NCBI GenBank assembly: GCA_002127295.1
Contig: NFUV01000001.1
Span: 1,798,001-1,862,000, forward strand
DNA length: 64,000 nt
Direction of reading: 5' to 3'
Origin: Chitinophagaceae bacterium IBVUCB2
Lineage (GTDB): Bacteria > Bacteroidota > Bacteroidia > Chitinophagales > Chitinophagaceae
In this document: one piece after another, positions 1 to 64,000 of the stretch
Layout of the letters: each line of letters opens with the position of its first letter
How positions within the stretch are numbered: position 1 is the stretch's first letter
Translations under genes and position numbers: made by a program
The notes under the pieces: model-generated
What the model was told of the DNA's origin: nothing
The model's input: only the letters and a program-made list of their open reading frames with translations
Databases searched by the model: none

Positions 1-2
1 GT

Positions 3-767
3 GATGCAGAAATGGAATTGGCTGATGAAGCCAGAACCTTAATCGAGGCCATAAAAGCATTTGATTATCTAACCGATGACGATGGTATTTTCTGTATTCC
101 ATCTGTTAATGCAGAAGAAGCAGGTGCAGATAGATTTAGGTCTTATTTGCAGCAGGTCTTTGCTGGCGAATGGAACAATCAAACCATTACACAACTCTTA
201 GCCAAAGAAGGGGCAACTTCATCCAATCTGGAGGATTGGCTTCGCAAAGAATTTTTTATTCAGCATTGCAAACTGTTTCAAAACCGCCCTTTCATCTGGC
301 ATATTTGGGATGGCCGCAATGATGGTTTTTCTGCCCTGGTCAACTACCATAAATTAAATAAAGAGAATTTATCAAAACTCATTTACACATACCTTGGCGA
401 TTGGATACGTATGTGCGAAGCCAAAAAGAAAGCCGGTGAAAGCGGAGCAGAAGGTTTGCTAAGTTCCGCACAAAAACTCAAAGAAAATTTAGAAGCAATT
501 CTGGAGGGTGAAGCACCTTACGACATTTTTGTTCGGTGGAAACCTTTAGAGCAGCAGCCCATCGGTTGGGAACCTGATTTGAATGATGGGGTACGCTTAA
601 ATATTCGTCCGTTTATTGAAGCGGATATACTTCGTAAAAAGCCTAACATCAAATGGGGTGTTGATAGAGGGAAGAATCCTCCTGGTACATATTGGGGAGA
701 AGTGAGAGATAATGATAAACACCTTAGTCTGAAAGAAAAAATTGCATCAAGAGAAAATAAAACTTAA
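3..767 (+). CDS. pglX: BREX adenine-specific DNA methyltransferase PglX, C-terminal part (partial)
   Basis: The reading frame is open to the left edge of the window, so this is the 3' end of a longer gene and the ATG at 12 is internal. The C-terminal text resembles type 1 BREX PglX, for example the stretch around FIWHIWDGRNDGFSALVNYH, the NDGVRLNIRPF segment and the closing HLSLKEK motif. PglX methylates a non-palindromic host site at adenine N6, so BREX can tell self from phage DNA. The catalytic NPPY-type motif would lie outside the window. It is followed after 9 bp by mcrB and then by pglZ and brxL, which supports the call. I identify it from family resemblance and context only. Confidence 0.85.
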   Translation, partial: DAEMELADEARTLIEAIKAFDYLTDDDGIFCIPSVNAEEAGADRFRSYLQQVFAGEWNNQTITQLLAKEGATSSNLEDWLRKEFFIQHCKLFQNRPFIWHIWDGRNDGFSALVNYHKLNKENLSKLIYTYLGDWIRMCEAKKKAGESGAEGLLSSAQKLKENLEAILEGEAPYDIFVRWKPLEQQPIGWEPDLNDGVRLNIRPFIEADILRKKPNIKWGVDRGKNPPGTYWGEVRDNDKHLSLKEKIASRENKT

Positions 768-776
768 TAGGTAAAA

Positions 777-3419
777 ATGGCATATATATATTCATGGATA
801 CCGGCTTATCAACAAATTGTAGCAAGGTTGCCTCAGTATAGAAATAACCAAGCAGCTTTAGTCCAGGTTTTAAGAGACATTGGTGTAAATGTTAATGAGG
901 ATGAAGACCACCCTGGTCATAATGTTCCATTAACTGAAATTGATCCATTTACTTTTTTATTTTTTCTGGGTAAACACAGAAACGACTGGAATAAAATTAA
1001 AGTATTGCGGCAATTGTGTCAATTATGGAATATTAATACAACAGTGTATGATGTTTGTGGTATTCCGGGTGCAAATGCACAAAGATTATGGTTATTTACT
1101 TGGCAGCATGCAAGGAATAATGAAATTAGTAAGCTTTGGGATTTGTTTGATAAGTTATTGGCAAACACAATTGCGGATGCTGATTTTGAAGAGGCTATAG
1201 GATTTCCGGCAGTTGGTAGAACAAAATTAACGGAAGCTTTTTTCATAGTTAAGCCAACTGATTATTTATGTATCAATGGAAAAGTTAAGCCTTATTTAAA
1301 TTCGAAAGGTATAAATACTGATTTTACAACATACACTCAATATCAATCATTATTGCAACGAATTAGAGATGCTATTCCAGAACCTTTTTACAAGACTTCA
1401 TTTCAATCTCATTTATTTGCTGAATATGAAAATCATGTTCCAAATTATTATAGAATAGGCACTACTGCGGGTGAAAATGGACAAACTGTATTGCCCGAAA
1501 TGTTAGCTAATAATTTAGTATCAATTGGATGGGAAGAAATTGGCGATTTAAATGAAATTGATCCATTTAATCGCAAGCATGTTAGTGAAGCTTTGAAAGG
1601 GATGGGATATTATACAAATAATAATAACATAGCATCAAGAAAAGCCGGTGAAATAATTCAATTTAAAAATGAAATTAAACCAGGTGACTATGTTTTGGCA
1701 GCAGAAGGTCAAACAATAAGAGCAATTGGGTTAGTGATAAGCCCCCATTATGTTTTTGATGCAGACTTGGATTTCCCTCATGGCAGATGCGTAAACTGGC
1801 TTTATCAAAACATAAACGACTTGCAAATAGAAGAAGGGCTGCGTACCTCAGTATGGAAATTTATAGAACCTGTAAGCATTAACATAATAAATGCTTATTT
1901 AGGTAACAATGACGAAAATGAAATGGACAATAATGAAGTTCAACCAAATAATAATATCATTGATATGGCATTAAATACAATATTATATGGTCCTCCTGGT
2001 ACTGGAAAAACATATAGTACAATTGACAAGGCTCTTGAAATATTAAATGAAGATATTCAGCTTCCCCGTGAAATCAGGAAGCAAGTTTTTGCTGAATATC
2101 AAAAGCAAGGACGAATTTATTTTACCACATTTCATCAAAACATGGCTTATGAAGATTTTATTGAAGGTATTAAGCCTATATCACCAAACGAAGATGATGA
2201 ATTTTTAAAGTATGAAATTCAGGATGGGTTATTTATGAGAGCATGTGTGGAGGCTACATATAGCTATCTGCAAACTGAAAACCTGAATAATAATGTAATT
2301 GCAAATTACCTGGATTTTAATTCATTATTTGATGCGTTGTATGATAGAATTTCAGCGGCGGGTTCGGAACAACTAACTACACGTTCTGAGGTTCAAGTTA
2401 CAGCTACTATTACCTCACAAGGAAACTTTGCAATTAGGCATGGAGGCGGACGAGAAAAACCATACACTGTGTCACGGGATAGATTATCTGTTCTCTTTGA
2501 ACAATTTCCCAATCCCGACGAAATAAATAATATAACGAATGAGTTTAGGCAGGTAATTGGGGGCTGCAATTCTACGGCTTATTGGAGTGTTTTAAAAGCA
2601 ATAGCAAATTTGAGAGATGAACAAGCTGGTGATGAAATTCAACCACAACAAGTTGCTGAGCGTAACTTGTCTTATGAAGAGAAAAAAATAATTGTAAAAA
2701 AATATTGGGAAACCCGGGATATCAATCTTATTACAAATAAGAAATTAGAGTCTTTTGTTTTTATCATTGATGAAATTAACCGGGGTAATGTTTCTCAAAT
2801 ATTTGGAGAACTTATAACTTTAATAGAGGATGACAAAAGATTAGGGAAGCCTGAGGTTTTGCATGTAGATTTACCTTATTCAAAGCACCCATTTGCGGTA
2901 CCCCCCAATTTATATATTATTGGAACTATGAATACAGCCGATCGTAGTGTGGAAGCCTTAGATACTGCATTGAGAAGAAGATTTATTTTTGAGCCAAAGA
3001 TGCCAAAGCCTGATGAATTATTAAATGTGGCAGGACCGGTTAATTTGCAAACATTACTTACCACAATCAATAATCGTTTAACTATTTTAAAAGATTCAGA
3101 CCATACGATCGGCCATGCTTGGCTTTGGGAAGTCGACAGTATAGATAAATTAAAGGCGGTGTTCGCAAACAAAATACTACCATTACTTCAAGAGTATTTT
3201 TATAATGATTATGAAAAACTTGGATTAGTTCTTGGCGATGCATTTTTTGAATTGCCACACAAACGAGTTGCGGGTAATGAATTTGCTTTGTTCACTGGCA
3301 GCAGTGGCCTCTCCGGACAATACAGAAACAAATACATTTATAAATTAAAAAATGCAGAAGATTTGGGAGAAGCAGAATTTTTAACCTTAACTCAAGCTGC
3401 TGTCGTAGATGAGGATTAA
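777..3419 (+). CDS. mcrB: McrB-type GTP-dependent restriction motor with EVE-like N-terminal region
   Basis: Residues about 400-830 form an AAA+ NTPase of the McrB family: Walker A GPPGTGKT at 405-412, Walker B FIIDEINRG near 663, and the McrB signature MNTADRS near 717. McrB hydrolyses GTP and translocates DNA, partnering McrC to cut modified DNA. At 880 residues it is about twice the length of E. coli McrB. The extra N-terminus has an unassigned module (1-210) and a segment at about 223-375 that looks like an EVE/PUA-type base-reading domain (GWEEIGDL..., GDYVLAAEGQ, RCVNWLYQ). Its end overlaps mcrC by 11 bp. It sits inside a BREX operon between pglX and pglZ. The NTPase call is firm; the EVE-like assignment is by pattern. 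Confidence 0.9.
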   Translation: MAYIYSWIPAYQQIVARLPQYRNNQAALVQVLRDIGVNVNEDEDHPGHNVPLTEIDPFTFLFFLGKHRNDWNKIKVLRQLCQLWNINTTVYDVCGIPGANAQRLWLFTWQHARNNEISKLWDLFDKLLANTIADADFEEAIGFPAVGRTKLTEAFFIVKPTDYLCINGKVKPYLNSKGINTDFTTYTQYQSLLQRIRDAIPEPFYKTSFQSHLFAEYENHVPNYYRIGTTAGENGQTVLPEMLANNLVSIGWEEIGDLNEIDPFNRKHVSEALKGMGYYTNNNNIASRKAGEIIQFKNEIKPGDYVLAAEGQTIRAIGLVISPHYVFDADLDFPHGRCVNWLYQNINDLQIEEGLRTSVWKFIEPVSINIINAYLGNNDENEMDNNEVQPNNNIIDMALNTILYGPPGTGKTYSTIDKALEILNEDIQLPREIRKQVFAEYQKQGRIYFTTFHQNMAYEDFIEGIKPISPNEDDEFLKYEIQDGLFMRACVEATYSYLQTENLNNNVIANYLDFNSLFDALYDRISAAGSEQLTTRSEVQVTATITSQGNFAIRHGGGREKPYTVSRDRLSVLFEQFPNPDEINNITNEFRQVIGGCNSTAYWSVLKAIANLRDEQAGDEIQPQQVAERNLSYEEKKIIVKKYWETRDINLITNKKLESFVFIIDEINRGNVSQIFGELITLIEDDKRLGKPEVLHVDLPYSKHPFAVPPNLYIIGTMNTADRSVEALDTALRRRFIFEPKMPKPDELLNVAGPVNLQTLLTTINNRLTILKDSDHTIGHAWLWEVDSIDKLKAVFANKILPLLQEYFYNDYEKLGLVLGDAFFELPHKRVAGNEFALFTGSSGLSGQYRNKYIYKLKNAEDLGEAEFLTLTQAAVVDED

Positions 3420-4719
3420 TAAACCCATACAGGTATTTGAATATGATTTTCTTGGTATTGGATGTCAGGGGTTTGAAACTGCACATTGGGAAGCCTTGGG
3501 AAAATATAATGATGATCATGGAGGGAACTTTTTTAAGCTATCCTACAATGGGGTAAAGTTCCAGCAATTTGTAGGGGTTATTCAGGTTGGAAATATAACT
3601 ATTGAAATTTTGCCAAAAATTGGGAAAGAGGCGGACCCAACCGGAAACAAAGATGAGTGGCAACAGGTATTGATAGATATGCTACAAGAATGTAACTGGA
3701 TGAAAGTATATGCTCACCAAAAAGCATCCTTACAATTTAAGCATAACAGCATATTAGAAGCCTATTTAGAGTTGTTCATAAAAGAATGTGAATCACTTTT
3801 ACACAAGGGATTGATAAAAAAATACCGGTTTGAAGACGGGAATTGTACCTCTCTTAAAGGGAAGCTTTTATTTGGACAAAATATACAGTATAATTTAGTC
3901 CATAAAGAGCGTTTTTATACCCGGCACCAGGTTTATGACAGGGATAATATTTTTAACCAATTATTGTTAAAAGCGCTTAAAATAATTCCATTGATTAGCC
4001 AAAGTCCTTTATTGAAGGACAGGGTTCATAGTTTACTTCTTTCTTTTCCAGAATTAAATGATCCTCAGGTAAATGAAGCAACTTTTAGCAAATTAGTATT
4101 TGACAGAAAAACATCATCCTATCGGGAGGCTATTGAAATAGCTGCAATGTTATTGCTTAATTACAGACCCGATTTAAGTTCAGGTCAAAATCAGGTATTG
4201 GCAATACTTTTCGACATGAATGATTTGTGGGAAGAATATATCTATCGCCAAATACAAAGGCACAATACCCACAATTGGAAAATCGAACCTCAGGAAGAAA
4301 AATACTTTTGGAATCAAGCCAATACAACCCGAAAGAAAAGTATTAAGCCTGACATTGTAATCAGTTCAAATGGAAGAGCAATTATTGTTGATACAAAATG
4401 GAAATTGCCAGAAGATAATATTCCTTCAGATAATGATTTAAAACAGATGTTTGTTTACAACGAGTATTGGGACGGAATAACCGCAATCCTGTTATATCCT
4501 CACACAATCTTTAAAGAAGAGCCAGTTTTTGTGAACGGGGTATTTCATTCAATACCTTATTTAAATTCATATTCCAGAAATGTATCCGGTATCTCAGAAC
4601 CTATTGAGATGCATGCTTGCGGCGTTATGAAAATATCGGTTTTGAATGAGGGAAAAATACTTGATGAAAACATAGGCAAAAAAATAAACGATTATTTTCT
4701 ACATGAAATATTTATATGA
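3409..4719 (+). CDS. mcrC: McrC-family nuclease subunit
   Basis: This 436-residue protein matches McrC, the nuclease partner of McrB. A PD-(D/E)xK active site is visible near residues 312-333: KPDIVISS, then IIVDTKWK (Asp and the Asp-x-Lys pair). The N-terminal half is the DUF2357-like McrC adaptor that docks on the McrB hexamer. The start overlaps the mcrB stop by 11 bp and the stop overlaps the pglZ ATG as ATGA, so translation of all three is probably coupled. It should cleave DNA once McrB has loaded on a modified site; the modification recognised cannot be read from sequence. Confidence 0.88.
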   Translation: MRINKPIQVFEYDFLGIGCQGFETAHWEALGKYNDDHGGNFFKLSYNGVKFQQFVGVIQVGNITIEILPKIGKEADPTGNKDEWQQVLIDMLQECNWMKVYAHQKASLQFKHNSILEAYLELFIKECESLLHKGLIKKYRFEDGNCTSLKGKLLFGQNIQYNLVHKERFYTRHQVYDRDNIFNQLLLKALKIIPLISQSPLLKDRVHSLLLSFPELNDPQVNEATFSKLVFDRKTSSYREAIEIAAMLLLNYRPDLSSGQNQVLAILFDMNDLWEEYIYRQIQRHNTHNWKIEPQEEKYFWNQANTTRKKSIKPDIVISSNGRAIIVDTKWKLPEDNIPSDNDLKQMFVYNEYWDGITAILLYPHTIFKEEPVFVNGVFHSIPYLNSYSRNVSGISEPIEMHACGVMKISVLNEGKILDENIGKKINDYFLHEIFI

Positions 4720-7031
4720 GTCAAAGCATATACGATAAAGTTATACATACTTTAAAACAGGCAGAAAACCATAACAGTAATTTGATGGTGAAGCCAGAAG
4801 TAATTCTTTGGCCAGATCCTGAAAACCAATGGGTGGATGTGATGGATGTATTACAGGAAAACATGCCACAGTTGCTAACTTATGGCAGCTATAACCCGAC
4901 AAAGAAACAAGGCCCGGCTATTTGGTTAAAATGCATGATTGCAAAAATGTTACCGGAAGCAGATTGGGAAGCAGATGCTATTCCTATTATTTATCTCCCA
5001 GGTGTTGCAAAAAATGATTTACGAAACGTAGAGAATGCAGTTTTTAATTTTCAACCACTTTTAGAGTACCAATACACCGGCACTTTATTCATACAGGAAA
5101 ATGGAAGAGAATGGAGCATCTTGGCATTTGTTGAAAATCCTATCAGTGGTTTGGGAATTAAAGTGGCAAAAGACAATGCCACAAAAGACGCTTTAAAAAA
5201 GACACTCCCAACTATTTTTCAAGACCGTGAGGTACTTGCACACAAGTCCATAATAGACTCAGATTATCTGAACAATCAACTTTTTCCAGACATCATACCA
5301 ACGATTCTTAAATGGATGTGTAAGGGCGATGCTTTTTTTCAAAGCATGGAAGCTGGCAAGCGAGATGTATTTACCAACCTGTGCAAATCGCAATACGAAT
5401 TTGAACCCGATCATAGAAACATTAAAGCCATTGCCGAAAAATTGGGGGCACAAAAAAGTTCGTGGAAATATGTTTGGCAATTATATGCCACTGCTCCAAA
5501 TAAATATCTTGAGATAGAGGCCCTGCTTCGTTTATCAAAACCTGCCGATTTAGGTACAGGCATTTTTGCATTGCCAGATGAAAGCTGGCCGCAGGTAAAT
5601 GAACAGAAAGAAGAGGCGCTGGCTCAGGCATTGGTTAAAGTAGCTAAGTTAGATACTGTAAAATCATTAGCATCTCTGAACGAATTAGAAAAAATACACA
5701 GTGTAAGAAAATCCTGGGTTTGGTTTGAATTAGGTAAATCTCCATTGGCAGATGCCCTGCACTATATAGTTCAAATGGCAACCAAGGCTACAGAGCCATA
5801 TTCATCGGCTTCAATTGAAAGCCTTAAATCTTATTATATAACAAGTGGCTATGCAGTTGACCAGAACATGCGAAAATCTTTAGCTGCTGTTAAAACTCAG
5901 AAGGATAAAACAATTGTAAAATCTATCATACAGCTTTTTTATCAGCCCTGGCTTGAAACCATTACTAATAAATTTCAAAAACAAGTAGAAGCGGATGCAG
6001 CTATTTTTACTTCACAAACTGCAAATGTTGAAACCGAATCATTTGTATTGTTTGTTGATGCATTTCGTTATGAGTTAGCCCAGGAATTTAGTGAGCGGTT
6101 AGCAAAATACAAACTAAATGTATCAATGCAAACAGGCTGGTCCGCCATTCCATCTTTAACGCCAACAGCAAAGCCAGCTATATCTCCAATTGCATCGGCT
6201 GTTTCAACAAACAGCAATATTACTGAGTTCAGGCCGCAATTAAAGAATGGGAAAGACCTGCTCACCAATGTATTTCGGGATGCTTTAAAAGCAAACGACT
6301 TTAAGCTGGTGACAAATGCAAATGATATTCAAAGCGAAGAAAAATATTGGCAGGAAATAGGTGATATAGATACCAAAGGCCACGAAGAACAAGGGGACAT
6401 GGTAAAACGCATAGAGGAATTATTTGATCAGGTACATGAGGCTTTAGATGTTGCTTTTGAAAGAGGAATTAAACGAATTAAAATTGTAACAGATCATGGG
6501 TGGTTGCTGCTGCCGGGCGGCTTGCCTAAAACACAACTCAATGCAGGGTTAACAGAAACTCGTTGGGGTCGCTGTGCTCTTATAAAGGAAGGTGCAACTA
6601 CAGATTTGCTGCATCTGCCCTGGCGTTGGAACCCTTCCATTTTTATTGCTTATGCTCCCGGTATTTCCTTTTTCAAAGCAAATGAAGAATATGCTCACGG
6701 TGGTATTTCATTGCATGAATGTTTAGTGCCAACAATGATTATTGAAAACCCAAATGTGCTGCAAATTGAAGCAGAAGTGAAAGTGGTGAAGTGGGTCAAC
6801 CTGAAATGTACCATTCAAACAAGCGATGTACCGGATGGCTACAGCATTGATATCCGAACCAAATACAACGATGCCAAAACATCCATTGTATTATCAAAAA
6901 GCAAAACGCTGAGAGGAAATACAATTACTCTAATGGTGGATGATTCGGCAGAACACCAGGCTGCCACAATAGTATTAATGGATGCAACAGAAAGAATATT
7001 GGACAAAAAACCAACCACTGTAGGTGGTTAA
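4716..7031 (+). CDS. pglZ: BREX phosphatase-like protein PglZ (type B)
   Basis: The 771-residue product carries the PglZ alkaline-phosphatase-superfamily domain: the VDAFRYE motif with Asp448, the TDHGW motif with Asp593 and His594, and a downstream HGG motif near residue 670, which together form a metal site. Its length and motifs fit the PglZ type B branch of BREX-1 systems. PglZ is the hallmark BREX protein and is essential for phage exclusion, though its substrate is not established. The ATG overlaps the mcrC stop (ATGA), so the McrBC pair is part of the same operon rather than a chance neighbour. Confidence 0.92.
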   Translation: MSQSIYDKVIHTLKQAENHNSNLMVKPEVILWPDPENQWVDVMDVLQENMPQLLTYGSYNPTKKQGPAIWLKCMIAKMLPEADWEADAIPIIYLPGVAKNDLRNVENAVFNFQPLLEYQYTGTLFIQENGREWSILAFVENPISGLGIKVAKDNATKDALKKTLPTIFQDREVLAHKSIIDSDYLNNQLFPDIIPTILKWMCKGDAFFQSMEAGKRDVFTNLCKSQYEFEPDHRNIKAIAEKLGAQKSSWKYVWQLYATAPNKYLEIEALLRLSKPADLGTGIFALPDESWPQVNEQKEEALAQALVKVAKLDTVKSLASLNELEKIHSVRKSWVWFELGKSPLADALHYIVQMATKATEPYSSASIESLKSYYITSGYAVDQNMRKSLAAVKTQKDKTIVKSIIQLFYQPWLETITNKFQKQVEADAAIFTSQTANVETESFVLFVDAFRYELAQEFSERLAKYKLNVSMQTGWSAIPSLTPTAKPAISPIASAVSTNSNITEFRPQLKNGKDLLTNVFRDALKANDFKLVTNANDIQSEEKYWQEIGDIDTKGHEEQGDMVKRIEELFDQVHEALDVAFERGIKRIKIVTDHGWLLLPGGLPKTQLNAGLTETRWGRCALIKEGATTDLLHLPWRWNPSIFIAYAPGISFFKANEEYAHGGISLHECLVPTMIIENPNVLQIEAEVKVVKWVNLKCTIQTSDVPDGYSIDIRTKYNDAKTSIVLSKSKTLRGNTITLMVDDSAEHQAATIVLMDATERILDKKPTTVGG

Positions 7032-7043
7032 AAAATATAGTGT

Positions 7044-9089
7044 ATGGAATTAGATAAATTAGACCAATTAGCTGCAAAAGCCTTTGAAGGTTACATAGTG
7101 CGGAAAGATTTGCTGGAGCAGTTCCGCAAAACTTATCCTGTACCAACTTATGTAATAGAATTTCTTTTGGGAAGATATTGTGCCACCACCAATGAAGCAG
7201 AAATACAAGAAGGTTTGGAAATTGTAAAACGGCAATTACAAGATCGAACAGTAAGGCCAGGTGAAGAAGAGTATTTTAAATCTAAAGCTGAAAAAGAAGG
7301 GAAAGTAAAATTAATAGATATTATAACAGCAAAGTTAGATGCTGATTCGGGAAATTACCTCGCAAACCTGCCGAGCCTTCGGTTAAACAAAGTAAGAATA
7401 CCCTCAGAAGTTGTTTATGCAAATGATAGAATGCTTACCGGTGGTTTTTATGCAGAGATTGAATTGGAATATGATGCAGCCATAGCACAAGAAAATAATG
7501 GCCGTCCATTTGGCATTAGCAATATTCGGCCTATCCAATTATCGCAAAGGGATGTCTTAGAAATTTTATACAAAGGGAGAGAGAATTTTACTTTAGAAGA
7601 GTGGAAAGATTTTTTAATCCGAAGCGTAGGAATGGAGCCTTCCAGTTTATCTGAAAAGGCAAAGAATGTACTTTTTGCAAGAATGATTCCTTTTGTAGAA
7701 CGTAATTATAATTTAATTGAGTTAGGTCCAAGAGGAACAGGTAAATCGCATTTGTATCAGCAAATCTCACCATACTCCCATTTGGTTTCAGGTGGTAAAG
7801 CAACGGTAGCCAAAATGTTTGTAAACATGGGCAGCGGAGAAAGAGGACTTGTTTGCAAATATGATGTAGTTTGTTTTGATGAAGTATCCGGTGTTTCCTT
7901 CGATCAGAAAGATGGTGTAAATATTATGAAGGGCTACATGGAAAGTGGAGAGTTCAGCCGGGGAAAAGAACCAATAAGGGCAGATGGCGGAATAGTAATG
8001 GTGGGCAACTTTGATGTGGATATAGAACATCAACAGCGCATCAGTCATTTGTTTGGTCCAATGCCAAAAGAGATGAGAGACGATACCGCCTTTATGGATC
8101 GTATCCATTCGTTTGCTCCGGGTTGGGATTTTCCCAAACTAAACAAAACCTATTTCACAAATCACTTCGGATTAGTAAGTGATTTTCTTGCAGAATGCTG
8201 GACAAGGCTCAGAGACACAAGCCGTATATCTTCAGTACTTCCTCGTATAGATTATGGAGGTGCTTTAAGTGGTAGAGATACAACTGCTGTAAATAAAACA
8301 CTAAATGGTTTATTGAAATTAATGCAGCCAAATCCTGAAGCACCGATTTCGGACGACCTGCTTGAATGGGCAATAAAAATTTCATTGGAATACCGAAGAA
8401 GAGTAAAAGAACAACAAAAACGAATTGGTTCCGCAGAATTTAGAAATACTCATTTCAGTTATCGGATCGGTGAAGATGGTGTGGAAACATTTGTTACTAC
8501 ACCTGAGATACACAGCGAAAATACCATCAGCGAAGATCCCTTGCCTCCGGGTCAAATATGGGCATTGAATGCAGGGGGGCAGGAAGAAACTACAGGGCTA
8601 TACAAAATTGAAATTAATTCAGCACCTGGTTCCGGTGTCAAAATATTAAATAAACCTGCACCTCCCCAGTTTCAGGAAAGTGTAAGGTATGCAGAACAAA
8701 ATTTGTATAGTAAATGCAGAGAACTTATTGGCGATAGAGAAGCCCGGTTAAATGAATTTTCCATTCAGCTAAGGGCATTTGATGCTTCCAAAAGTGGCAA
8801 TGGAATGGGCATGGCTGTTTTGATGGGCATGTGTAGTGCAGTGCTTGAAAAAAATACCAAAGGTGGTCTTGTCATTGTTGGCCAGTTGAATTTGGGCGGC
8901 TCATTGGATATGGTTTACAATGCGGTAAATCTTGCGGAGATAGCTGTTGAAAAAGGAGCAACTACATTGCTTATTCCATTGAATGCAAGGAAGCAATTGA
9001 ATGAACTATCGGATGAAATGATTACAAAAATAAATATTCAGTATTATACAGATTTGAAAGATTGCTTGATAAAAGCTCTTTTGGATTAA
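7044..9089 (+). CDS. brxL: BREX Lon-like AAA+ protein BrxL
   Basis: The 681-residue protein has an AAA+ core with Walker A GPRGTGKS at about 228-235 and Walker B CFDEVSGVSF near 276, followed by a Lon-protease-like C-terminal domain (about 575-680). BrxL is the last gene of type 1 BREX operons and forms DNA-binding rings needed for phage exclusion. In the Lon-like part the catalytic serine motif DGPSAG is replaced by SGNGMG and the GGLKEK lysine motif by GGSLDM, so peptidase activity is unlikely. It starts 12 bp after pglZ and ends before a strong hairpin, closing the operon. Confidence 0.93.
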   Translation: MELDKLDQLAAKAFEGYIVRKDLLEQFRKTYPVPTYVIEFLLGRYCATTNEAEIQEGLEIVKRQLQDRTVRPGEEEYFKSKAEKEGKVKLIDIITAKLDADSGNYLANLPSLRLNKVRIPSEVVYANDRMLTGGFYAEIELEYDAAIAQENNGRPFGISNIRPIQLSQRDVLEILYKGRENFTLEEWKDFLIRSVGMEPSSLSEKAKNVLFARMIPFVERNYNLIELGPRGTGKSHLYQQISPYSHLVSGGKATVAKMFVNMGSGERGLVCKYDVVCFDEVSGVSFDQKDGVNIMKGYMESGEFSRGKEPIRADGGIVMVGNFDVDIEHQQRISHLFGPMPKEMRDDTAFMDRIHSFAPGWDFPKLNKTYFTNHFGLVSDFLAECWTRLRDTSRISSVLPRIDYGGALSGRDTTAVNKTLNGLLKLMQPNPEAPISDDLLEWAIKISLEYRRRVKEQQKRIGSAEFRNTHFSYRIGEDGVETFVTTPEIHSENTISEDPLPPGQIWALNAGGQEETTGLYKIEINSAPGSGVKILNKPAPPQFQESVRYAEQNLYSKCRELIGDREARLNEFSIQLRAFDASKSGNGMGMAVLMGMCSAVLEKNTKGGLVIVGQLNLGGSLDMVYNAVNLAEIAVEKGATTLLIPLNARKQLNELSDEMITKINIQYYTDLKDCLIKALLD

Positions 9090-9132
9090 AGAGGACTTGA
9101 CTGAAAGCAATAAAAGGAATACTTTTTTGAAC

Positions 9133-9181
9133 CCAAGCTTTATAAATAGCGGTATTATTGATCCTATTTATTAAAGCTTGG
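9133..9181. terminator. Bidirectional hairpin between brxL and the integrase
   Basis: The arm at 9133-9149 (CCAAGCTTTATAAATAG) pairs with 9164-9181 with a single bulged T and a 14-nt loop. T-rich DNA lies after it and A-rich DNA before it, so it can end transcription of both convergent genes. Confidence 0.7.
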
Positions 9182-9191
9182 TGTGTTTATT

Positions 9192-10436
9192 TTAAAAATT
9201 TCGTAAAAGTTCTCCTATTTCTTTTTTTCTTTCATCCTCAAAAGAATCCAGATAGCTCTCAGTAGTTTTAAGACTTGTATGCCCTAAAGATTCACTTATA
9301 AGCAATGGGCTGATACCTTTTTTCTTCAGTACTGTTGCAAAGCTATGTCTGGCAAAATAGGTTGTCACCTTTTTATCAATACCAGTCTCTTCCGCAATTT
9401 TGAACAGGTACTTATTGACCATTTGTGTGAATTGCTGTACTGTCGCCATTTCCTTTGTAGGCGTCAATCCTGCGTGAAGGACCGGGAAAATAAAATTATC
9501 AGGACTCTTTTCCTTATTCCCAAACCGGTCTATAATTGCCACTAACTCATTGGTAAGATGAAACGATATCTGAGTACTGTTAGACCGATTGGTAAGAAAT
9601 GTTTTAGCCCTTGTAAATCGAACATAATCACCATGAATATTTTCATATTTAAGTCTGAGTATATCTTTTATATTCATACCATTCGCAAAATAACTGAATA
9701 CAAACATATCTCTTGCTCTCTCATACCATGTACCTGGTACTGCCTCAAAGTGTACAATCTTTCCTATCTCTGACAGCGTAAGAGCCTTTTTAATATTGCG
9801 TGAGGATGGAATTTGGTACCTTCTTTTACCAAAAGGATACTGATCCCTTGAAATTTCTCCTTCTTCAATAACCTGATTCAAAATTGCTCGCAAGGGACGT
9901 AGGTATATACCTACTGTTGTTGGGGACCGTTTTTGTGCCAATAACCAGTTTTCATAATCCCGAAGAAATTCAACGGTAATATTTCTTAATAACAATTTCG
10001 GAGAAAACTTCTTTAAACTATTCATACTGGTGTTATAATTACTTGCAGTTCCAACTCTGGCTTCCTGCTTCATTTTTTTGATGGTGTTATCATAGTATAG
10101 ATAAACACTATCAGAAGAATGTTGGCCAATTAAAAACTTCTTTTCAAATGCCTTGAAGTCGAATACCGGCATCTTTCTAATTATTTCATTGGCCTTAACT
10201 ACATTACTATCACATTGGATTTTTGTCTCTTGTAGCTTTCTCCTTTCTTTTACAGACAGTTCTTTAGTTTTTGAATTGGATTGCATCAACTCAAATTCCT
10301 CAGCGGTTAAATCAAATCCTGTTGAATAGTATTTCTGTTCCTTCAGAAATGTGATGCGTAACTTGATTGGGTACCCACCAGATTTTTTCTTGCGGCGGGT
10401 ATCTAAATGGGTAACTATGGTGGGATTTATTTGCAT
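9192..10436 (-). CDS. Tyrosine recombinase/integrase of the defence island
   Basis: The 414-residue protein is a Bacteroidota-type phage integrase: an N-terminal arm-binding domain (about 1-100), a SAM-like core-binding domain (about 110-210) and a C-terminal catalytic domain. Visible catalytic positions are Arg363 in the ARHSFAT motif, His386 in GHTSLKTTESY and the nucleophile Tyr395. The first catalytic Arg region reads GMNIKDILRLK, a variant I recall from other Bacteroidota integrases. It is transcribed away from a tRNA-Asn 3' fragment 140 bp upstream, the usual layout for an element integrated in a tRNA gene. It probably integrated, and may still excise, the island that carries BREX-McrBC. 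Confidence 0.9.
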   Translation of the reverse strand: MQINPTIVTHLDTRRKKKSGGYPIKLRITFLKEQKYYSTGFDLTAEEFELMQSNSKTKELSVKERRKLQETKIQCDSNVVKANEIIRKMPVFDFKAFEKKFLIGQHSSDSVYLYYDNTIKKMKQEARVGTASNYNTSMNSLKKFSPKLLLRNITVEFLRDYENWLLAQKRSPTTVGIYLRPLRAILNQVIEEGEISRDQYPFGKRRYQIPSSRNIKKALTLSEIGKIVHFEAVPGTWYERARDMFVFSYFANGMNIKDILRLKYENIHGDYVRFTRAKTFLTNRSNSTQISFHLTNELVAIIDRFGNKEKSPDNFIFPVLHAGLTPTKEMATVQQFTQMVNKYLFKIAEETGIDKKVTTYFARHSFATVLKKKGISPLLISESLGHTSLKTTESYLDSFEDERKKEIGELLRNF

Positions 10437-10548
10437 ATAATTTGCATACTTTGGTTATATAAATGGGTTAAAACCTGACAACAAAGGAAAGGGAAATAAC
10501 AATACAATTCACTGTTGTTCAGCAGATTGAAAGCATTTGACAGAAAGA

Positions 10549-10567
10549 GAAAACAAGGGAAAACAAG
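10549..10567 (+). repeat. Tandem direct repeats beside the attachment site
   Basis: GAAAACAAG occurs twice with a 10-bp period (10549-10557 and 10559-10567), just inside the island edge and upstream of the integrase start. Short direct repeats at this place can be integrase arm-type sites, but they could also be chance A-rich DNA. Confidence 0.3.
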
Positions 10568-10576
10568 TATTTTGAA

Positions 10577-10620
10577 ACTGTTAATCAGAGGGTCGCTGGT
10601 TCAAGTCCAGCAGGGGGAGC
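10577..10620 (+). pseudogene. tRNA-Asn(GTT) 3' fragment, attachment-site duplication
   Basis: These 44 nt read as the 3' part of a tRNA gene from the anticodon loop (CTGTTAA, anticodon GTT, Asn) through the 3' anticodon strand TCAGA, the T arm (GCTGG-TTCAAGT-CCAGC) and the acceptor strand ending GGGGGAGC. The 5' anticodon strand is missing: the preceding bases TTGAA cannot pair with TCAGA. It is therefore a remnant, not a functional tRNA. Elements that integrate in a tRNA 3' end leave exactly such a fragment at the far junction, so island DNA lies to the left and the old chromosome starts after 10620. The intact tRNA-Asn is expected left of the window. Confidence 0.85.
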
Positions 10621-10626
10621 TGAATT

Positions 10627-10651
10627 GGCCATAGAAATGTGGCCTTTTTTT
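10627..10651 (+). terminator. Original tRNA-Asn terminator
   Basis: GGCCA (10627-10631) and TGGCC (10640-10644) form a short stem followed by seven T. It lies directly after the tRNA 3' fragment and probably ended the tRNA transcript before the island integrated. The rest of the gap to 10795 shows no gene. Confidence 0.65.
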
Positions 10652-10795
10652 ATTCCACAACCTTTTTGACTTTGTAGTTTATGACAGATCCTTCTATCAC
10701 TTATGAATCAAAGGTGTTGGCAATTAAGTCAATAAGGGAGCTGAAGCTCAAAGAAATTTAGAGCTTTTAAGACTATGATTGAAAAAATTATATTT

Positions 10796-12172
10796 TTAAT
10801 ATTTGTAGAAAATATTGGTATACCAGAGATATAATCCTCCGTCAGTTTGAGCAAGAATATATTTACCATCTGTAGTAGCGTTAATTTTAGAAAAATCCGG
10901 TAAAACATTTTTCCTAGATATTACCTTTTGAAGACCATAGTCAAGAACTACAAATTCGTAGCTATTATCCTGATTTCGATAATAAATCACATCATTATCG
11001 TCCTGTCGATAGCTAAATTCTGCGGTTTCGGAAGTACGATTATCAAAATCTGATGAATTACCCCATTGGCCATTATTATAAATGGCTTGAAAACCATAAC
11101 TCGCCACAAATAATTTGTCCTCCGCCTTACTTGGGACAATATAATGGTTGGGATTAGAGGAAGCGAAAACAAGTGTTGTCAAATTGCTATTGACACAGTC
11201 TAGTACACCTGCTCGTGGGAATGCAAATCTCATTTGCATGTATATCTTAGTACCATTATAATTTTTTTGCAGACTAGCAAATTCCTTATAAAAGGTATTG
11301 CCGGTTCCATTATTTGAAGCGATCCACTCTGGATGTGCATAAATGCTATCGTTAAACCGTGAGTCAATAATCCTCCACCTACTTGGGCTTGACTCAAAAG
11401 TTCCGCTGTTAATTACACCATAACCATTAAAACCAAATTCTAAATCATAAACCTCTATTTGTGTAGCTGGGTTATCATAAATATCTTTTGTAACAGTTAA
11501 GACTTTCTCAATATTGCCAGTTAAAGGATTGAATATATATATTCTGTCTTTATTAGGTTCATTGAATGGGTAAGGCAATATATAGAATTTTTGATTAATG
11601 GGATTTAGTAGGAATTTGCGGGGTTTAAAACTAAGATCAAAGATTTTTTTGAATGTAGTATCTTCTATATCCATACACACAATTCTATTCGGATTTGCCG
11701 TAGTCGCCCAAATAAATTTGTTATCCGCACTTATGCTATAATGCATAATCTGACCTTCTATTGGAAATCTGCGATTATAATAAGAAAATTTAACCGTATC
11801 AATTTGGATCTGTCCTACATCATCTTTTACGGAAACCTGAAATTTATAGTCTCTTCCCAAAAATGCGCAAAGCAAATTATAAAATTTTACTGTTCTACCA
11901 TTATTAATGATCATTCGGCCAATGTCAGGCAGACAGATATTGCTAATTAACAAAATACTATTAACCGTTACAGGTTTGTTATAATGTAATACAAAAGTAT
12001 CAAGCACATTTTTTTCGGAATTTCCGATTGTGAATGAACTACTGTCTAACTGGATTCTAAATGGAGGAGGTGGTGGTGGCAGCTGATCAACGTTGCCCTT
12101 TTTTGAACAAGACAATAAGAAATTAGTCAAGCAAACAAAAATCACTAATCTCTTCATAAAAGGTCTGTTCAT
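10796..12172 (-). CDS. Putative lipoprotein, possible beta-propeller
   Basis: The N-terminus is a lipoprotein signal: a short basic region, the hydrophobic run VIFVCLTNFLL and a lipobox ending in LLSC, followed by a Pro-rich linker. An alternative start is the second Met at 12157 (MKRLVIF). After an Ig-like segment (about 40-135) the protein has repeated short strand patterns such as SADNKFIWATT and ATTDGKYILAQT, which suggest a YncE-like beta-propeller. I do not recognise a specific function. It is probably exported and anchored in a membrane. It lies 92 bp downstream of a receiver gene on the same strand and could be co-transcribed with it. Confidence 0.7.
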   Translation of the reverse strand: MNRPFMKRLVIFVCLTNFLLSCSKKGNVDQLPPPPPPFRIQLDSSSFTIGNSEKNVLDTFVLHYNKPVTVNSILLISNICLPDIGRMIINNGRTVKFYNLLCAFLGRDYKFQVSVKDDVGQIQIDTVKFSYYNRRFPIEGQIMHYSISADNKFIWATTANPNRIVCMDIEDTTFKKIFDLSFKPRKFLLNPINQKFYILPYPFNEPNKDRIYIFNPLTGNIEKVLTVTKDIYDNPATQIEVYDLEFGFNGYGVINSGTFESSPSRWRIIDSRFNDSIYAHPEWIASNNGTGNTFYKEFASLQKNYNGTKIYMQMRFAFPRAGVLDCVNSNLTTLVFASSNPNHYIVPSKAEDKLFVASYGFQAIYNNGQWGNSSDFDNRTSETAEFSYRQDDNDVIYYRNQDNSYEFVVLDYGLQKVISRKNVLPDFSKINATTDGKYILAQTDGGLYLWYTNIFYKY

Positions 12173-12264
12173 TACTTTTTTAAAATTAAATAGTAATAAG
12201 AATCAAACCAAAATATTAATTCTAAAAGATTTATCACCGGCGGCAAAATTATGTAGGGTACTCT

Positions 12265-12675
12265 TTATAAAGAATCAGCTATTTTCTTATCAATATATTT
12301 TCTGCCTGCTGCTACTTCCCTGATAGCAGTAATAATTTCGGCATAAGGAGAGCTTTTGCTCATATAACCTTTGGCACCTAGCCGCATCAGATTTTTACAA
12401 TAGGAGGCTTCTGTATGCAGTGAAAGCCCAATTATTTTTATAGCAGGAAATTGTTTCAGGATCTTTCGGGTGGCTTCAAAACCATTAACCGGCGACATGT
12501 TAATGTCCATTAATATTATGTCAGGCCGTAATTCTGCAGCCAGCGTAATCGCCTCCTCTCCATTGCGGGCTTCACCGACTAATTGCAGATCTTCAAAGGG
12601 ATTAATAAGTATACTAAGACCTTCCCGCATATAGGAATTATCATCAGCAATAAGAATAGAGACCTGGGTAGGCAT
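12265..12675 (-). CDS. Response regulator receiver without output domain (NarL-like)
   Basis: From the ATG at 12675 the product is 136 residues: MPTQVSILIADDN, the phospho-acceptor Asp in LMDINMSP, and the Lys of YMSKSSP, which is a complete receiver domain. It resembles NarL-type regulators but stops at KKIADSL, where such proteins would continue into a LuxR-type helix-turn-helix. Downstream DNA in the same frame shows no helix-turn-helix, so the gene is a natural single-domain receiver or an old truncation. An upstream in-frame extension to 12756 lacks receiver features and was not used. It lies 194 bp after a full-length NarL-type regulator. Confidence 0.8.
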   Translation of the reverse strand: MPTQVSILIADDNSYMREGLSILINPFEDLQLVGEARNGEEAITLAAELRPDIILMDINMSPVNGFEATRKILKQFPAIKIIGLSLHTEASYCKNLMRLGAKGYMSKSSPYAEIITAIREVAAGRKYIDKKIADSL

Positions 12676-12810
12676 AGATAAAGCGATTCTTCGCAATTCA
12701 CCGCCACTGCCAGGAGAGTTAAAATAATATTGTAGGGTTAGGATATTGATAGGCAAAAATACCTATCCATAAGAATGTAGTATAAAATCAGCTGCCAAAT
12801 TTCATTTAAT

Positions 12811-12824
12811 TACGTAGTTACTAC
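12811..12824. promoter_or_regulatory. Palindromic GTAGT-T-ACTAC element upstream of the receiver gene
   Basis: TACGTAGTTACTAC contains the 5-1-5 inverted repeat GTAGT-T-ACTAC (12814-12824). It lies in the 194-bp gap upstream of the receiver gene that starts at 12675. Related elements occur at 17855, 18129 and 19236, so it may be an operator of the local NarL-type regulator. This is inference. Confidence 0.4.
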
Positions 12825-12869
12825 TATGCTTTTTGATGGGTACAAATGCAGGTTTGTGCAACAATCGCA

Positions 12870-13511
12870 TTAAAGCGAAAGATCGGTTTTATTTATAAAA
12901 GTAATCAGGGAGGCGGTATTTTTCAATCCTAACTTTTTAAGGATATTATGTCGATGTACTTCAGCTGTGCGAACAGATATTCCTAAGCTGGTAGCAATTT
13001 CCTTAGATGATAATCCTTCTTTAATGAGTTTGATGATCTCAATTTCCCGGAGCGATAATTCTTTTAAACTGGGTCCCGACGGCGACTGTTGAAAAGCTTG
13101 TTCTGAAATAATATCTTTTATTTCTGAACAAACAAATGTTTTACCCGCCATCACCTCATCTACAGCATCAATCATTTCCTGGTGAGAAGAGTTTTTGGTA
13201 ACATACCCTTTAGCTCCCATCTGCAGCATTTTTTTAGCATAAGCCGGTTGATTGTGCATTGAAACTGCAATGATCTTAGTGCCAGGTGAAAATTTCCGTA
13301 TCAATGGCACTGCATCCATTCCCGATGAAACAGGTAAATTTATATCAAGCAAAACAATATTAGGTCGCTTAACTTTTATCATTTCAATGGCCTCATCAAA
13401 ATCACCACTTTTACCAACAATTTCTATATCGTTTCTTTCTGAAAACAATTGCACCCACATTTCCCTTACCAATTGGTGATCTTCTACAATAACAACAGAA
13501 ATTTTACCCAT
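12870..13511 (-). CDS. NarL/FixJ-family response regulator (REC + LuxR HTH)
   Basis: The 213-residue protein has an N-terminal receiver (about 4-120; acidic EDH pocket, Asp in LLDINLP, Lys in YVTKNSS) and a C-terminal LuxR-type helix-turn-helix (about 145-208; LSLREIEIIKLIKEGLSSKE, then RTAEVHRHNILKKL). It should be phosphorylated by the adjacent HisKA_3 kinase and bind inverted-repeat DNA. It follows the kinase gene after only 12 bp, so the two are a cognate operon pair. Intergenic palindromes in this cluster are candidate targets. Confidence 0.93.
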   Translation of the reverse strand: MGKISVVIVEDHQLVREMWVQLFSERNDIEIVGKSGDFDEAIEMIKVKRPNIVLLDINLPVSSGMDAVPLIRKFSPGTKIIAVSMHNQPAYAKKMLQMGAKGYVTKNSSHQEMIDAVDEVMAGKTFVCSEIKDIISEQAFQQSPSGPSLKELSLREIEIIKLIKEGLSSKEIATSLGISVRTAEVHRHNILKKLGLKNTASLITFINKTDLSL

Positions 13512-13523
13512 ACAATTTGTTTT

Positions 13524-14963
13524 TTACAATGGAATGCTTATTTGTATCCTACATCCTTGTCCCGGCGCTGTGCTGATTTTCATTGTCCCGGAATAAAAAT
13601 CTACCCGGCTACTGATATTCTTTAATCCTATTCCCTGGGCCCTGGTTGCCAAATCAAAACCCACTCCATTATCAACGATTGAGAACATTATACTATCGCT
13701 TGAAGTTTTTAATGCAATTATGGCTTTACTGGCTTTTGAATACTTCCTGATATTATTTAACTGCTCCTGTGCTATACGATAGAACATTAACTCCATATTT
13801 TTATCTATTGTATATTTATCATCCAACTGGTTGATAAACTCTACTTCTGTTTTTTTAGCAAGATTCATTTCTTCCACTAACTCTTGCAAAGCCTCTGCCA
13901 ATCCAATATCCCCCAGCGACGGTGCTACCAGCGACTTGGATAATTTCCTTATCTCTTCAATTGCGTAATTTACATTATGAAGACTTTTGTCTATCAGCTC
14001 TTTCCTGGAACCTTCTCTTTCTAGTGATAAACCAAGAAACATTTTAATAGTGGCAAGTACCTGGTTAATGTTATCATGCAGTTCCTTTCCTAATTCATTT
14101 CGTTGCTTTTCCTGTGCCTGGATAGTTACTTCTGTAATTAATTTTTGCTGGGTAAGTTCCTTCTTTGCAAGTTCATTTTCAAGTTTTCTTTTTTCAGTAA
14201 TATCCGTCATCGCACCAATCATCCTTTCGGCAACCCCTTTCTCATTATACAAAATATATCCCCGGTCATATACATCTTTATAAGATCCGTCTGCACAACA
14301 AAAACGAAATTCATCCTGCCAATGTTGTCTCCTGGATTTAATGTGTTCATTCAATCTTGTACGAACTCTTTCTCTGTCTTCGGGATGAATGTATTTACGC
14401 ATCCACTCATTGCTATAATTCAATTCAGCATCAGTATATCCAAAAGTAGTTACAATCCCCTCTCCCCACATACCGGAATTAGTATTAAACCACCATTCCC
14501 AAATCGTATCCAGTGTCGCTTTGTTTACAAATTCATACCGGTCATTGCTTTGCCGCAATTTTTCCACCATCCTTTTACGCTCTATACTATAATGAACAAT
14601 TTTACCCAGCAATTTTTCATCAAACTCTCCTTTTACAAGATAATCCTGTGCCCCTAATGAAATCGCTTCCATCGCAACCTCAACATCGGACAAGCCAGAA
14701 AAAACAACAATAGGAGTTTGAGGCAGCAGACGGTTAAGTGTAATAACTGAATCAATACCTGAACTGTCCGGTAATGAAAGATCAAGCAGGGCGATATCAA
14801 AATTATTTTCTTTAATCAGATTGGTGGCACTGGCCATACTATCGGCATGAATGGTTTTGCCTGGTGGTAAATTACTCATTTGCAAATACTCTTTCACCAA
14901 AGCATAATCGCCTGGATTATCTTCTACTACCAGCATATTCAATATTTTATTCTCCAATCTCAT
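13524..14963 (-). CDS. Hybrid receiver-PAS-histidine kinase (NarX/DegS type)
   Basis: The ATG at 14963 is preferred because it overlaps the previous stop as ATGA; a longer start at 15002 is possible. Order of domains: receiver (Asp in ALLDLSLPD), PAS fold with PAC end (about 145-265; HWQDEFRFCCADGSY), a short coiled coil, HisKA_3 (EKQRNELGKELHDNINQVL with the phospho-His in LHDN) and a HATPase_c domain ending near residue 478 (DNGVGFD, GIGLKNISSRV). There is no membrane segment, so it is cytosolic. The N-terminal receiver suggests it is driven by the upstream kinase, and it should phosphorylate the NarL-type regulator encoded next. Confidence 0.92.
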   Translation of the reverse strand: MRLENKILNMLVVEDNPGDYALVKEYLQMSNLPPGKTIHADSMASATNLIKENNFDIALLDLSLPDSSGIDSVITLNRLLPQTPIVVFSGLSDVEVAMEAISLGAQDYLVKGEFDEKLLGKIVHYSIERKRMVEKLRQSNDRYEFVNKATLDTIWEWWFNTNSGMWGEGIVTTFGYTDAELNYSNEWMRKYIHPEDRERVRTRLNEHIKSRRQHWQDEFRFCCADGSYKDVYDRGYILYNEKGVAERMIGAMTDITEKRKLENELAKKELTQQKLITEVTIQAQEKQRNELGKELHDNINQVLATIKMFLGLSLEREGSRKELIDKSLHNVNYAIEEIRKLSKSLVAPSLGDIGLAEALQELVEEMNLAKKTEVEFINQLDDKYTIDKNMELMFYRIAQEQLNNIRKYSKASKAIIALKTSSDSIMFSIVDNGVGFDLATRAQGIGLKNISSRVDFYSGTMKISTAPGQGCRIQISIPL

Positions 14964-15400
14964 GTATGATTTTTTTTGGGTAACTGTACTATGCTTATCC
15001 AAAAATCTTTAAGTGTATGAATTACTTCAATAAAACTTTGAAAACCTACTGGTTTAGTTATGTAACAGTTTGCATGATTATTATAAGATTCGAAAATATC
15101 TTTTTCGGAATCAGACGTTGTCAGCATTACTACTGGAATTATTCTCAGGATTTCATCTTTTTTTATATTAGACAACACTTCCTTACCGTCAATTTTCGGA
15201 AGATTAATGTCTAACAAAATAAGATCAGGGGTAACGGAGTTCCTAAACTCTGCTTCCTTGTTGAGGTATTGCATTGCCTGTTCTCCATCCCTTACTACAT
15301 CAATGGTGTTATTAACCCTGGCTTCCTTTAAAGCCTCTAATGTTAAAACAATATCCCCTTCATTATCCTCAATGAGTAATATGTGAATTTCTCTTGTCAT
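14960..15400 (-). CDS. Single-domain response regulator (Rcp1/CheY-like)
   Basis: The 146-residue product is a lone receiver: the IEDNEGD acidic pocket, Asp in LILLDINLPK, and the Lys of CYITKPVG. It belongs to the Rcp1-type receivers that often pair with phytochrome-like kinases. Its start overlaps the upstream kinase stop and its stop overlaps the next kinase start, both as ATGA. It could carry phosphate from the CHASE3-like kinase to the receiver-PAS-kinase encoded next; that route is inference. Confidence 0.92.
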   Translation of the reverse strand: MTREIHILLIEDNEGDIVLTLEALKEARVNNTIDVVRDGEQAMQYLNKEAEFRNSVTPDLILLDINLPKIDGKEVLSNIKKDEILRIIPVVMLTTSDSEKDIFESYNNHANCYITKPVGFQSFIEVIHTLKDFWISIVQLPKKNHT

Positions 15401-17790
15401 GCTTTATTTTTGGGAATGGTAAAATAAAAGGTAGCTCCTTTGTCGATTGCGGATTCAATTCGTATAGTGCCGCCGTGCTTCTCTATGATTTTCTTACAGA
15501 TAGCTAACCCAATACCCGTGCCAGCATACTCTGTTCTATTATGTAATCGTTGAAAAATAATAAAGACCTTATCAAAGAATTTTGGATCGATGCCTATGCC
15601 ATTATCTTTTACATAAAACTCCCAGTGCAGCTCTTTATCTGTACAACCCACTTCTATTACCGGTGGTGCGTCGCTATGATATTTGAGTGCATTGCCAACC
15701 AGATTTTGAAAAAGCTGTTGTATTTGAGGTTGCACTGCTTTTATTACAGGCAATTTTTTTACTTGTATTGTCGCATTTGTTTCTTGAATAGAAAGAGATA
15801 AGATAGTTTGTACCGTATTCATTACTTCATTACAATCAACCGTGGTTATACTTTCTTTGCTGGTACCCACACGGGAATATTGGAGCAGGTCCTGTATCAA
15901 CCGCTTCATTCGTTCTGCACCATCTACTGCAAACTTGATATACTCTTTATTTGAATCATCTAATTTTCCTTCCAGTTTCTTTTCAAGCAAATGAAGAAAG
16001 CTGCTTACCATACGCAAGGGTTCCTGTAAATCATGTGATGCTACATAAGCAAATCGTTCCAGTTCAGTATTTGAAGTTTGTAATTCGACAGCTCTTCTCT
16101 CCAGTACCTTGTATAATTCGCTTAGTAGTATTTCTGATTTTTTACGATGCGTAATATCCATTGACAAAATAAAAATTCCTTCGGGGACTGGTTGAAAACT
16201 CAGATCAAACCAGCCTACTGACCCATCCGGAAAGACAAATTCATTCTCGAGGTGAATGGGTAACCGTTCGGCAAAACATTTTTCATATACTTTAAATATG
16301 TCAGCCGATTCTATTCCTGGAAATTTTTCCATTACCGTATGATTGAGCAATTCCTCCCGCCGGTATTTACTATGTTTAAGAAATGCGTCATTCACATATT
16401 TATACTTCCAATCGAAGCCTATGATCTGAGCTCCCTCCATCAGGTTGTCTAATATATAACGAAAGTGCAGCTCACTTTTCAGTAATTCTGCAGTTTTTTG
16501 CTCTACCTTTTTTTCCAGGTTCTCATTCAGTGATATTATTTCTTTTTCTGCCCGGTTCCTGTACCGGGTATGATTGTAAATAATAATAAAAGCAATAAGC
16601 AGCAACAAAGCAGTAAGTACCTGAAATAGAGTTATAATCCTTGACGACCCCACAATACTTAGTTCATTTTCCGACTTGCGTTTGCCAAGCAATTCCATTT
16701 CCTTCGCTTCAATAGCTGCTATTAGTTCAAACAATTCATTCATTTTAGTTTTGGCAGCTCCAGTTTCAAAAAATTCTTCAGCATCTGCAAAACCTCCGGT
16801 TCGTCTTAATTCAATTATATGTCTTCTCAGTTCTATATTGCTCTTAACTAAACCTTCTAATGAATCTATGCGAACCTGTTGTTCTGGATTATCCTTAGTT
16901 GTTTCCCGAAGTTGCTGCACGGCGGGCTGAATGCTGATCACTGCATTATTGAATGGCTTAAGAAAACTTTCTTTGCCTGAGATAATAAATTCGGCCGTTC
17001 CTGTTTCAATCGACTGCGCTAAATTCCGGATCTGCTGGCTATGTGCTACTGCTGTATTTGTATGATCAACCCATTTTGCAGTATCCACAAAACGGTTAGC
17101 ACTTAAACGAAATGCCAAAAAAGCTACCGTTAACAGCAGAATTGCAAAGAAGAAAAAAGCTCCCATTTTTTTTTGGAAAGAAAACTTGCGATAGCTAAGG
17201 GGAGAACTAAATAAAGCACCTGTGTACAATAGCAATAATGCAAGACTGGTATACAATGAGGATGGACTGACTAATGAAAATCTTTCGCTGTTGGTACGGG
17301 TGAGATAAATAAGAAAAATCAATGACAGAAGAACAAACCCTATAATAATGAAAACCTGGACAAACAAATGCAAGCTTCTTTTCCTTAAAAAAAGCATACA
17401 AATACTAAACAGGGTAAAAATAGAAGCTGTAAGTACTGCCATTCTTCCAGGAAACAAAGTACCCGGTACTGGGTTTGTATCTTTCCACAGGAACTGGTCA
17501 ACTCCAAAATCTGTATTAAAAATATATTGTCCCAGCGTAAGTAGAGTAATCAGAAAAACTATGAACGAACAGATAGTAGCGATGAGTTGACCTGCTTTGC
17601 CAGGCTTTTGCCGATCTAATACAAATAAAGCAATAGCAGAAAGCAGTATACAGAGACCAGTATTGAACTTAACTGGAAGAGAAATAGTTATGTCTTGGTC
17701 ACCAAAAATCCAGGAACCCAATACCAGTATTGCTATTAATATTGTGAGTATAGCTGCAACCTTTGTTATATGCCGGGTAGTTCCGTTCAT
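15397..17790 (-). CDS. Membrane sensor histidine kinase (CHASE3-like + PAS)
   Basis: The 797-residue kinase starts with about seven hydrophobic segments (residues 10-225), then a helical extracytoplasmic region resembling CHASE3 (about 230-370), another membrane helix (about 385-405), a coiled coil, a PAS domain (about 445-555), HisKA with the H-box FAYVASHDLQEPLRM (His near 585) and HATPase_c (DNGIGIDPKF, GTGIGLAICKKIIEKHGG). It is the first gene of the cluster and is likely its sensor. The phytochrome-type HisKA matches the Rcp1-like receiver encoded directly downstream. The signal it senses cannot be told from the sequence. Confidence 0.92.
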   Translation of the reverse strand: MNGTTRHITKVAAILTILIAILVLGSWIFGDQDITISLPVKFNTGLCILLSAIALFVLDRQKPGKAGQLIATICSFIVFLITLLTLGQYIFNTDFGVDQFLWKDTNPVPGTLFPGRMAVLTASIFTLFSICMLFLRKRSLHLFVQVFIIIGFVLLSLIFLIYLTRTNSERFSLVSPSSLYTSLALLLLYTGALFSSPLSYRKFSFQKKMGAFFFFAILLLTVAFLAFRLSANRFVDTAKWVDHTNTAVAHSQQIRNLAQSIETGTAEFIISGKESFLKPFNNAVISIQPAVQQLRETTKDNPEQQVRIDSLEGLVKSNIELRRHIIELRRTGGFADAEEFFETGAAKTKMNELFELIAAIEAKEMELLGKRKSENELSIVGSSRIITLFQVLTALLLLIAFIIIYNHTRYRNRAEKEIISLNENLEKKVEQKTAELLKSELHFRYILDNLMEGAQIIGFDWKYKYVNDAFLKHSKYRREELLNHTVMEKFPGIESADIFKVYEKCFAERLPIHLENEFVFPDGSVGWFDLSFQPVPEGIFILSMDITHRKKSEILLSELYKVLERRAVELQTSNTELERFAYVASHDLQEPLRMVSSFLHLLEKKLEGKLDDSNKEYIKFAVDGAERMKRLIQDLLQYSRVGTSKESITTVDCNEVMNTVQTILSLSIQETNATIQVKKLPVIKAVQPQIQQLFQNLVGNALKYHSDAPPVIEVGCTDKELHWEFYVKDNGIGIDPKFFDKVFIIFQRLHNRTEYAGTGIGLAICKKIIEKHGGTIRIESAIDKGATFYFTIPKNKA

Positions 17791-18205
17791 GAATTTTCCA
17801 ATAGCGACTAATTATACTTTTACTAATAGTTTACTTATGGCAAACAGCCAGAGACACTAGTAGTTTTTAGAATTATTAGCCAAAAAATTAAAGTAAACCT
17901 GCAGGCACAACACCTTCATCTTATTGATTATGCCAGTGGCCACTAAGGAGCAAACCAGTTTTCATAGAAGGATTGGGAGCAATAACAATTTAATACTTTT
18001 TCACTGGCCAACAGAACGATTACTGCATTAAATAGAAAATTTATAAAAGAATGTTGGTATTACAAATCGCCAGCATTAAAAAATCATTATAATAAAAAAC
18101 AGGTACTGTATTTTTACTAAGGGTTTTCCACTAGTAGTGACTGATACTACCGGTAATGATTAGCTGATAGATGGAGATAAAAGGCTACAATAAAATGTGT
18201 AAAAA
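17791..18205. other. Intergenic region with two CACTAGTAGT elements
   Basis: This 415-bp gap lies upstream of the kinase operon and downstream of the sigma-factor gene; I see no gene in it. It holds CACTAGTAGT at 17855-17864 and the exact 5-1-5 palindrome CACTA-G-TAGTG at 18129-18139, followed by ACTACCGGTA. These resemble elements at 12811 and 19236 and may be binding sites for the local regulator. Confidence 0.45.
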
Positions 18206-19075
18206 TTAAGTTCCCAGAAACCCTCTTAAAATATGAAAGCTTTCTTTTTGTCTTAATTCACTAAGTGCTTTGTCCTTTATTTGCCTTACCCTTTCCCGAC
18301 TGAGGTCATGTTTTTCTGCAATTTCTTCCAGGCTCATTGCAAAGCCAGTTTTTATTCCAAAAAAAAGACATAGTACTTCTTTTTGCCGACGGGTCAATGA
18401 TTGCATCACTCTTTCGATTTCTGTTTTTAGTGAACTGAGGTATGAAATGTTTTCATACTCATTTGTGCCGTCTTTATTTTCTAACACATCCAACAGGTTG
18501 TTGTCTTCAGCATCTGAAAGTGGAGAATCAAGACTTACATGCCGGGTTTGAATAGCCATCCGGGAAGCAACTTCTTCTGGATTTATTTCCAGTACTTCTG
18601 CTACCTCTTCGGGTGTAGCAGGTCTTTCCAGTTTTTGCTCCAACATTGCTTTGGCTTTGCTTATCTGGTTACCCAATACTCTTTTGTTATATGGCAGGCG
18701 GATTAATTGTGCATCTGTAGCTAATGCCCGCTGTATATTCTGACGTATCCACCATACAGCGTAGCTAATAAATTTAAACCCCTTTGTTTCATCAAAGTTT
18801 TTAGCAGCAGTTATCAATCCTATATTTCCTTCATTAATGAGGTCGGCTAATGATAACCCCTGGTGCTGGTACTGTTTAGCCACTGATACTACAAAGCGAA
18901 GATTGGCTTTAGTAAGACGATCCAGGGCTTTTCTATCGCCCTTTCTTGCCAAAGGAAATAATAATGCTTCCTCATCTGCTGATAATAATTGCTCTTTCCC
19001 AATTTCCCGAAGATATTTATCTAATCCATCTGACTCTCTATTGGTAATAGAGTGACTGATTTTTAATTGACGCAT
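18206..19075 (-). CDS. RNA polymerase sigma-70 family factor, RpoD paralogue
   Basis: Start MRQLKIS at 19075 matches the usual start of Bacteroidota RpoD. The 289-residue product has sigma region 1.2 (LDKYLREIGK), region 2 (NLRFVVSVAKQYQHQGLSLADLINEGN and the WWIRQNIQRAL helix), region 3 and region 4 (SLEEIAEKHDLSRERVRQIKDKAL). The -10 helix neighbourhood reads ATDAQLIRLPYNKRVL, where housekeeping RpoD as I recall it has AEQSRIVRLPLNKVG, and region 4 begins LTRRQKEVLCLFFGI. I therefore favour an alternative group 2 sigma over the housekeeping factor. Promoter DNA upstream holds a CACTAC/GTAGTG inverted repeat shared with the nearby two-component genes. Confidence 0.85.
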   Translation of the reverse strand: MRQLKISHSITNRESDGLDKYLREIGKEQLLSADEEALLFPLARKGDRKALDRLTKANLRFVVSVAKQYQHQGLSLADLINEGNIGLITAAKNFDETKGFKFISYAVWWIRQNIQRALATDAQLIRLPYNKRVLGNQISKAKAMLEQKLERPATPEEVAEVLEINPEEVASRMAIQTRHVSLDSPLSDAEDNNLLDVLENKDGTNEYENISYLSSLKTEIERVMQSLTRRQKEVLCLFFGIKTGFAMSLEEIAEKHDLSRERVRQIKDKALSELRQKESFHILRGFLGT

Positions 19076-19235
19076 ACTCATAGCTTTCACAGTTTGGCTT
19101 TCAGAAGGATGAATTTTCGGTTTTGATATCTGTTTTCAGGTATTATTAATTGCGGATATAAAAGTGAGGGAAGCCTGCAAATCAGACAAATAAAACGACC
19201 CTTAATTAAGTGCAATACACAATGATTTTATAGAA

Positions 19236-19257
19236 CACTACGTAGTTTTGTGTAGTG
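19236..19257. promoter_or_regulatory. CACTAC...GTAGTG inverted repeat upstream of the sigma gene
   Basis: CACTAC (19236-19241) and GTAGTG (19252-19257) are inverted 10 bp apart, and ACTACGTAGT (19237-19246) is itself a perfect 10-bp palindrome. The site is about 160 bp upstream of the sigma gene start. The rest of the 19091-19396 gap shows no gene. Confidence 0.4.
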
Positions 19258-19396
19258 ATGGGTTTATACCCCTTATTCAATCTCGTCTATCACAAATGAA
19301 AGGGAAATTTTTATCCCCGCTGTTGGTTTTAGCAAGGATTTTGCTACTGTTGTCCGCCAATTATTTCCACCGTTATATAACCTTAATTCAAACGGC

Positions 19397-19888
19397 ATGA
19401 AAAGTACAATCCTGTTTTTGATGGCAATGATTACGACGTCATTGGGGTATGGGCAATTAAAAACAACAGCTGTCTGTCCTTCTTTTACAGTTGATATACT
19501 GGGAGGAAAAGTAAATGGACTTAAACCCAGTGCAACATCCGGGGAGATAAAGAAAATTTTTCCTTGCTTTACAAGTAGTGAAGATGAAGTGAATACTGCT
19601 AAATGCGGAGGTACTATTTTTTATAAAGACAAGGATATTTATTTCTTTACAGGTAGAGATTATATAGAAATAAAAGAAAAATTCAAAGGCAAGCTAACGC
19701 TGCCGCTATTGGGAGCAAGCCGTACAGGTTTGTTCAAATGGCTGGGCCATCCAAAAATAAAAGATGTTAACTGGGACGCCTTTCAAACTGAATATGGCAC
19801 ATTGGTTTTATACTATAACAAAGGAAACAAGATCAATAAAATCCAGTTCAGCACAAAAAGCAGCGAAGCTATGTCGCTGTGTGAATAG
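19397..19888 (+). CDS. Secreted protein of unknown function
   Basis: The 163-residue product begins with a Sec signal peptide (MKSTILFLMAMITTSLGYGQ). The mature part of about 143 residues has four cysteines (in VCPSF, PCF, KCGG and LCE), which could form disulfides in the periplasm. I recognise no domain. It is convergent with the NTF2-like gene 30 bp downstream. Confidence 0.6.
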   Translation: MKSTILFLMAMITTSLGYGQLKTTAVCPSFTVDILGGKVNGLKPSATSGEIKKIFPCFTSSEDEVNTAKCGGTIFYKDKDIYFFTGRDYIEIKEKFKGKLTLPLLGASRTGLFKWLGHPKIKDVNWDAFQTEYGTLVLYYNKGNKINKIQFSTKSSEAMSLCE

Positions 19889-19918
19889 CAGGTCTATAAA
19901 TTTCTGTAATTGGTGCTT

Positions 19919-20362
19919 TTACTTTTCATGCCATTCCGAAGTCGTTATATGCGATATCAACTGCCATTGCTTATTACGAAATGCATATAATCGAAAATAT
20001 TTAAGGTGATACCGGTCTGTTTTATCCTTGTTCTTTTTATGCACTGATAATTTACCCTTTACAATAGCAAGTTCCGGGTGCATTTCCACCGTTACCGAAT
20101 CATGTTGCCGTAATAAAAAATTCCCTTTTGCTACTGACTTTAACCAACCTTCTCTTCCTTCTACTTTACCTGAGCCATGGCTAAAAACAAAATCATCAGC
20201 ATAGAGCTTACTTAATGGCTCAACCTGTTGCTTTACCACATAATCATCTATTTGTTGATTAAGCACTACGATGGAAATGCTGTCTGTTTGTACCGGAACC
20301 TGTGCTTGTAATACAAAAAAAGGCGAAAGCAACAGCAAAAGGGTGATTTTGATTTTTTCCAT
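19919..20362 (-). CDS. Exported NTF2-like (DUF4440/SnoaL-type) protein
   Basis: After a signal peptide (about 1-20, ending LQAQ) the 147-residue protein shows the NTF2-like pattern of the DUF4440 group: helix VVLNQQIDDYVVKQ, the LYADDFVFSHGSGKVEGREGW core and the final strand pair KYFRLYAFRNKQWQLISH. Such small cone-shaped domains bind or convert small ligands; the ligand here is unknown. It is monocistronic as far as can be seen. Confidence 0.75.
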   Translation of the reverse strand: MEKIKITLLLLLSPFFVLQAQVPVQTDSISIVVLNQQIDDYVVKQQVEPLSKLYADDFVFSHGSGKVEGREGWLKSVAKGNFLLRQHDSVTVEMHPELAIVKGKLSVHKKNKDKTDRYHLKYFRLYAFRNKQWQLISHITTSEWHEK

Positions 20363-20558
20363 GATATATTGTTGTTTTAGAAATTTACCACAAGGAATTG
20401 CCTGAAATATTCATTACCCTTCTAAATGTTTTATTGGTGGCTCATTTCATGAACTAAAATTACTGATTTATCGTAGCTAAACATTAACGGCTATAGTGGT
20501 AAGTAAAGACTACCTTCCTGCAAATAGCAGCAGCTTTGCCGCTATAAAAAAATCAAAT

Positions 20559-20963
20559 ATGTCAAATATTACTCAGGTAATTAATGTAGATAAATCGATG
20601 CGAACATTAAAGAAGACCGTACATGCATCCGACCTGGATCAATTATTAAGCAGCACCGGGCCATTTACATTTTTTGCGCCCAGCGACCTCGCTTTTGAAA
20701 AATTGGAAAAAGGTAAAGTGGAACAATTGTTGGAACCACAAAACAGGGCGAAACTGGCAGATTTACTCAACAACCATATCGTTAATGGTAAAATTCTTTT
20801 TAGCGAACTGAAAGACGGTCAAAAACTAACTTCTATAAACGGTAAAGAGCTATTAGTTTCAGAAAAAGACGGAAATATACTAATTGGAAGCATCAAAATA
20901 TTGCCACGGGATGCTAAAATATCCAATGGAGCGATGCACTTGTCTGACACTGTAATGGTATAA
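20559..20963 (+). CDS. Fasciclin (FAS1) domain protein
   Basis: The product is one FAS1 domain: FTFFAPSDLAFEKL (H1 motif), a central LLNNHIVNGKI segment and the closing region KISNGAMHLSDTVMV (H2). I chose the ATG at 20559 (MSNITQ), which gives 134 residues; an in-frame start at 20496 adds 21 residues with no signal peptide. FAS1 proteins are usually exported adhesion or stress proteins, so the missing signal peptide in either form is unusual. Confidence 0.85.
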   Translation: MSNITQVINVDKSMRTLKKTVHASDLDQLLSSTGPFTFFAPSDLAFEKLEKGKVEQLLEPQNRAKLADLLNNHIVNGKILFSELKDGQKLTSINGKELLVSEKDGNILIGSIKILPRDAKISNGAMHLSDTVMV

Positions 20964-21008
20964 AAAAATTACCGAGTAAAATTTTGCTCGTTATTGTCCC
21001 CAATATGT

Positions 21009-21040
21009 GAATTATATAAGCCTACACCAGAATTATATAA
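21009..21040. promoter_or_regulatory. Direct repeats GAATTATATAA, 21-bp period, upstream of the desaturase
   Basis: GAATTATATAA occurs at 21009-21019 and 21030-21040, exactly two helical turns apart and about 75 bp before the desaturase start. Such spacing is typical of paired sites for one regulator on one DNA face. No protein is assigned. Confidence 0.4.
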
Positions 21041-21115
21041 CTCCATTTGTTTTAAAATAAATCAATTTTAATACCCCTGTTTACAATTTTAAAACAGGTA
21101 ATTTATAGAAAGAAT

Positions 21116-22105
21116 ATGCATAAAGCAGAATTGGAAAAAAATGCAGCTGTTGTTGCCGGACTAGAAAGCTTTGCCGGACAGGCCGTTAATGATTTTTTAG
21201 TAGACCCGCAAACTTGCTGGCAGCCTACTGATTTTTTACCTGACATGTCAGGATCTGACGGCATTGAGCAATTAATGGAACTGCGAAAAAGAACCGATGC
21301 CATTCCCATAGAAGTAATTAGTTCTTTAGTGGGAAATATGATCACCGAAGAAGCATTACCTAACTATCAATCTTTTTTTAATTTATTAAAAGGTGTGAAT
21401 GAGGAGGGGGATATGACAAGTGCTAAAGGTTGGGTGCAATGGTCCAGATCATGGACTGCAGAAGAGAATCGCCATGGCGATCTATTGAATAAATATCTCT
21501 ATCTATCTGGCCGGGCTGATATGAAAGCGGTGGAAATCACTATTCATAATTTAATTACCAATGGGTTTGATGCTAAATCCGAGCAAGATCCCTACCAGGC
21601 AATGATCTATACATCTTTCCAGGAAAGAGCTACCAAAATTGCCCATGTAAATACAGGTAAGCTGGCCGATAAAGCCGGTGATGATGTATTATCAAGAATT
21701 TGCAAAACAATTGCAGGTGATGAAGCCCGCCATGAAAAAGCGTATAAAAGTTTTATGTCGAAAATATTTGAGGTCGATCCCGATGGTGCATTACTGGCTT
21801 TTCAAACAATGATGAAGAAAAAAATAACAATGCCAGCTTTGTTAATGGACAATGCAGATGAAGACAGTTTGTTTACCCGCTTTTCATTAATTACAGAAAA
21901 GATGGGCATCTACACCACGATGGATTATGCAAATATCATTAGCCATCTGACGGAAAGATGGAAGATAGCCGGACTTACCGGGCTAAAAGATTATGCAGCA
22001 CAGGCTCAGGAATATTTATGTACGCTGGCTGATCGTTACCGCCGTATTGCAGAAAGATTAGGACCAACGCCAGCTGTAGTAGCTCCTGCATGGGTCCGGT
22101 ATTAA
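21116..22105 (+). CDS. Acyl-ACP desaturase (stearoyl-ACP desaturase family)
   Basis: The 329-residue protein matches soluble di-iron acyl-[acyl-carrier-protein] desaturases. Iron ligands are visible in EENRHGD (Glu116, Glu117, His120) and DEARHEKAY (Glu203, His206), the paired ExxH motifs of the four-helix bundle. It should introduce a double bond into ACP-bound acyl chains with O2 and reduced ferredoxin, adjusting membrane fluidity. The stop overlaps by 4 bp the stop of the convergent pseudouridine synthase gene. Direct repeats upstream are a possible operator. Confidence 0.92.
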   Translation: MHKAELEKNAAVVAGLESFAGQAVNDFLVDPQTCWQPTDFLPDMSGSDGIEQLMELRKRTDAIPIEVISSLVGNMITEEALPNYQSFFNLLKGVNEEGDMTSAKGWVQWSRSWTAEENRHGDLLNKYLYLSGRADMKAVEITIHNLITNGFDAKSEQDPYQAMIYTSFQERATKIAHVNTGKLADKAGDDVLSRICKTIAGDEARHEKAYKSFMSKIFEVDPDGALLAFQTMMKKKITMPALLMDNADEDSLFTRFSLITEKMGIYTTMDYANIISHLTERWKIAGLTGLKDYAAQAQEYLCTLADRYRRIAERLGPTPAVVAPAWVRY

Positions 22106-22779
22106 TCGGTTTTAATTTTCCTTATTGGATTGTCGATTTTAAGCATCGCAAAAAAATCTTTCTCTTGAATTTCTTTGATACAGCCCGGCTGTAAATCTCC
22201 CAATTTAAGATCTTCAATGCTTACCCGTATCAATCGTTTACAACGATGATGAATAGCGGCCACCATTTTTCGTACCTGGTGAAATTTGCCTTCAGTTAAC
22301 GTAATACGCAGCCAGGTATAAGGAATATTTTTTGTCATGGTATATGGAGAAGGAAAGGAAATTTCCGGTTGCAACACTATTTCTGCTTCGCAAGGAAGAG
22401 AGGTATAATATTCTCCACCCCTCACCCTAAATCTTATCCCTTCTCTCAGTTGCTGTAAACGTTCTTCCGAAACAGCATGATTAACTAGTACGAGATAGGT
22501 TCTTTTATGCGGAGTGCTGCTTTCAAATAATAATCGGGTTATTTTTTTATTCGTTGTTAATATCAGTAACCCTTCTGACAAATTATCCAGTCGGCCAATG
22601 GCATGTATCCCTTCGGGAAAATTAAATCCAATATCACCAAGCAAGTTTACCGCATGGGTGCTCACAAATTGAGAAACCATATTATATGGTTTGTTGAGGA
22701 TGAAATAGCGGTGGAGAGGTAGACTATCTCCTTCTGTCGTTTGATTGTGCATGATAGTTTCAATACACAAATTAACCAT
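22102..22779 (-). CDS. rRNA pseudouridine synthase, RsuA/RluE family
   Basis: The catalytic motif GRLDNLSEGLLILTT carries the conserved Asp of RsuA/RluB/RluE enzymes, preceded by the YFILNKPYNMVSQF strand and followed by KRTYLVLVNHAV and KFHQVRKMVAAIHH. It isomerises a uridine in ribosomal RNA. At 225 residues without an S4 domain it resembles the RluE type (23S rRNA). The exact start is uncertain: MHNQ at 22752 is an alternative. Confidence 0.88.
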   Translation of the reverse strand: MVNLCIETIMHNQTTEGDSLPLHRYFILNKPYNMVSQFVSTHAVNLLGDIGFNFPEGIHAIGRLDNLSEGLLILTTNKKITRLLFESSTPHKRTYLVLVNHAVSEERLQQLREGIRFRVRGGEYYTSLPCEAEIVLQPEISFPSPYTMTKNIPYTWLRITLTEGKFHQVRKMVAAIHHRCKRLIRVSIEDLKLGDLQPGCIKEIQEKDFFAMLKIDNPIRKIKTD

Positions 22780-22899
22780 CGATGCTGAAATGTCGCTGAA
22801 ATATAATAGGGGTGCTCGCCTTATTCTCTATCGGAAACAATTCATCCCGCCAAATTCCGGTTTCATTCATTTTCCTTTTTTATAATATGGGGACCTACA

Positions 22900-22907
22900 T
22901 ATATTTG
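22900..22907 (+). promoter_or_regulatory. Possible Bacteroidota -7 box (TATATTTG)
   Basis: TATATTTG fits TAnnTTTG and lies about 190 bp before the MATE gene start in a 315-bp gap (22780-23094). No clear TTTG -33 box is spaced 20 bp upstream, so confidence is low. I see no convincing gene in the gap. Confidence 0.3.
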
Positions 22908-23094
22908 CCATCGTCAATTAACGAATATGATTATCTGCAAGGTTCGCCCCCATCTTTAAAGAACCTGATACTTACGGAACAATTTCTTAAGCAGCCTTAC
23001 CTTCAGTTGGTTGCTGTATTTCATTTTAATTATTTTATTTTCAACATAACGATGTTACTGTAAAACCAATCACATCGAATCAAATTTGTCAATC

Positions 23095-24516
23095 ATGACG
23101 CAAGTAAAGCAGATAAATAAATTTTCTCAACTAGTGGCTCTGGTCCGCCAATCGTTCAGCGGCAAGGAGCATGATTATACACAAGGAAGTCTTAGAGGTG
23201 CCATTGTATTGCTGGCCATACCTATGATCCTGGAATTAAGTCTTGAATCTGTATTTGCCGTAGTGGATATGTATTTTGTGAGCCATCTGCCGAATAGCAA
23301 GAATGCAATTGCTACTGTGGGGTTAACAGAATCAGTTATTTCTCTTGTTTACACCATTGCAATTGGCCTCAGCGTTGGTGCCACTGCAGTTGTTGCAAGA
23401 CGTATCGGTGAAAAGAATCCGGAAGGGGCAACACATGCAGGAGCACAAGCAATCATTATGTCGATGATCGTAGCCATTGTGCTTAGTGTTATCGGAATTG
23501 TTTTTGCTGCCGATATTCTCCGGCTTATGGGTGCTGCTCCAATTGTAGTAGAGGAAGGAACCATTTTTACCCGTATAATGATGGGAGGTTCCACTGTAAT
23601 TATTTTACTTTTTCTTATCAATGGAATTTTTAGAGGGGCCGGTGATGCGGCCATGGCGATGCGTAGCTTATGGATTGCCAGCGGAATCAATATTGTTCTT
23701 TGTCCATTATTAATTTATGGCTATGGCCCTTTTCCTGCACTGGGTTTAAAAGGAGCTGCCATTGCGACTACTATCGGCCGGGGCGCAGGTGTGCTATATC
23801 AATGTTATCATTTGTTTGGCGGCAACCGCTCCATTAAAATGAAGTGGTCGCATTTTAAATGGGATTTGCCGATCATAAAAACACTGTTCGGTGTATCATG
23901 GCCTGCCACCTTGCAATTTTTTATTCAAAGCGGTAGCTGGATCGTTCTTGCCTGGTTGGTATCGGTAACAGGTGGTACTGATGCAAGTGCCGGTTACCAG
24001 GTTGCTATTCGCAATGTGGTATTTTTTATTCTTCCTGCATGGGGATTGAGTAATGCTGCTGCGACATTGGTAGGACAAAACCTTGGCGCTAATCAACCAC
24101 TGCGGGCAGAACAGAGTGTATTGCTCACAACAAAATACAATGCCATCTTCATGGGTGTAGTTAGTTTGTCGTTCCTGTTCTTCGCTTCTCCTATCGTCAG
24201 CATTTTTACAAAAGAACCGGAAGTACATCGCTTTGGTGTGCTGGCATTACAAATAATCGGCAGTGGTTATATTTTTTATGGCATTGGTATGGTGATGATA
24301 CAGGCATTGAATGGAGCCGGCGATACAAAGACACCTACCTGGATCAATTTTGTTGGTTTCTGGCTATTTCAAATACCATTTGGTTATGTATTAGCGAAAA
24401 CATTTGGGATGGGGCCTGTTGGAGCATTTATAGCAGTGCCGGTTGCAGAAACGGCTATGGCATTAGCAGCATTTTATTACTTCAAAAAAGGTAAATGGAA
24501 AGAGGTAAAAGTTTAG
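23095..24516 (+). CDS. MATE-family efflux transporter
   Basis: The product has the two six-helix halves of the MATE/NorM family: PMILELSLESVFAVVDMYFVSHLP near residue 45 and the matching second-half start SWPATLQFFIQSGSW near 270, with about 12 membrane segments. It exports drugs or metabolites with Na+ or H+ influx. The ATG at 23095 is preferred over an in-frame TTG nine bases earlier. It ends before a strong bidirectional terminator shared with the convergent DUF418 gene. Confidence 0.92.
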   Translation: MTQVKQINKFSQLVALVRQSFSGKEHDYTQGSLRGAIVLLAIPMILELSLESVFAVVDMYFVSHLPNSKNAIATVGLTESVISLVYTIAIGLSVGATAVVARRIGEKNPEGATHAGAQAIIMSMIVAIVLSVIGIVFAADILRLMGAAPIVVEEGTIFTRIMMGGSTVIILLFLINGIFRGAGDAAMAMRSLWIASGINIVLCPLLIYGYGPFPALGLKGAAIATTIGRGAGVLYQCYHLFGGNRSIKMKWSHFKWDLPIIKTLFGVSWPATLQFFIQSGSWIVLAWLVSVTGGTDASAGYQVAIRNVVFFILPAWGLSNAAATLVGQNLGANQPLRAEQSVLLTTKYNAIFMGVVSLSFLFFASPIVSIFTKEPEVHRFGVLALQIIGSGYIFYGIGMVMIQALNGAGDTKTPTWINFVGFWLFQIPFGYVLAKTFGMGPVGAFIAVPVAETAMALAAFYYFKKGKWKEVKV

Positions 24517-24597
24517 GTTTTGTTGTTTTAGTTTGGAGTAATCTTCCATAAAATTTTTGCTCTTCTAAAATGCTCATCTGTGTTATAAAGTAGAAGT

Positions 24598-24608
24598 GTG
24601 CGACGCAA
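24598..24608 (+). repeat. Copy of a dispersed GTGCGACGCAA motif
   Basis: GTGCGACGCAA followed shortly by GATGA stands out as CpG-rich DNA in an AT-rich spacer after the MATE gene. A second copy lies inverted at 33292-33302 with similar flanks. It may be a small dispersed intergenic repeat. Confidence 0.35.
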
Positions 24609-24642
24609 GGGACGATGAGGAGAGAAGAGAATGATGACGAAA

Positions 24643-24680
24643 ATATAAATGCTCCTGAGAATTTCCAGGAGCATTTATAT
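24643..24680. terminator. Bidirectional terminator, perfect 15-bp stem
   Basis: ATATAAATGCTCCTG (24643-24657) pairs perfectly with 24666-24680 around an 8-nt loop. It separates the convergent MATE and DUF418 genes. Confidence 0.85.
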
Positions 24681-24698
24681 TATAGAATGTTTTTTCTT

Positions 24699-26039
24699 TT
24701 ACTTTCTCATAGGTTGCCGCTTCCAATAAGTTAGCGATCGCCACAGCCATTCGAACGGACCGAAACGGAAAAATTGTAACCAGATGGCAGAGAAAATAAG
24801 CTGGAATATCCATACAGCAAATACTACATAATATAATTGATGAAACTGCAGCTTGTTATAATTTCCCAATCCATAGCCATAGAAAAAGAACGTACAGATT
24901 ATACTTTGCATCAGGTAATTGCTAAACGCCATCTGCCCAACATTCGCTAATGCTTTCATTAACCAGGGTACGATGCCACTACGGAAAATCAGCATTACCA
25001 AACTTGCATGGCCAATGGTGAGTAATATTCTGCGAAACTCTACAAAAATTTCAGGTGAAGAACTCCATCTGTCTGTAAACCCACCTATACCTAATTGTCC
25101 AAAACTCATCCACCCGTTATTAAATAATTGCCAGGCTATTGGTATACCAAGTCCATAGCCAATTAGCATCCACATAGCATAGGTGGAAGTTCGTAAGCGG
25201 TTACTAAAAAATCCCCAACTGAATAAGGCCATTCCCAGGAACATCATTCCCAGTAAATCCCAAACTTCGTTATAAATATACCATGCTTCGCCACTTGAAT
25301 TCTGCGGAATAAAATAGGTAAAAATGGTTCCATACCCTGACCTCATTTTATTAACATGCTCGTTAACCTTTGCAGTATCTGGTTTAATACTTTTTTCTTT
25401 TTCCTCCCACTGTCCAATTGCACCTTGCTGCTCCGGCGTAAGTGTTTTCTTATCTTCTTTTGCTTTTATCGCCTGGTGATACAATGCTCTTGATTCTTTG
25501 TTTTCATTCCAGCTCCATTGTTTTTTTATTAATCCGAATGATACACATAACAACGCCAGCATCACCAGCCACTTTGGGTGCAGTTTTCGAAAAACAAATA
25601 ATAACATACCGGCCAATCCATAGAAAAATAAAATATCCCCTTGCCATAGAATTACAAATGCATTTATTACACCAAACAGTACCAACCACAATAAACGGCG
25701 ATAATAATAAGTAGCAACAGGTGGCTGTCCCAGAACATCTTTTTTATTGAGCATAAACAACACCATACCTGCACCAAATAACATAGAGAACAATCCCCGC
25801 ATGGTTCCTTCAAATAAAACAAATACCGTGGCGAATGTATAATAATCAGCACCTGAGCGGGGACCAGTGATAAGGCCGTACCAAATACTCGGACTGATAC
25901 CAAAGCCGGGAATATTCATCATTAATATTCCCAGCAAAGCAACACCACGAATAGTGTCAATGCTTTTGATACGTTCTGCAGCAGCTACCGGTTTGGTATG
26001 CACAGGCTCTGTAGTACTGGCTGAAATAGGTTGATCCAT
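24699..26039 (-). CDS. DUF418 membrane protein (YeiB-like), copy B
   Basis: The 446-residue polytopic protein begins the conserved part with RIKSIDTIRGVALLGILMMN, the signature of the DUF418/DUF1624 acyltransferase-like superfamily. Its C-terminal DUF418 region includes GQMAFSNYLMQSIICTFFFYGYGLG and the closing GPFEWLWRSLTYWKRQP. About ten membrane helices and a charged loop (about 180-235) are seen. Function is unproven; relatives are proposed membrane acyltransferases or transporters. It follows its paralogue after 24 bp, so the pair is an operon. Confidence 0.85.
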   Translation of the reverse strand: MDQPISASTTEPVHTKPVAAAERIKSIDTIRGVALLGILMMNIPGFGISPSIWYGLITGPRSGADYYTFATVFVLFEGTMRGLFSMLFGAGMVLFMLNKKDVLGQPPVATYYYRRLLWLVLFGVINAFVILWQGDILFFYGLAGMLLFVFRKLHPKWLVMLALLCVSFGLIKKQWSWNENKESRALYHQAIKAKEDKKTLTPEQQGAIGQWEEKEKSIKPDTAKVNEHVNKMRSGYGTIFTYFIPQNSSGEAWYIYNEVWDLLGMMFLGMALFSWGFFSNRLRTSTYAMWMLIGYGLGIPIAWQLFNNGWMSFGQLGIGGFTDRWSSSPEIFVEFRRILLTIGHASLVMLIFRSGIVPWLMKALANVGQMAFSNYLMQSIICTFFFYGYGLGNYNKLQFHQLYYVVFAVWIFQLIFSAIWLQFFRFGPFEWLWRSLTYWKRQPMRK

Positions 26040-26063
26040 ATAAATGGTTTACTTAATTAGGAA

Positions 26064-27539
26064 TTAATCGTTGATGGAAGGATTTTTTTTAATGGGCAAT
26101 CGTTTTCGATAGATCAGACATCGCCACAACCATTCCAGCGGACCCATTGTATAATAACGCAACCAAAAAACAGAGAACACAATTTGCACCAATGCTATTT
26201 CAGCTACTACAAAATAAAGTTCCCATTGCTGCAACCTGCCGAAATATCCAAATCCATATCCATAGAAAAAGAAAGTGCAGATAACGGATTGCAAGATGTA
26301 ATTAGTAAAGGCCATTTTTCCGGCTGCAGCTAAAGCTTTCCATAGCCAGTTGAATATTCCCATTCGTAGCAGCCACAGCAGCAGTGATGCATAACCCGTT
26401 GCCATTAACAATCTTTCAACCGGGAAAAACAAATTATGCGGCAATGAACTTTTCTCTACAAACTTTGTGAAATCCATGAGCCTGTCATCACCCCATTTTA
26501 TACGAAGCCATGCTAACGCCAGTCCTGTTATCAATGCAATCAACCCGATCAATAAATATTTAGAAGATGCAAAGCGGCTACTGAAAAAACCAAGGCTAAA
26601 CAAGGCCATTCCCCATAACATCATCGACCCAATATCCCAAACACCAATTCGGTAAAGCCAGAAGGATTCTTTGTTTTGGGATCGCCCCATCAAGTGCTGC
26701 CACACTTTTAAATAAGAAGCCCGCATGGATTTATTTTCGGCTTCTGTTTTAGAAGAGTCATATTTCATTTCCTTAGTTAATCCTTCCCAGGCACCTTTTT
26801 CCTCCGCTTGCTTTTTAGTTAGGGTATCGTTCTTACGGGCAAGGGAATCATTAAGTTTATTTTTCAGCAAAGTATCCTTAAAAAGAACTGAATCCTTAGT
26901 CTTATCAATACTGTCTTTCTTTGCACGGCTCAGACTATCTGCTTTGAACTTTTTCTCCACTACCGTAACTGCCACATATTTTTTATAGGTCTTTTTATCA
27001 TCGGCAAAATTCCAATACTGCTTGCCGCAATAAATAAGCATACAAAGAATAGCGCAAATGAAAATACCTCTTGTTTTCATTCCATAAAAAGCAAATAATA
27101 AAATACCGACTACACCATATTGAAATAAAATATCGCCAGGCCATAGTAATACAAACGCATTGAAAATTCCAAAACCCATCAGCCACATTTGTCGGCGGAT
27201 ATAAGCATCGGCGTTATTAATGGCAACAGGATGTTCTTTCTTTTGCAGAAATAAAATAATACCCGCCCCAAATACCAATGCAAACAGGGCCCTCATTTTT
27301 CCTTCAAATAAAATGGAGACTGCTGTTAATAAATTATAATTGCCTCCATGTGTCCCTGTCCGATAAAATATCTGCTGGTTATTGGTAAAGCCACCAAATT
27401 CCCAAATACTGATAACAAGAATTCCCAGCAAAGCGAGACCCCGCAAAACATCAAGAGAAAAAATACGTTCATCGGTAATACTGTGAGGAACCACCTGAAT
27501 AGGTGAGCTGCCGGGAGCGGTGAAGGAAGATTGAGTCAT
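26064..27539 (-). CDS. DUF418 membrane protein (YeiB-like), copy A
   Basis: This 491-residue paralogue of the downstream gene shares RGLALLGILVISIWEFGG, GKMAFTNYILQSVICTFFFYGYGFG and the C-terminal GPLEWLWRCLIYRKRLP. It differs by a longer hydrophilic loop (about 185-270) very rich in Lys, Asp and Ser. The tandem arrangement points to gene duplication followed by divergence. The 122-bp gap to the divergent YycJ-like gene should hold both promoters. Confidence 0.85.
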   Translation of the reverse strand: MTQSSFTAPGSSPIQVVPHSITDERIFSLDVLRGLALLGILVISIWEFGGFTNNQQIFYRTGTHGGNYNLLTAVSILFEGKMRALFALVFGAGIILFLQKKEHPVAINNADAYIRRQMWLMGFGIFNAFVLLWPGDILFQYGVVGILLFAFYGMKTRGIFICAILCMLIYCGKQYWNFADDKKTYKKYVAVTVVEKKFKADSLSRAKKDSIDKTKDSVLFKDTLLKNKLNDSLARKNDTLTKKQAEEKGAWEGLTKEMKYDSSKTEAENKSMRASYLKVWQHLMGRSQNKESFWLYRIGVWDIGSMMLWGMALFSLGFFSSRFASSKYLLIGLIALITGLALAWLRIKWGDDRLMDFTKFVEKSSLPHNLFFPVERLLMATGYASLLLWLLRMGIFNWLWKALAAAGKMAFTNYILQSVICTFFFYGYGFGYFGRLQQWELYFVVAEIALVQIVFSVFWLRYYTMGPLEWLWRCLIYRKRLPIKKNPSIND

Positions 27540-27661
27540 GTGGTTGATTTTGGTAGTTTCCTTCAGGTAGCTATTCTAAATATAACTATTAAATGAATTA
27601 AAATCCCAACCCGATTGGTGTAATAATTTTTTACCAGTTAGTATCGGCTTATTTTTACAGC

Positions 27662-28498
27662 ATGTCCCTCTATCTCACATCACTTAATTCTGGCAGTAAC
27701 GCCAATTGTTATTATATCGCCAATAGAAATGAAGCGGTGCTGGTAGATACTGGATTAAGCTGCAGGGAAACGGAAAGGCGAATGGTCAAGCTCGGTCTTT
27801 CTATGGAAAAGGTGAGAGCAATATTTATTTCACATGAACATGGAGATCATATTACAGGACTTGCAGGACTTTCTAAAAAATATCGGTTGCCTGTTTATAT
27901 TACCGATAGCACTTTACGGAATACCAGAATTCCTATTGATCAGCAGCTAATTCAATCATTTAATCACACAAAGCCGGTTAGAATCGGGGAGTTATCTATT
28001 CAAGCTTTTCAAAAAAGCCACGATGCCGCAGACCCGCATAGTTTTATGATAACAGGAAATGGTACTAATGTTGGCATCATCACCGATATTGGATATGCCT
28101 GCAAACATGTATTGAAATATTTTAGCCGTTGTCATGCTGTTTTTTTGGAGTCCAATTATTGTGACAACATGCTCGCCAATGGCAATTATCCTTATCATTT
28201 ACAACAGCGTATCAGCAGCGATAGGGGGCATTTATCGAATAGACAAGCATTGGAATTATTTCAACACTATAAATCTCCCGAACTTCAATTACTCATTCTC
28301 TCACATCTATCCAAGAATAATAATAAACCAGAGCTGGTAGAACAACTATTTGCCCCCCACGCCGGTAAAACAAAAGTTGTTGTTGCGTCCCGCTATGAAG
28401 CCGGACCCATTTTCAATATTGCGGGCAACGAGCCGATGGCAGTATTACAAAAGAAGAGAGCCCTGCAAAAAAATGAAAATCAACTTTCATTGTTTTAA
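27662..28498 (+). CDS. MBL-fold hydrolase, YycJ/WalJ-like
   Basis: The metallo-beta-lactamase motif SHEHGDHITG (His58, His60, Asp62, His63) follows an N-terminal LNSGSNANCYYI strand typical of YycJ/WalJ. Members are predicted exonucleases linked to DNA repair or to coordination of cell-wall and cell-cycle control. At 278 residues it is of normal size. It has no signal peptide. Confidence 0.88.
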   Translation: MSLYLTSLNSGSNANCYYIANRNEAVLVDTGLSCRETERRMVKLGLSMEKVRAIFISHEHGDHITGLAGLSKKYRLPVYITDSTLRNTRIPIDQQLIQSFNHTKPVRIGELSIQAFQKSHDAADPHSFMITGNGTNVGIITDIGYACKHVLKYFSRCHAVFLESNYCDNMLANGNYPYHLQQRISSDRGHLSNRQALELFQHYKSPELQLLILSHLSKNNNKPELVEQLFAPHAGKTKVVVASRYEAGPIFNIAGNEPMAVLQKKRALQKNENQLSLF

Positions 28499-28746
28499 CA
28501 ACTAATAAGATTACGGAGAACTAACATTACTAGTTCAATGATTTTTATATGTGTTTACTATTATTGCTCGTAGATTCCCTGCTGATATTTTACAATTGCT
28601 GCGTAATTATTCGCAAACTATTAATAAACAAACATTTATTACTTGCATTTTTAACAATTGCATAATATTTTGCACTCACTATCGTTTTACATCCACACCG
28701 TGTAAAATCTTTTAAAAAAGAAAGCCGGTAGATAATCGTACCCTAA

Positions 28747-29490
28747 GTGAAAAACCTATTAATTCCCATGCTTGTGGGAGTAATGTGTACATCGTTTACC
28801 ATTATTCCAACGCTATCTACTGTAAACAGCGAGTCAGCTGTTGCTATAGCTTCTCATTCAATCATTCCGGAACCACCACTCAATATCACCACCGATGCAG
28901 CTACTACTATTTATGCTTCTGCAAACCTACAGCAATATGGTTTGTCTGATGAGGCTTTTCAATATGCATGGAAAGGCTATCAGAAATTACTCAATAATAA
29001 ATTGATTAGTCGGAGTGAATATCTTACCATCTGTGATTTCAGTCAACCTTCTTCGAAGAAAAGATTATATATAGTTGATGTTGAAAATAAAAAACTGGTC
29101 ATTAATACTTATGTGGCTCATGGAAAAAATTCTGGTGCTGAGTATGCCACCCGGTTTTCCAACACTCCTGAATCATTACAAAGCAGCCTGGGGTTTTATG
29201 TAACCGCAAATACTTATATCGGTGCACACGGATTATCGCTTCGCATCAATGGTGTAGACAGAGGGTATAATGACAAAGCATTAGCGAGAACAATTGTTAT
29301 ACATGGCGCTGCCTATGTTGATCCGGCAAGAGCAAAAGCTGGTGTATTTATGGGTCGCAGTTATGGATGCCCGGCTGTACCCCAAAAAGAATCCGCAGAA
29401 ATTATTACCACAATAAAGAATGGCACTTGCCTGTTCATATATCATCCAGGAAAAGCATATTTGAACGGATCTAAAATATTAAACGGCTGA
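28747..29490 (+). CDS. Exported L,D-transpeptidase-like protein (YkuD_2 type)
   Basis: The conserved block GAHGLSLRINGVDRGYN, then VIHGAAYVDP and GRSYGCPAVPQ with Cys208 matches the murein L,D-transpeptidase catalytic domain family. It should act on peptidoglycan or a related polymer in the periplasm. The start is a GTG at 28747, chosen because it gives a basic residue before the hydrophobic signal peptide; an ATG at 28768 is possible. A terminator follows. Confidence 0.85.
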   Translation: MKNLLIPMLVGVMCTSFTIIPTLSTVNSESAVAIASHSIIPEPPLNITTDAATTIYASANLQQYGLSDEAFQYAWKGYQKLLNNKLISRSEYLTICDFSQPSSKKRLYIVDVENKKLVINTYVAHGKNSGAEYATRFSNTPESLQSSLGFYVTANTYIGAHGLSLRINGVDRGYNDKALARTIVIHGAAYVDPARAKAGVFMGRSYGCPAVPQKESAEIITTIKNGTCLFIYHPGKAYLNGSKILNG

Positions 29491-29521
29491 TTGGACACAC
29501 TAACAAGGATGGATGAAAAAC

Positions 29522-29556
29522 AAAAAGCTCAACTTACCCTATGGTTGGGCTTTTTT
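29522..29556 (+). terminator. Terminator after the L,D-transpeptidase gene
   Basis: AAAAAGCTCAAC (29522-29533) pairs with GTTGGGCTTTTT (29544-29555) with one G-T pair, giving a T-rich tail. It may also end the convergent transporter transcript. Confidence 0.8.
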
Positions 29557-29580
29557 GTTTTCTCTTTCGAACGACAATCG

Positions 29581-30756
29581 TTACAACTTTCCAATACTTT
29601 GCTGAATAGTGATAACTCCCATATAAGTCATAGCTGCTACAACGATCCAACCAATTACTTGTAATAGCAAAGGATGTTTATAATTTTTGACAATATCCGA
29701 TCTGTTAGCTGCTAATAAAATTACCGCTAATGCAACGGGGAGAATTAATCCATTTACCATACCTGCCAGTACCAACAATTTTATTGGATTACCTACCACA
29801 ACAAAAATGATAGTGGATAAAATGATAAAACAACTGATCACTATTTTTTCATTGTCTCTTACAGCAGGCACTAATGTTTTCCAGAATGAAACAGATGTAA
29901 ATGAGGCGCCTACCACCGATGTGATTGCGGCACTCCAAATCACCACACCAAAAAATTTATAGCCAAGTTCACCTGCTGCTGATTGAAAAACAGAAGCCGC
30001 AGGATTTGCTGCTGCTAATTTTATTCCCTGCGATACAATTCCCAATGCTGCAAAGAATAGCATAAACCGCATAATAGAAGTAATGAGAATACCACTTACC
30101 GCACTTCTTGTTACCTGGGGTAAATAGGCCGGGCCTTTAATACCTGCATCTAATAAACGGTGTGCTCCTGCAAATGAAATATACCCACCCACTGTACCAC
30201 CAACCAGTGTTACAATTTTCACCATATCTATTTTCTCTGGCCAAATTGTTCTATACAAGGCCTCCCCAATTGGTGGATTGGAGGAGAAAGCAATATAAAC
30301 GGTAAGTGCAATCATTATTAATCCTAACAGTTTCGCAAAATTATCGATCAATTTTCCTGCTTCTTTATACCAGAATATACCGAGTGCAATTGCACAACTG
30401 ATAACTGCTCCAATTTTTGTATCAACCCCGGTCAAAACATTTAATCCAAGACCACAACCCGCAATATTGCCGATATTAAAAACAAGACCGCCAAATACAA
30501 TTAACCCAGCCAAAAAATAACCAAGCCGGGGAAAAACTTTGTTTGCAATATCCTGCGCCCGGCTATCACTCATGGTTACTATTCGCCAGATATTCAATTG
30601 TGCCCCGATGTCTAATAAAATAGAAATTAGGATAACAAAACCAAAGCTTGTAAGTAATTGTTCGGTAAATAAAGATGTTTGTGTAAGAAAGCCGGGACCA
30701 ATTGCTGAAGTTGCCATCAGGAATGCAGCACCAAGTATAGCAGAGTTTTTTTTCAT
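29581..30756 (-). CDS. NRAMP-related transporter of the 5-oxoprolinase operon
   Basis: The 391-residue protein has the NRAMP fold with about 11 membrane helices and the GPGFL start of helix 1. The metal-binding DPGN of true NRAMP helix 1 is replaced by TEQL, and the helix 6 MPH motif is replaced by GGY (GGTVGGYISFAG). It is therefore unlikely to move Mn2+ or Fe2+ in the usual way. It is the last gene of the pxpB-pxpC-pxpA operon and touches pxpA by 1 bp. A similar NRAMP-like gene (ycsG) sits beside the same genes in Bacillus subtilis. Transport of 5-oxoproline or a related compound is a reasonable inference. Confidence 0.82.
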   Translation of the reverse strand: MKKNSAILGAAFLMATSAIGPGFLTQTSLFTEQLLTSFGFVILISILLDIGAQLNIWRIVTMSDSRAQDIANKVFPRLGYFLAGLIVFGGLVFNIGNIAGCGLGLNVLTGVDTKIGAVISCAIALGIFWYKEAGKLIDNFAKLLGLIMIALTVYIAFSSNPPIGEALYRTIWPEKIDMVKIVTLVGGTVGGYISFAGAHRLLDAGIKGPAYLPQVTRSAVSGILITSIMRFMLFFAALGIVSQGIKLAAANPAASVFQSAAGELGYKFFGVVIWSAAITSVVGASFTSVSFWKTLVPAVRDNEKIVISCFIILSTIIFVVVGNPIKLLVLAGMVNGLILPVALAVILLAANRSDIVKNYKHPLLLQVIGWIVVAAMTYMGVITIQQSIGKL

Positions 30757-31469
30757 TAATGCTTTATCGCTTTATGTATTGCTTTTGCAAATTCAGCAGC
30801 ATGCTCACCATCTCCATGAATGCAAATAGTTTCGGCAATGATCGGAATGGTATTTCCTGTTATAGTTGTTACTGTTCCTGTATTGATCATTTGTTGCACT
30901 TGCCGTATTGCTTCACCTGTATTTTCAATTAAGGCACCGGGACTAGTGCGGGGAGTTAAAGAACCATCATCCTGGTAAATACGATCAGCAAAAACTTCGC
31001 TGCTCGTTTTCAATCCTATAGCTTTTGCTTGTGTTATGGTTTGGCTGCCACTTAAACCAACTAAAATCAAATTACTATCAAAATCTCTTACAGCCTTAGC
31101 AATCACATTTGCTATTAAGGCATCTTTTGCTGCCATATTGTACAAAGCGCCGTGAGGCTTTACATGATTTATTTTTATGTCGAATGATGATGCTACTTCT
31201 GAAAAAAGAATGAGTTGCTGTGTAATCAAATCATACAATTCATCAACAGGTAAATTCATTTCTTGTCTTCCAAAATTATCTCTATCATAAAAAGATGGAT
31301 GTGCACCAACTGCTACCCCATATTTTACACAGAGAGCAATTGTTTCATGCATCGTCATCACATCACCTGCATGATAACCGCAGGCAATATTAGCCGAGCT
31401 GATAAAAGGCATAATGAGTTCATCATTACCAACGCCTTCACCCATATCACAATTAATGTCTGGTATCAT
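30756..31469 (-). CDS. pxpA: 5-oxoprolinase subunit A (LamB/YcsF family)
   Basis: The N-terminus DINCDMGEGVGNDELIMPF and IACGYHAGD are LamB/YcsF family signatures. PxpA works with PxpB and PxpC to open 5-oxo-L-proline to L-glutamate with ATP, clearing a spontaneous damage product of glutamine. The 237-residue length is normal. It overlaps pxpC by 4 bp (ATGA). Confidence 0.93.
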   Translation of the reverse strand: MIPDINCDMGEGVGNDELIMPFISSANIACGYHAGDVMTMHETIALCVKYGVAVGAHPSFYDRDNFGRQEMNLPVDELYDLITQQLILFSEVASSFDIKINHVKPHGALYNMAAKDALIANVIAKAVRDFDSNLILVGLSGSQTITQAKAIGLKTSSEVFADRIYQDDGSLTPRTSPGALIENTGEAIRQVQQMINTGTVTTITGNTIPIIAETICIHGDGEHAAEFAKAIHKAIKH

Positions 31470-32455
31470 TTAATGTATTCCTGTAACCTGAAAGTACAGG
31501 CATTTTGCAATTGCTGCAAATGTTGTTGTTGCTGCAGTAATAATTCTTCTGCTATTTGCTGACTGGTGAAGCTGAACCGGATCTTTTCCCCTGCGTTTAT
31601 TTGTGCCAACCTTGATTGATGTGCTGAAATTACATGTGCTATTCTTGGATAACCCCCTGTTGTTTGGTGGTCGGCCATCAGCACTATTAATTGCCCATCA
31701 GGCAATAATTGTATAGTACCACAATTAACCGCAGACGAGATCATCTCTGTATTATTTGTTGTAGTAAGTGGGCTCCCCTTTAATCGATAACCCATCCTGT
31801 CCGACTGTGGTGAAACAGTAAAAGACTCTGAGAGGATTTTTTGTTTGGACTCATTGGTTAACCGGTTCCATTCATCTCCTTCAAGCAAAAAAAAAGGTAC
31901 TTCTTTTATTAATCCTGTTTGCGAATCTGATTTCCATGGCAATATTAAAAACTCGGTCTTCCCCAACAACTGGGTAAGTGAGGAAGGAATAGATCGTATT
32001 GGTATTTCATCTTCTTTATGTAAAGCCCTTCCTTTATATCCTCCGGCTCTTGCCTTTAATTGTGTACTGTAACTATTTAACCATATCGGGATATCAAATC
32101 CTCCATGCACTCCCAGGTAAGCTCTAGCTCCTTTTTTCAACCCATAAAATTGGAGTATGCTGTATTTGTTTATCAATACGGGTTGCCCCAATGGAATTTC
32201 TTCTGCATTTATATGTGCAGAAAAATCAGCACCGCTTATGGCAATCAATGCAGGCTCTTCAAAAAATAATTCAGCGGCGGGATAATGCAATTCTATTACT
32301 GCCTCTGTTCTGTTATTGCCCACCAAAATATTCGCTACTTGTGCCGACCATTTATCCATGGCGCCACCAGGATTTATTCCAAGATGTTGCCAACTGTAGC
32401 GGCCCAAATCCTGCAATGTATCCAATACCCCGGCTTTTATGATTCGTACATTCAT
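31466..32455 (-). CDS. pxpC: 5-oxoprolinase subunit C (KipA-like)
   Basis: The 329-residue protein matches the biotin-dependent carboxyltransferase-like/KipA family: VLDTLQDLGRYSWQHLGINPGGAMD at the start, ARAYLGVHGGFD and the late SDRMGYRLKG motif. It forms the PxpBC complex with the product of the gene 14 bp upstream. Order pxpB-pxpC-pxpA is normal for the pathway. Confidence 0.93.
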   Translation of the reverse strand: MNVRIIKAGVLDTLQDLGRYSWQHLGINPGGAMDKWSAQVANILVGNNRTEAVIELHYPAAELFFEEPALIAISGADFSAHINAEEIPLGQPVLINKYSILQFYGLKKGARAYLGVHGGFDIPIWLNSYSTQLKARAGGYKGRALHKEDEIPIRSIPSSLTQLLGKTEFLILPWKSDSQTGLIKEVPFFLLEGDEWNRLTNESKQKILSESFTVSPQSDRMGYRLKGSPLTTTNNTEMISSAVNCGTIQLLPDGQLIVLMADHQTTGGYPRIAHVISAHQSRLAQINAGEKIRFSFTSQQIAEELLLQQQQHLQQLQNACTFRLQEYIK

Positions 32456-32469
32456 AGCTTATTGGTATT

Positions 32470-33198
32470 CTAAAAAAGAGAATCGTTTTCTTGTTGATGA
32501 AATTCATCAATGCTGATGGCATGAAACTGAACGGTATCTCCGGCTTTCAATAACACTGGCTCATCCCTGCCAACATTAAATAGTTTCAACGGCGTCCGCC
32601 CAATGATCTGCCAGCCACCCGGTGACGCAAAAGGATAAATACCTGTTTGCACTCCGGCTATGCCTACACTTCCTGCAGCAATCGGTACCGGTTCAGTTTT
32701 TCTGGGCATAGTAATTTTTTCATCCACTTCGCCCATATATGCAAAGCCTGGTAAAAAGCCCAACATATACACTTTATATTTTATTGACTGGTGCAGTGTA
32801 ATTACTTCTTCTACGGTAAGATTATTTTTTGCAGCTACCTGCGGAATATCCCATGCAAATTCTTCTGCATAACAAACAGGAATTTTTACAAGATGTTCAC
32901 CTACATTTATATGCTCAACAGGTTGCGCTAATCGTTCTTCTATTATTTTTTTAACCGTCTCAAATGCAGAACTGCCTGTAGGGTATTCTTTTTTTATCTT
33001 TCCAATATCATAAAGAACCGTAAGTGTACAATATGCCGGTACAATCTCTATCATGCCCCGAAATGGTTGCTGCTGCAGTTGTTGAAACCTCGCAATCACT
33101 TCATTATTAATAGAAGAGTTTATCGCACTGCCAAATTCAATAGTAATGGCAGTATCTCCTAATGGGAAAATGCGGTATGATAAATTTGTAGAACTCAT
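32470..33198 (-). CDS. pxpB: 5-oxoprolinase subunit B (KipI-like)
   Basis: The protein carries the KipI/PxpB pattern: GDTAITIEFG near residue 14, GFLPGFAYMGEVDEK near 148 and GSVGIAGVQTGIYPFASPGGW near 178. It is the first gene of the operon. In B. subtilis the homologue was first described as an inhibitor of the sporulation kinase KinA, but the 5-oxoprolinase role fits this context. Confidence 0.93.
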   Translation of the reverse strand: MSSTNLSYRIFPLGDTAITIEFGSAINSSINNEVIARFQQLQQQPFRGMIEIVPAYCTLTVLYDIGKIKKEYPTGSSAFETVKKIIEERLAQPVEHINVGEHLVKIPVCYAEEFAWDIPQVAAKNNLTVEEVITLHQSIKYKVYMLGFLPGFAYMGEVDEKITMPRKTEPVPIAAGSVGIAGVQTGIYPFASPGGWQIIGRTPLKLFNVGRDEPVLLKAGDTVQFHAISIDEFHQQENDSLF

Positions 33199-33291
33199 TA
33201 TAAACTCCTATCAAGATAACAACTTCCTGCAAATTGAAAAGAGAACGCAACTCATATTTGTTTACCCGCTGTATTACTACTATCGTCATCG

Positions 33292-33302
33292 TTGCGTCGC
33301 AC
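33292..33302 (-). repeat. Second copy of the GTGCGACGCAA motif
   Basis: On the minus strand this reads GTGCGACGCAA, again followed by CGATGA and preceded by GATGAAGA. It lies in the 204-bp gap between divergent pxpB and the radical SAM gene; no gene is seen in the gap. Confidence 0.35.
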
Positions 33303-33402
33303 TCTTCATCGTTCAGTAATTCTACTGAACATTTTCATTGCCTCCCCAAAAATAGCATAGCCTATTTACCCTTGTCCCCTTTTCAACTAACTTTACAACC
33401 TG

Positions 33403-34434
33403 ATGGCAAGATTTAACCGAAGTGACAGTTTTAATTTATTATCGAAGCTTACACCCCGCCGGGCATGGAACGGTGTAAAGGTGTTGAGTAGTTATTATTT
33501 CAGTAAGTGGACCAAAAGAGCCGTGCAATGGGGTTATCCTCTTTCTATCTCTTTTGAACCCACCACTTCCTGCAATCTTCGTTGCCCTGAATGTCCCAGT
33601 GGTCTCAGGGCTTTTACAAGACCAACAGGTATGCTGAAAAAAGATTTCTTCAGCGAAACGATAGACCAGCTACATAAAGATCTCTTATATCTCGTTTTTT
33701 ATTTCCAGGGAGAACCTTATCTCAACCCCAATTTTTTAGATATGGTTGAATATGCTTCCCGAAAAAAAATTTACACGGCCACTTCTACCAATGCACATTA
33801 TATGAATGATGCGAATGCAAAACGTACTGTGGAAAGTGGGTTGGACAGGTTGATCATTTCTATTGATGGCACAACACAGGAAGTTTATCAACAGTACCGT
33901 GTTGGCGGCACCTTGTCTAAAGTAATTGAAGGTGCTACCAATATTGTGAAATGGAAAAAAGAATTAAAAAGTAAAAAGCCCTTTGTTGTTTTTCAGTTCC
34001 TGGTTGTAAAGCCTAATGAACATCAAATAGAAGATGTAAAAAAACTGGCCAAAGAAGTGGGAGTAGATGATGTATGGTTTAAAACAGCACAGGTATATGA
34101 TTATGAAAATGATCCGAACCAATTAATACCAACCATTGATAAATACAGTCGCTATAAAACTACTTCTACGGGAACAAAGTTTAAAGGTAAACTTGAAAAT
34201 CATTGCTGGCGGCTATGGCATGATCCGGTAATAACCTGGGACGGATTAGTGGCCCCCTGTTGCTTTGATAAAGATGCCCAACATCAACTGGGTGATCTGA
34301 AACAAAAGCCATTTAAAGAAATCTGGAAAAACGGCGAATACAATAGTTTTCGCAAAAAGATTTTAAGTGGCCGTAGAAATATTGATATTTGTGCTAACTG
34401 CAGTGAGGGAACGAAAGTGTGGAGCAGCGACTGA
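33403..34434 (+). CDS. Radical SAM/SPASM domain enzyme
   Basis: The cluster motif CNLRCPEC (Cys57, Cys61, Cys64) binds the [4Fe-4S] cluster for S-adenosylmethionine cleavage, followed by the FYFQGEPYLNP and RLIISIDGTTQEVYQQYR barrel motifs. The C-terminal SPASM-type region has Cys residues in NHCWRLW, APCCFDKD and ICANCSE that can hold an auxiliary cluster. The substrate is unknown, since no peptide precursor or biosynthetic partner is adjacent. The DinB-family gene lies 16 bp downstream and may be co-transcribed. Confidence 0.9.
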   Translation: MARFNRSDSFNLLSKLTPRRAWNGVKVLSSYYFSKWTKRAVQWGYPLSISFEPTTSCNLRCPECPSGLRAFTRPTGMLKKDFFSETIDQLHKDLLYLVFYFQGEPYLNPNFLDMVEYASRKKIYTATSTNAHYMNDANAKRTVESGLDRLIISIDGTTQEVYQQYRVGGTLSKVIEGATNIVKWKKELKSKKPFVVFQFLVVKPNEHQIEDVKKLAKEVGVDDVWFKTAQVYDYENDPNQLIPTIDKYSRYKTTSTGTKFKGKLENHCWRLWHDPVITWDGLVAPCCFDKDAQHQLGDLKQKPFKEIWKNGEYNSFRKKILSGRRNIDICANCSEGTKVWSSD

Positions 34435-34450
34435 TCATTAAAAACCGCCT

Positions 34451-34936
34451 ATGCATATTTCCTCTTCTATTTCAACCCGCTTGCAATACCAACATAAATC
34501 TCTTGTTGATATAATTGACGGCCTTACTGATGAACAGGCAAGACGACAAATTATTCCTGGTAAATGGTCCATCTTTGAACACATTGTACACCTTCAAACT
34601 TACCAGCACACTTTTATTAAAAGAATTCAACAAATTCTTACCGGCGAAACGCCTTCGTTTCCCCGTTATTCGGCAGAAGCCGATCCATTGTTCCTTGATA
34701 ATTGCGAAAGATCCATCCGGGAGATAATGCAGGATATGCTTACTGTTCGAAAAGCAATGGCTGGAGAAATGCTCACTTTTCAAGACGCCGACTATTTAAA
34801 AAAAGGAATTCACCCTCACTTTGGCGAAATGAATATCCTGCAATGGCTCAATTTTTTTTTGCTGCATGAAGGACATCATCTCTTTGCCAGTTTTAAATTG
34901 GCAGCAGCGTTAAAGAACGAGGCTAAAAATTTTTAA
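34451..34936 (+). CDS. DinB-like four-helix-bundle protein
   Basis: The 161-residue protein shows the DinB/YfiT pattern: LTDEQARRQIIPGKWSIFEHIVHL in helix 1-2, a middle helix pair and the C-terminal LLHEGHHLFASFKL. His49, His144 and His148 (by pattern) could form the metal site of the family. Relatives are often metal-dependent thiol transferases, for example with bacillithiol; the role here is not known. Confidence 0.8.
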   Translation: MHISSSISTRLQYQHKSLVDIIDGLTDEQARRQIIPGKWSIFEHIVHLQTYQHTFIKRIQQILTGETPSFPRYSAEADPLFLDNCERSIREIMQDMLTVRKAMAGEMLTFQDADYLKKGIHPHFGEMNILQWLNFFLLHEGHHLFASFKLAAALKNEAKNF

Positions 34937-34950
34937 ACCATACATCCTTC

Positions 34951-35040
34951 TTACCACTTCTTCATTTCATCAAAAATGGAGGTGTAGAATGAGGTAAAGC
35001 CTTCAAAAAAATTGCGGAACGATTCGGATAATAGCTTCAT
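34951..35040 (-). CDS. Possible 29-residue small protein
   Basis: In a 312-bp gap (34937-35248) the minus strand has a short ORF from ATG at 35040 to TAA at 34951, encoding MKLLSESFRNFFEGF and onward to DEMKKW. It is aromatic-rich and amphipathic. No promoter or ribosome site is evident and I recognise no family, so it may be chance. Confidence 0.25.
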   Translation of the reverse strand: MKLLSESFRNFFEGFTSFYTSIFDEMKKW

Positions 35041-35181
35041 AAAAAGTTAGGTTAAGGTTGATACTGTAAAACAACTGATTTTCTACATCTGCACCAATAC
35101 CACAAAGAGGGGATTTTTTGCATGAATGCTGCCCGGGTCATGTTAATAAAAGGTAAAGAATACGGGTAAAATAAAAATAAA

Positions 35182-35213
35182 TTTGACAATTCAATGTTGC
35201 AACATTAATTTTG
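35182..35213 (+). promoter_or_regulatory. Promoter with palindromic operator in the spacer
   Basis: TTTG (35182-35185), 20 bp, then TAATTTTG (35206-35213) matches the Bacteroidota TTTG/TAnnTTTG promoter. The spacer holds the perfect 14-bp palindrome AATGTTGCAACATT (35193-35206), directly touching the -7 box. A bound dimer there would block RNA polymerase. The marR gene lies 500 bp downstream, and a near-identical palindrome occurs at 61869. Confidence 0.75.
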
Positions 35214-35248
35214 TGCTATCAAATTTTTACCTCTAAAACTTATATAAC

Positions 35249-35602
35249 ATGAGTGACTTAAGAACAAACGTAGACCAGTTAAATCAAATGATCCTGGAAG
35301 GAAATATTCTTCCTGCTTTTGAAAAATTCTATGCGGATGATGTGGTAATGCAGGATAATGATTACCCTGCCCGTGTTGGAAAAGATGTAAACCGTCAATA
35401 CGAAGAAGCCTTTGTAAATGGTCTTACAGAATTTCGTGGTGCTAAAATCCTGAACACAATCATCAGTGACGATGTTTCGGCTGTAGAATGGTGGATGGAT
35501 TATACCCACAAAGACTATGGAACCCGTACCTATCGCCAATTGTCTGTGCAGCGCTGGAAAAACGGTAAAATTGTAGAAGAGAAGTTTTATTACAACAATT
35601 AA
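35249..35602 (+). CDS. SnoaL/NTF2-like cytosolic protein
   Basis: The 117-residue protein is a single NTF2-like fold: AFEKFYADDVVMQDND, then VEWWMDYTHKDYG and QRWKNGKIVEEKFYYNN. SnoaL-like members can be isomerases or binding proteins; no substrate is evident. It has a near-consensus promoter with a palindromic operator and is followed by a terminator and marR, so it is likely a main target of that regulator. Confidence 0.85.
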   Translation: MSDLRTNVDQLNQMILEGNILPAFEKFYADDVVMQDNDYPARVGKDVNRQYEEAFVNGLTEFRGAKILNTIISDDVSAVEWWMDYTHKDYGTRTYRQLSVQRWKNGKIVEEKFYYNN

Positions 35603-35626
35603 TACCGTGAAACGGACAATTCATTT

Positions 35627-35668
35627 AAAAAGTTTCGGGTCTGGCGTTTTGCTTGCCTGAAACTTTTT
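35627..35668 (+). terminator. Terminator between the NTF2-like gene and marR
   Basis: AAAAAGTTTCGGG (35627-35639) pairs with CCTGAAACTTTTT (35656-35668) with one G-T pair. The marR ATG is only 25 bp after it, so marR may depend on readthrough. Confidence 0.8.
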
Positions 35669-35693
35669 ACTTTTAGTGAGTAAACTCAAATAT

Positions 35694-36152
35694 ATGGGCA
35701 TTGATAAGGACATACAGCAGGCCAAGTTTCGCAATGCGCATCAAAAAGCTGGAATTAATCTTATTTACACCTTAGGCTGGATTCGGGATCGAACTAAATG
35801 CATTTTTGATGCTGAAGATATAACTCCGCAGCAATTCAACATTCTCCGGATATTAAGAGGAAGTTTTCCCAATCCGCTTTCTACACTGCAGATAAGGGAA
35901 AGAATGCTTGAAAAGATGAGTGATACCAGCAGAATTGTGGATCGTCTTATTGCCAAAGGACTAGTAAAAAAAATTACTTGCAAAAAAGACCGACGACTTG
36001 TAGATGTAATTATCACCGATAAAGGCAAAAAAATGTTGGAACGATTAGATGCCCGCCAGGATGAAATAGACGGAGTAATGGGCAATCTTTCAGAAGATGA
36101 TGCTAATATTCTCAGCAATTTGCTCGATAAAATTCGTGATGCAAGTGAATGA
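35694..36152 (+). CDS. MarR-family transcriptional regulator
   Basis: The ATG at 35694 gives 152 residues; an in-frame GTG at 35676 is less likely. The winged helix is clear: ITPQQFNILRILRG, LSTLQIRERMLEKMSDTSRIVDRLIAKGLVKK as recognition region, and CKKDRRLVDVIITDKG as wing. MarR dimers bind short palindromes that overlap promoters and release on ligand binding or oxidation. AATGTTGCAACATT upstream of the preceding gene is a good candidate site, and the gene itself may be autoregulated through readthrough. Confidence 0.92.
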   Translation: MGIDKDIQQAKFRNAHQKAGINLIYTLGWIRDRTKCIFDAEDITPQQFNILRILRGSFPNPLSTLQIRERMLEKMSDTSRIVDRLIAKGLVKKITCKKDRRLVDVIITDKGKKMLERLDARQDEIDGVMGNLSEDDANILSNLLDKIRDASE

Positions 36153-36193
36153 TGTATTTTTACCGTTCTGATTATTCATACTAATTTGAAAAC

Positions 36194-37738
36194 ATGAAAC
36201 GGTTTTGGTTATTGCTCTCCGCCCTTGCCTCTATTTTATTTATACATGCACAGCCCAAGTACGAATTTCGTGGCGTATGGGTAGCCAGCGTTAATAATAT
36301 TGACTGGCCCAAATCGGGCGACACAAATCCTGAAAGTCAGAAAGCTGATTATATCCGTTTGCTGGATATGCACCAGCGTAATGGTATGAATGCAATGATT
36401 GTCCAGGTTCGTCCGGCGGCAGATGCATTTTATCCATCCACATTTGAACCCTGGAGCCAATGGCTTACAGGTGTGCAAGGTCAGCCCCCTTCCCCCTATT
36501 ACGATCCGCTTCAATTTATGATTGAAGAAACACATAAAAGGGGCATGGAATTTCATGCCTGGTTAAATCCATATAGAGCCGTTCATAATATTGGCAGTTC
36601 TTCAGTGGCGGCTAATCACATATCCCGCATTCATCCGGAATGGTTTTTAACCTATGGCGATAAGAAATATTTTGACCCGGGAAATAAAGAAGCACAAAAA
36701 TTTGTGGTAAATGTTGTTCGTGATATTGTAAAGAGATATGAGGTAGATGCCATTCATATGGACGACTATTTCTATCCTTACCGCATACCAGGTAAAGAAT
36801 TTCCTGATGCCGCTACGTATGCAAAATCGGGAAGCAAGTTGAGTAAGGATGATTGGCGCAGAAGTAACACTGATTCAATCATACAGGCAATTGGTATTGC
36901 TATCAAACAAGAAAAAAAATTAGTGCGGTTCGGAATATCCCCTTTTAGTGTATGGCGCAATAAGGATAAAGATCCGGAAAGAGGAAGCGATACCCGAGCC
37001 GGTCAAACGAACTATGACGATCTGTATGCCGACATTTTATTGTGGTTGAAAAAAGGCTGGATTGATTATGTAACTCCGCAACTTTATTTTACGATTGGCC
37101 ATTCTAAAGTAGATTATGCAAAAATGGTGGACTGGTGGAGCCGCAATAGCTATGGAAAACATATTTACATTGGTCACGGCATTTATAAAGTAGAAGAAAA
37201 AGAACCGGGCTGGAATAATCCGAACGAACTCCCTAATCAAATAAAACAACTACGCCGCTATCCGAATGTACAGGGAAGTATTTACTATAGCAGCCGGTTG
37301 TTTGATAAGAATCCAAATGGCTGGAATGATAGTCTACAAAATAATTATTATAAATACCCGGCCTTATTACCTCCGATGCGCTGGATTGATAATGAAAAAC
37401 CCTGGCCACCTATTGTAGAAAGAAGCATTACACAGGATTCAGTGATACAGTTAATTGTAAAACCAGATCCAAGAAATAGAATTGATATAAAATATTACGT
37501 AGTGTATCAATATGCTACTGATTCGCACAGCGAAACATTTGGCAATGTTCCTAAATATATTTCCCGATTTGTTACACTGCCAGCTGGTTTTGAGTTTAAA
37601 GAAGTTTTATCGTCTAAACATTTCTCCTATCGCTATGTAATTACAGCAGTTGGTAAAAACAATAATGAAAGCGACCTGAGTGAGATCGCCATCCTGGTGC
37701 AGCCGGGAGAAAAGAAATGGAGTTTTTATAAGCCGTAA
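36194..37738 (+). CDS. Secreted GHL10-type glycoside hydrolase (YngK/DUF187 family)
   Basis: A signal peptide (1-19, ending FIHAQ) precedes a TIM-barrel of the glycosyl hydrolase-like 10 family: EFRGVWVASVNNIDWP, GMEFHAWLNPYRAVH and VDAIHMDDYFYPY with candidate catalytic acids. Residues from about 400 form a fibronectin-like C-terminal domain. Relatives act on peptidoglycan-like or other N-acetylated sugars. At 514 residues it has the usual size. It starts 41 bp after marR. Confidence 0.88.
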   Translation: MKRFWLLLSALASILFIHAQPKYEFRGVWVASVNNIDWPKSGDTNPESQKADYIRLLDMHQRNGMNAMIVQVRPAADAFYPSTFEPWSQWLTGVQGQPPSPYYDPLQFMIEETHKRGMEFHAWLNPYRAVHNIGSSSVAANHISRIHPEWFLTYGDKKYFDPGNKEAQKFVVNVVRDIVKRYEVDAIHMDDYFYPYRIPGKEFPDAATYAKSGSKLSKDDWRRSNTDSIIQAIGIAIKQEKKLVRFGISPFSVWRNKDKDPERGSDTRAGQTNYDDLYADILLWLKKGWIDYVTPQLYFTIGHSKVDYAKMVDWWSRNSYGKHIYIGHGIYKVEEKEPGWNNPNELPNQIKQLRRYPNVQGSIYYSSRLFDKNPNGWNDSLQNNYYKYPALLPPMRWIDNEKPWPPIVERSITQDSVIQLIVKPDPRNRIDIKYYVVYQYATDSHSETFGNVPKYISRFVTLPAGFEFKEVLSSKHFSYRYVITAVGKNNNESDLSEIAILVQPGEKKWSFYKP

Positions 37739-37769
37739 AGAACTTCATCGATTACATATTTTCATTTTT

Positions 37770-37777
37770 TACCTTTG
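37770..37777 (+). promoter_or_regulatory. Possible -7 box TACCTTTG for the aminotransferase
   Basis: TACCTTTG fits TAnnTTTG about 70 bp before the aminotransferase start. A clear -33 TTTG is not seen at the expected distance. Confidence 0.4.
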
Positions 37778-37847
37778 CAAAACTTGCAGGAAGTTTAAAC
37801 CCGCAACGAATTATTGATTCTTAATTATTCATTATTAATTACAGCAT

Positions 37848-39065
37848 ATGCCCGGCTACGAACTCTGGAGTGATAAAGAACGAAAAGAAGTAAATGATGT
37901 ACTGGAAACAGGTATCCTGATGCGGTATGGTTTCGACGGACCCCGAAAAGGAATCTGGAAAAGTAAAGAACTGGAAGAGGCCATCTGCGAAACATTCGGA
38001 TGTAATTATGCACAATTGACTTCCAGTGGTACGGCTGCTCTAACAACAGCAATGAGTGCTTTGGGCATTGGGTATGGAGATGAAGTAATTACTCCTTCTT
38101 TTACATTCGTGGCTTCTTTCGAGGCGATATTAAGTGTTGGTGCTGTGCCTGTATTAGTAGACGTAGATGATACACTCACTTTGAATCCTGATGCTGTAAG
38201 AAAAGCGGTTACTCCCAAAACAAAAGCGGTGATGCCGGTTCACATGTGTGGAAGCATGGCAGATATGGATGCATTGGTATCCATTTGCAAAGAACATAAT
38301 CTTTTTTTATTAGAAGATGCCTGTCAGAGTATTGGTGCTACCTATAAAGGAAAACATCTTGGAACCATTGGAGATGCAGGAACATTCTCATTTGATTTTG
38401 TAAAAACAATGACCTGTGCCGAAGGTGGGGTAGTAATGATGAACAATGAGGACCTGTATATTAAAACTGATGGTTATACCGATCATGGACATGACCATAA
38501 AGGTGCGGACAGAGGTGCAGATCTTCATCCATTTATTGGTTATAACTATCGTATATCAGAATTACATGCAGCCGTTGGCTTAGCACAAATAAGAAGATTA
38601 CCAGAATTTTTGACGATACAGAAGAAGAATAATGCCCTTTTAAAAAATATACTGGCAGAAATCCCCGAAATTATGTTCCGCCGGGTTCCTGATCCTGCTG
38701 GTGATAGTGGAAGTTCTGTAAGCTGGTTTTTACCTACTGAAGAAATAACAAGAGCTGTAGTTAGTGAAATGAAAGCACAGGGAATACTTGCGGGCAATTT
38801 CTATTGGTTTGATAATAACTGGCATTATATCCGCAAGTGGGATCATCTAAAAAATTCAACTACGTTAAATGCATTGCATCCTGATTTAAAAGCACAGGTA
38901 ATGCAGCATGCCACAAAGGATTTTTCTGCGAGTGATGCTGTTATGAGTCGCTGTATTTCTACATCTATCAGTCTGCTATGGACGGAAGAACAGATTAAAG
39001 AGAAAGGCCAGAAAATGAATGCAGTTATTAAAAAAGTATTAAACGAGCAGAAAGTACCTGGCTAA
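37848..39065 (+). CDS. DegT/DnrJ/EryC1-family PLP aminotransferase
   Basis: The 405-residue enzyme shows the sugar-aminotransferase pattern: LTSSGTAALTTAMSALGIGYGDEVITPSFTF, LLEDACQSIGATYKGKHLG, and the PLP-binding Lys186 in FSFDFVKTM, followed by the GYNYRISELHAAVG motif. Such enzymes aminate keto-sugars for surface polysaccharides or antibiotics. No other sugar genes adjoin it, so the substrate is unknown. Confidence 0.92.
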   Translation: MPGYELWSDKERKEVNDVLETGILMRYGFDGPRKGIWKSKELEEAICETFGCNYAQLTSSGTAALTTAMSALGIGYGDEVITPSFTFVASFEAILSVGAVPVLVDVDDTLTLNPDAVRKAVTPKTKAVMPVHMCGSMADMDALVSICKEHNLFLLEDACQSIGATYKGKHLGTIGDAGTFSFDFVKTMTCAEGGVVMMNNEDLYIKTDGYTDHGHDHKGADRGADLHPFIGYNYRISELHAAVGLAQIRRLPEFLTIQKKNNALLKNILAEIPEIMFRRVPDPAGDSGSSVSWFLPTEEITRAVVSEMKAQGILAGNFYWFDNNWHYIRKWDHLKNSTTLNALHPDLKAQVMQHATKDFSASDAVMSRCISTSISLLWTEEQIKEKGQKMNAVIKKVLNEQKVPG

Positions 39066-39119
39066 TTTTAATACTTATAATTGCTGTACAGGTTATTTTT
39101 GTAAAGAACCCCAAACAGC

Positions 39120-40289
39120 ATGACAGCCACAAAACTTTTCAACGATTTTTTTAATAGTGAAAAAAGTTCTGGCATTATACTAATTATAAGTACAGTAGCT
39201 AGTTTATTATTAGCAAATTTTTTTATTGGAGAGAACTATCTTGATTTCTGGCATCAGAAAATGGGATTTTCCATAGGTGGTATCAATCTTAATCTAAGTA
39301 TTGAGCATTGGGTAAACGATGGCCTGATGACTATTTTCTTTTTATTAGTAGGTCTAGAGATAGAAAGAGAATTATATGCTGGAGAATTATCCAGTATAAA
39401 AAATGCATCTCTTCCTGTTATTGCTGCCGTTGGCGGGATGGCAATACCTGCCCTCCTGCACTTTATTTTTAATGCTGGTACCAATACACAAAGCGGCTTT
39501 GGTATTCCTATGGCAACAGATATAGCTTTTGCATTGGGAGTTTTATCATTAGCTGGGAAAAGGGTTCCCCTGGCATTGAAAATATTTCTAACTGCTCTTG
39601 CTATTATTGATGATTTGGGTGCAATTATGATTATTGCCATTTTCTATACCAGCGAATTACAAACAACCTATTTGTTCATTGCTCTAGGAATATTTGCCCT
39701 GCTATTAGTTTTAAATCGCCTAAAAGTACATCAGCTTATATGGTACATATTGGGCGGCGTCATCATGTGGTATTGTATGTTGCAATCAGGTGTGCATGCC
39801 ACCATAACAGGTGTACTTTTAGCTTTTGCTATTCCGTTTGGAGATGGAAAAGAAAACTCTCCCTCTTATCTTTTACAACACTGGCTTCACAAACCAGTGG
39901 CATTTATTATTGTTCCAATATTTGCTTTTGCCAATACAGGTATTATTTTCAGTGGGAACCTTGCTGATACATTAACTACAAATAATAGCCTGGGTATTAT
40001 TGCCGGCCTTTTAATTGGAAAGCCATTGGGAATTCTTTTGTTATGTTTCATTGCTATCAAATTAAGGTTGGCCAAGTTACCAGAAGAAGTTAATTGGATG
40101 CAATTAGCTGGTGCAGGAGTATTAGCTGGTATTGGTTTTACCATGTCAATATTTATTACTTTGTTGGCTTTTGAGGAAGTAGCTGTGATCCAACAATCGA
40201 AAATTGCAATACTGTTCTCGTCATTGTTTGCAGGAGTTATTGGGTTTTTACTGGTAAAAAAATCTTCGGCTACTTCAATACCAGAGTAA
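39120..40289 (+). CDS. nhaA: Na+/H+ antiporter NhaA
   Basis: The 389-residue protein matches NhaA with about 12 helices. The ion-binding pair is visible as Asp164-Asp165 in AIIDDLGAIMIIA, and the MATDIAFALGVLSLAG and GIGFTMSIFI motifs are conserved. It expels Na+ in exchange for protons at alkaline pH. Confidence 0.96.
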   Translation: MTATKLFNDFFNSEKSSGIILIISTVASLLLANFFIGENYLDFWHQKMGFSIGGINLNLSIEHWVNDGLMTIFFLLVGLEIERELYAGELSSIKNASLPVIAAVGGMAIPALLHFIFNAGTNTQSGFGIPMATDIAFALGVLSLAGKRVPLALKIFLTALAIIDDLGAIMIIAIFYTSELQTTYLFIALGIFALLLVLNRLKVHQLIWYILGGVIMWYCMLQSGVHATITGVLLAFAIPFGDGKENSPSYLLQHWLHKPVAFIIVPIFAFANTGIIFSGNLADTLTTNNSLGIIAGLLIGKPLGILLLCFIAIKLRLAKLPEEVNWMQLAGAGVLAGIGFTMSIFITLLAFEEVAVIQQSKIAILFSSLFAGVIGFLLVKKSSATSIPE

Positions 40290-40315
40290 TGGTTATTGAC
40301 AGGCTTAATCGCATT

Positions 40316-40702
40316 CTACTTTTGTTCCAGGTAATTTACATAAGCTAACGAACCAAGGCGAATCCGAAAAGGTATTGAGGTCATTTTTTCCAGTTGCCAT
40401 TCCTTTTTACAAACAAAGCCCAACCCATTAAAGTAGAATGATGGACTTATGCTTTTTACAGGTAAAATGGGAGAATTAATTAATTGAATCGATCTAAACC
40501 CAACATATTTTTCATTTTTTTTATCCGTTATTCTTGTGCCAGGCAAAGACAAGAAGTATTTTTCTCTTACACAGGCCTCTTTCTTATATGTACTTGAAAA
40601 AGAGCTAGCTGGGGAATTTTTTTGTTTCCCAAACTGTCCAAAAATTTCCCCTGAAAACATTAACAGCAGCACAACAAGAAAACAATAAAGTCGTTCCAAC
40701 AT
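40316..40702 (-). CDS. Secreted protein of unknown function
   Basis: A signal peptide (about 1-22, ending GEIFGQ) precedes a basic mature part of about 105 residues with two cysteines. I recognise no domain. It is convergent with nhaA and divergent from rpoN. Confidence 0.55.
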   Translation of the reverse strand: MLERLYCFLVVLLLMFSGEIFGQFGKQKNSPASSFSSTYKKEACVREKYFLSLPGTRITDKKNEKYVGFRSIQLINSPILPVKSISPSFYFNGLGFVCKKEWQLEKMTSIPFRIRLGSLAYVNYLEQK

Positions 40703-40712
40703 CTTTCCTTAA

Positions 40713-40742
40713 TTTGTATTTAAATTTACGGCATTATTTTTG
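40713..40742 (+). promoter_or_regulatory. Promoter of rpoN
   Basis: TTTG (40713-40716), 18 bp, then TATTTTTG (40735-40742) matches the Bacteroidota vegetative promoter, about 55 bp before the rpoN start. Confidence 0.6.
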
Positions 40743-40797
40743 TTGATTGGCCGGATTTTTGAAAAAAAGAATCCGCCACTAAAACCCTGAACGAACC

Positions 40798-42285
40798 ATG
40801 GCCCTTAGCCAAAGTTTACAGCAGCGAATGCTGCAAAAGTTATCGCCCCAGCAAATTCAGTTAATGAAGTTGTTGCAAGTACCTACGGCGAGTCTGGAAA
40901 TACGGATTAAAGAAGAAATGGAAGAAAATCCGGCGCTTGAGCTGGATGAAGATACTCATGACGATGGTGCGGATGAGCTGAAAGATGAATTTGAAACACC
41001 CGAAGAAGAATACGAAGAAAAAGATGGGAGCGAGGATGAATATGAAAATATTGATGTAAGCGAATATGTATCGGATGGCGACGATGAAGTAGGTGATTAT
41101 AAACTGCGTGATGACAATTATCCCGAAGAAGATGAAGGCCGTCAATTACCTTTTAAAACAGAAACAAGTTTTTATGAATTGCTCCTGGACCAGCTTGGCC
41201 TGTTGAAATTGGATCCAAAAGAGCAGGCTATTGCTGAGCAAATAGTAGGAAGCATAGATGAAGATGGTTATTTGCGCAGAGAAACCTCTGCAATAGTAGA
41301 TGACCTTGCATTCCGTCAGAACATCCTTACCGATGACGCTGAAGTTGAGACAATCATTAAACGTATTCAGCAATTTGACCCCCCCGGTGTAGCCGCAAGA
41401 GATTTACAGGAATGTTTACTGATACAATTACAAAAACAAAAAGACGAAGGCAAGCCAGTAGATACGGCCATTAAAGCCATTACTAAATACTTTGATGAGT
41501 TCACTAAAAAGCATTACGAAAAAATTCAACGTGGATTAAACCTTGATGACGACCAACTGCGTGAAGTAATGCAACAAATTGTACGCCTTAGCCCTAAACC
41601 CGGTGGTAATGTGGGAGAGATGAACAAAGCAGAGAGTTTTGTGGTACCAGATTTTTTTATTTTTAATAATGCCAGCAAGCTTGAATTAACACTCAATAGT
41701 CGCAATGCACCAGAACTACGCATCAGTGAAGGCTACAGAGATATGCTAAAAGAATATGACCGTGGTGCCAAAAAAGATAAGCGGCAAAAAGAAGCCGTTA
41801 TATTCATTAAACAAAAAATTGATGCAGCCAAATGGTTTATTGATGCCATTAAGCAGCGTCAGCATACATTGCTAAGCACCATGAATGCTATTATGGAGCA
41901 TCAGTATAATTTCTTCTTAACGGGAGATGAGACAGAGTTAAAGCCAATGATATTAAAAGATATTGCAGAGAAGACCAATCTTGATATATCAACCGTAAGT
42001 CGTGTTGCTAACAGCAAGTTTGTTCAAACAGAATTTGGTACTTACCGTCTCAAATTTTTCTTTAGCGAATCCTTAAGTACAGATAGCGGTGAAGAAGTAT
42101 CTACAAGAGAAGTGAAAAAAATTCTCAGCGACTTAATAGAAGGCGAGGACAAAAAAAGACCGCTTAGCGATGAACGTCTTACAGAATTATTACAGGAAAA
42201 AGGATATAATATTGCCCGAAGAACGGTAGCTAAATACAGAGAGCAGCTTAACATCCCGGTAGCAAGACTTAGAAAGGAATTGTAA
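40798..42285 (+). CDS. rpoN: RNA polymerase sigma-54 factor
   Basis: Region I (QSLQQRMLQKLSPQQIQLMKLLQ...MEENPALE) is the activator-interacting domain, followed by a very acidic linker (about 50-115), the core-binding domain, the helix-turn-helix and the C-terminal RpoN box ARRTVAKYRE that reads the -24 element. At 495 residues it is complete. Sigma-54 promoters need AAA+ activators, none of which lies in this window. Confidence 0.97.
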   Translation: MALSQSLQQRMLQKLSPQQIQLMKLLQVPTASLEIRIKEEMEENPALELDEDTHDDGADELKDEFETPEEEYEEKDGSEDEYENIDVSEYVSDGDDEVGDYKLRDDNYPEEDEGRQLPFKTETSFYELLLDQLGLLKLDPKEQAIAEQIVGSIDEDGYLRRETSAIVDDLAFRQNILTDDAEVETIIKRIQQFDPPGVAARDLQECLLIQLQKQKDEGKPVDTAIKAITKYFDEFTKKHYEKIQRGLNLDDDQLREVMQQIVRLSPKPGGNVGEMNKAESFVVPDFFIFNNASKLELTLNSRNAPELRISEGYRDMLKEYDRGAKKDKRQKEAVIFIKQKIDAAKWFIDAIKQRQHTLLSTMNAIMEHQYNFFLTGDETELKPMILKDIAEKTNLDISTVSRVANSKFVQTEFGTYRLKFFFSESLSTDSGEEVSTREVKKILSDLIEGEDKKRPLSDERLTELLQEKGYNIARRTVAKYREQLNIPVARLRKEL

Positions 42286-42294
42286 TTATTAGTA

Positions 42295-42648
42295 TTAAAA
42301 GGGCAAATCGTCTTTACTTTCCATTTGTCCTTCTTCAAAATAAGGTTGATCTATCGGGCCTTCATTGGTATTACCGGTATTTGCACCTGCCGGCTCAATT
42401 TTCCATGCTTTTACATCCGTGTACCAACGTCCGTTGTATTCACGGCTTTCTACATCAAAAGAAATAGCTAGTTGTGACCCGACTTTCAATACACTTTCGT
42501 TTATTTTATCGCCCCAGATAGAAATACAAACTTTTTTTGGATAGGTACCCTCCGTTTCAACAACAATATCTTGTTTTTTCCATGCTCCGTTTTTTCCGGC
42601 GCCTGTCTGCAAAGGAAGAAGTTGAACCAGTTTTGCTGTCAGTTGCAT
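42295..42648 (-). CDS. DUF3127 protein (predicted OB-fold)
   Basis: From the ATG at 42648 the product is 117 residues with the DUF3127 start MQLTAKLVQLLPLQTGAGKNG, then KKVCISIWGDK and SFDVESREYNGRWYTDVKAWKI. The acidic tail ending DDLPF resembles the C-terminal tip of single-strand binding proteins, which suggests a role with DNA; that is inference. It is convergent with rpoN, 9 bp apart. Confidence 0.82.
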   Translation of the reverse strand: MQLTAKLVQLLPLQTGAGKNGAWKKQDIVVETEGTYPKKVCISIWGDKINESVLKVGSQLAISFDVESREYNGRWYTDVKAWKIEPAGANTGNTNEGPIDQPYFEEGQMESKDDLPF

Positions 42649-42872
42649 ACTCGCTAATTTAACCGAAGATACAGCGCAATAATTATACAAGAAACTAGTT
42701 TTGGAAACTAAGTGCTGTCATTTTTATCTTGGCCAGGTGGACTGGTAAATAGGATTGTTTTACTAGTATGCCGTCTTCCGGGTATTAAAAAAAAGAAATA
42801 AAACCCCATTTTGTGCTTTGAATAAATTAGCAAATATGTATTTTACGCCGCTAAACCCAGCCACCTGATTCT

Positions 42873-44300
42873 ATGGTATTTGCCAGCCTTATCTTTCTTT
42901 TCCTTTTTCTTCCGCTCAATCTTTTCCTTTATTACAGCAGTAAAAATGCTAAATGGCGAAACTGGATTCTCATTGTCTTCTCCTTATGCTTTTATGGCTG
43001 GGGCGAACCAATCTGGATATCCCTGTTGATTTTATCGTCGTTATTTGACTGGGGCAATGCGCTTTTTATACAAAAACATCACGGCACCAAATGGGCAAAG
43101 ATTGGTGTAGTTGTAACAGTAACTTTCAATTTAGCCTTGCTGGCCACTTTTAAATATGATGTATTTATTGTTGACAGTGTTAACTCAGCTTTAGGCACTT
43201 CCTTTACCGCTCCGGGTTATGCATTGCCTTTGGGCATTTCATTTTATACATTTCATACCATTTCTTATGTGGTAGATGTTTACAGAGGTGATATAAAAGC
43301 ACAAAAAAACTTTCCGAATTTTTTAATGTATGTGTCCCTCTATTCATCTTTAGTAGCAGGACCTATCATTCGTTATGCCCACGTAGAAAAAGAAATAGAC
43401 AGCCGCAAAGAAACATTGCGGGATTTTAGCCTGGGTATTTCCCGTTTTTGTATTGGACTTTTTAAAAAAGTAATAATTGCCAATATAGCGGCAGAACTGG
43501 TAAGAAAATATATGGGTGACAACAGCGACCCGTTAACAATGGTAGAGCTCTTATCGCTATCAAGCTGGGAAGCTTGGTTTGGCTTAACGATGTTTGCCAT
43601 TCAGATTTATTTTGATTTTTCTGGATACTCGGACATGGCAATTGGTTTGGGCAGGATGTTTGGCTTTCATTTTCGGGAGAATTTTAATTACCCATATATC
43701 TCTAAATCCATCAGCGATTTCTGGCGCCGATGGCATATCTCCCTCGGCAGTATTTTCAGGGATTATGTATACATCCCACTGGGTGGCAATAAAAAGAATA
43801 CTTATTTTAACCTGTTAGTGGTTTGGTTTTTGACGGGTTTATGGCATGGTCCCAGCTGGAATTTCATTTTCTGGGGCTTGTATTTCTTTGTGTTTATTGT
43901 AATAGAAAAAGCATTTCTTTTAAAAGCTCTTGAAAAAATACCTGCCTTTTTCTCACATGTATATGCATTGGCAGTCATCATCCCTGGTTGGGTAATATTT
44001 TATTTTACCGATACAGAAATGCTGATCGCTTATGTAAAAAAACTGTTTTCATTTAGCGGTGGTCCTGCTGGTAATATGGAATTGATGAATACCATTACTA
44101 CCCATTTGTTCTGGTTAATACTGGCCATTGTTCTTTGTATGCCAGTATATGGAAAAGTAAAAGCATATATAGATAAAAGAGTAAATCGAATTACCACATT
44201 TGATACCGTAACGATTGCTTTCAATGTGCTGCTACTTTTCTTATGCGTAGCACAACTGGTTGGCAAAAGTTATAATCCGTTTATTTATTTCCGGTTTTAA
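42873..44300 (+). CDS. MBOAT O-acyltransferase (AlgI/DltB-like)
   Basis: The 475-residue membrane protein has about 11 helices and the MBOAT signatures: FDFSGYSDMAIGLGRMFGF, FWRRWHISLGSIFRDYVYIPLGGN and the catalytic His of LTGLWHGPSWNFIFWG. It moves acetyl groups across the membrane for O-acetylation of an exported polymer. The DHHW-type acetyltransferase encoded 22 bp downstream is the likely periplasmic partner, as in AlgI with AlgX/AlgJ. Confidence 0.93.
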   Translation: MVFASLIFLFLFLPLNLFLYYSSKNAKWRNWILIVFSLCFYGWGEPIWISLLILSSLFDWGNALFIQKHHGTKWAKIGVVVTVTFNLALLATFKYDVFIVDSVNSALGTSFTAPGYALPLGISFYTFHTISYVVDVYRGDIKAQKNFPNFLMYVSLYSSLVAGPIIRYAHVEKEIDSRKETLRDFSLGISRFCIGLFKKVIIANIAAELVRKYMGDNSDPLTMVELLSLSSWEAWFGLTMFAIQIYFDFSGYSDMAIGLGRMFGFHFRENFNYPYISKSISDFWRRWHISLGSIFRDYVYIPLGGNKKNTYFNLLVVWFLTGLWHGPSWNFIFWGLYFFVFIVIEKAFLLKALEKIPAFFSHVYALAVIIPGWVIFYFTDTEMLIAYVKKLFSFSGGPAGNMELMNTITTHLFWLILAIVLCMPVYGKVKAYIDKRVNRITTFDTVTIAFNVLLLFLCVAQLVGKSYNPFIYFRF

Positions 44301-44322
44301 GGTGGTTTAAAATATTGTGTGT

Positions 44323-45621
44323 ATGAACGAAAACATAAATAAAGAACTTACAACTCCTCAATCGCCCCGATACCTGCAAATCATAAATGCAGTATTGTTT
44401 GTAGGATTGCTAACCGTTGGGGGTATAGCTTCATTAACAATGAAGAAGGCTTCCATTTCTGAAGATGAGAACCGAAAACTTACCCAGTTCCCTGCATTTT
44501 CGGACAGTACTTTCTGGAGTGGCAAATATTTTAAGCAAATGGAAAATTATTATGCTGACAATTTTCCATTTAGAGATAAATGGATTTCATCTGCCGCCGC
44601 TTTTAAAAATTACATCGGTTACCAATCCAGTGAGATCAAAATATATGACCCCACCAACGATGCTGAAGCCAATGAAACAACAGATACCACTAAAGAGGAA
44701 ACAACACAGAATGGTCCTTTGCCGGATGATGGTGCAACCGGGGAGGTAAAGAAAAGATTATTTGTATTTAAAAATCGTGGCTTTGAAATGTTTGGCGGGG
44801 GTCCGGCTATGGGTAAATCATATGCCAATGTTATCAACCAGTATAATCGTTTATTGAGCCCCGGCATTCAAGTGTATAATTTAATTATTCCAGTGGCATT
44901 GGAGTTTGAACTCACCGAGAAATATGCAAGCTTACAAAAGCCAAATCGACCTGCCATTGAAAATGTATATAATACATTAGACTCCAATGTAAAAAAAGTA
45001 TGGGCTATAGATGAAATCAGAAAACACAGGGAAGAGTATATATATTTTAATACCGACCATCACTGGACAAGCCTCGGTGCATATTATGCTTACCGGGCAT
45101 TTTGTACTACTGCGGGCCTTACTCCTGTTTCTTTGGACACTGTTCCATCTAAAACAAAAAAAGCTTTTCTGGGCTCTTTATACAGGTTAACCAGGGATCC
45201 TAAGCTAAAAGAAAACCCCGATTCAGTTCGGTATTATTTGTTCAAAGACTCGGTGAATTTTTATATAGGTGCCAATACTAAAATTGGCTATTGGGCCAGA
45301 TCAAAAATGTACGGAGAAGGCGCCAGCGGCTCAAATAGTTATTCTGTTTTTCTGCAAGGAGACTTACCTATTGTAAAAATGGAAACACAACACAAGAACG
45401 GAAGAAAAATTGCAATCGTAAAAGAATCATATGGCAACGCATTTGCGCCGTTCCTGATCAATAATTATGAAAAGGTAATTGTAGTAGACCAACGATATTA
45501 TACCGGCGATTTTATTGCGATGTTAAAAGCAGAAGGTATTAATGAGTTATTATTTATCAACAATATTTTTGCAGCACATACACCGTTTCATATTGATAAG
45601 ATAAAGGGATTGAAGAAGTAG
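44323..45621 (+). CDS. DHHW-family (AlgX/AlgJ-like) O-acetyltransferase partner
   Basis: The ATG at 44323 is preferred over a GTG at 44317. A single membrane helix (about 20-42) anchors a periplasmic SGNH-like domain. The defining motif NTDHHWTSLGAYYAYRAF contains Asp245, His246 and His247, and KESYGNAFAPFL supplies the serine region. A low-complexity Thr/Glu linker sits near residues 105-140. It should pass acetyl groups from the MBOAT protein to a polysaccharide that cannot be named from this window. Confidence 0.88.
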   Translation: MNENINKELTTPQSPRYLQIINAVLFVGLLTVGGIASLTMKKASISEDENRKLTQFPAFSDSTFWSGKYFKQMENYYADNFPFRDKWISSAAAFKNYIGYQSSEIKIYDPTNDAEANETTDTTKEETTQNGPLPDDGATGEVKKRLFVFKNRGFEMFGGGPAMGKSYANVINQYNRLLSPGIQVYNLIIPVALEFELTEKYASLQKPNRPAIENVYNTLDSNVKKVWAIDEIRKHREEYIYFNTDHHWTSLGAYYAYRAFCTTAGLTPVSLDTVPSKTKKAFLGSLYRLTRDPKLKENPDSVRYYLFKDSVNFYIGANTKIGYWARSKMYGEGASGSNSYSVFLQGDLPIVKMETQHKNGRKIAIVKESYGNAFAPFLINNYEKVIVVDQRYYTGDFIAMLKAEGINELLFINNIFAAHTPFHIDKIKGLKK

Positions 45622-45660
45622 TTTATATTTTTCTTTGCAGTTGACTGTGCTTTAAAATGA

Positions 45661-45689
45661 AAGCGTCTTCCAGATACTGGAAGACGCTT
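45661..45689. terminator. Bidirectional terminator, perfect 13-bp stem
   Basis: AAGCGTCTTCCAG pairs perfectly with CTGGAAGACGCTT around the 3-nt loop ATA, between the convergent DHHW and glucosaminidase genes. Confidence 0.85.
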
Positions 45690-45722
45690 TAAGCAGAATA
45701 ATGAAAAGCTAAATACGATACA

Positions 45723-46154
45723 CTACAATTGTAAGTTTTTACGCACCCAGGCCACTTTAGGTTTTAATTCATTGTTGTATTTATCTCCTGTTGCATACTT
45801 TACATATTTCAGGAAATGATAATAGTCTGCTTTAGGATATTTTTTCCTCCATTTATCGTAACGTTTTTTCTGCCAGTCTTTATAGTACTTTATACACTCT
45901 TTATCAGATTCAAATTTTTTACATTTATTGCCATTTACATAAAAACCAAACAAGTTGTGATAGCGCAGACAGCATTTTTTACAGTTTAAATTACCTGTTT
46001 CCTGCATACATTGGGCCATTACAAAATCAGGGTGCAGGATGCCGGCATCTTTGATAGCATCATACATGGCCTGCATTTTGGCTTTGTCTATTTTCTGTGA
46101 AAATCCCTGTTGAAACGTAAGCAGGAGGAGCGTAGCAAATAATAGTTTCTTCAT
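45723..46154 (-). CDS. Small secreted glucosaminidase (GH73/FlgJ-like)
   Basis: A signal peptide (1-19) precedes a short domain with the GH73 pattern: HPDFVMAQCMQETGNL with the candidate catalytic Glu, NLFGFYVNG, and a Tyr-rich tail ending YNNELKPKVAWVRKNL. Four Cys around residues 56-62 and 78 are unusual and may bind metal or form disulfides. It probably trims peptidoglycan glycan chains. Confidence 0.82.
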   Translation of the reverse strand: MKKLLFATLLLLTFQQGFSQKIDKAKMQAMYDAIKDAGILHPDFVMAQCMQETGNLNCKKCCLRYHNLFGFYVNGNKCKKFESDKECIKYYKDWQKKRYDKWRKKYPKADYYHFLKYVKYATGDKYNNELKPKVAWVRKNLQL

Positions 46155-46284
46155 GCAATTTTTTTAAGTGAATAATATTGAAACTGCCGAATAGAAAACT
46201 TTTCGGGTTTAGGATTAATTATCTAAATATACAAAAATCACTTCTTTTAACATATTCCTTTACTTTGCACAAACAGCAGCTTTT

Positions 46285-46998
46285 ATGAATACATCCATGA
46301 TGACAAACGAGGGTAATGAGTTGCAGGAAACGAGGAGTCCTTTATTTTCACCTCAACCCGCTGTATTAAAGTTTATAGCGAAATTTATCTCCTATTTATT
46401 TCATCCTGTTTTTGTTCCATTGTATGTGGTAATGTTTATGGCTTATGTACATCCTTATCTTTTTACTGCATTGGGCGAATGGAACAAAACAAGGATAGTA
46501 ATGATGGCTGCTTTAATGTTTACCTTTTTCCCATTGGTTACTGTACTTCTTTTAAAAGGACTTTCTTTTATTGATTCTATTTATCTCCATACAAAAAAAG
46601 ATCGTATTATTCCGTTGATTGCATGCGGTGTGTGGTATTTCTGGATCACTTATATCTGGTGGAATAGTAATAAAATGGAAGATGCCCTTCCGATTCCAAA
46701 GGAAGCGGTACAGCTAGCACTAGCAACATTTATTGCCTCCTGGATGGGGTTAATGGCGAATATTAAAATTAAAATTAGCCTGCATGCCATTGCAGTAGGA
46801 GTAATGATGACACTTTTTATATCTATGGCATTATCACAAGATCTGAATTTTGGAATATGGCTTTCGGGTGCGTTACTAGTTACAGGTTTGGTTTGTACCT
46901 CAAGATTTATTGTGTCTGATCACACCACATTAGAAGTATACGGAGGGCTTGCTATAGGAGTAGTGTCTGTTTTGACAGCTATCCTTTTTATTAATTAA
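46285..46998 (+). CDS. PAP2-like polytopic membrane protein
   Basis: The 237-residue protein has about six membrane helices and degenerate phosphatidic-acid-phosphatase motifs: KKDRIIP, KISLHAIAVG in place of PSGH, and SRFIVSDHTTLEVYGG, which keeps the SR...H pattern. It may be a lipid phosphatase or an inactive relative. It is convergent with the receiver-kinase gene 9 bp downstream. Confidence 0.6.
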   Translation: MNTSMMTNEGNELQETRSPLFSPQPAVLKFIAKFISYLFHPVFVPLYVVMFMAYVHPYLFTALGEWNKTRIVMMAALMFTFFPLVTVLLLKGLSFIDSIYLHTKKDRIIPLIACGVWYFWITYIWWNSNKMEDALPIPKEAVQLALATFIASWMGLMANIKIKISLHAIAVGVMMTLFISMALSQDLNFGIWLSGALLVTGLVCTSRFIVSDHTTLEVYGGLAIGVVSVLTAILFIN

Positions 46999-47007
46999 GC
47001 GTTCTTC

Positions 47008-48300
47008 CTATGACTCTGAATTTATGGGCTGAGTCTCGGGTAAAATTATTGTAAAGGCAGAGCCTTTGTCTATTTCACTTTCAGCAGCAATACTGCCACC
47101 ATGTTTTTCTACTATTTTTTTGCAAATAGATAATCCTACTCCGGTTCCTTCAAACTCCTGGTAATTATGCAATCTTTTAAATACTTTGAAGATTTCCTGG
47201 CTGTGCTTATTGTCAAATCCAATTCCATTATCCGTAATAGTGATCTTATGATATGTAACCCCTTTGTTTTTGCCATTAAATTGTAGAGTTTCTGCGTTTT
47301 TGATTTTTTCAGTTTTTATTTCGATTACTAACTCTTCTGTCTTTTTCCGGAATTTAACCGCATTACTGATGATGTTGGAAAAAAGTTGTTGTATAAGACC
47401 CGGCACTGCGGAAATAACCGGAAGGTTCTTGTAGTTAATTATTGCTTTACTTTTTTCTATTTCCACCTCCAGCTCATTCAATGTTTCTGACACAATGTTG
47501 TTTAAGTCAGTCATTTTATAATCAGAAGAATTAACTGAATGACGGGAAAAATCAAGCAGGTTATTTATTAGGCTTTGCATTCTTCGGGATGCACTGATGA
47601 TTTTAGAAAAATATCGTTCCGTTTCTTCATCCTGTCCTTTTTTGATCAGTATCTTATCGCTGAACATCTGAATTTTTCGTAAAGGTTCCTGCAGGTCATG
47701 CGATGCCATGTAAGCAAATTGATCAAGCTCTTCGTTCATCTCTTTCAGGTATGCATTATTCGTTATTAGTTGTTCATTGAGCAACTTCACTTTTTCTTCA
47801 GACATTTTCCTTTCTTCAATTTCTTTTTGCAGTGAGAGATTAGTCGCCAATAATCTCTTTTCCTGTAATTGAAGCTGGCGATTCTTTCGGTAGAGCTCTA
47901 CAAAAACGGCCACCTTGGCCCGCAGCAGATCAGAGTTGATAGGTTTATAGATATAATCAACACCACCCATTTTGTAACCTCTGAAAGCATAGTCTTCATC
48001 ATTGCTGTAGGCGGTAATAAAAATTATAGGTATATGTTTTAGTATATCTCTATCATAAATGATAGTAGCTGTTTCAAATCCATTAAGATCCGGCATTTGT
48101 ACATCCATCAGGATCAAAGAAAAATCATGCTCGGTTAGCAAAATTTTTAATGCAGCACGGCCCGAATTTGCACGGATGATAGTATACTTGTCTTTCTCAA
48201 GTATCGCTTCAATGGAAAACAAGTTATCTTCCCTGTCATCCACTACCAGTATCTTAATATCCGATTTCTGAGCAGTTTTATTTGTTGTGGTTACCTTCAT
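47008..48300 (-). CDS. Receiver-histidine kinase without membrane segments
   Basis: The 430-residue protein has an N-terminal receiver (about 15-130; VVDDREDN, Asp in LILMDVQMP, Lys in YIYKPIN), a coiled coil (about 135-190), HisKA with MASHDLQEPLRKI and HATPase_c (DNGIGFD, GTGVGLSICKKIVEKHGG). It starts 6 bp after the giant hybrid kinase stop on the same strand, so the two form an operon. The receiver likely takes phosphate from the giant kinase. Confidence 0.93.
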   Translation of the reverse strand: MKVTTTNKTAQKSDIKILVVDDREDNLFSIEAILEKDKYTIIRANSGRAALKILLTEHDFSLILMDVQMPDLNGFETATIIYDRDILKHIPIIFITAYSNDEDYAFRGYKMGGVDYIYKPINSDLLRAKVAVFVELYRKNRQLQLQEKRLLATNLSLQKEIEERKMSEEKVKLLNEQLITNNAYLKEMNEELDQFAYMASHDLQEPLRKIQMFSDKILIKKGQDEETERYFSKIISASRRMQSLINNLLDFSRHSVNSSDYKMTDLNNIVSETLNELEVEIEKSKAIINYKNLPVISAVPGLIQQLFSNIISNAVKFRKKTEELVIEIKTEKIKNAETLQFNGKNKGVTYHKITITDNGIGFDNKHSQEIFKVFKRLHNYQEFEGTGVGLSICKKIVEKHGGSIAAESEIDKGSAFTIILPETQPINSES

Positions 48301-48306
48301 TATGGC

Positions 48307-51300
48307 TTACTTATATAACCACACTCTCATTAAAGAAAGTAACTGGTCGATCTTAACTGGTTTAGTAATATAATCGGATGCTCCCGCTTCGATACATTTT
48401 TCCCGGTCGCCTTTCATTGCCTTCGCTGTTACAGCAATAATTGGTAAGCTATTATTTTTATGCTCTCTCCTGATCTTCTGTGTTGTCTCATACCCATCCA
48501 TTTCCGGCATCATAATATCCATCAATACTATATCAATATCCTGTTTTTCTTCCAATATATGCATGGCTTCCTGGCCACTTTCGGCAGTAATAGTTTGTAT
48601 GGCATATCTTTCAAATGCTGTTGTAAGGGCAAACAGGTTACGAACATCGTCATCCACCACCAACACTTTCTTGTTAGTTAGTATATCATTTTTACTACGC
48701 AGATTCTCGATAAGTTTTCTCTTTGCCGGCAACAAATCTTTATGATCGATATGTAACAATAAAACAACTTCTTCCAACAAAAGATCTAATGAATTTACAT
48801 CCTTAAGTAATATCCTGTTGGCATACTGCTTCAACTGAGTTCGTTCTTTTGGAGAAAAATCCCTTGCAGAATACACCACAACCGGTGTCATCATTTTCTT
48901 TTTTATTTTACCAATCTCCACTACCAGATCCATACCACCGATATCTGGCAGCATATAATCTACAATGATTCCGTCGTAATCATTTTCCTTTATTTTTTCA
49001 AGTGCTTTTGTACCTGAGTCAACTATTTCAATATTGATCAGTTCATCATTTTCAAGTATTTTGGCTACCTGTGAAGAATCGAGTTCATTGTCTTCGATAA
49101 CAAGTAATCTCTTTTGCTTCCGGTCATTATACTGTATGATGTCATCAAACAGATCAGCTAATGCTGATGTTTTTAATGGCTTTAAGTTAAAACTCCTTGC
49201 GCCACGCTGCATAGCCAGTAACCGATTCTCTTCTCCAGAGATCAGGTGTACAGGTATATGCCGGAAGTTAATATCATTCTTAAACAAGTCCAGTATTCTC
49301 CATCCGCTGGCATCCGGAAGTTTTACATCCAGTGTTACCGCAATTGGAGTGTATTTATTAACCAGATCGAATACATCGCCGAAGGCAGTAGCGATAACAA
49401 CTTTCAGGTCCATCTTATGGGCTTTGTCGATCATGATCTTTCCAAAGCGTATGTCATCTTCAATTACCAATATAACTTTGTCACCACTACTTATATTATT
49501 CCTGTCATCACCTGCATCATTAATAATTTCATTGAGAGCATCAAGATCTTTTGTTTCATTTACTTTTATTGTGGGAACAGAATGTAATACAGCATCCGGG
49601 TTATTACTTTCCCCCAGTTTGTACTCAATTACTTTCAGCATGCTTTGCTTTTCTCTTTTTCCTATTGCCGGGTTATAATCAATAGGTAAGAATAAAGTAA
49701 AGACGCTGCCTTGTCCTACCTGGCTGGAAAGCTCAATAGATCCACCTAATAGATCGGCAAGACCGCGGCTGATAGAAAGTCCGAGCCCCGTACCTCCGTA
49801 CTTACGACTGGTAGAACCTTCTGCCTGCTGGAATGCTTCAAATATGATATTCTGTTTGTCCCTCGAAATACCGATACCCGTATCCCTGATCTCAAAAGCA
49901 ACAACCCGTTGTGCATTTTCAAGATTTTGATTGGATTGACGCCAGTTATGATCGGCCTCATAGATCCTTAATTTCACTTCTCCTTTCTCTGTAAACTTAA
50001 AGGCATTTGAAAGAAGATTTTTAAGGATCTGGTTTAATCGCTGGGCATCTGTCTCCATGCTAGCAGGTAATTTTTCATCCAATTCAATATTAAAGCCCAG
50101 ATTTTTATTATCTGAAATGTGTTTGAATGTTGTTTCAACAAAAGCAGTAATCTCGTTGAATTGAAGTCGAACAAAGTCAGTAGAAATATAACCAGATTCA
50201 ATTTTAGAAAGGTCAAGAATATCATTGATCAATTGAATAAGGTCATCACCACAGCTATGAATTGTTTTCGCATAGCTTACCTGTTTATCATTCAGGTTAC
50301 CATCGTGGTTCTCATATAATTGTTGCGCAAGAATAAGCAATGAGTTCAACGGTGTACGTAACTCATGCGACATATTTGCAAGGAACTCTGATTTGTATTT
50401 CGAAGTAAGCTGCAACTGTTCCGCCTTTTCTTCCAGTGATAACCTTGCTTCTTCCACCTCCTTGTTCTTGTCTTCCACTTCTTCTTTTTGTTTTACCAGC
50501 AAGTGTGCTTTATCCTGCAACTCTTCGTTGGTTCTTCTTAACTCATCGGTAAGTGACTGAGATTGTACCAACAAACTTTCTGTTCTTGTATTTGCTTCAA
50601 TGGTATTTAATACGATACCGATACTTTCTGTTAACTGGCTTAAAAAGTCCAGGTGGGTTTCACTAAATGTATCAAAAGAGGCGAGTTCAATAACCGCTTT
50701 AATTTCTGTTTCAAATAGTACCGGCAATACAATCAGGTTAAGGGGTGACGCTTTACCAAGTCCCGATCCAATCTTGATATAATTCTTAGGAACGTTTGAT
50801 AACAAGATTCTTTCTTTATCCATGGCACACTGGCCTACAAGACCTTCACCCATTGCAAATTCTTTTGCCACTTTTACTTCTTCCCCAAAAGCATAGGCAG
50901 AGAATAATTTAAGTTTTTGATTTTTAAAATTATCATCTTGCTCCAAAATGTAGAACATACCTTTTTGTGCATTCACCACCTGCGCCAACTCGGAAAGAAT
51001 ACGTCGTGTTACGGTATTCAAATCTTTTTGTCCCTGCAACATCTGTGTAAACTTCGCAAGGTTGGATTTTAACCAGTCTTGTTCCTGGTTACGCAATGTT
51101 GTTTGCTTCAGGTTTGCGATCATCTGGTTGATGGTATCTTTCAACTCTTCAACCTCACCTTTTGCTTCCACACGGATCATCTGGGTAAGGTCACCTTTCG
51201 TTACCGCAGAAGCCACTTCAGAAATGGCCCGCACCTGTGTTGTAAGATTCTCTGCTAACTGGTTTACGTTTTCCGTTAAGTTTTTCCAGATACCTGACGC

Positions 51301-54300
51301 ACCCGGTACAGATGCCTGTCCTCCTAATCTTCCTTCCACACCCACCTCACGGGCAACGTTAGTTACCTGGTCGGCAAACAAGGCCAATGTATCCGTCATC
51401 TCATTGATCGTATCAATCAACTGCGCCACCTCACCACGGGATACGATGGATAATTTTTGTTTCAGGTTACCAGTAGCCACCGCTGTTACCACTTTTGCAA
51501 TACCACGAACCTGGTTAGTAAGATTCGATGCCATCATGTTAACAGAGTCGGTCAAATCTTTCCATGTACCTGCCACACCTTGTACCTCTGCTTGTCCACC
51601 AAGCTTACCATCGGTACCAACTTCTCTTGCCACACGGGTAACTTCAAATGCAAATGAGTTCAACTGATCCACCATTGTATTGATGGTATTTTTCAAATCG
51701 AAAATCTCACCTTTTACATCGATCGTTACTTTTTTATTTAAGTCACCAGACGCCACCGCTTTTGTAACCTCTGCAATATTTCTTACCTGTGAGGTAAGGT
51801 TACCGGTCATTTGGTTTACTGAGTCGGTCAAGTCTTTCCATGTACCCGCCACACCCGGTACAAATGCCTGGCCTCCTAACTTACCTTCCGATCCCACCTC
51901 TCTTGCCACACGGGTTACCTCAGAAGCAAAGGCCCGCAACTGATCCACCATTGTATTCAATGTTTCTTTCAATTGCAATATCTCACCTCTAACGTCAACC
52001 GTAATTTTTCTTGACATGTCACCATTCGCCACAGCGATTGCCACTTCAGCGATGTTACGTACCTGTGCAGTAAGGTTACCAGCCATCTGATTCACGGAGT
52101 CCGTTAAATCTTTCCATGTACCACCAACACCCGGTACATTTGCTTGTCCTCCCAATTTTCCATCTGTACCAACCTCTCTCGCCACCCTCGTTACCTCTGA
52201 TGCAAATGAACGAAGTTGTTCCACCATCGTGTTGATGGTATTTTTCAATTCCAGGATCTCACCTTTTACATCCACTTCAATTTTTCTTGATAAGTCACCA
52301 TTCGCAACCGCTGTTGTTACCTCCGCAATGTTTCTTACCTGCGATGTAAGATTGGATGCCATTTTATTTACAGAGTCCGTTAAATCTTTCCAAAGACCTT
52401 CCACACCCGGTACATCTGCCTGGCCTCCCAACTTACCTTCACTACCTACCTCACGGGCAACACGGAATACCTCAGAACCAAATGAGTTCAACTGGTCCAC
52501 CATCGTATTGATCGTATTCTTTAACTCTAATATCTCACCCTTAACGTCAACCGTAATTTTTCTTGACAGGTCGCCTTTCGCCACCGCTGTTGTAACGTCG
52601 GCAATATTTCTTACCTGTGATGTAAGATTCGATCCCATCTGGTTTACTGAATCCGTTAAGTCTTTCCAGGTACCACCTACCCCCTGCACTTTTGCTTGTC
52701 CACCCAATTTTCCTTCTGTACCAACCTCTAATGCCACACGGGTTACCTCTGATGCAAAGGAGTTCAACTGATCCACCATCGTATTGATGGTGTTTTTTAA
52801 GTCAAGAATTTCTCCCGCAACGTTTACAGTAATTTTTTTAGAAAGGTCACCAGTTGCAACGGCTGTTGTTACATCCGCAATATTTCTTACCTGTGCTGTA
52901 AGGTTTGACGCCATCTGGTTTACTGACTCTGTCAAATCTTTCCATGTACCACCCACATCCTGCACTTTTGCTTGTCCTCCGAGTTTACCTTCAGTACCTA
53001 CTTCCAATGCCACACGGGTTACCTCAGATGCAAATGAGTTCAACTGATCCACCATGGTATTGATGGTATTCTTTAATTCGAGAATTTCACCCTTAACATC
53101 AACCGTAATTTTTCTTGATAAGTCACCTTTTGCCACGGCTGTTGTTACCTCTGCAATATTTCTTACCTGTGCAGTAAGATTCGATCCCATCTGGTTCACC
53201 GAATCCGTTAAGTCTTTCCATACACCACCGATTCCTTTTACCGTTGCCTGTCCTCCTAGTTTACCTTCACTACCCACCTCTCTTGCCACACGGGTTACCT
53301 CAACGGAAAATGAGTTCAACTGATCCACCATCGTATTAATCGTATTCTTCAACTCAAGGATCTCTCCTTTTACTTCCACCGTAATTTTTCTTGATAAGTC
53401 ACCTTTCGCCACCGCAGTGGAAACTTCTGCAATATTTCTTACCTGGCCTGTAAGATTCGACGCCATTTGATTTACTGTATCGGTCAAATCTTTCCATGTA
53501 CCGGCAACTCCTTTTACTTCTGCTTGTCCACCAAGCTTACCATCTGTACCTACCTCTCTTGCCACACGGGTTACCTCCGATGAAAATGAATTCAACTGAT
53601 CCACCATGGTATTGATGGTATTCTTCAACTCCAGAATTTCTCCTTGTACATCCACCGTAATTTTTTTCCGCAAGTCACCTTTCGCCACGGCAGTTGTTAC
53701 TTCCGCAATATTTCTTACCTGTGCTGTTAGGTTACCTGCCATCTGGTTCACAGAGTCTGTCAAATCTTTCCATACACCTGCCACCCCTTTTACTTTTGCT
53801 TGTCCTCCCAGTTTACCTTCACTACCAACTTCTCTTGCCACACGGGTTACCTCCATGGAAAACAAATTCAATTGTTTTACCATGTCATTTACCTCCGCAG
53901 CAATCTTTGCAAACTCTCCCTGTAATAAGTGATCGCCAATTTTCAATGGCATTTCCTGTGAAAGATTTCCTTTTGCAACCGAACTGATTACATGGGCTAT
54001 TTCAATAGTAGGATGTACAAGGTCAGATATAAGTGAATTGATTGAATCAACCCCGTTAGCCCATGATCCTTTAGCCTGGCGTGGCAACACAACCCGGTGA
54101 TTAAGATGACCTTTTTTACCGATGGTGTTTTTTGCCTGTGTAAGTTCATCCATCAGCATTTCATTCAGTGAAATGATCTGGTTAAGCGTATCACATATTT
54201 TACCGCTTACTCCTATTTTATCTTCAGGCAACCGCACCTCAAAATTTCCATCTTTTACCTGCATTAAAACTTTAAGCAATTCACGGCTGTCAAGTTCATT

Positions 54301-54489
54301 GGAGAAAGTGATATCAAGATTAGAAAGACCATTGTTTTTTGCAGCAGAAGATTTTCCATTGGAAGCTATTTTTCCGTTAGTGTGAACTTTCGGGGATGTT
54401 TTTTTTATTCGACGAGGAGCTTTCAATAAATTTTTAACCTCAGGAGAGGGTGAAGCTAGCTTTTCAGCTGGCTTTAATTTTTTCTTCAT
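48307..54489 (-). CDS. Giant soluble hybrid histidine kinase with ten HAMP repeats and three receivers
   Basis: The 2060-residue protein has no membrane helix. Order: a basic Ser/Lys-rich N-terminus (1-55), a degenerate HAMP-like region (about 56-213), ten tandem 92-residue HAMP repeats (214-1133), a GAF domain (about 1165-1315), a coiled coil (about 1320-1365), HisKA with phospho-His1375 in [11 protein letters not shown], HATPase_c ([20 protein letters not shown]), and three receivers with Asp in LDVKLPD, VDYMLPD and MDIMMPE (Asp1991). The plan resembles fungal group III kinases (Nik1/Os-1), which use HAMP arrays to sense osmotic stress, and related bacterial proteins. The stimulus here is unknown. 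It leads an operon with the 430-residue receiver-kinase. Confidence 0.95.
51091..53850 (-). repeat. Ten tandem 276-bp HAMP-coding repeats
   Basis: Inside the giant kinase gene a 276-bp unit (92 codons) repeats ten times without gaps. Each unit runs from VTRVAREVG through [35 protein letters not shown] and [17 protein letters not shown]. The middle units are closest; the last two diverge most. The near-identity also creates long antisense open frames that are not genes. Confidence 0.95.
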
Positions 54490-54636
54490 CTTGATCAGTT
54501 AAGGTTATTATAAGGTGGTTATCGTAAAATAGTATAATATACAGTAAACAGACAAAAATCTATTCTTCCGGCTTGCCGGGCAGAAAAAAAATGTCATAAA
54601 TTACAGGTTATTATCACCAAACCCGTCGTAAAAACT

Positions 54637-55065
54637 GTGCCACAAAAAGTAGAGCTTGAAGGTAGTTTACCGTCTAAATTTATTCTTCTTGGAGAAGATG
54701 ATCCGGATGACGAGGAGATGCTTACAGAAGTATTTGCCTCCATCGACAGGTCTTTCATACTCTTTTTTGTAAATAACGGAAAAGAGGTTTTGTCTCTTCT
54801 GGAAAAATTAAAAGAAGACCAGATGCCCTGCCTGATTGTACTCGATTATAATATGCCGGGGTTGAATGGGGCAGATATACTTAAAGAAATAGGCGGTAAC
54901 CCCATTTATAAGGATATTCCAAAAATAGTTTGGAGTACTTCTGGCTCTGAAAAATTTAAAAAAACTTGTTTAGAACTTGGGGCTGCAGACTATGTAATTA
55001 AACCCTCTTGTAATAAAGATCTGGAAAAAATTGCCCGCTATATGCTTTCGCTCTGCCTTGCATGA
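54637..55065 (+). CDS. Single-domain response regulator
   Basis: The 142-residue protein is a lone receiver of the Rcp1 type: GEDDPDDEEM, Asp in LIVLDYNMPG, and Lys in YVIKPSC. The start is GTG at 54637; no ATG precedes the acidic pocket. It is divergent from the giant hybrid kinase, with 147 bp between them, and may be its phosphorelay partner. Confidence 0.88.
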   Translation: MPQKVELEGSLPSKFILLGEDDPDDEEMLTEVFASIDRSFILFFVNNGKEVLSLLEKLKEDQMPCLIVLDYNMPGLNGADILKEIGGNPIYKDIPKIVWSTSGSEKFKKTCLELGAADYVIKPSCNKDLEKIARYMLSLCLA

Positions 55066-55080
55066 GGAGATGAAAAATAA

Positions 55081-55419
55081 TCAACAAACAGTATTCAATA
55101 AGCTAACAGATATGGGTTTTTCCCAAATCACTACATTTTTATTTTTGTAATGAAAGGTAGAAATACTTCTATGAGCACTTACCAGGTACACCCTAATTTG
55201 GGGAACTGTTTCCACAATCGATTCCACACTATCCCATCCATATCCGTCCGGAAGATTATTATCAAGAAATAAAATATCGGGCTGGTTTTTTTCTAATAAG
55301 TCCAATCCATCATTCAATGTATGGGCATATGAAACGGTATGCCCCTTTTTGATGAAATAATTATTCATGATTAAACAGAAATCTGTTTCATCATCTATTA
55401 TTAGAATTTTTTGGTTCAT
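55081..55419 (-). CDS. Single-domain response regulator
   Basis: From the ATG at 55419 the product is 112 residues: IIDDETDF, Asp in ILFLDNNLPDGYG, the switch Ser in YLVSAH and a Lys in WEKPI. It is a short but complete receiver. An upstream in-frame TTG start was not used. It is convergent with the previous receiver gene, 15 bp apart. Confidence 0.85.
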   Translation of the reverse strand: MNQKILIIDDETDFCLIMNNYFIKKGHTVSYAHTLNDGLDLLEKNQPDILFLDNNLPDGYGWDSVESIVETVPQIRVYLVSAHRSISTFHYKNKNVVIWEKPISVSLLNTVC

Positions 55420-55614
55420 TTTCTTAAACGTAAACAAAGTGGTATTGGATTATTTTGCGCTATTCCCACAATTTACCTGATTTTATAAAACGTTCAATAC
55501 ATTTATTTAGTATTTGTATGAATGGCTGGTTTATGGTAAAACAAATACACAAAACTTGGGGAAAATAATATTTAGGTGCTTTTTTTGTGGTACTACCCCA
55601 AATCTTGACAACAG

Positions 55615-57096
55615 ATGGATGAGCATTATAGTAAAGTTTTAAAAACCATGACTAACAAACCTACCGGAGAAATAATAAGAATAGCAGTTATAGATGATGA
55701 TGAGGATGATTATTTCTTTATGAATGATTATTTGAAAGGGATTGATGGAAAACAGTTTATTACTGACTGGTACAGGGATTATGAATCAGCAATAAAATGC
55801 CTTCATTCCAAATCGCACCACCTTTATTTCGTTGATTATTTTCTCGGCAATAAATCGGGTCTTGATCTATTAAAAGAAGCCGCTACTTTCAATTTCGACC
55901 GGCCTGTTGTTTTGTTAACAGGTTTTGGCAGTAAGGATATAGATATCCAGGCCATGGAACATGGTGCCGCCGATTACTTGGTTAAATCAGAACTGAGTAC
56001 AGAAAAATTAGAACGCTGTATCCGGTATGCACTGGAAAGAACAACTTTCCTGGAAGAACTAAAAGCAAGAGAAACAAAATACCGTAATCTTTTTGAAGGT
56101 TCGAAGGATGCTGTTTTTATCGCAGACACCAACCTGGTTTTTACAGAAGTTAATCACTCGGCTGATATTTTGTTGCAATCTAAAAATGGCAGGCTAACCG
56201 GTCGCAGTTTGTATGATTTTATTGGGGACAGTGTGCAAAAAAATCGAATTAAAGACCTGGTAAAAAGTGCTGGTAATATTGATGATCTTGAAATAAAAGT
56301 CAGGAGAGATGATAAAGAAATAAAAAATTGTTTGTTATCTCTTAGCGTCTTAAATACCCCGGATCAATTACCTATTGTACATGGAATAATTCATGATATC
56401 ACAAATATTAAAAAGGCAGAACTTATAACTCTTCAATCCGAAAAGCTTGCTGCCAACGAAAGGTTGATCCGTATGCTGGCACATGAGATCAGGAATCCGC
56501 TAAATAACATCATACTCTCGGTTGAGCATCTTATACCTGCAAATGAAGATGAAGAGCAAAAGGATTTCTTGGGAATGATTCAACGCAATGCAATTCGCAT
56601 TAACCATATTATATCAGAATTGCTCAATATGGCTAATCCTGTTGAGTTAGTTTTTGAAAATCATTCCTTGGTGGATGTTATGGAGGAAAGCCTTGGGCTT
56701 GCTTCAGACCGAATTAAGTTGCATAAAGTAAAGCTTGAAAAAAAATTTCCAGCGGTACCAATAATAGTAGCTTGTGACAGAAGTAAATTAGTGATTGCGT
56801 TTACCAATATCCTCATCAATGCCATTGAAGCAATGGAATTAGAAGAGGGTCATCTTTCAATACAAATAGAAGAATCTGCAAAGGCTTATAGCATTTCTAT
56901 ACAAGATAACGGGAAGGGTATCCCTAAAGAATATCTTTCAAAATTATTTGATCCTTTTTTCACCTTAAAAAAGAATGGTATGGGGTTGGGACTTACTGCC
57001 TCTTATTCCATTATTCAATCGCATAAAGCCAGTATGCAGGTAGAAAGCAATGAGGGTGAGGGGACAAGTTTCACAATCAGTTTTCCTAAAAGCTAG
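55615..57096 (+). CDS. Receiver-PAS-histidine kinase
   Basis: The 493-residue cytosolic protein has an N-terminal receiver (IDDDEDDYFF, Asp in YFVDYFLG, Lys in YLVKSE), a PAS domain (about 155-270), HisKA with the H-box RMLAHEIRNPLNNI and HATPase_c (DNGKGIP, GMGLGLTASYSIIQSH). An alternative start is the Met at residue 12. It has no paired regulator with an output domain nearby, so it probably feeds the lone receivers of this cluster. Confidence 0.92.
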   Translation: MDEHYSKVLKTMTNKPTGEIIRIAVIDDDEDDYFFMNDYLKGIDGKQFITDWYRDYESAIKCLHSKSHHLYFVDYFLGNKSGLDLLKEAATFNFDRPVVLLTGFGSKDIDIQAMEHGAADYLVKSELSTEKLERCIRYALERTTFLEELKARETKYRNLFEGSKDAVFIADTNLVFTEVNHSADILLQSKNGRLTGRSLYDFIGDSVQKNRIKDLVKSAGNIDDLEIKVRRDDKEIKNCLLSLSVLNTPDQLPIVHGIIHDITNIKKAELITLQSEKLAANERLIRMLAHEIRNPLNNIILSVEHLIPANEDEEQKDFLGMIQRNAIRINHIISELLNMANPVELVFENHSLVDVMEESLGLASDRIKLHKVKLEKKFPAVPIIVACDRSKLVIAFTNILINAIEAMELEEGHLSIQIEESAKAYSISIQDNGKGIPKEYLSKLFDPFFTLKKNGMGLGLTASYSIIQSHKASMQVESNEGEGTSFTISFPKS

Positions 57097-57118
57097 AATA
57101 ACTGTTTGTAATTTTTGC

Positions 57119-60100
57119 TTACCAAATAGTCCAATCAACCACAATGGTTTCGTTTCTGGATGTTGGTTTTTGTAAGCCTTTGGTCAATTGTTCCACTCTT
57201 TCACCAACGGTTTTTTTCAGATCACTTATTTTCATGGTGGGATATTTATTCATTGCTTCCAAAATAGAATAAGTAAATACGCCATTCTTAAGATCGTTTC
57301 TCTCTAACGCAAACTGTGTTCCTGCAGCCGCAGAGATAATTGTTGCTCCCGTACTTTTTCCAACATTTACAAAAAGACTTTGCATCAATTCAAAACTGTT
57401 CTTTAAGCCAAGATGGCCTTCTTGTTTGTACGCAACAGGTTTTAATCCTTTTATTAATGAATCAGAACTTGCATTTAATGTTACCAAATCTTCTTTATCT
57501 ACTTCACCGCTATGACAAGCATCGATCAGCATTAATTTTTTCCTGGCAGGAATACTGTCCAGTAAATTTTCCAGCTCATCATACGGCAAACCATTTTGTT
57601 CTGGTTTTTCAAAATTTACGGAGTAAGTAGAAAGAAAATAATCGTATTCCTTGCTCAACATACCATGTCCCGAATAAGCAACAATCACCTTGTCATTTTC
57701 TGTCGTTTGCAGTAGCTTTTGTTTTAATGCCTTTATATTGCTGGTGGTAACGTTCTCGTTGAATAGTGTATCAATAAGTATATCGTCTTTGTATTTCTCT
57801 TTTAGTTTTTTTGATAAGTCTCGAATATCCTTGGCACTGTATTGCAAGTTGTATTGGCTATCTGTAAATTTATCTATACCAATACCAATAAACCGAACCG
57901 ATTCTTTTTGTTTTACCGCAGGTGTATAGTTTACGGTCAATGGCATACGGTAACTTTCTGTTCCATTCACATTGGTAATGGAAGTTTCAATTATATTTTG
58001 GCCTTGTGAAAGTTTAATAGTAACCGTAGTATCAAAATCGTTTTTGTTTCTTTTGCGGATACTAATTCCTCTTTGCCCGAAGATGGGTGTTTCATTTACC
58101 CATACATTAAACCGATCCAACTTGTAAGTGCTGTCATTCCCTTTTATAACAAGTTTTAAAGTGCCTGATTTTTGTTCATACTCTATAACATCTCTGTTTG
58201 TAAAATCAGCTTCCGGTACACTGTAGCCATCTCTGAATGCTGTTGTATCAATGCCGAGTTTCTTTATTCTTTTTTCCCAGGCTTTACGATAGCTTTTTAT
58301 TAAGGCTGTGTCAGTATTACCAATTGCTTCGAGTACTTTATCGGGGCGGTTGTATTTTACATCGAGTTGTTCGAAGCTGATAACTTTTTGATCCTTTGTA
58401 ACGTAGTGGAGTAATTTGGTGGCACCACTAGTGGCCTGATAATATCCAGATGGTATTTGATTAAGAAAATCTATACTGTCAATTGCCAAAAAAGTATAAA
58501 GTAATTTCCCTGTATTAGCATTCCATACTTTACAAGTATTATCCCAAGAAGCCGTAACAATACATTGGCCATCTTTGCTAAATGAAGCTGAATAAATCCA
58601 AAACAAATGTCCATTTAAATTAGCAGTTACGGTGCCGTTAGCAGCATCCCACAACTTTGCAGTATTATCATACGATGATGTAACAATATTTTTTCCATCG
58701 GGGCTGAATTCAGCAGTTTGAACATATCCGCTATGTCCTAATAGAGTTCGTAGAATTTTACCAGTTGCTGCATCCCATATTTTAACAGTATTATCCCATG
58801 AGCCTGTAACAATTTTTGTTCCATCCAGACTGAAGGATGCCGCATTAACGAAATCTGTATGACCTCTTAACTCCTGTAATAGTAATCCTGAAGTAGCATC
58901 CCATACCTTAGCCAGCCCGTCCCAGGATGCTGTAATAATTTTCTTACCGTCTGGGCTAAATGCGGCAGTACTAACATTTTTTTCATGTCCAATTAAATCA
59001 ACTACAGATTTTCCAGAAGCAAGGTCCCATACTTTTGAAGTATTATCATAAGAGGCACTAACAACTTTCTTAGCGTCTAGGCTAAATTGGGCAAAGTTGA
59101 CAATATCTTGATGGCCCAGAAACTCTGAAACTAATAATCCCGATTGGGCCTCCCAAACCTTAACTGATTTATCGTTTGAAACAGTAACGATCAGACTTCC
59201 GTCAGGACTAAAATCTGCAGCATTAACATCTTTTGAATGTCCTTTCAAATTTCGCAGTAATAAACCTGTTCTCGCATCCCAAATTTTAATAATAGAATCG
59301 CCTGAAGCTGTAATAATTTTTTGATCTGCAAAACTATATCTGGCACTTACAAATTTTGAAGTATGGCTTTTTAATCCAGCTATTAATATTCCAGTATTTA
59401 TATCCCAAATATTAGCAGTATGATCTCTTGAGGTTGTAACAATTTTTGTTCCGTCGGGATTAAAATCTGCAATAGTGACCCAATCAAAATGATTTGAAAA
59501 ACTACCTAACATACTACCTGTCGCTGAGTTCCAAACTTTAGCCGTACCATCCCAAGATGCTGTAACAATTTTCGTACCATCGGGGCTGAATATTCCAGAA
59601 GTAATATTTTCAGAATGCCCAATTAATTGCACCAACTCTTTCCCTGTGAACGCATCCCAAACTCGCCCTGTATTATCCCAGGAGACAGTTAGTATTTTTT
59701 TGCCGTCTGGACTAAAAGATACTTGTACAATATTTGTATGTCCGGTTAGTTCAAATAATTTCTCTCCCGTACCGGCATTCCAGATTTTTGCAGTATTATC
59801 CCATGATCCTGTTACAATTCTATTTCCATCAGGAGAAAATTGAGCTCCAGTTAACCAGAAGCTATGTCCAATAATATCAAATAATAATTTTCCCGTAATA
59901 GCATCCCATATTTTTGCAGTTTTGTCGTCTGATGCAGTTACAATTTTTTTCCCATCAGGGCTGAAGTTTGCATAATTTACTTTTTCTGTGTGCCCATTTA
60001 ACTCTAAGAGTTTTTTCCCATTAAACGCATCCCAAATTTTCGCAGACTTATCTTCGGAAGTGGTAATAATTCTTGTCCCATCTGGGCTAAATGCAGCATA

Positions 60101-60466
60101 TATTACATAATCTGTATGCCCTTTTAGGTCAAGTAATTTAGTAAACTTCTTTACATCCCATAATTTAGCTGTATTATCATTTGAGCTGGTGACAATCCTA
60201 CTTCCATCTTGATTAAACTGTGCTGTATTTACACCATTTGTATGACCTTCATAGGTGCCTAGTAAAACCCCACTGGAAACATCCCACAATTTAGCTGTTT
60301 GATCTCCTGAGGCTGTAACAACTCGTTTTCCATCAGGACTAAATTTACCAAACTTAACAATATTTGTATGCCCCACTGGCAACACTAACCTCGGCTGCTG
60401 CGCTAATAAATAAGTATTGAATAGCAGTAGAAAAAAACAAAAGCTAGACGGCTTCTTTATTATCAT
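57119..60466 (-). CDS. Exported WD40-repeat caspase-like protein
   Basis: From the ATG at 60466 the protein is 1115 residues and starts with a signal peptide (MIIKKPSSFCFFLLLFNTYLLAQ). Fifteen WD40 repeats follow (about 30-660), most with GH...FSPDG...WD spacing, enough for two seven-bladed propellers plus one. A linker with an Ig-like strand region (about 700-850) leads to a peptidase C14 caspase-like domain (about 855-1100) with catalytic His934 in YSGHG and Cys984 in DACHSGE. It is predicted to cleave after basic or acidic residues when its propeller partner is bound. A longer frame using TTG at 60637 lacks a signal and was rejected. Being exported is unusual for such fusions. Confidence 0.9.
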   Translation of the reverse strand: MIIKKPSSFCFFLLLFNTYLLAQQPRLVLPVGHTNIVKFGKFSPDGKRVVTASGDQTAKLWDVSSGVLLGTYEGHTNGVNTAQFNQDGSRIVTSSNDNTAKLWDVKKFTKLLDLKGHTDYVIYAAFSPDGTRIITTSEDKSAKIWDAFNGKKLLELNGHTEKVNYANFSPDGKKIVTASDDKTAKIWDAITGKLLFDIIGHSFWLTGAQFSPDGNRIVTGSWDNTAKIWNAGTGEKLFELTGHTNIVQVSFSPDGKKILTVSWDNTGRVWDAFTGKELVQLIGHSENITSGIFSPDGTKIVTASWDGTAKVWNSATGSMLGSFSNHFDWVTIADFNPDGTKIVTTSRDHTANIWDINTGILIAGLKSHTSKFVSARYSFADQKIITASGDSIIKIWDARTGLLLRNLKGHSKDVNAADFSPDGSLIVTVSNDKSVKVWEAQSGLLVSEFLGHQDIVNFAQFSLDAKKVVSASYDNTSKVWDLASGKSVVDLIGHEKNVSTAAFSPDGKKIITASWDGLAKVWDATSGLLLQELRGHTDFVNAASFSLDGTKIVTGSWDNTVKIWDAATGKILRTLLGHSGYVQTAEFSPDGKNIVTSSYDNTAKLWDAANGTVTANLNGHLFWIYSASFSKDGQCIVTASWDNTCKVWNANTGKLLYTFLAIDSIDFLNQIPSGYYQATSGATKLLHYVTKDQKVISFEQLDVKYNRPDKVLEAIGNTDTALIKSYRKAWEKRIKKLGIDTTAFRDGYSVPEADFTNRDVIEYEQKSGTLKLVIKGNDSTYKLDRFNVWVNETPIFGQRGISIRKRNKNDFDTTVTIKLSQGQNIIETSITNVNGTESYRMPLTVNYTPAVKQKESVRFIGIGIDKFTDSQYNLQYSAKDIRDLSKKLKEKYKDDILIDTLFNENVTTSNIKALKQKLLQTTENDKVIVAYSGHGMLSKEYDYFLSTYSVNFEKPEQNGLPYDELENLLDSIPARKKLMLIDACHSGEVDKEDLVTLNASSDSLIKGLKPVAYKQEGHLGLKNSFELMQSLFVNVGKSTGATIISAAAGTQFALERNDLKNGVFTYSILEAMNKYPTMKISDLKKTVGERVEQLTKGLQKPTSRNETIVVDWTIW

Positions 60467-60642
60467 TACCAATCTTTGGGTAAAAAGTAGACTTAATAAT
60501 TCATTTGCCCAATACCCACCGAAGGGTACTTTGTTGAAATTTATTCCACAGCTGAAGAACTGCAGGATGGAAGCGGATAGCCCGGACTGCACCTGACCGG
60601 AGTTACTGTTGCTGGCAGCCCAAAAAATTTTCCCCAAAAAAT

Positions 60643-60696
60643 TAGTTTTGAATTACTAAATCATTTAGTTTTGAACCTTGGTCGAAATATTTCGAC
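60643..60696 (+). promoter_or_regulatory. recA promoter region with two palindromes
   Basis: Two TAGTTTTG boxes (60643-60650 and 60666-60673) match the TAnnTTTG -7 element. ACTAAAT-C-ATTTAGT (60655-60669) overlaps the second box, and the perfect 16-bp palindrome GTCGAAATATTTCGAC (60681-60696) lies at the predicted transcription start. The latter is a candidate SOS operator; this is inference, since no LexA site is established here. Confidence 0.55.
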
Positions 60697-60726
60697 TTAC
60701 AATACGCAAAAACATAACTTTAACCC

Positions 60727-61761
60727 ATGGCAAAAACAGACAAAACACCCGAAACTACTGGCAACAACAGTGAAAAATTTAAAGCCCTGAAGCTTACAAT
60801 GGATAAGCTGGAGAAGGACTACGGCAAAGGCAGCGTAATGATGCTGGGCGATAAAGCCGAAACCATGCAAGAGGTAATTTCTACCGGTTCTATCGGTTTA
60901 GATGTTGCCCTCGGCATTGGAGGTCTTCCAAGAGGAAGGGTAATTGAAATATACGGACCGGAATCTTCTGGTAAAACAACCATTGCCACCCATGTAATAG
61001 CCGAAGCACAAAAGAAAGGCGGCATGTGTGCATTTATAGATGCAGAACATGCTTTTGATAGTTCGTATGCAAAAAAATTGGGTGTTGATGTTGATAATCT
61101 TTTAATATCACAACCTGATTATGGTGAGCAAGCCCTTGAAATTGCCGATCGCTTAATTCTTTCCGGTGCATTGGATGTGGTAGTGATCGACTCCGTAGCT
61201 GCATTGGTTCCGAAAAGCGAATTGGAAGGTGAAATGGGTGATAGCAAAATGGGATTACATGCAAGATTGATGAGCCAGGCCCTGCGAAAATTGACGGCTA
61301 CCATTTCTAAAACAAATACCATCTGCATTTTCATCAACCAGCTTCGGGAGAAAATAGGAGTGATGTTTGGCAATCCTGAAACGACAACTGGTGGAAACGC
61401 CTTGAAGTTTTATGCATCTGTTCGTTTAGATATTCGACGCCAGACACAAATTAAAGATGGAGACGAGGCAATCGGCAACCACGTAAAAGTAAAAGTGGTG
61501 AAGAATAAAGTAGCTCCTCCCTTCCGTGCAGCAGAATTTGATATCATTTTCGGAGAAGGTATTTCAAAGACAGGTGAGATAATAGACATGGGTACCGAGT
61601 TAGGAATTATCCAAAAAAGCGGATCCTGGTACAGCTATAATAACGACAAACTTGGCCAGGGCCGTGACTCTGTAAAGCAATTAATGGTTGATAACCCGGA
61701 AATGGCCAACGAAATTGAAGCCAAAATCAGGGAAAAAATAAAAGAGATGCAGAACGCTTAA
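60727..61761 (+). CDS. recA: Recombinase RecA
   Basis: The 344-residue protein is RecA: Walker A GPESSGKT (77-84), the [14 protein letters not shown] Walker B region, the L2 loop [26 protein letters not shown] and a normal C-terminus. It forms filaments on single-stranded DNA for homologous recombination and triggers SOS cleavage reactions. It ends before a clear terminator. uvrB lies 1.7 kb downstream. Confidence 0.98.
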
Positions 61762-61800
61762 TATGCTTTTGCTCAACAGTTTAAAGATGGGTTAGTAAGT

Positions 61801-61831
61801 AAACCCTTTTGCACCAGCAGAAGGGTTTTTC
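61801..61831 (+). terminator. recA terminator
   Basis: AAACCCTT (61801-61808) pairs with AAGGGTTT (61821-61828), followed by a T run. Confidence 0.75.
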
Positions 61832-61867
61832 TTTGTTCACAATATTTTATTGGAGTTTACTGCTATT

Positions 61868-61891
61868 CAATGTTTAAACATTGTATATTTG
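61868..61891 (+). promoter_or_regulatory. Palindromic operator abutting a -7 box (OB-fold/yceI genes)
   Basis: CAATGTTTAAACATTG (61868-61883) is a perfect 16-bp palindrome directly followed by the -7 box TATATTTG (61884-61891). Its core AATGTTTAAACATT differs from the palindrome at 35193 only in the two central bases, and the position against the -7 box is the same. Both may bind the MarR regulator encoded at 35694. Confidence 0.6.
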
Positions 61892-61943
61892 TTTTGCAAC
61901 GCCCAACTAAAGCTGGAAATTGCCCGTTCTAGATATTATACGA

Positions 61944-62843
61944 ATGAATAAAACGAATACAAAAACAGGTAACAAGGGGATTCTTCATGTTCTATTTGGC
62001 ATCCTGCTTATAGTTACCTTTTTCCTCCCTTGGGTTTCATGGGAAGGCTCAGCAATAAGCGGCTATTCCATGCCACTTGGCGATTTTTTTGCTACATCAG
62101 GTTCAAAATTCGGGTTAGATAATCCCTTCCCTCAATTCAATTTTACATTCCTTATCTTCTGGCTTATACCAGTACTTTCAATAGCCTCAATACTTTTTTC
62201 GCTCCAAAAGAAGAAATCATTTCTTTTTGCGGCCATAGCAGGTGCATTATCCCTGTCGCTGGTTGTTGTGTTTATTTTATTTACGAAGACCCTGCTAACT
62301 CTTGGTGTTGGAAAAGGATTAGTCTCGATGCTAAAGCCATGGATTTATTTACACGCAATAGCTGCTATTGGTTTTGTTTTTACTGCTACCGGCGGCAACA
62401 CTGTTAAGAAATTAGTTTGGGTGATAATTGGGCCGGTTTTTGCATTTGCCGGTTTTATGTTTATCGAAAATTACCTGGCGAAAGAAACCTATAAAGACAC
62501 TGCTGATGTTAAAGCGGACTATTCTGTTAGTGCAACGGACTTAATTAGAGAGTTTGCCGCAAATGATACCTCCGCTAACAATAAATACCGGGAAAAAATT
62601 ATTGCCGTCAATGGGATTGTATCGCAAGTTGAAATAAAACTGGACTCAACTGTGAATGTAAAATTTGTTGACACCACTAAACATTTCATAAACTTTCCGT
62701 TGGAAAAAAGTGATTTCGAAAAAACAAAAAGTATTAAAGCAGGCGATAATATTTCACTAAAAGGTTCTTGCAGCGGTAGCGACTATAGTATGATCCTGGA
62801 TTCAACTTCTATAAATTTTAAACGAGCAACTTTAAATAAATAA
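61944..62843 (+). CDS. Membrane protein with C-terminal OB-fold (tRNA_anti-like) domain
   Basis: From the ATG at 61944 the 299-residue protein has five hydrophobic segments (about 10-180, ILHVLFGILLIVTFFLPW first), then a soluble domain (about 195-295) with the tRNA_anti-like/OB pattern: REKIIAVNGIVSQVEIKLDSTVNVKF, then FEKTKSIKAGDNISLKGSCSG. An upstream TTG at 61920 was not used. It lies 15 bp before yceI and likely shares its promoter. Function is unknown. Confidence 0.72.
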   Translation: MNKTNTKTGNKGILHVLFGILLIVTFFLPWVSWEGSAISGYSMPLGDFFATSGSKFGLDNPFPQFNFTFLIFWLIPVLSIASILFSLQKKKSFLFAAIAGALSLSLVVVFILFTKTLLTLGVGKGLVSMLKPWIYLHAIAAIGFVFTATGGNTVKKLVWVIIGPVFAFAGFMFIENYLAKETYKDTADVKADYSVSATDLIREFAANDTSANNKYREKIIAVNGIVSQVEIKLDSTVNVKFVDTTKHFINFPLEKSDFEKTKSIKAGDNISLKGSCSGSDYSMILDSTSINFKRATLNK

Positions 62844-62858
62844 TAAAAACAAATACAA

Positions 62859-63401
62859 ATGAAAAAAACAATTTTCTTTCTTTCTTTTCTTGCTTTAACA
62901 TCAACAGTAATGGCTCAAACATTAACTACTTCATCCGCAGTAGTAAAATTTGATGCGTCCACGCCTAAAGATGCTTTACCAAAAGCTGAAAACAAAACAG
63001 TGACCGCCTCCCTTGATAAGTCCACAGGCGCATTAGCATTTGAAGCGACTGTAAATAATTTTGCTTTTACAAATCCAACTATACAAGCTCATTTTAATGA
63101 AGAAAAATGGATGAACTCTGCTAAGTTTCCAAAATTCATTTTTATTGGAAAGGTTGATAAAATAAATAAAATAAAGTTTACAAAAGATGGCACTTATTCC
63201 GTGAAAGTGTCAGGCAATTTAACTGTAAAAGGAGTTGCAGTACCTGTATCTGCTCCCGCAACTGTTACTATTACTAATGGAGTTGTATCTGCGACAACTA
63301 CTTTTTCAATCAAACTAAAAGATTTTGGCATTACAGGACAGGCTATTGATGCAGGCAAAGTTGCAGAGAAACCAACTGTTGCTGTCTCAGTACAGTTTTA
63401 A
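62859..63401 (+). CDS. YceI-family periplasmic protein
   Basis: After a signal peptide (1-19, ending VMAQ) the 180-residue protein shows the YceI lipocalin-like barrel: EATVNNFAFTNPTIQAHFNEEKWMNSAKFPKFIF and the later strand KVSGNLTVKGVAVPVSAP. YceI proteins bind long isoprenoid lipids in the periplasm and are often stress- or pH-induced. Regulation by a MarR-type palindrome upstream of the operon is proposed. Confidence 0.9.
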   Translation: MKKTIFFLSFLALTSTVMAQTLTTSSAVVKFDASTPKDALPKAENKTVTASLDKSTGALAFEATVNNFAFTNPTIQAHFNEEKWMNSAKFPKFIFIGKVDKINKIKFTKDGTYSVKVSGNLTVKGVAVPVSAPATVTITNGVVSATTTFSIKLKDFGITGQAIDAGKVAEKPTVAVSVQF

Positions 63402-63421
63402 ATAGGAATTAAAAAATTATA

Positions 63422-63458
63422 AAAAGCCTTGCCTGATGGTGAGGCTTTTCTTTTTCTA
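63422..63458 (+). terminator. Terminator after yceI
   Basis: AAAAGCCTTGCC (63422-63433) pairs with GGTGAGGCTTTT (63438-63449) with two G-T pairs, a TGAT loop and a T-rich tail. Confidence 0.85.
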
Positions 63459-63487
63459 CAAGGTAATAGTTAAATTGCAAGTCTTCT

Positions 63488-64000
63488 ATGTCGTTTAATC
63501 TTTATAATCCATTTTCTCCTGCAGGTGATCAGCCCGATGCAATCCGTCAATTAACACAAGGTGTTGAGAACGGAGAAAAATATCAAACATTGTTGGGGGT
63601 AACGGGAAGTGGTAAAACATTTACCATTGCGAATGTGATTCAAAATGTACAACGGCCTACTCTTGTATTAACACACAACAAAACATTAGTGGCCCAGTTG
63701 TACGGGGAGTTTCGACAATTCTTTCCTGATAATGCTGTTGAGTATTTTGTTTCTTATTATGATTACTATCAGCCGGAAGCTTATATGCCGGTGAGTGATG
63801 TGTATATTGAAAAAGATTTAAGTATTAACGATGAACTGGATAAACTTCGGTTAAGAGCTACTTCCAGTTTATTAAGTGGTAGAAGAGATATAATTGTTGT
63901 TGCGTCAGTGAGCTGTATATATGGAATGGGAAATCCTACCGACTATGAAAACGGAATCATCCGTATTAATAAAGGACAAACTATTTCACGACAAGCCTTT
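63488..64000 (+). CDS. uvrB: Excinuclease ABC subunit UvrB, N-terminal part (partial)
   Basis: Translation from ATG 63488 gives [20 protein letters not shown] and the Walker A GVTGSGKT at 37-44, then [19 protein letters not shown] and the beta-hairpin [12 protein letters not shown] that pries open damaged DNA. The frame is open at the right edge, so the gene is cut by the window. UvrB is the damage-verifying helicase of nucleotide excision repair. I see no copy of the recA palindrome upstream of it. Confidence 0.97.

Follow-up and report, generated by a model that had tools for sequence, protein, structure and literature searches.

An McrBC pair encoded between pglX and pglZ in a type 1 BREX operon of a Chitinophagaceae bacterium

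Why should a type 1 BREX operon encode, between pglX and pglZ, a complete McrBC pair, i.e. a restriction enzyme directed against modified DNA? This question is raised by a locus of Chitinophagaceae bacterium IBVUCB2 (genome of 4.0 Mb in three contigs), from which a stretch of 64 kb (G000:C1:1798001-1862000), called here the window, was analysed. The combination of BREX with type IV restriction has been described as the pairing found most often in defence islands (PMC9122601). According to a 2026 survey, at least 4363 taxa have auxiliary nucleases encoded in BREX or related loci; their presence within BREX operons is described as a recurring pattern, PD-(D/E)XK nucleases being the commonest and GmrSD being among the others (PMC12839542).

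The BREX operon of pEFER resembles that of the window in that a type IV enzyme is encoded inside a type 1 BREX operon. This enzyme, BrxU, is a single protein of the GmrSD family encoded between brxC and pglX; it provides complementary protection and leaves the N6-methyladenine of BREX alone (PMC8565348). In contrast, the McrBC of the window is encoded by two genes, which are located between pglX and pglZ and overlap the latter. The main text of the 2026 survey contains no word beginning with "mcr", and its available passages do not mention the exchange of sensors in an embedded McrBC lineage (PMC12839542). In the literature searched, in which subscription journals are thinly covered, no McrBC between pglX and pglZ was found, nor any such sensor exchange. 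Thus, type IV enzymes inside BREX were known already, while an McrBC lineage with exchanged sensors is something that we did not find described.

Organization of the operon and of the McrBC pair

All the genes expected of type 1 BREX (brxA, brxB, brxC, pglX, pglZ, and brxL) are present in the expected order, the full set being of the PglZ-B kind, and the gene order on the + strand is brxA-brxB-brxC-pglX-[mcrB-mcrC]-pglZ-brxL. The genes brxA, brxB, brxC, and pglX are tightly packed on one strand. The features are the following, with positions in the window unless stretch L003 or L004 is indicated:

L003:10826-11554, + strand: brxA, upstream of the window
L003:11535-12089, + strand: brxB, upstream of the window
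L003:12100-15534, + strand: brxC, upstream of the window; Walker A motif kept
L004:534-3767, + strand: full pglX gene, 1,077 codons (1,077 aa), starting at G000:C1:1795534, 2,467 bp before the window
1-767, + strand: last 254 codons of pglX; motif I (DPCMGSG) and motif IV (NVPY) in the full protein
777-3419, + strand: mcrB, 880 aa; N-terminal sensor region of type A followed by the AAA+ GTPase
777-1886, + strand: McrB sensor region of type A, residues 1-370, common to L016
1989-2012, + strand: Walker A motif GPPGTGKT of McrB, residues 405-412
3409-4719, + strand: mcrC, 436 aa, PF10117; 11-bp overlap with mcrB
4348-4398, + strand: McrC nuclease motif PD-X12-DTK, residues 314-330; D315, D328, and K330 invariant in 8/8 aligned rows
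4716-7031, + strand: pglZ (BREX-1 type B), 771 aa; start overlapping the mcrC stop as ATGA
7044-9089, + strand: brxL, 681 aa; Walker A motif GPRGTGKS
9192-10436, - strand: tyrosine recombinase, 102 bp past brxL and outside the operon; possible mobility gene

The spacings are +9 bp (pglX-mcrB), -11 bp (mcrB-mcrC), -4 bp (mcrC-pglZ), and +12 bp (pglZ-brxL). Open reading frames and coordinates agree with the order pglX, mcrB, mcrC, pglZ, brxL and the 11-bp and 4-bp overlaps given in a preliminary description of this DNA. Its claim that a complete restriction pair lies inside the BREX operon also holds, since both genes are between pglX and pglZ and mcrC overlaps pglZ.

The PADLOC scores of the BREX proteins are 324 bits (BrxA), 242 (BrxB), 1454 (BrxC), 1426 (PglX), 938 (PglZ), and 972 (BrxL). 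PglZ, a nuclease according to published work, scores 798 bits with the NCBIfam model BREX_PglZ_1_B (cut-off 400). PglX reaches 324 bits with the NCBIfam type 1 PglX model, under the cut-off of 500, and possesses the methyltransferase motifs DPCMGSG and NVPY. Because motif IV is NPPY in the solved BrxX 9ewz, NVPY resembled a lesion, and a degenerate PglX was considered. This was rejected, since the relatives show NVPY in 13 of 16 PglX rows; of the remaining three, those of L014 and L022 are truncated where the contig stops, and that of L025 has NVPF by eye. Judging from these rows, NVPY at motif IV is a family trait.

McrC matches the Pfam family McrBC (PF10117) with 215 bits, aligns to the solved McrC 6ut5 chain G, and combines a DUF2357-like region with a PD-(D/E)XK motif. 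McrB matches solved McrB GTPases and contains the motifs GPPGTGKT, FIIDEINRGN, and NTADRS, being an AAA+ GTPase with the NxxD signature. The CoCoNuT branch of McrBC is defined by an NxD signature (PMC11090510), and this McrB, with NTAD, is therefore not a CoCoNuT. An NxxD GTPase, a variable N-terminal sensor, and a PD-(D/E)XK McrC are shared with the McrBC systems of E. coli and Thermococcus gammatolerans (PMC11090510, PMC7641849), and the McrB and McrC cores resemble Thermococcus proteins. Unlike known McrBC, however, the lineage of the window was found in one BREX slot. The census of McrBC systems reports that BREX shares superoperons with CoCoNuTs, includes PglX-like methyltransferases in the key to one of its figures, and defers methyltransferase-associated branches to another work (PMC11090510). 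No second PF10117 McrC was found in the host genome. The function predicted for the pair is that of the families to which both proteins belong.

The preliminary description had considered that mutation could have inactivated the pair, but both frames are open and the checked motifs are intact. Synonymous distances of 0.9-2.1 are near saturation and the dN/dS ratios are therefore rough; with respect to L006 they are 0.066 for mcrC, 0.054 for pglZ, and 0.031 for brxL, the value for mcrC, relative to its nearest relative, indicating purifying selection. For mcrB, the ratio is 0.14 over residues 690-880 versus L006 and 0.155 over residues 1-370 versus L016. Over its whole length it rises to 0.40 versus L006, because the N-termini there are different domains.

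Contents of the slot and history of the McrC lineage

The preliminary description had argued from known BREX loci that the pglX-pglZ slot accepts extra defence. One of these precedents is appropriate: in Salmonella StySA the same slot contains extra genes that are dispensable for modification, although the cargo is unrelated and consists of two genes (ATPase and DUF4435), and this insert and pglZ are reported to be on at least one transcript separate from that of brxA-pglX (PMC9009780). The other precedent, BrxU of pEFER, concerns a different position in the operon (PMC8565348).

A PglZ scan of genome contigs added 21 loci, of which 19 bear Bacteroidota titles. The slot is visible, at least partly, in 17 of the 21, and is off the contig in L012, L017, L020, and L026. 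It contains mcrBC in seven of these 17 loci (L006, L010, L013, L016, L018, L021, and L019, where the contig ends and only mcrC is seen); in L010 an AlbA-type gene precedes mcrB. Five loci carry SLFN_AlbA_2 without mcrBC (L007, L008, L011, L015, and L022), accompanied in L007 and L008 by a ParA-like gene. An AbiGi-like gene (L009), a DUF1016/YhcG nuclease (L025), and an unnamed gene coding for 168 aa (L014) were found once each, and the slot is empty in L023 and L024. With regard to plasmids, 12 records match PglZ. Two of them exceed 60% identity and show the same gene order with mcrBC; these are Haliscomenobacter hydrossis pHALHY02 and Runella sp. SP2 pSP2_1. No near-identical copies were found on plasmids. 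In two IMG/VR contigs with a close PglZ (L120 and L121) the slot is occupied by AlbA-type genes, joined in L120 by a ParA-like gene. Defence-type genes of other kinds are thus located between pglX and pglZ in relatives, as the preliminary description had anticipated. It had also envisaged that mcrBC could lie outside the operon in all relatives; mcrBC (mcrC only in L019) adjoins pglZ in nine other records, that is, in nine of nine relatives of this McrC lineage, which were sampled mainly through PglZ and are therefore biased towards mcrBC beside pglZ.

Thirteen more distant BREX loci in which both pglX and pglZ are visible (L058, L059, L060, L064-L068, L122-L124, L126, and L127) were also inspected, and mcrBC occupies the slot in none of them. 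GmrSD is immediately 5' of pglZ in L058, L064, and L125 (in the latter pglX is off the contig). Other slot contents are AIPR (L065), DarT (L066 and, by annotation, L067), Hsp70 (L127), AAA_21 proteins (L068, and L058 besides GmrSD), and DUF932 (L126, and L064 besides GmrSD), while the slot is empty in L059 and L060. Two Deinococcus plasmids carry an McrBC-like pair past brxL, on the same strand in L066 and on the opposite strand in L067, with an McrC of another lineage. The placements of McrBC and GmrSD indicate that two unrelated type IV families came to sit directly before pglZ.

Junctions are similar among the loci carrying mcrBC (distances were taken by a first-start rule, so that some open reading frames are longer than annotated). 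In nine out of ten, the stop of mcrC and the start of pglZ share the 4 bp ATGA; the overlap is 31 bp in L018. The distance between pglX and mcrB ranges from -8 to 17 bp in seven of the nine loci showing both ends; it is 147 bp in L061 and 2,166 bp in L010, because the AlbA gene lies between. The ParA-like cargo of L007, L008, and L120 likewise overlaps pglZ by 4 bp. A promoter and terminator belonging to mcrBC had been named in the preliminary description as an argument against its inclusion in the operon, but such signals are not commoner than in shuffled sequences (36 sigma-70-like sites versus 43.7 expected, and 8 terminator-like sites versus 10.4), although promoters may be present. The Bacteroidetes-type promoter pattern, searched for by its consensus, appeared at chance level, with no site in L004 and one in L003, on the other strand and far from brxA.

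The McrC tree was built with 32 sequences (open reading frames of at least 290 aa, with more than 45 bits, in annotated loci; the weak-match loci L091-L098 were left out). The ten BREX-embedded McrC, which were found through PglZ, form a single clade (support 100/99). The other 22 comprise the two from Deinococcus, 14 from stretches of 13-15 kb without a recognised BREX gene (L099-L112), and six from stretches of 3-4 kb (L085-L090) that are too short to judge the BREX context. A search with McrC in 296 genomes retrieved its own gene, all the others being at most 46% identical. On plasmids, 147 records were matched, and among the best 30 of these only the two BREX plasmids exceeded 30% identity.

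In the PglZ tree (31 rows, 28 of them scored), 9 of the 28 inner branches are well supported. The presence of mcrBC requires nine changes on it, at least four of them forced by well-supported branches, the mean for shuffled labels being 8.6. Such a scattering over a poorly resolved tree makes loss or exchange likely. Pairwise distances of PglZ and McrC correlate over ten loci (r 0.67; 0.0006 of the permutations were as high), and those of McrC and the McrB core correlate over nine (r 0.76). However, no such relation links the McrB core to PglZ (r 0.26; 0.14 of the permutations as high), and for PglX and McrC the correlation is r 0.32 (0.07). Since the scatter is like that of shuffled labels and the McrB core is not in step with PglZ, any tie between mcrBC and BREX appears to be loose. 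The simplest account is that mcrBC entered BREX once and that the cassette was afterwards lost from some BREX loci and exchanged between others. The PglZ of the window was matched by its own genome only among the 147 genomes of the search for relatives, and horizontal acquisition of the locus is likely.

The McrB sensor and the PglX recognition domain

Within the lineage, conservation extends over McrC and the final part of McrB, while the part of McrB preceding the Walker A motif occurs in four types: A (window and L016), B (L006, L010, L018, and L021), C (L013), and D (L061 and L062). For instance, the McrB of the window is 98% identical to that of L006 over residues 801-840 but only 5-25% in 40-residue steps up to residue 200, where its identity to that of L016 is 50-82%. 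On the basis of these alignments, McrB is a mosaic. Residues 1-215 of type A resemble the N-terminus of an McrB from L109, a stretch devoid of recognised BREX genes, and residues 224-359 resemble the PADLOC candidate PDC-S02.

The type A sensor had no match in Pfam up to an E value of 1 and nothing related to it in viral contigs, where McrC is at most 32% identical. The profile of type B gave nothing convincing among solved structures (best E 0.087). The sensor contains a GDYV...IG.V.S pattern, which we took to be EVE-like. An EVE-type sensor found no support in HHalign comparisons with EVE proteins (0.4% for type A, 0.6% at the most for types B-D), a weak test in which the alignments were shallow and 6 of the 20 fetched EVE loci were used. 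Types A and B are alike (92%, residues 124-349), whereas types C and D matched neither. In these searches the sensor of the window was not matched to DUF3578, EVE, or YTH, and in this respect it may differ from those of known McrBC. Given that neither Pfam nor the EVE comparison assigns it, the reading of a modified base is predicted from the McrBC family.

Residues 551-750 of PglX, chosen by position and variability, were taken as the target-recognition domain and compared in the eight loci with a full PglX. The window and L018, the single pair sharing this domain, are 80% identical in it and differ in sensor (A versus B). Conversely, identity is 27% between the two type A loci, 24-34% among the four of type B, and 42% between the two of type D. 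Since sensor types do not follow the recognition domain, PglX specificity and sensor appear to be exchanged independently. A sensor reading the PglX mark would make such free exchange hazardous, which suggests that the modified base read is a different one. The tolerance of McrBC to the methylation of its own PglX, demanded in the preliminary description, is on these sequence comparisons plausible. No match to the C5-cytosine methylase family was found in the host (10 of 14 controls gave a signal).

Possible roles of the embedded pair

Placed in the pglX-pglZ slot, the pair is probably a co-expressed type IV arm, serving as a backup to BREX against phages whose DNA is modified. The operon genes would be on a shared transcript, with mcrC and pglZ translationally coupled. 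BREX would put N6-methyladenine on self DNA and block unmarked phage DNA, while the N-terminus of McrB would bind DNA whose foreign base modification differs from the PglX mark, the McrB GTPase ring would move along the DNA, and McrC would cut it. Phages evading BREX by base modification would then meet a second, independent enzyme, and separate swapping of the McrB sensor and the PglX recognition domain would allow both arms to vary on a constant chassis. The precedent of BrxU, the tight packing, the ATGA overlaps, the single McrC clade, and the presence of GmrSD before pglZ count in favour of this type IV arm, as do the McrB and McrC motifs with their likeness to solved McrBC, the sensor types that vary apart from the PglX recognition domain, and a host in which no C5-cytosine methylase was matched. 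Points against it are the scatter of mcrBC over the PglZ tree, the McrB core diverging from the PglZ pattern, and the archaeal McrB that reads N6-methyladenine (PMC7641849). BREX and McrBC may divide the work as the preliminary description proposed; its interpretation is largely reasonable and is partly supported.

Alternatively, mcrBC might be a passenger, harmless to BREX and having only expression in common with it, in a slot that tolerates insertion and exchange. This is a serious possibility, a little short of probable: many unrelated genes or nothing can occupy the slot, and the nine changes on the PglZ tree resemble those of shuffled labels, but slot McrC form one clade instead of deriving from many independent insertions, and their distances correlate with those of PglZ. 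A closer integration, in which McrB and McrC would work with BREX proteins (for instance, by handing DNA to PglZ) and the sensor would be a second entry to BREX, could explain the fixed place beside pglZ, the overlap, and the dedicated McrC lineage. It is nonetheless decidedly unlikely, as McrC retains its own nuclease motif in 8/8 rows, BREX of the same family presumably works without mcrBC, since L023 and L024, among others, are intact loci that lack it, and the McrB core varies without regard to PglZ.

The sensor could also recognise N6-methyladenine in foreign contexts and attack the marks of other hosts, the PglX motif being spared by its sequence. The solved McrB of the archaeon Thermococcus reads N6-methyladenine (PMC7641849) and the McrB and McrC cores of the window are similar to Thermococcus proteins; however, across the eight loci compared, the type of sensor and the PglX recognition domain are freely combined, which would risk self-cutting, and we regard such an adenine reader as unlikely. 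An inactive remnant is hardly credible: nothing but the whole-length mcrB ratio speaks for it, a value explained by the differing N-termini, and against it stand open frames, conserved motifs, and ratios of 0.066 (mcrC) and 0.14-0.16 (corresponding parts of mcrB), even if these are rough because dS is near saturation.

Starting again from the type IV arm, a bolder and rather unlikely possibility is that the McrBC chassis is dedicated to BREX as a semi-permanent arm in Bacteroidota. Its sensor would be swapped independently of the PglX recognition domain, resulting in two reprogrammable modules, one for unmarked and one for modified DNA, which might share BREX parts.

Joint defence by BREX and a type IV enzyme is already established by BrxU, and McrBC represents a second, unrelated type IV family, in this case overlapping pglZ. 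One McrC lineage is present across several Bacteroidota families and two plasmids with different sensors. These natural variants make it possible to ask which modifications of phage DNA drive the exchange of sensors, and how a modification-dependent nuclease coexists with a resident DNA methyltransferase.

Genes and segments around pglX

The brxC-pglX interval is a second cargo slot, which in three related BREX loci found through PglZ holds much alike DUF1016/YhcG-type nuclease genes (assigned by Pfam in L007, and by eye in L009 and L025):

L007, 2677-3804, DUF1016/YhcG-type nuclease gene
L009, 4694-5821, DUF1016/YhcG-type nuclease gene
L025, 3805-4932, DUF1016/YhcG-type nuclease gene

The pglX genes of L007, L025 and a further related locus, L008, are 1,317-1,413 codons long because they contain, in frame, a REP-type transposase-like segment. 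This segment matches Pfam Y1_Tnp in L007, those of L008 and L025 being similar to it by eye, and is bordered by repeated, SSR...LRQDGGATL-like peptides.

L007, 3804-7838, long pglX
L008, 3595-7836, long pglX
L025, 4932-8885, long pglX

GmrSD-type genes before pglZ

In three more distant BREX loci, pglZ is immediately preceded by the gene of a GmrSD-type type IV enzyme:

L058, 8515-10314 (-), GmrSD-type gene
L064, 10170-11963, GmrSD-type gene
L125, 1-1872, GmrSD-type gene

Neighbourhood and relatives of the operon

Hsp70-family genes adjoin or sit within BREX loci, one case being upstream of the window operon (L003, host sequence):

L003, 7369-9564 (-), Hsp70-family gene
L061 (related locus with mcrBC), 18767-21292 (-), Hsp70-family gene
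L127 (distant locus), 7169-9004, Hsp70-family gene

Past the tyrosine recombinase gene that follows brxL, translations examined by eye revealed a row of response-regulator and histidine-kinase-like ORFs (window 12265-17790, minus strand). Close relatives of the window BREX operon are carried by L120 and L121, contigs that IMG/VR lists as viral.
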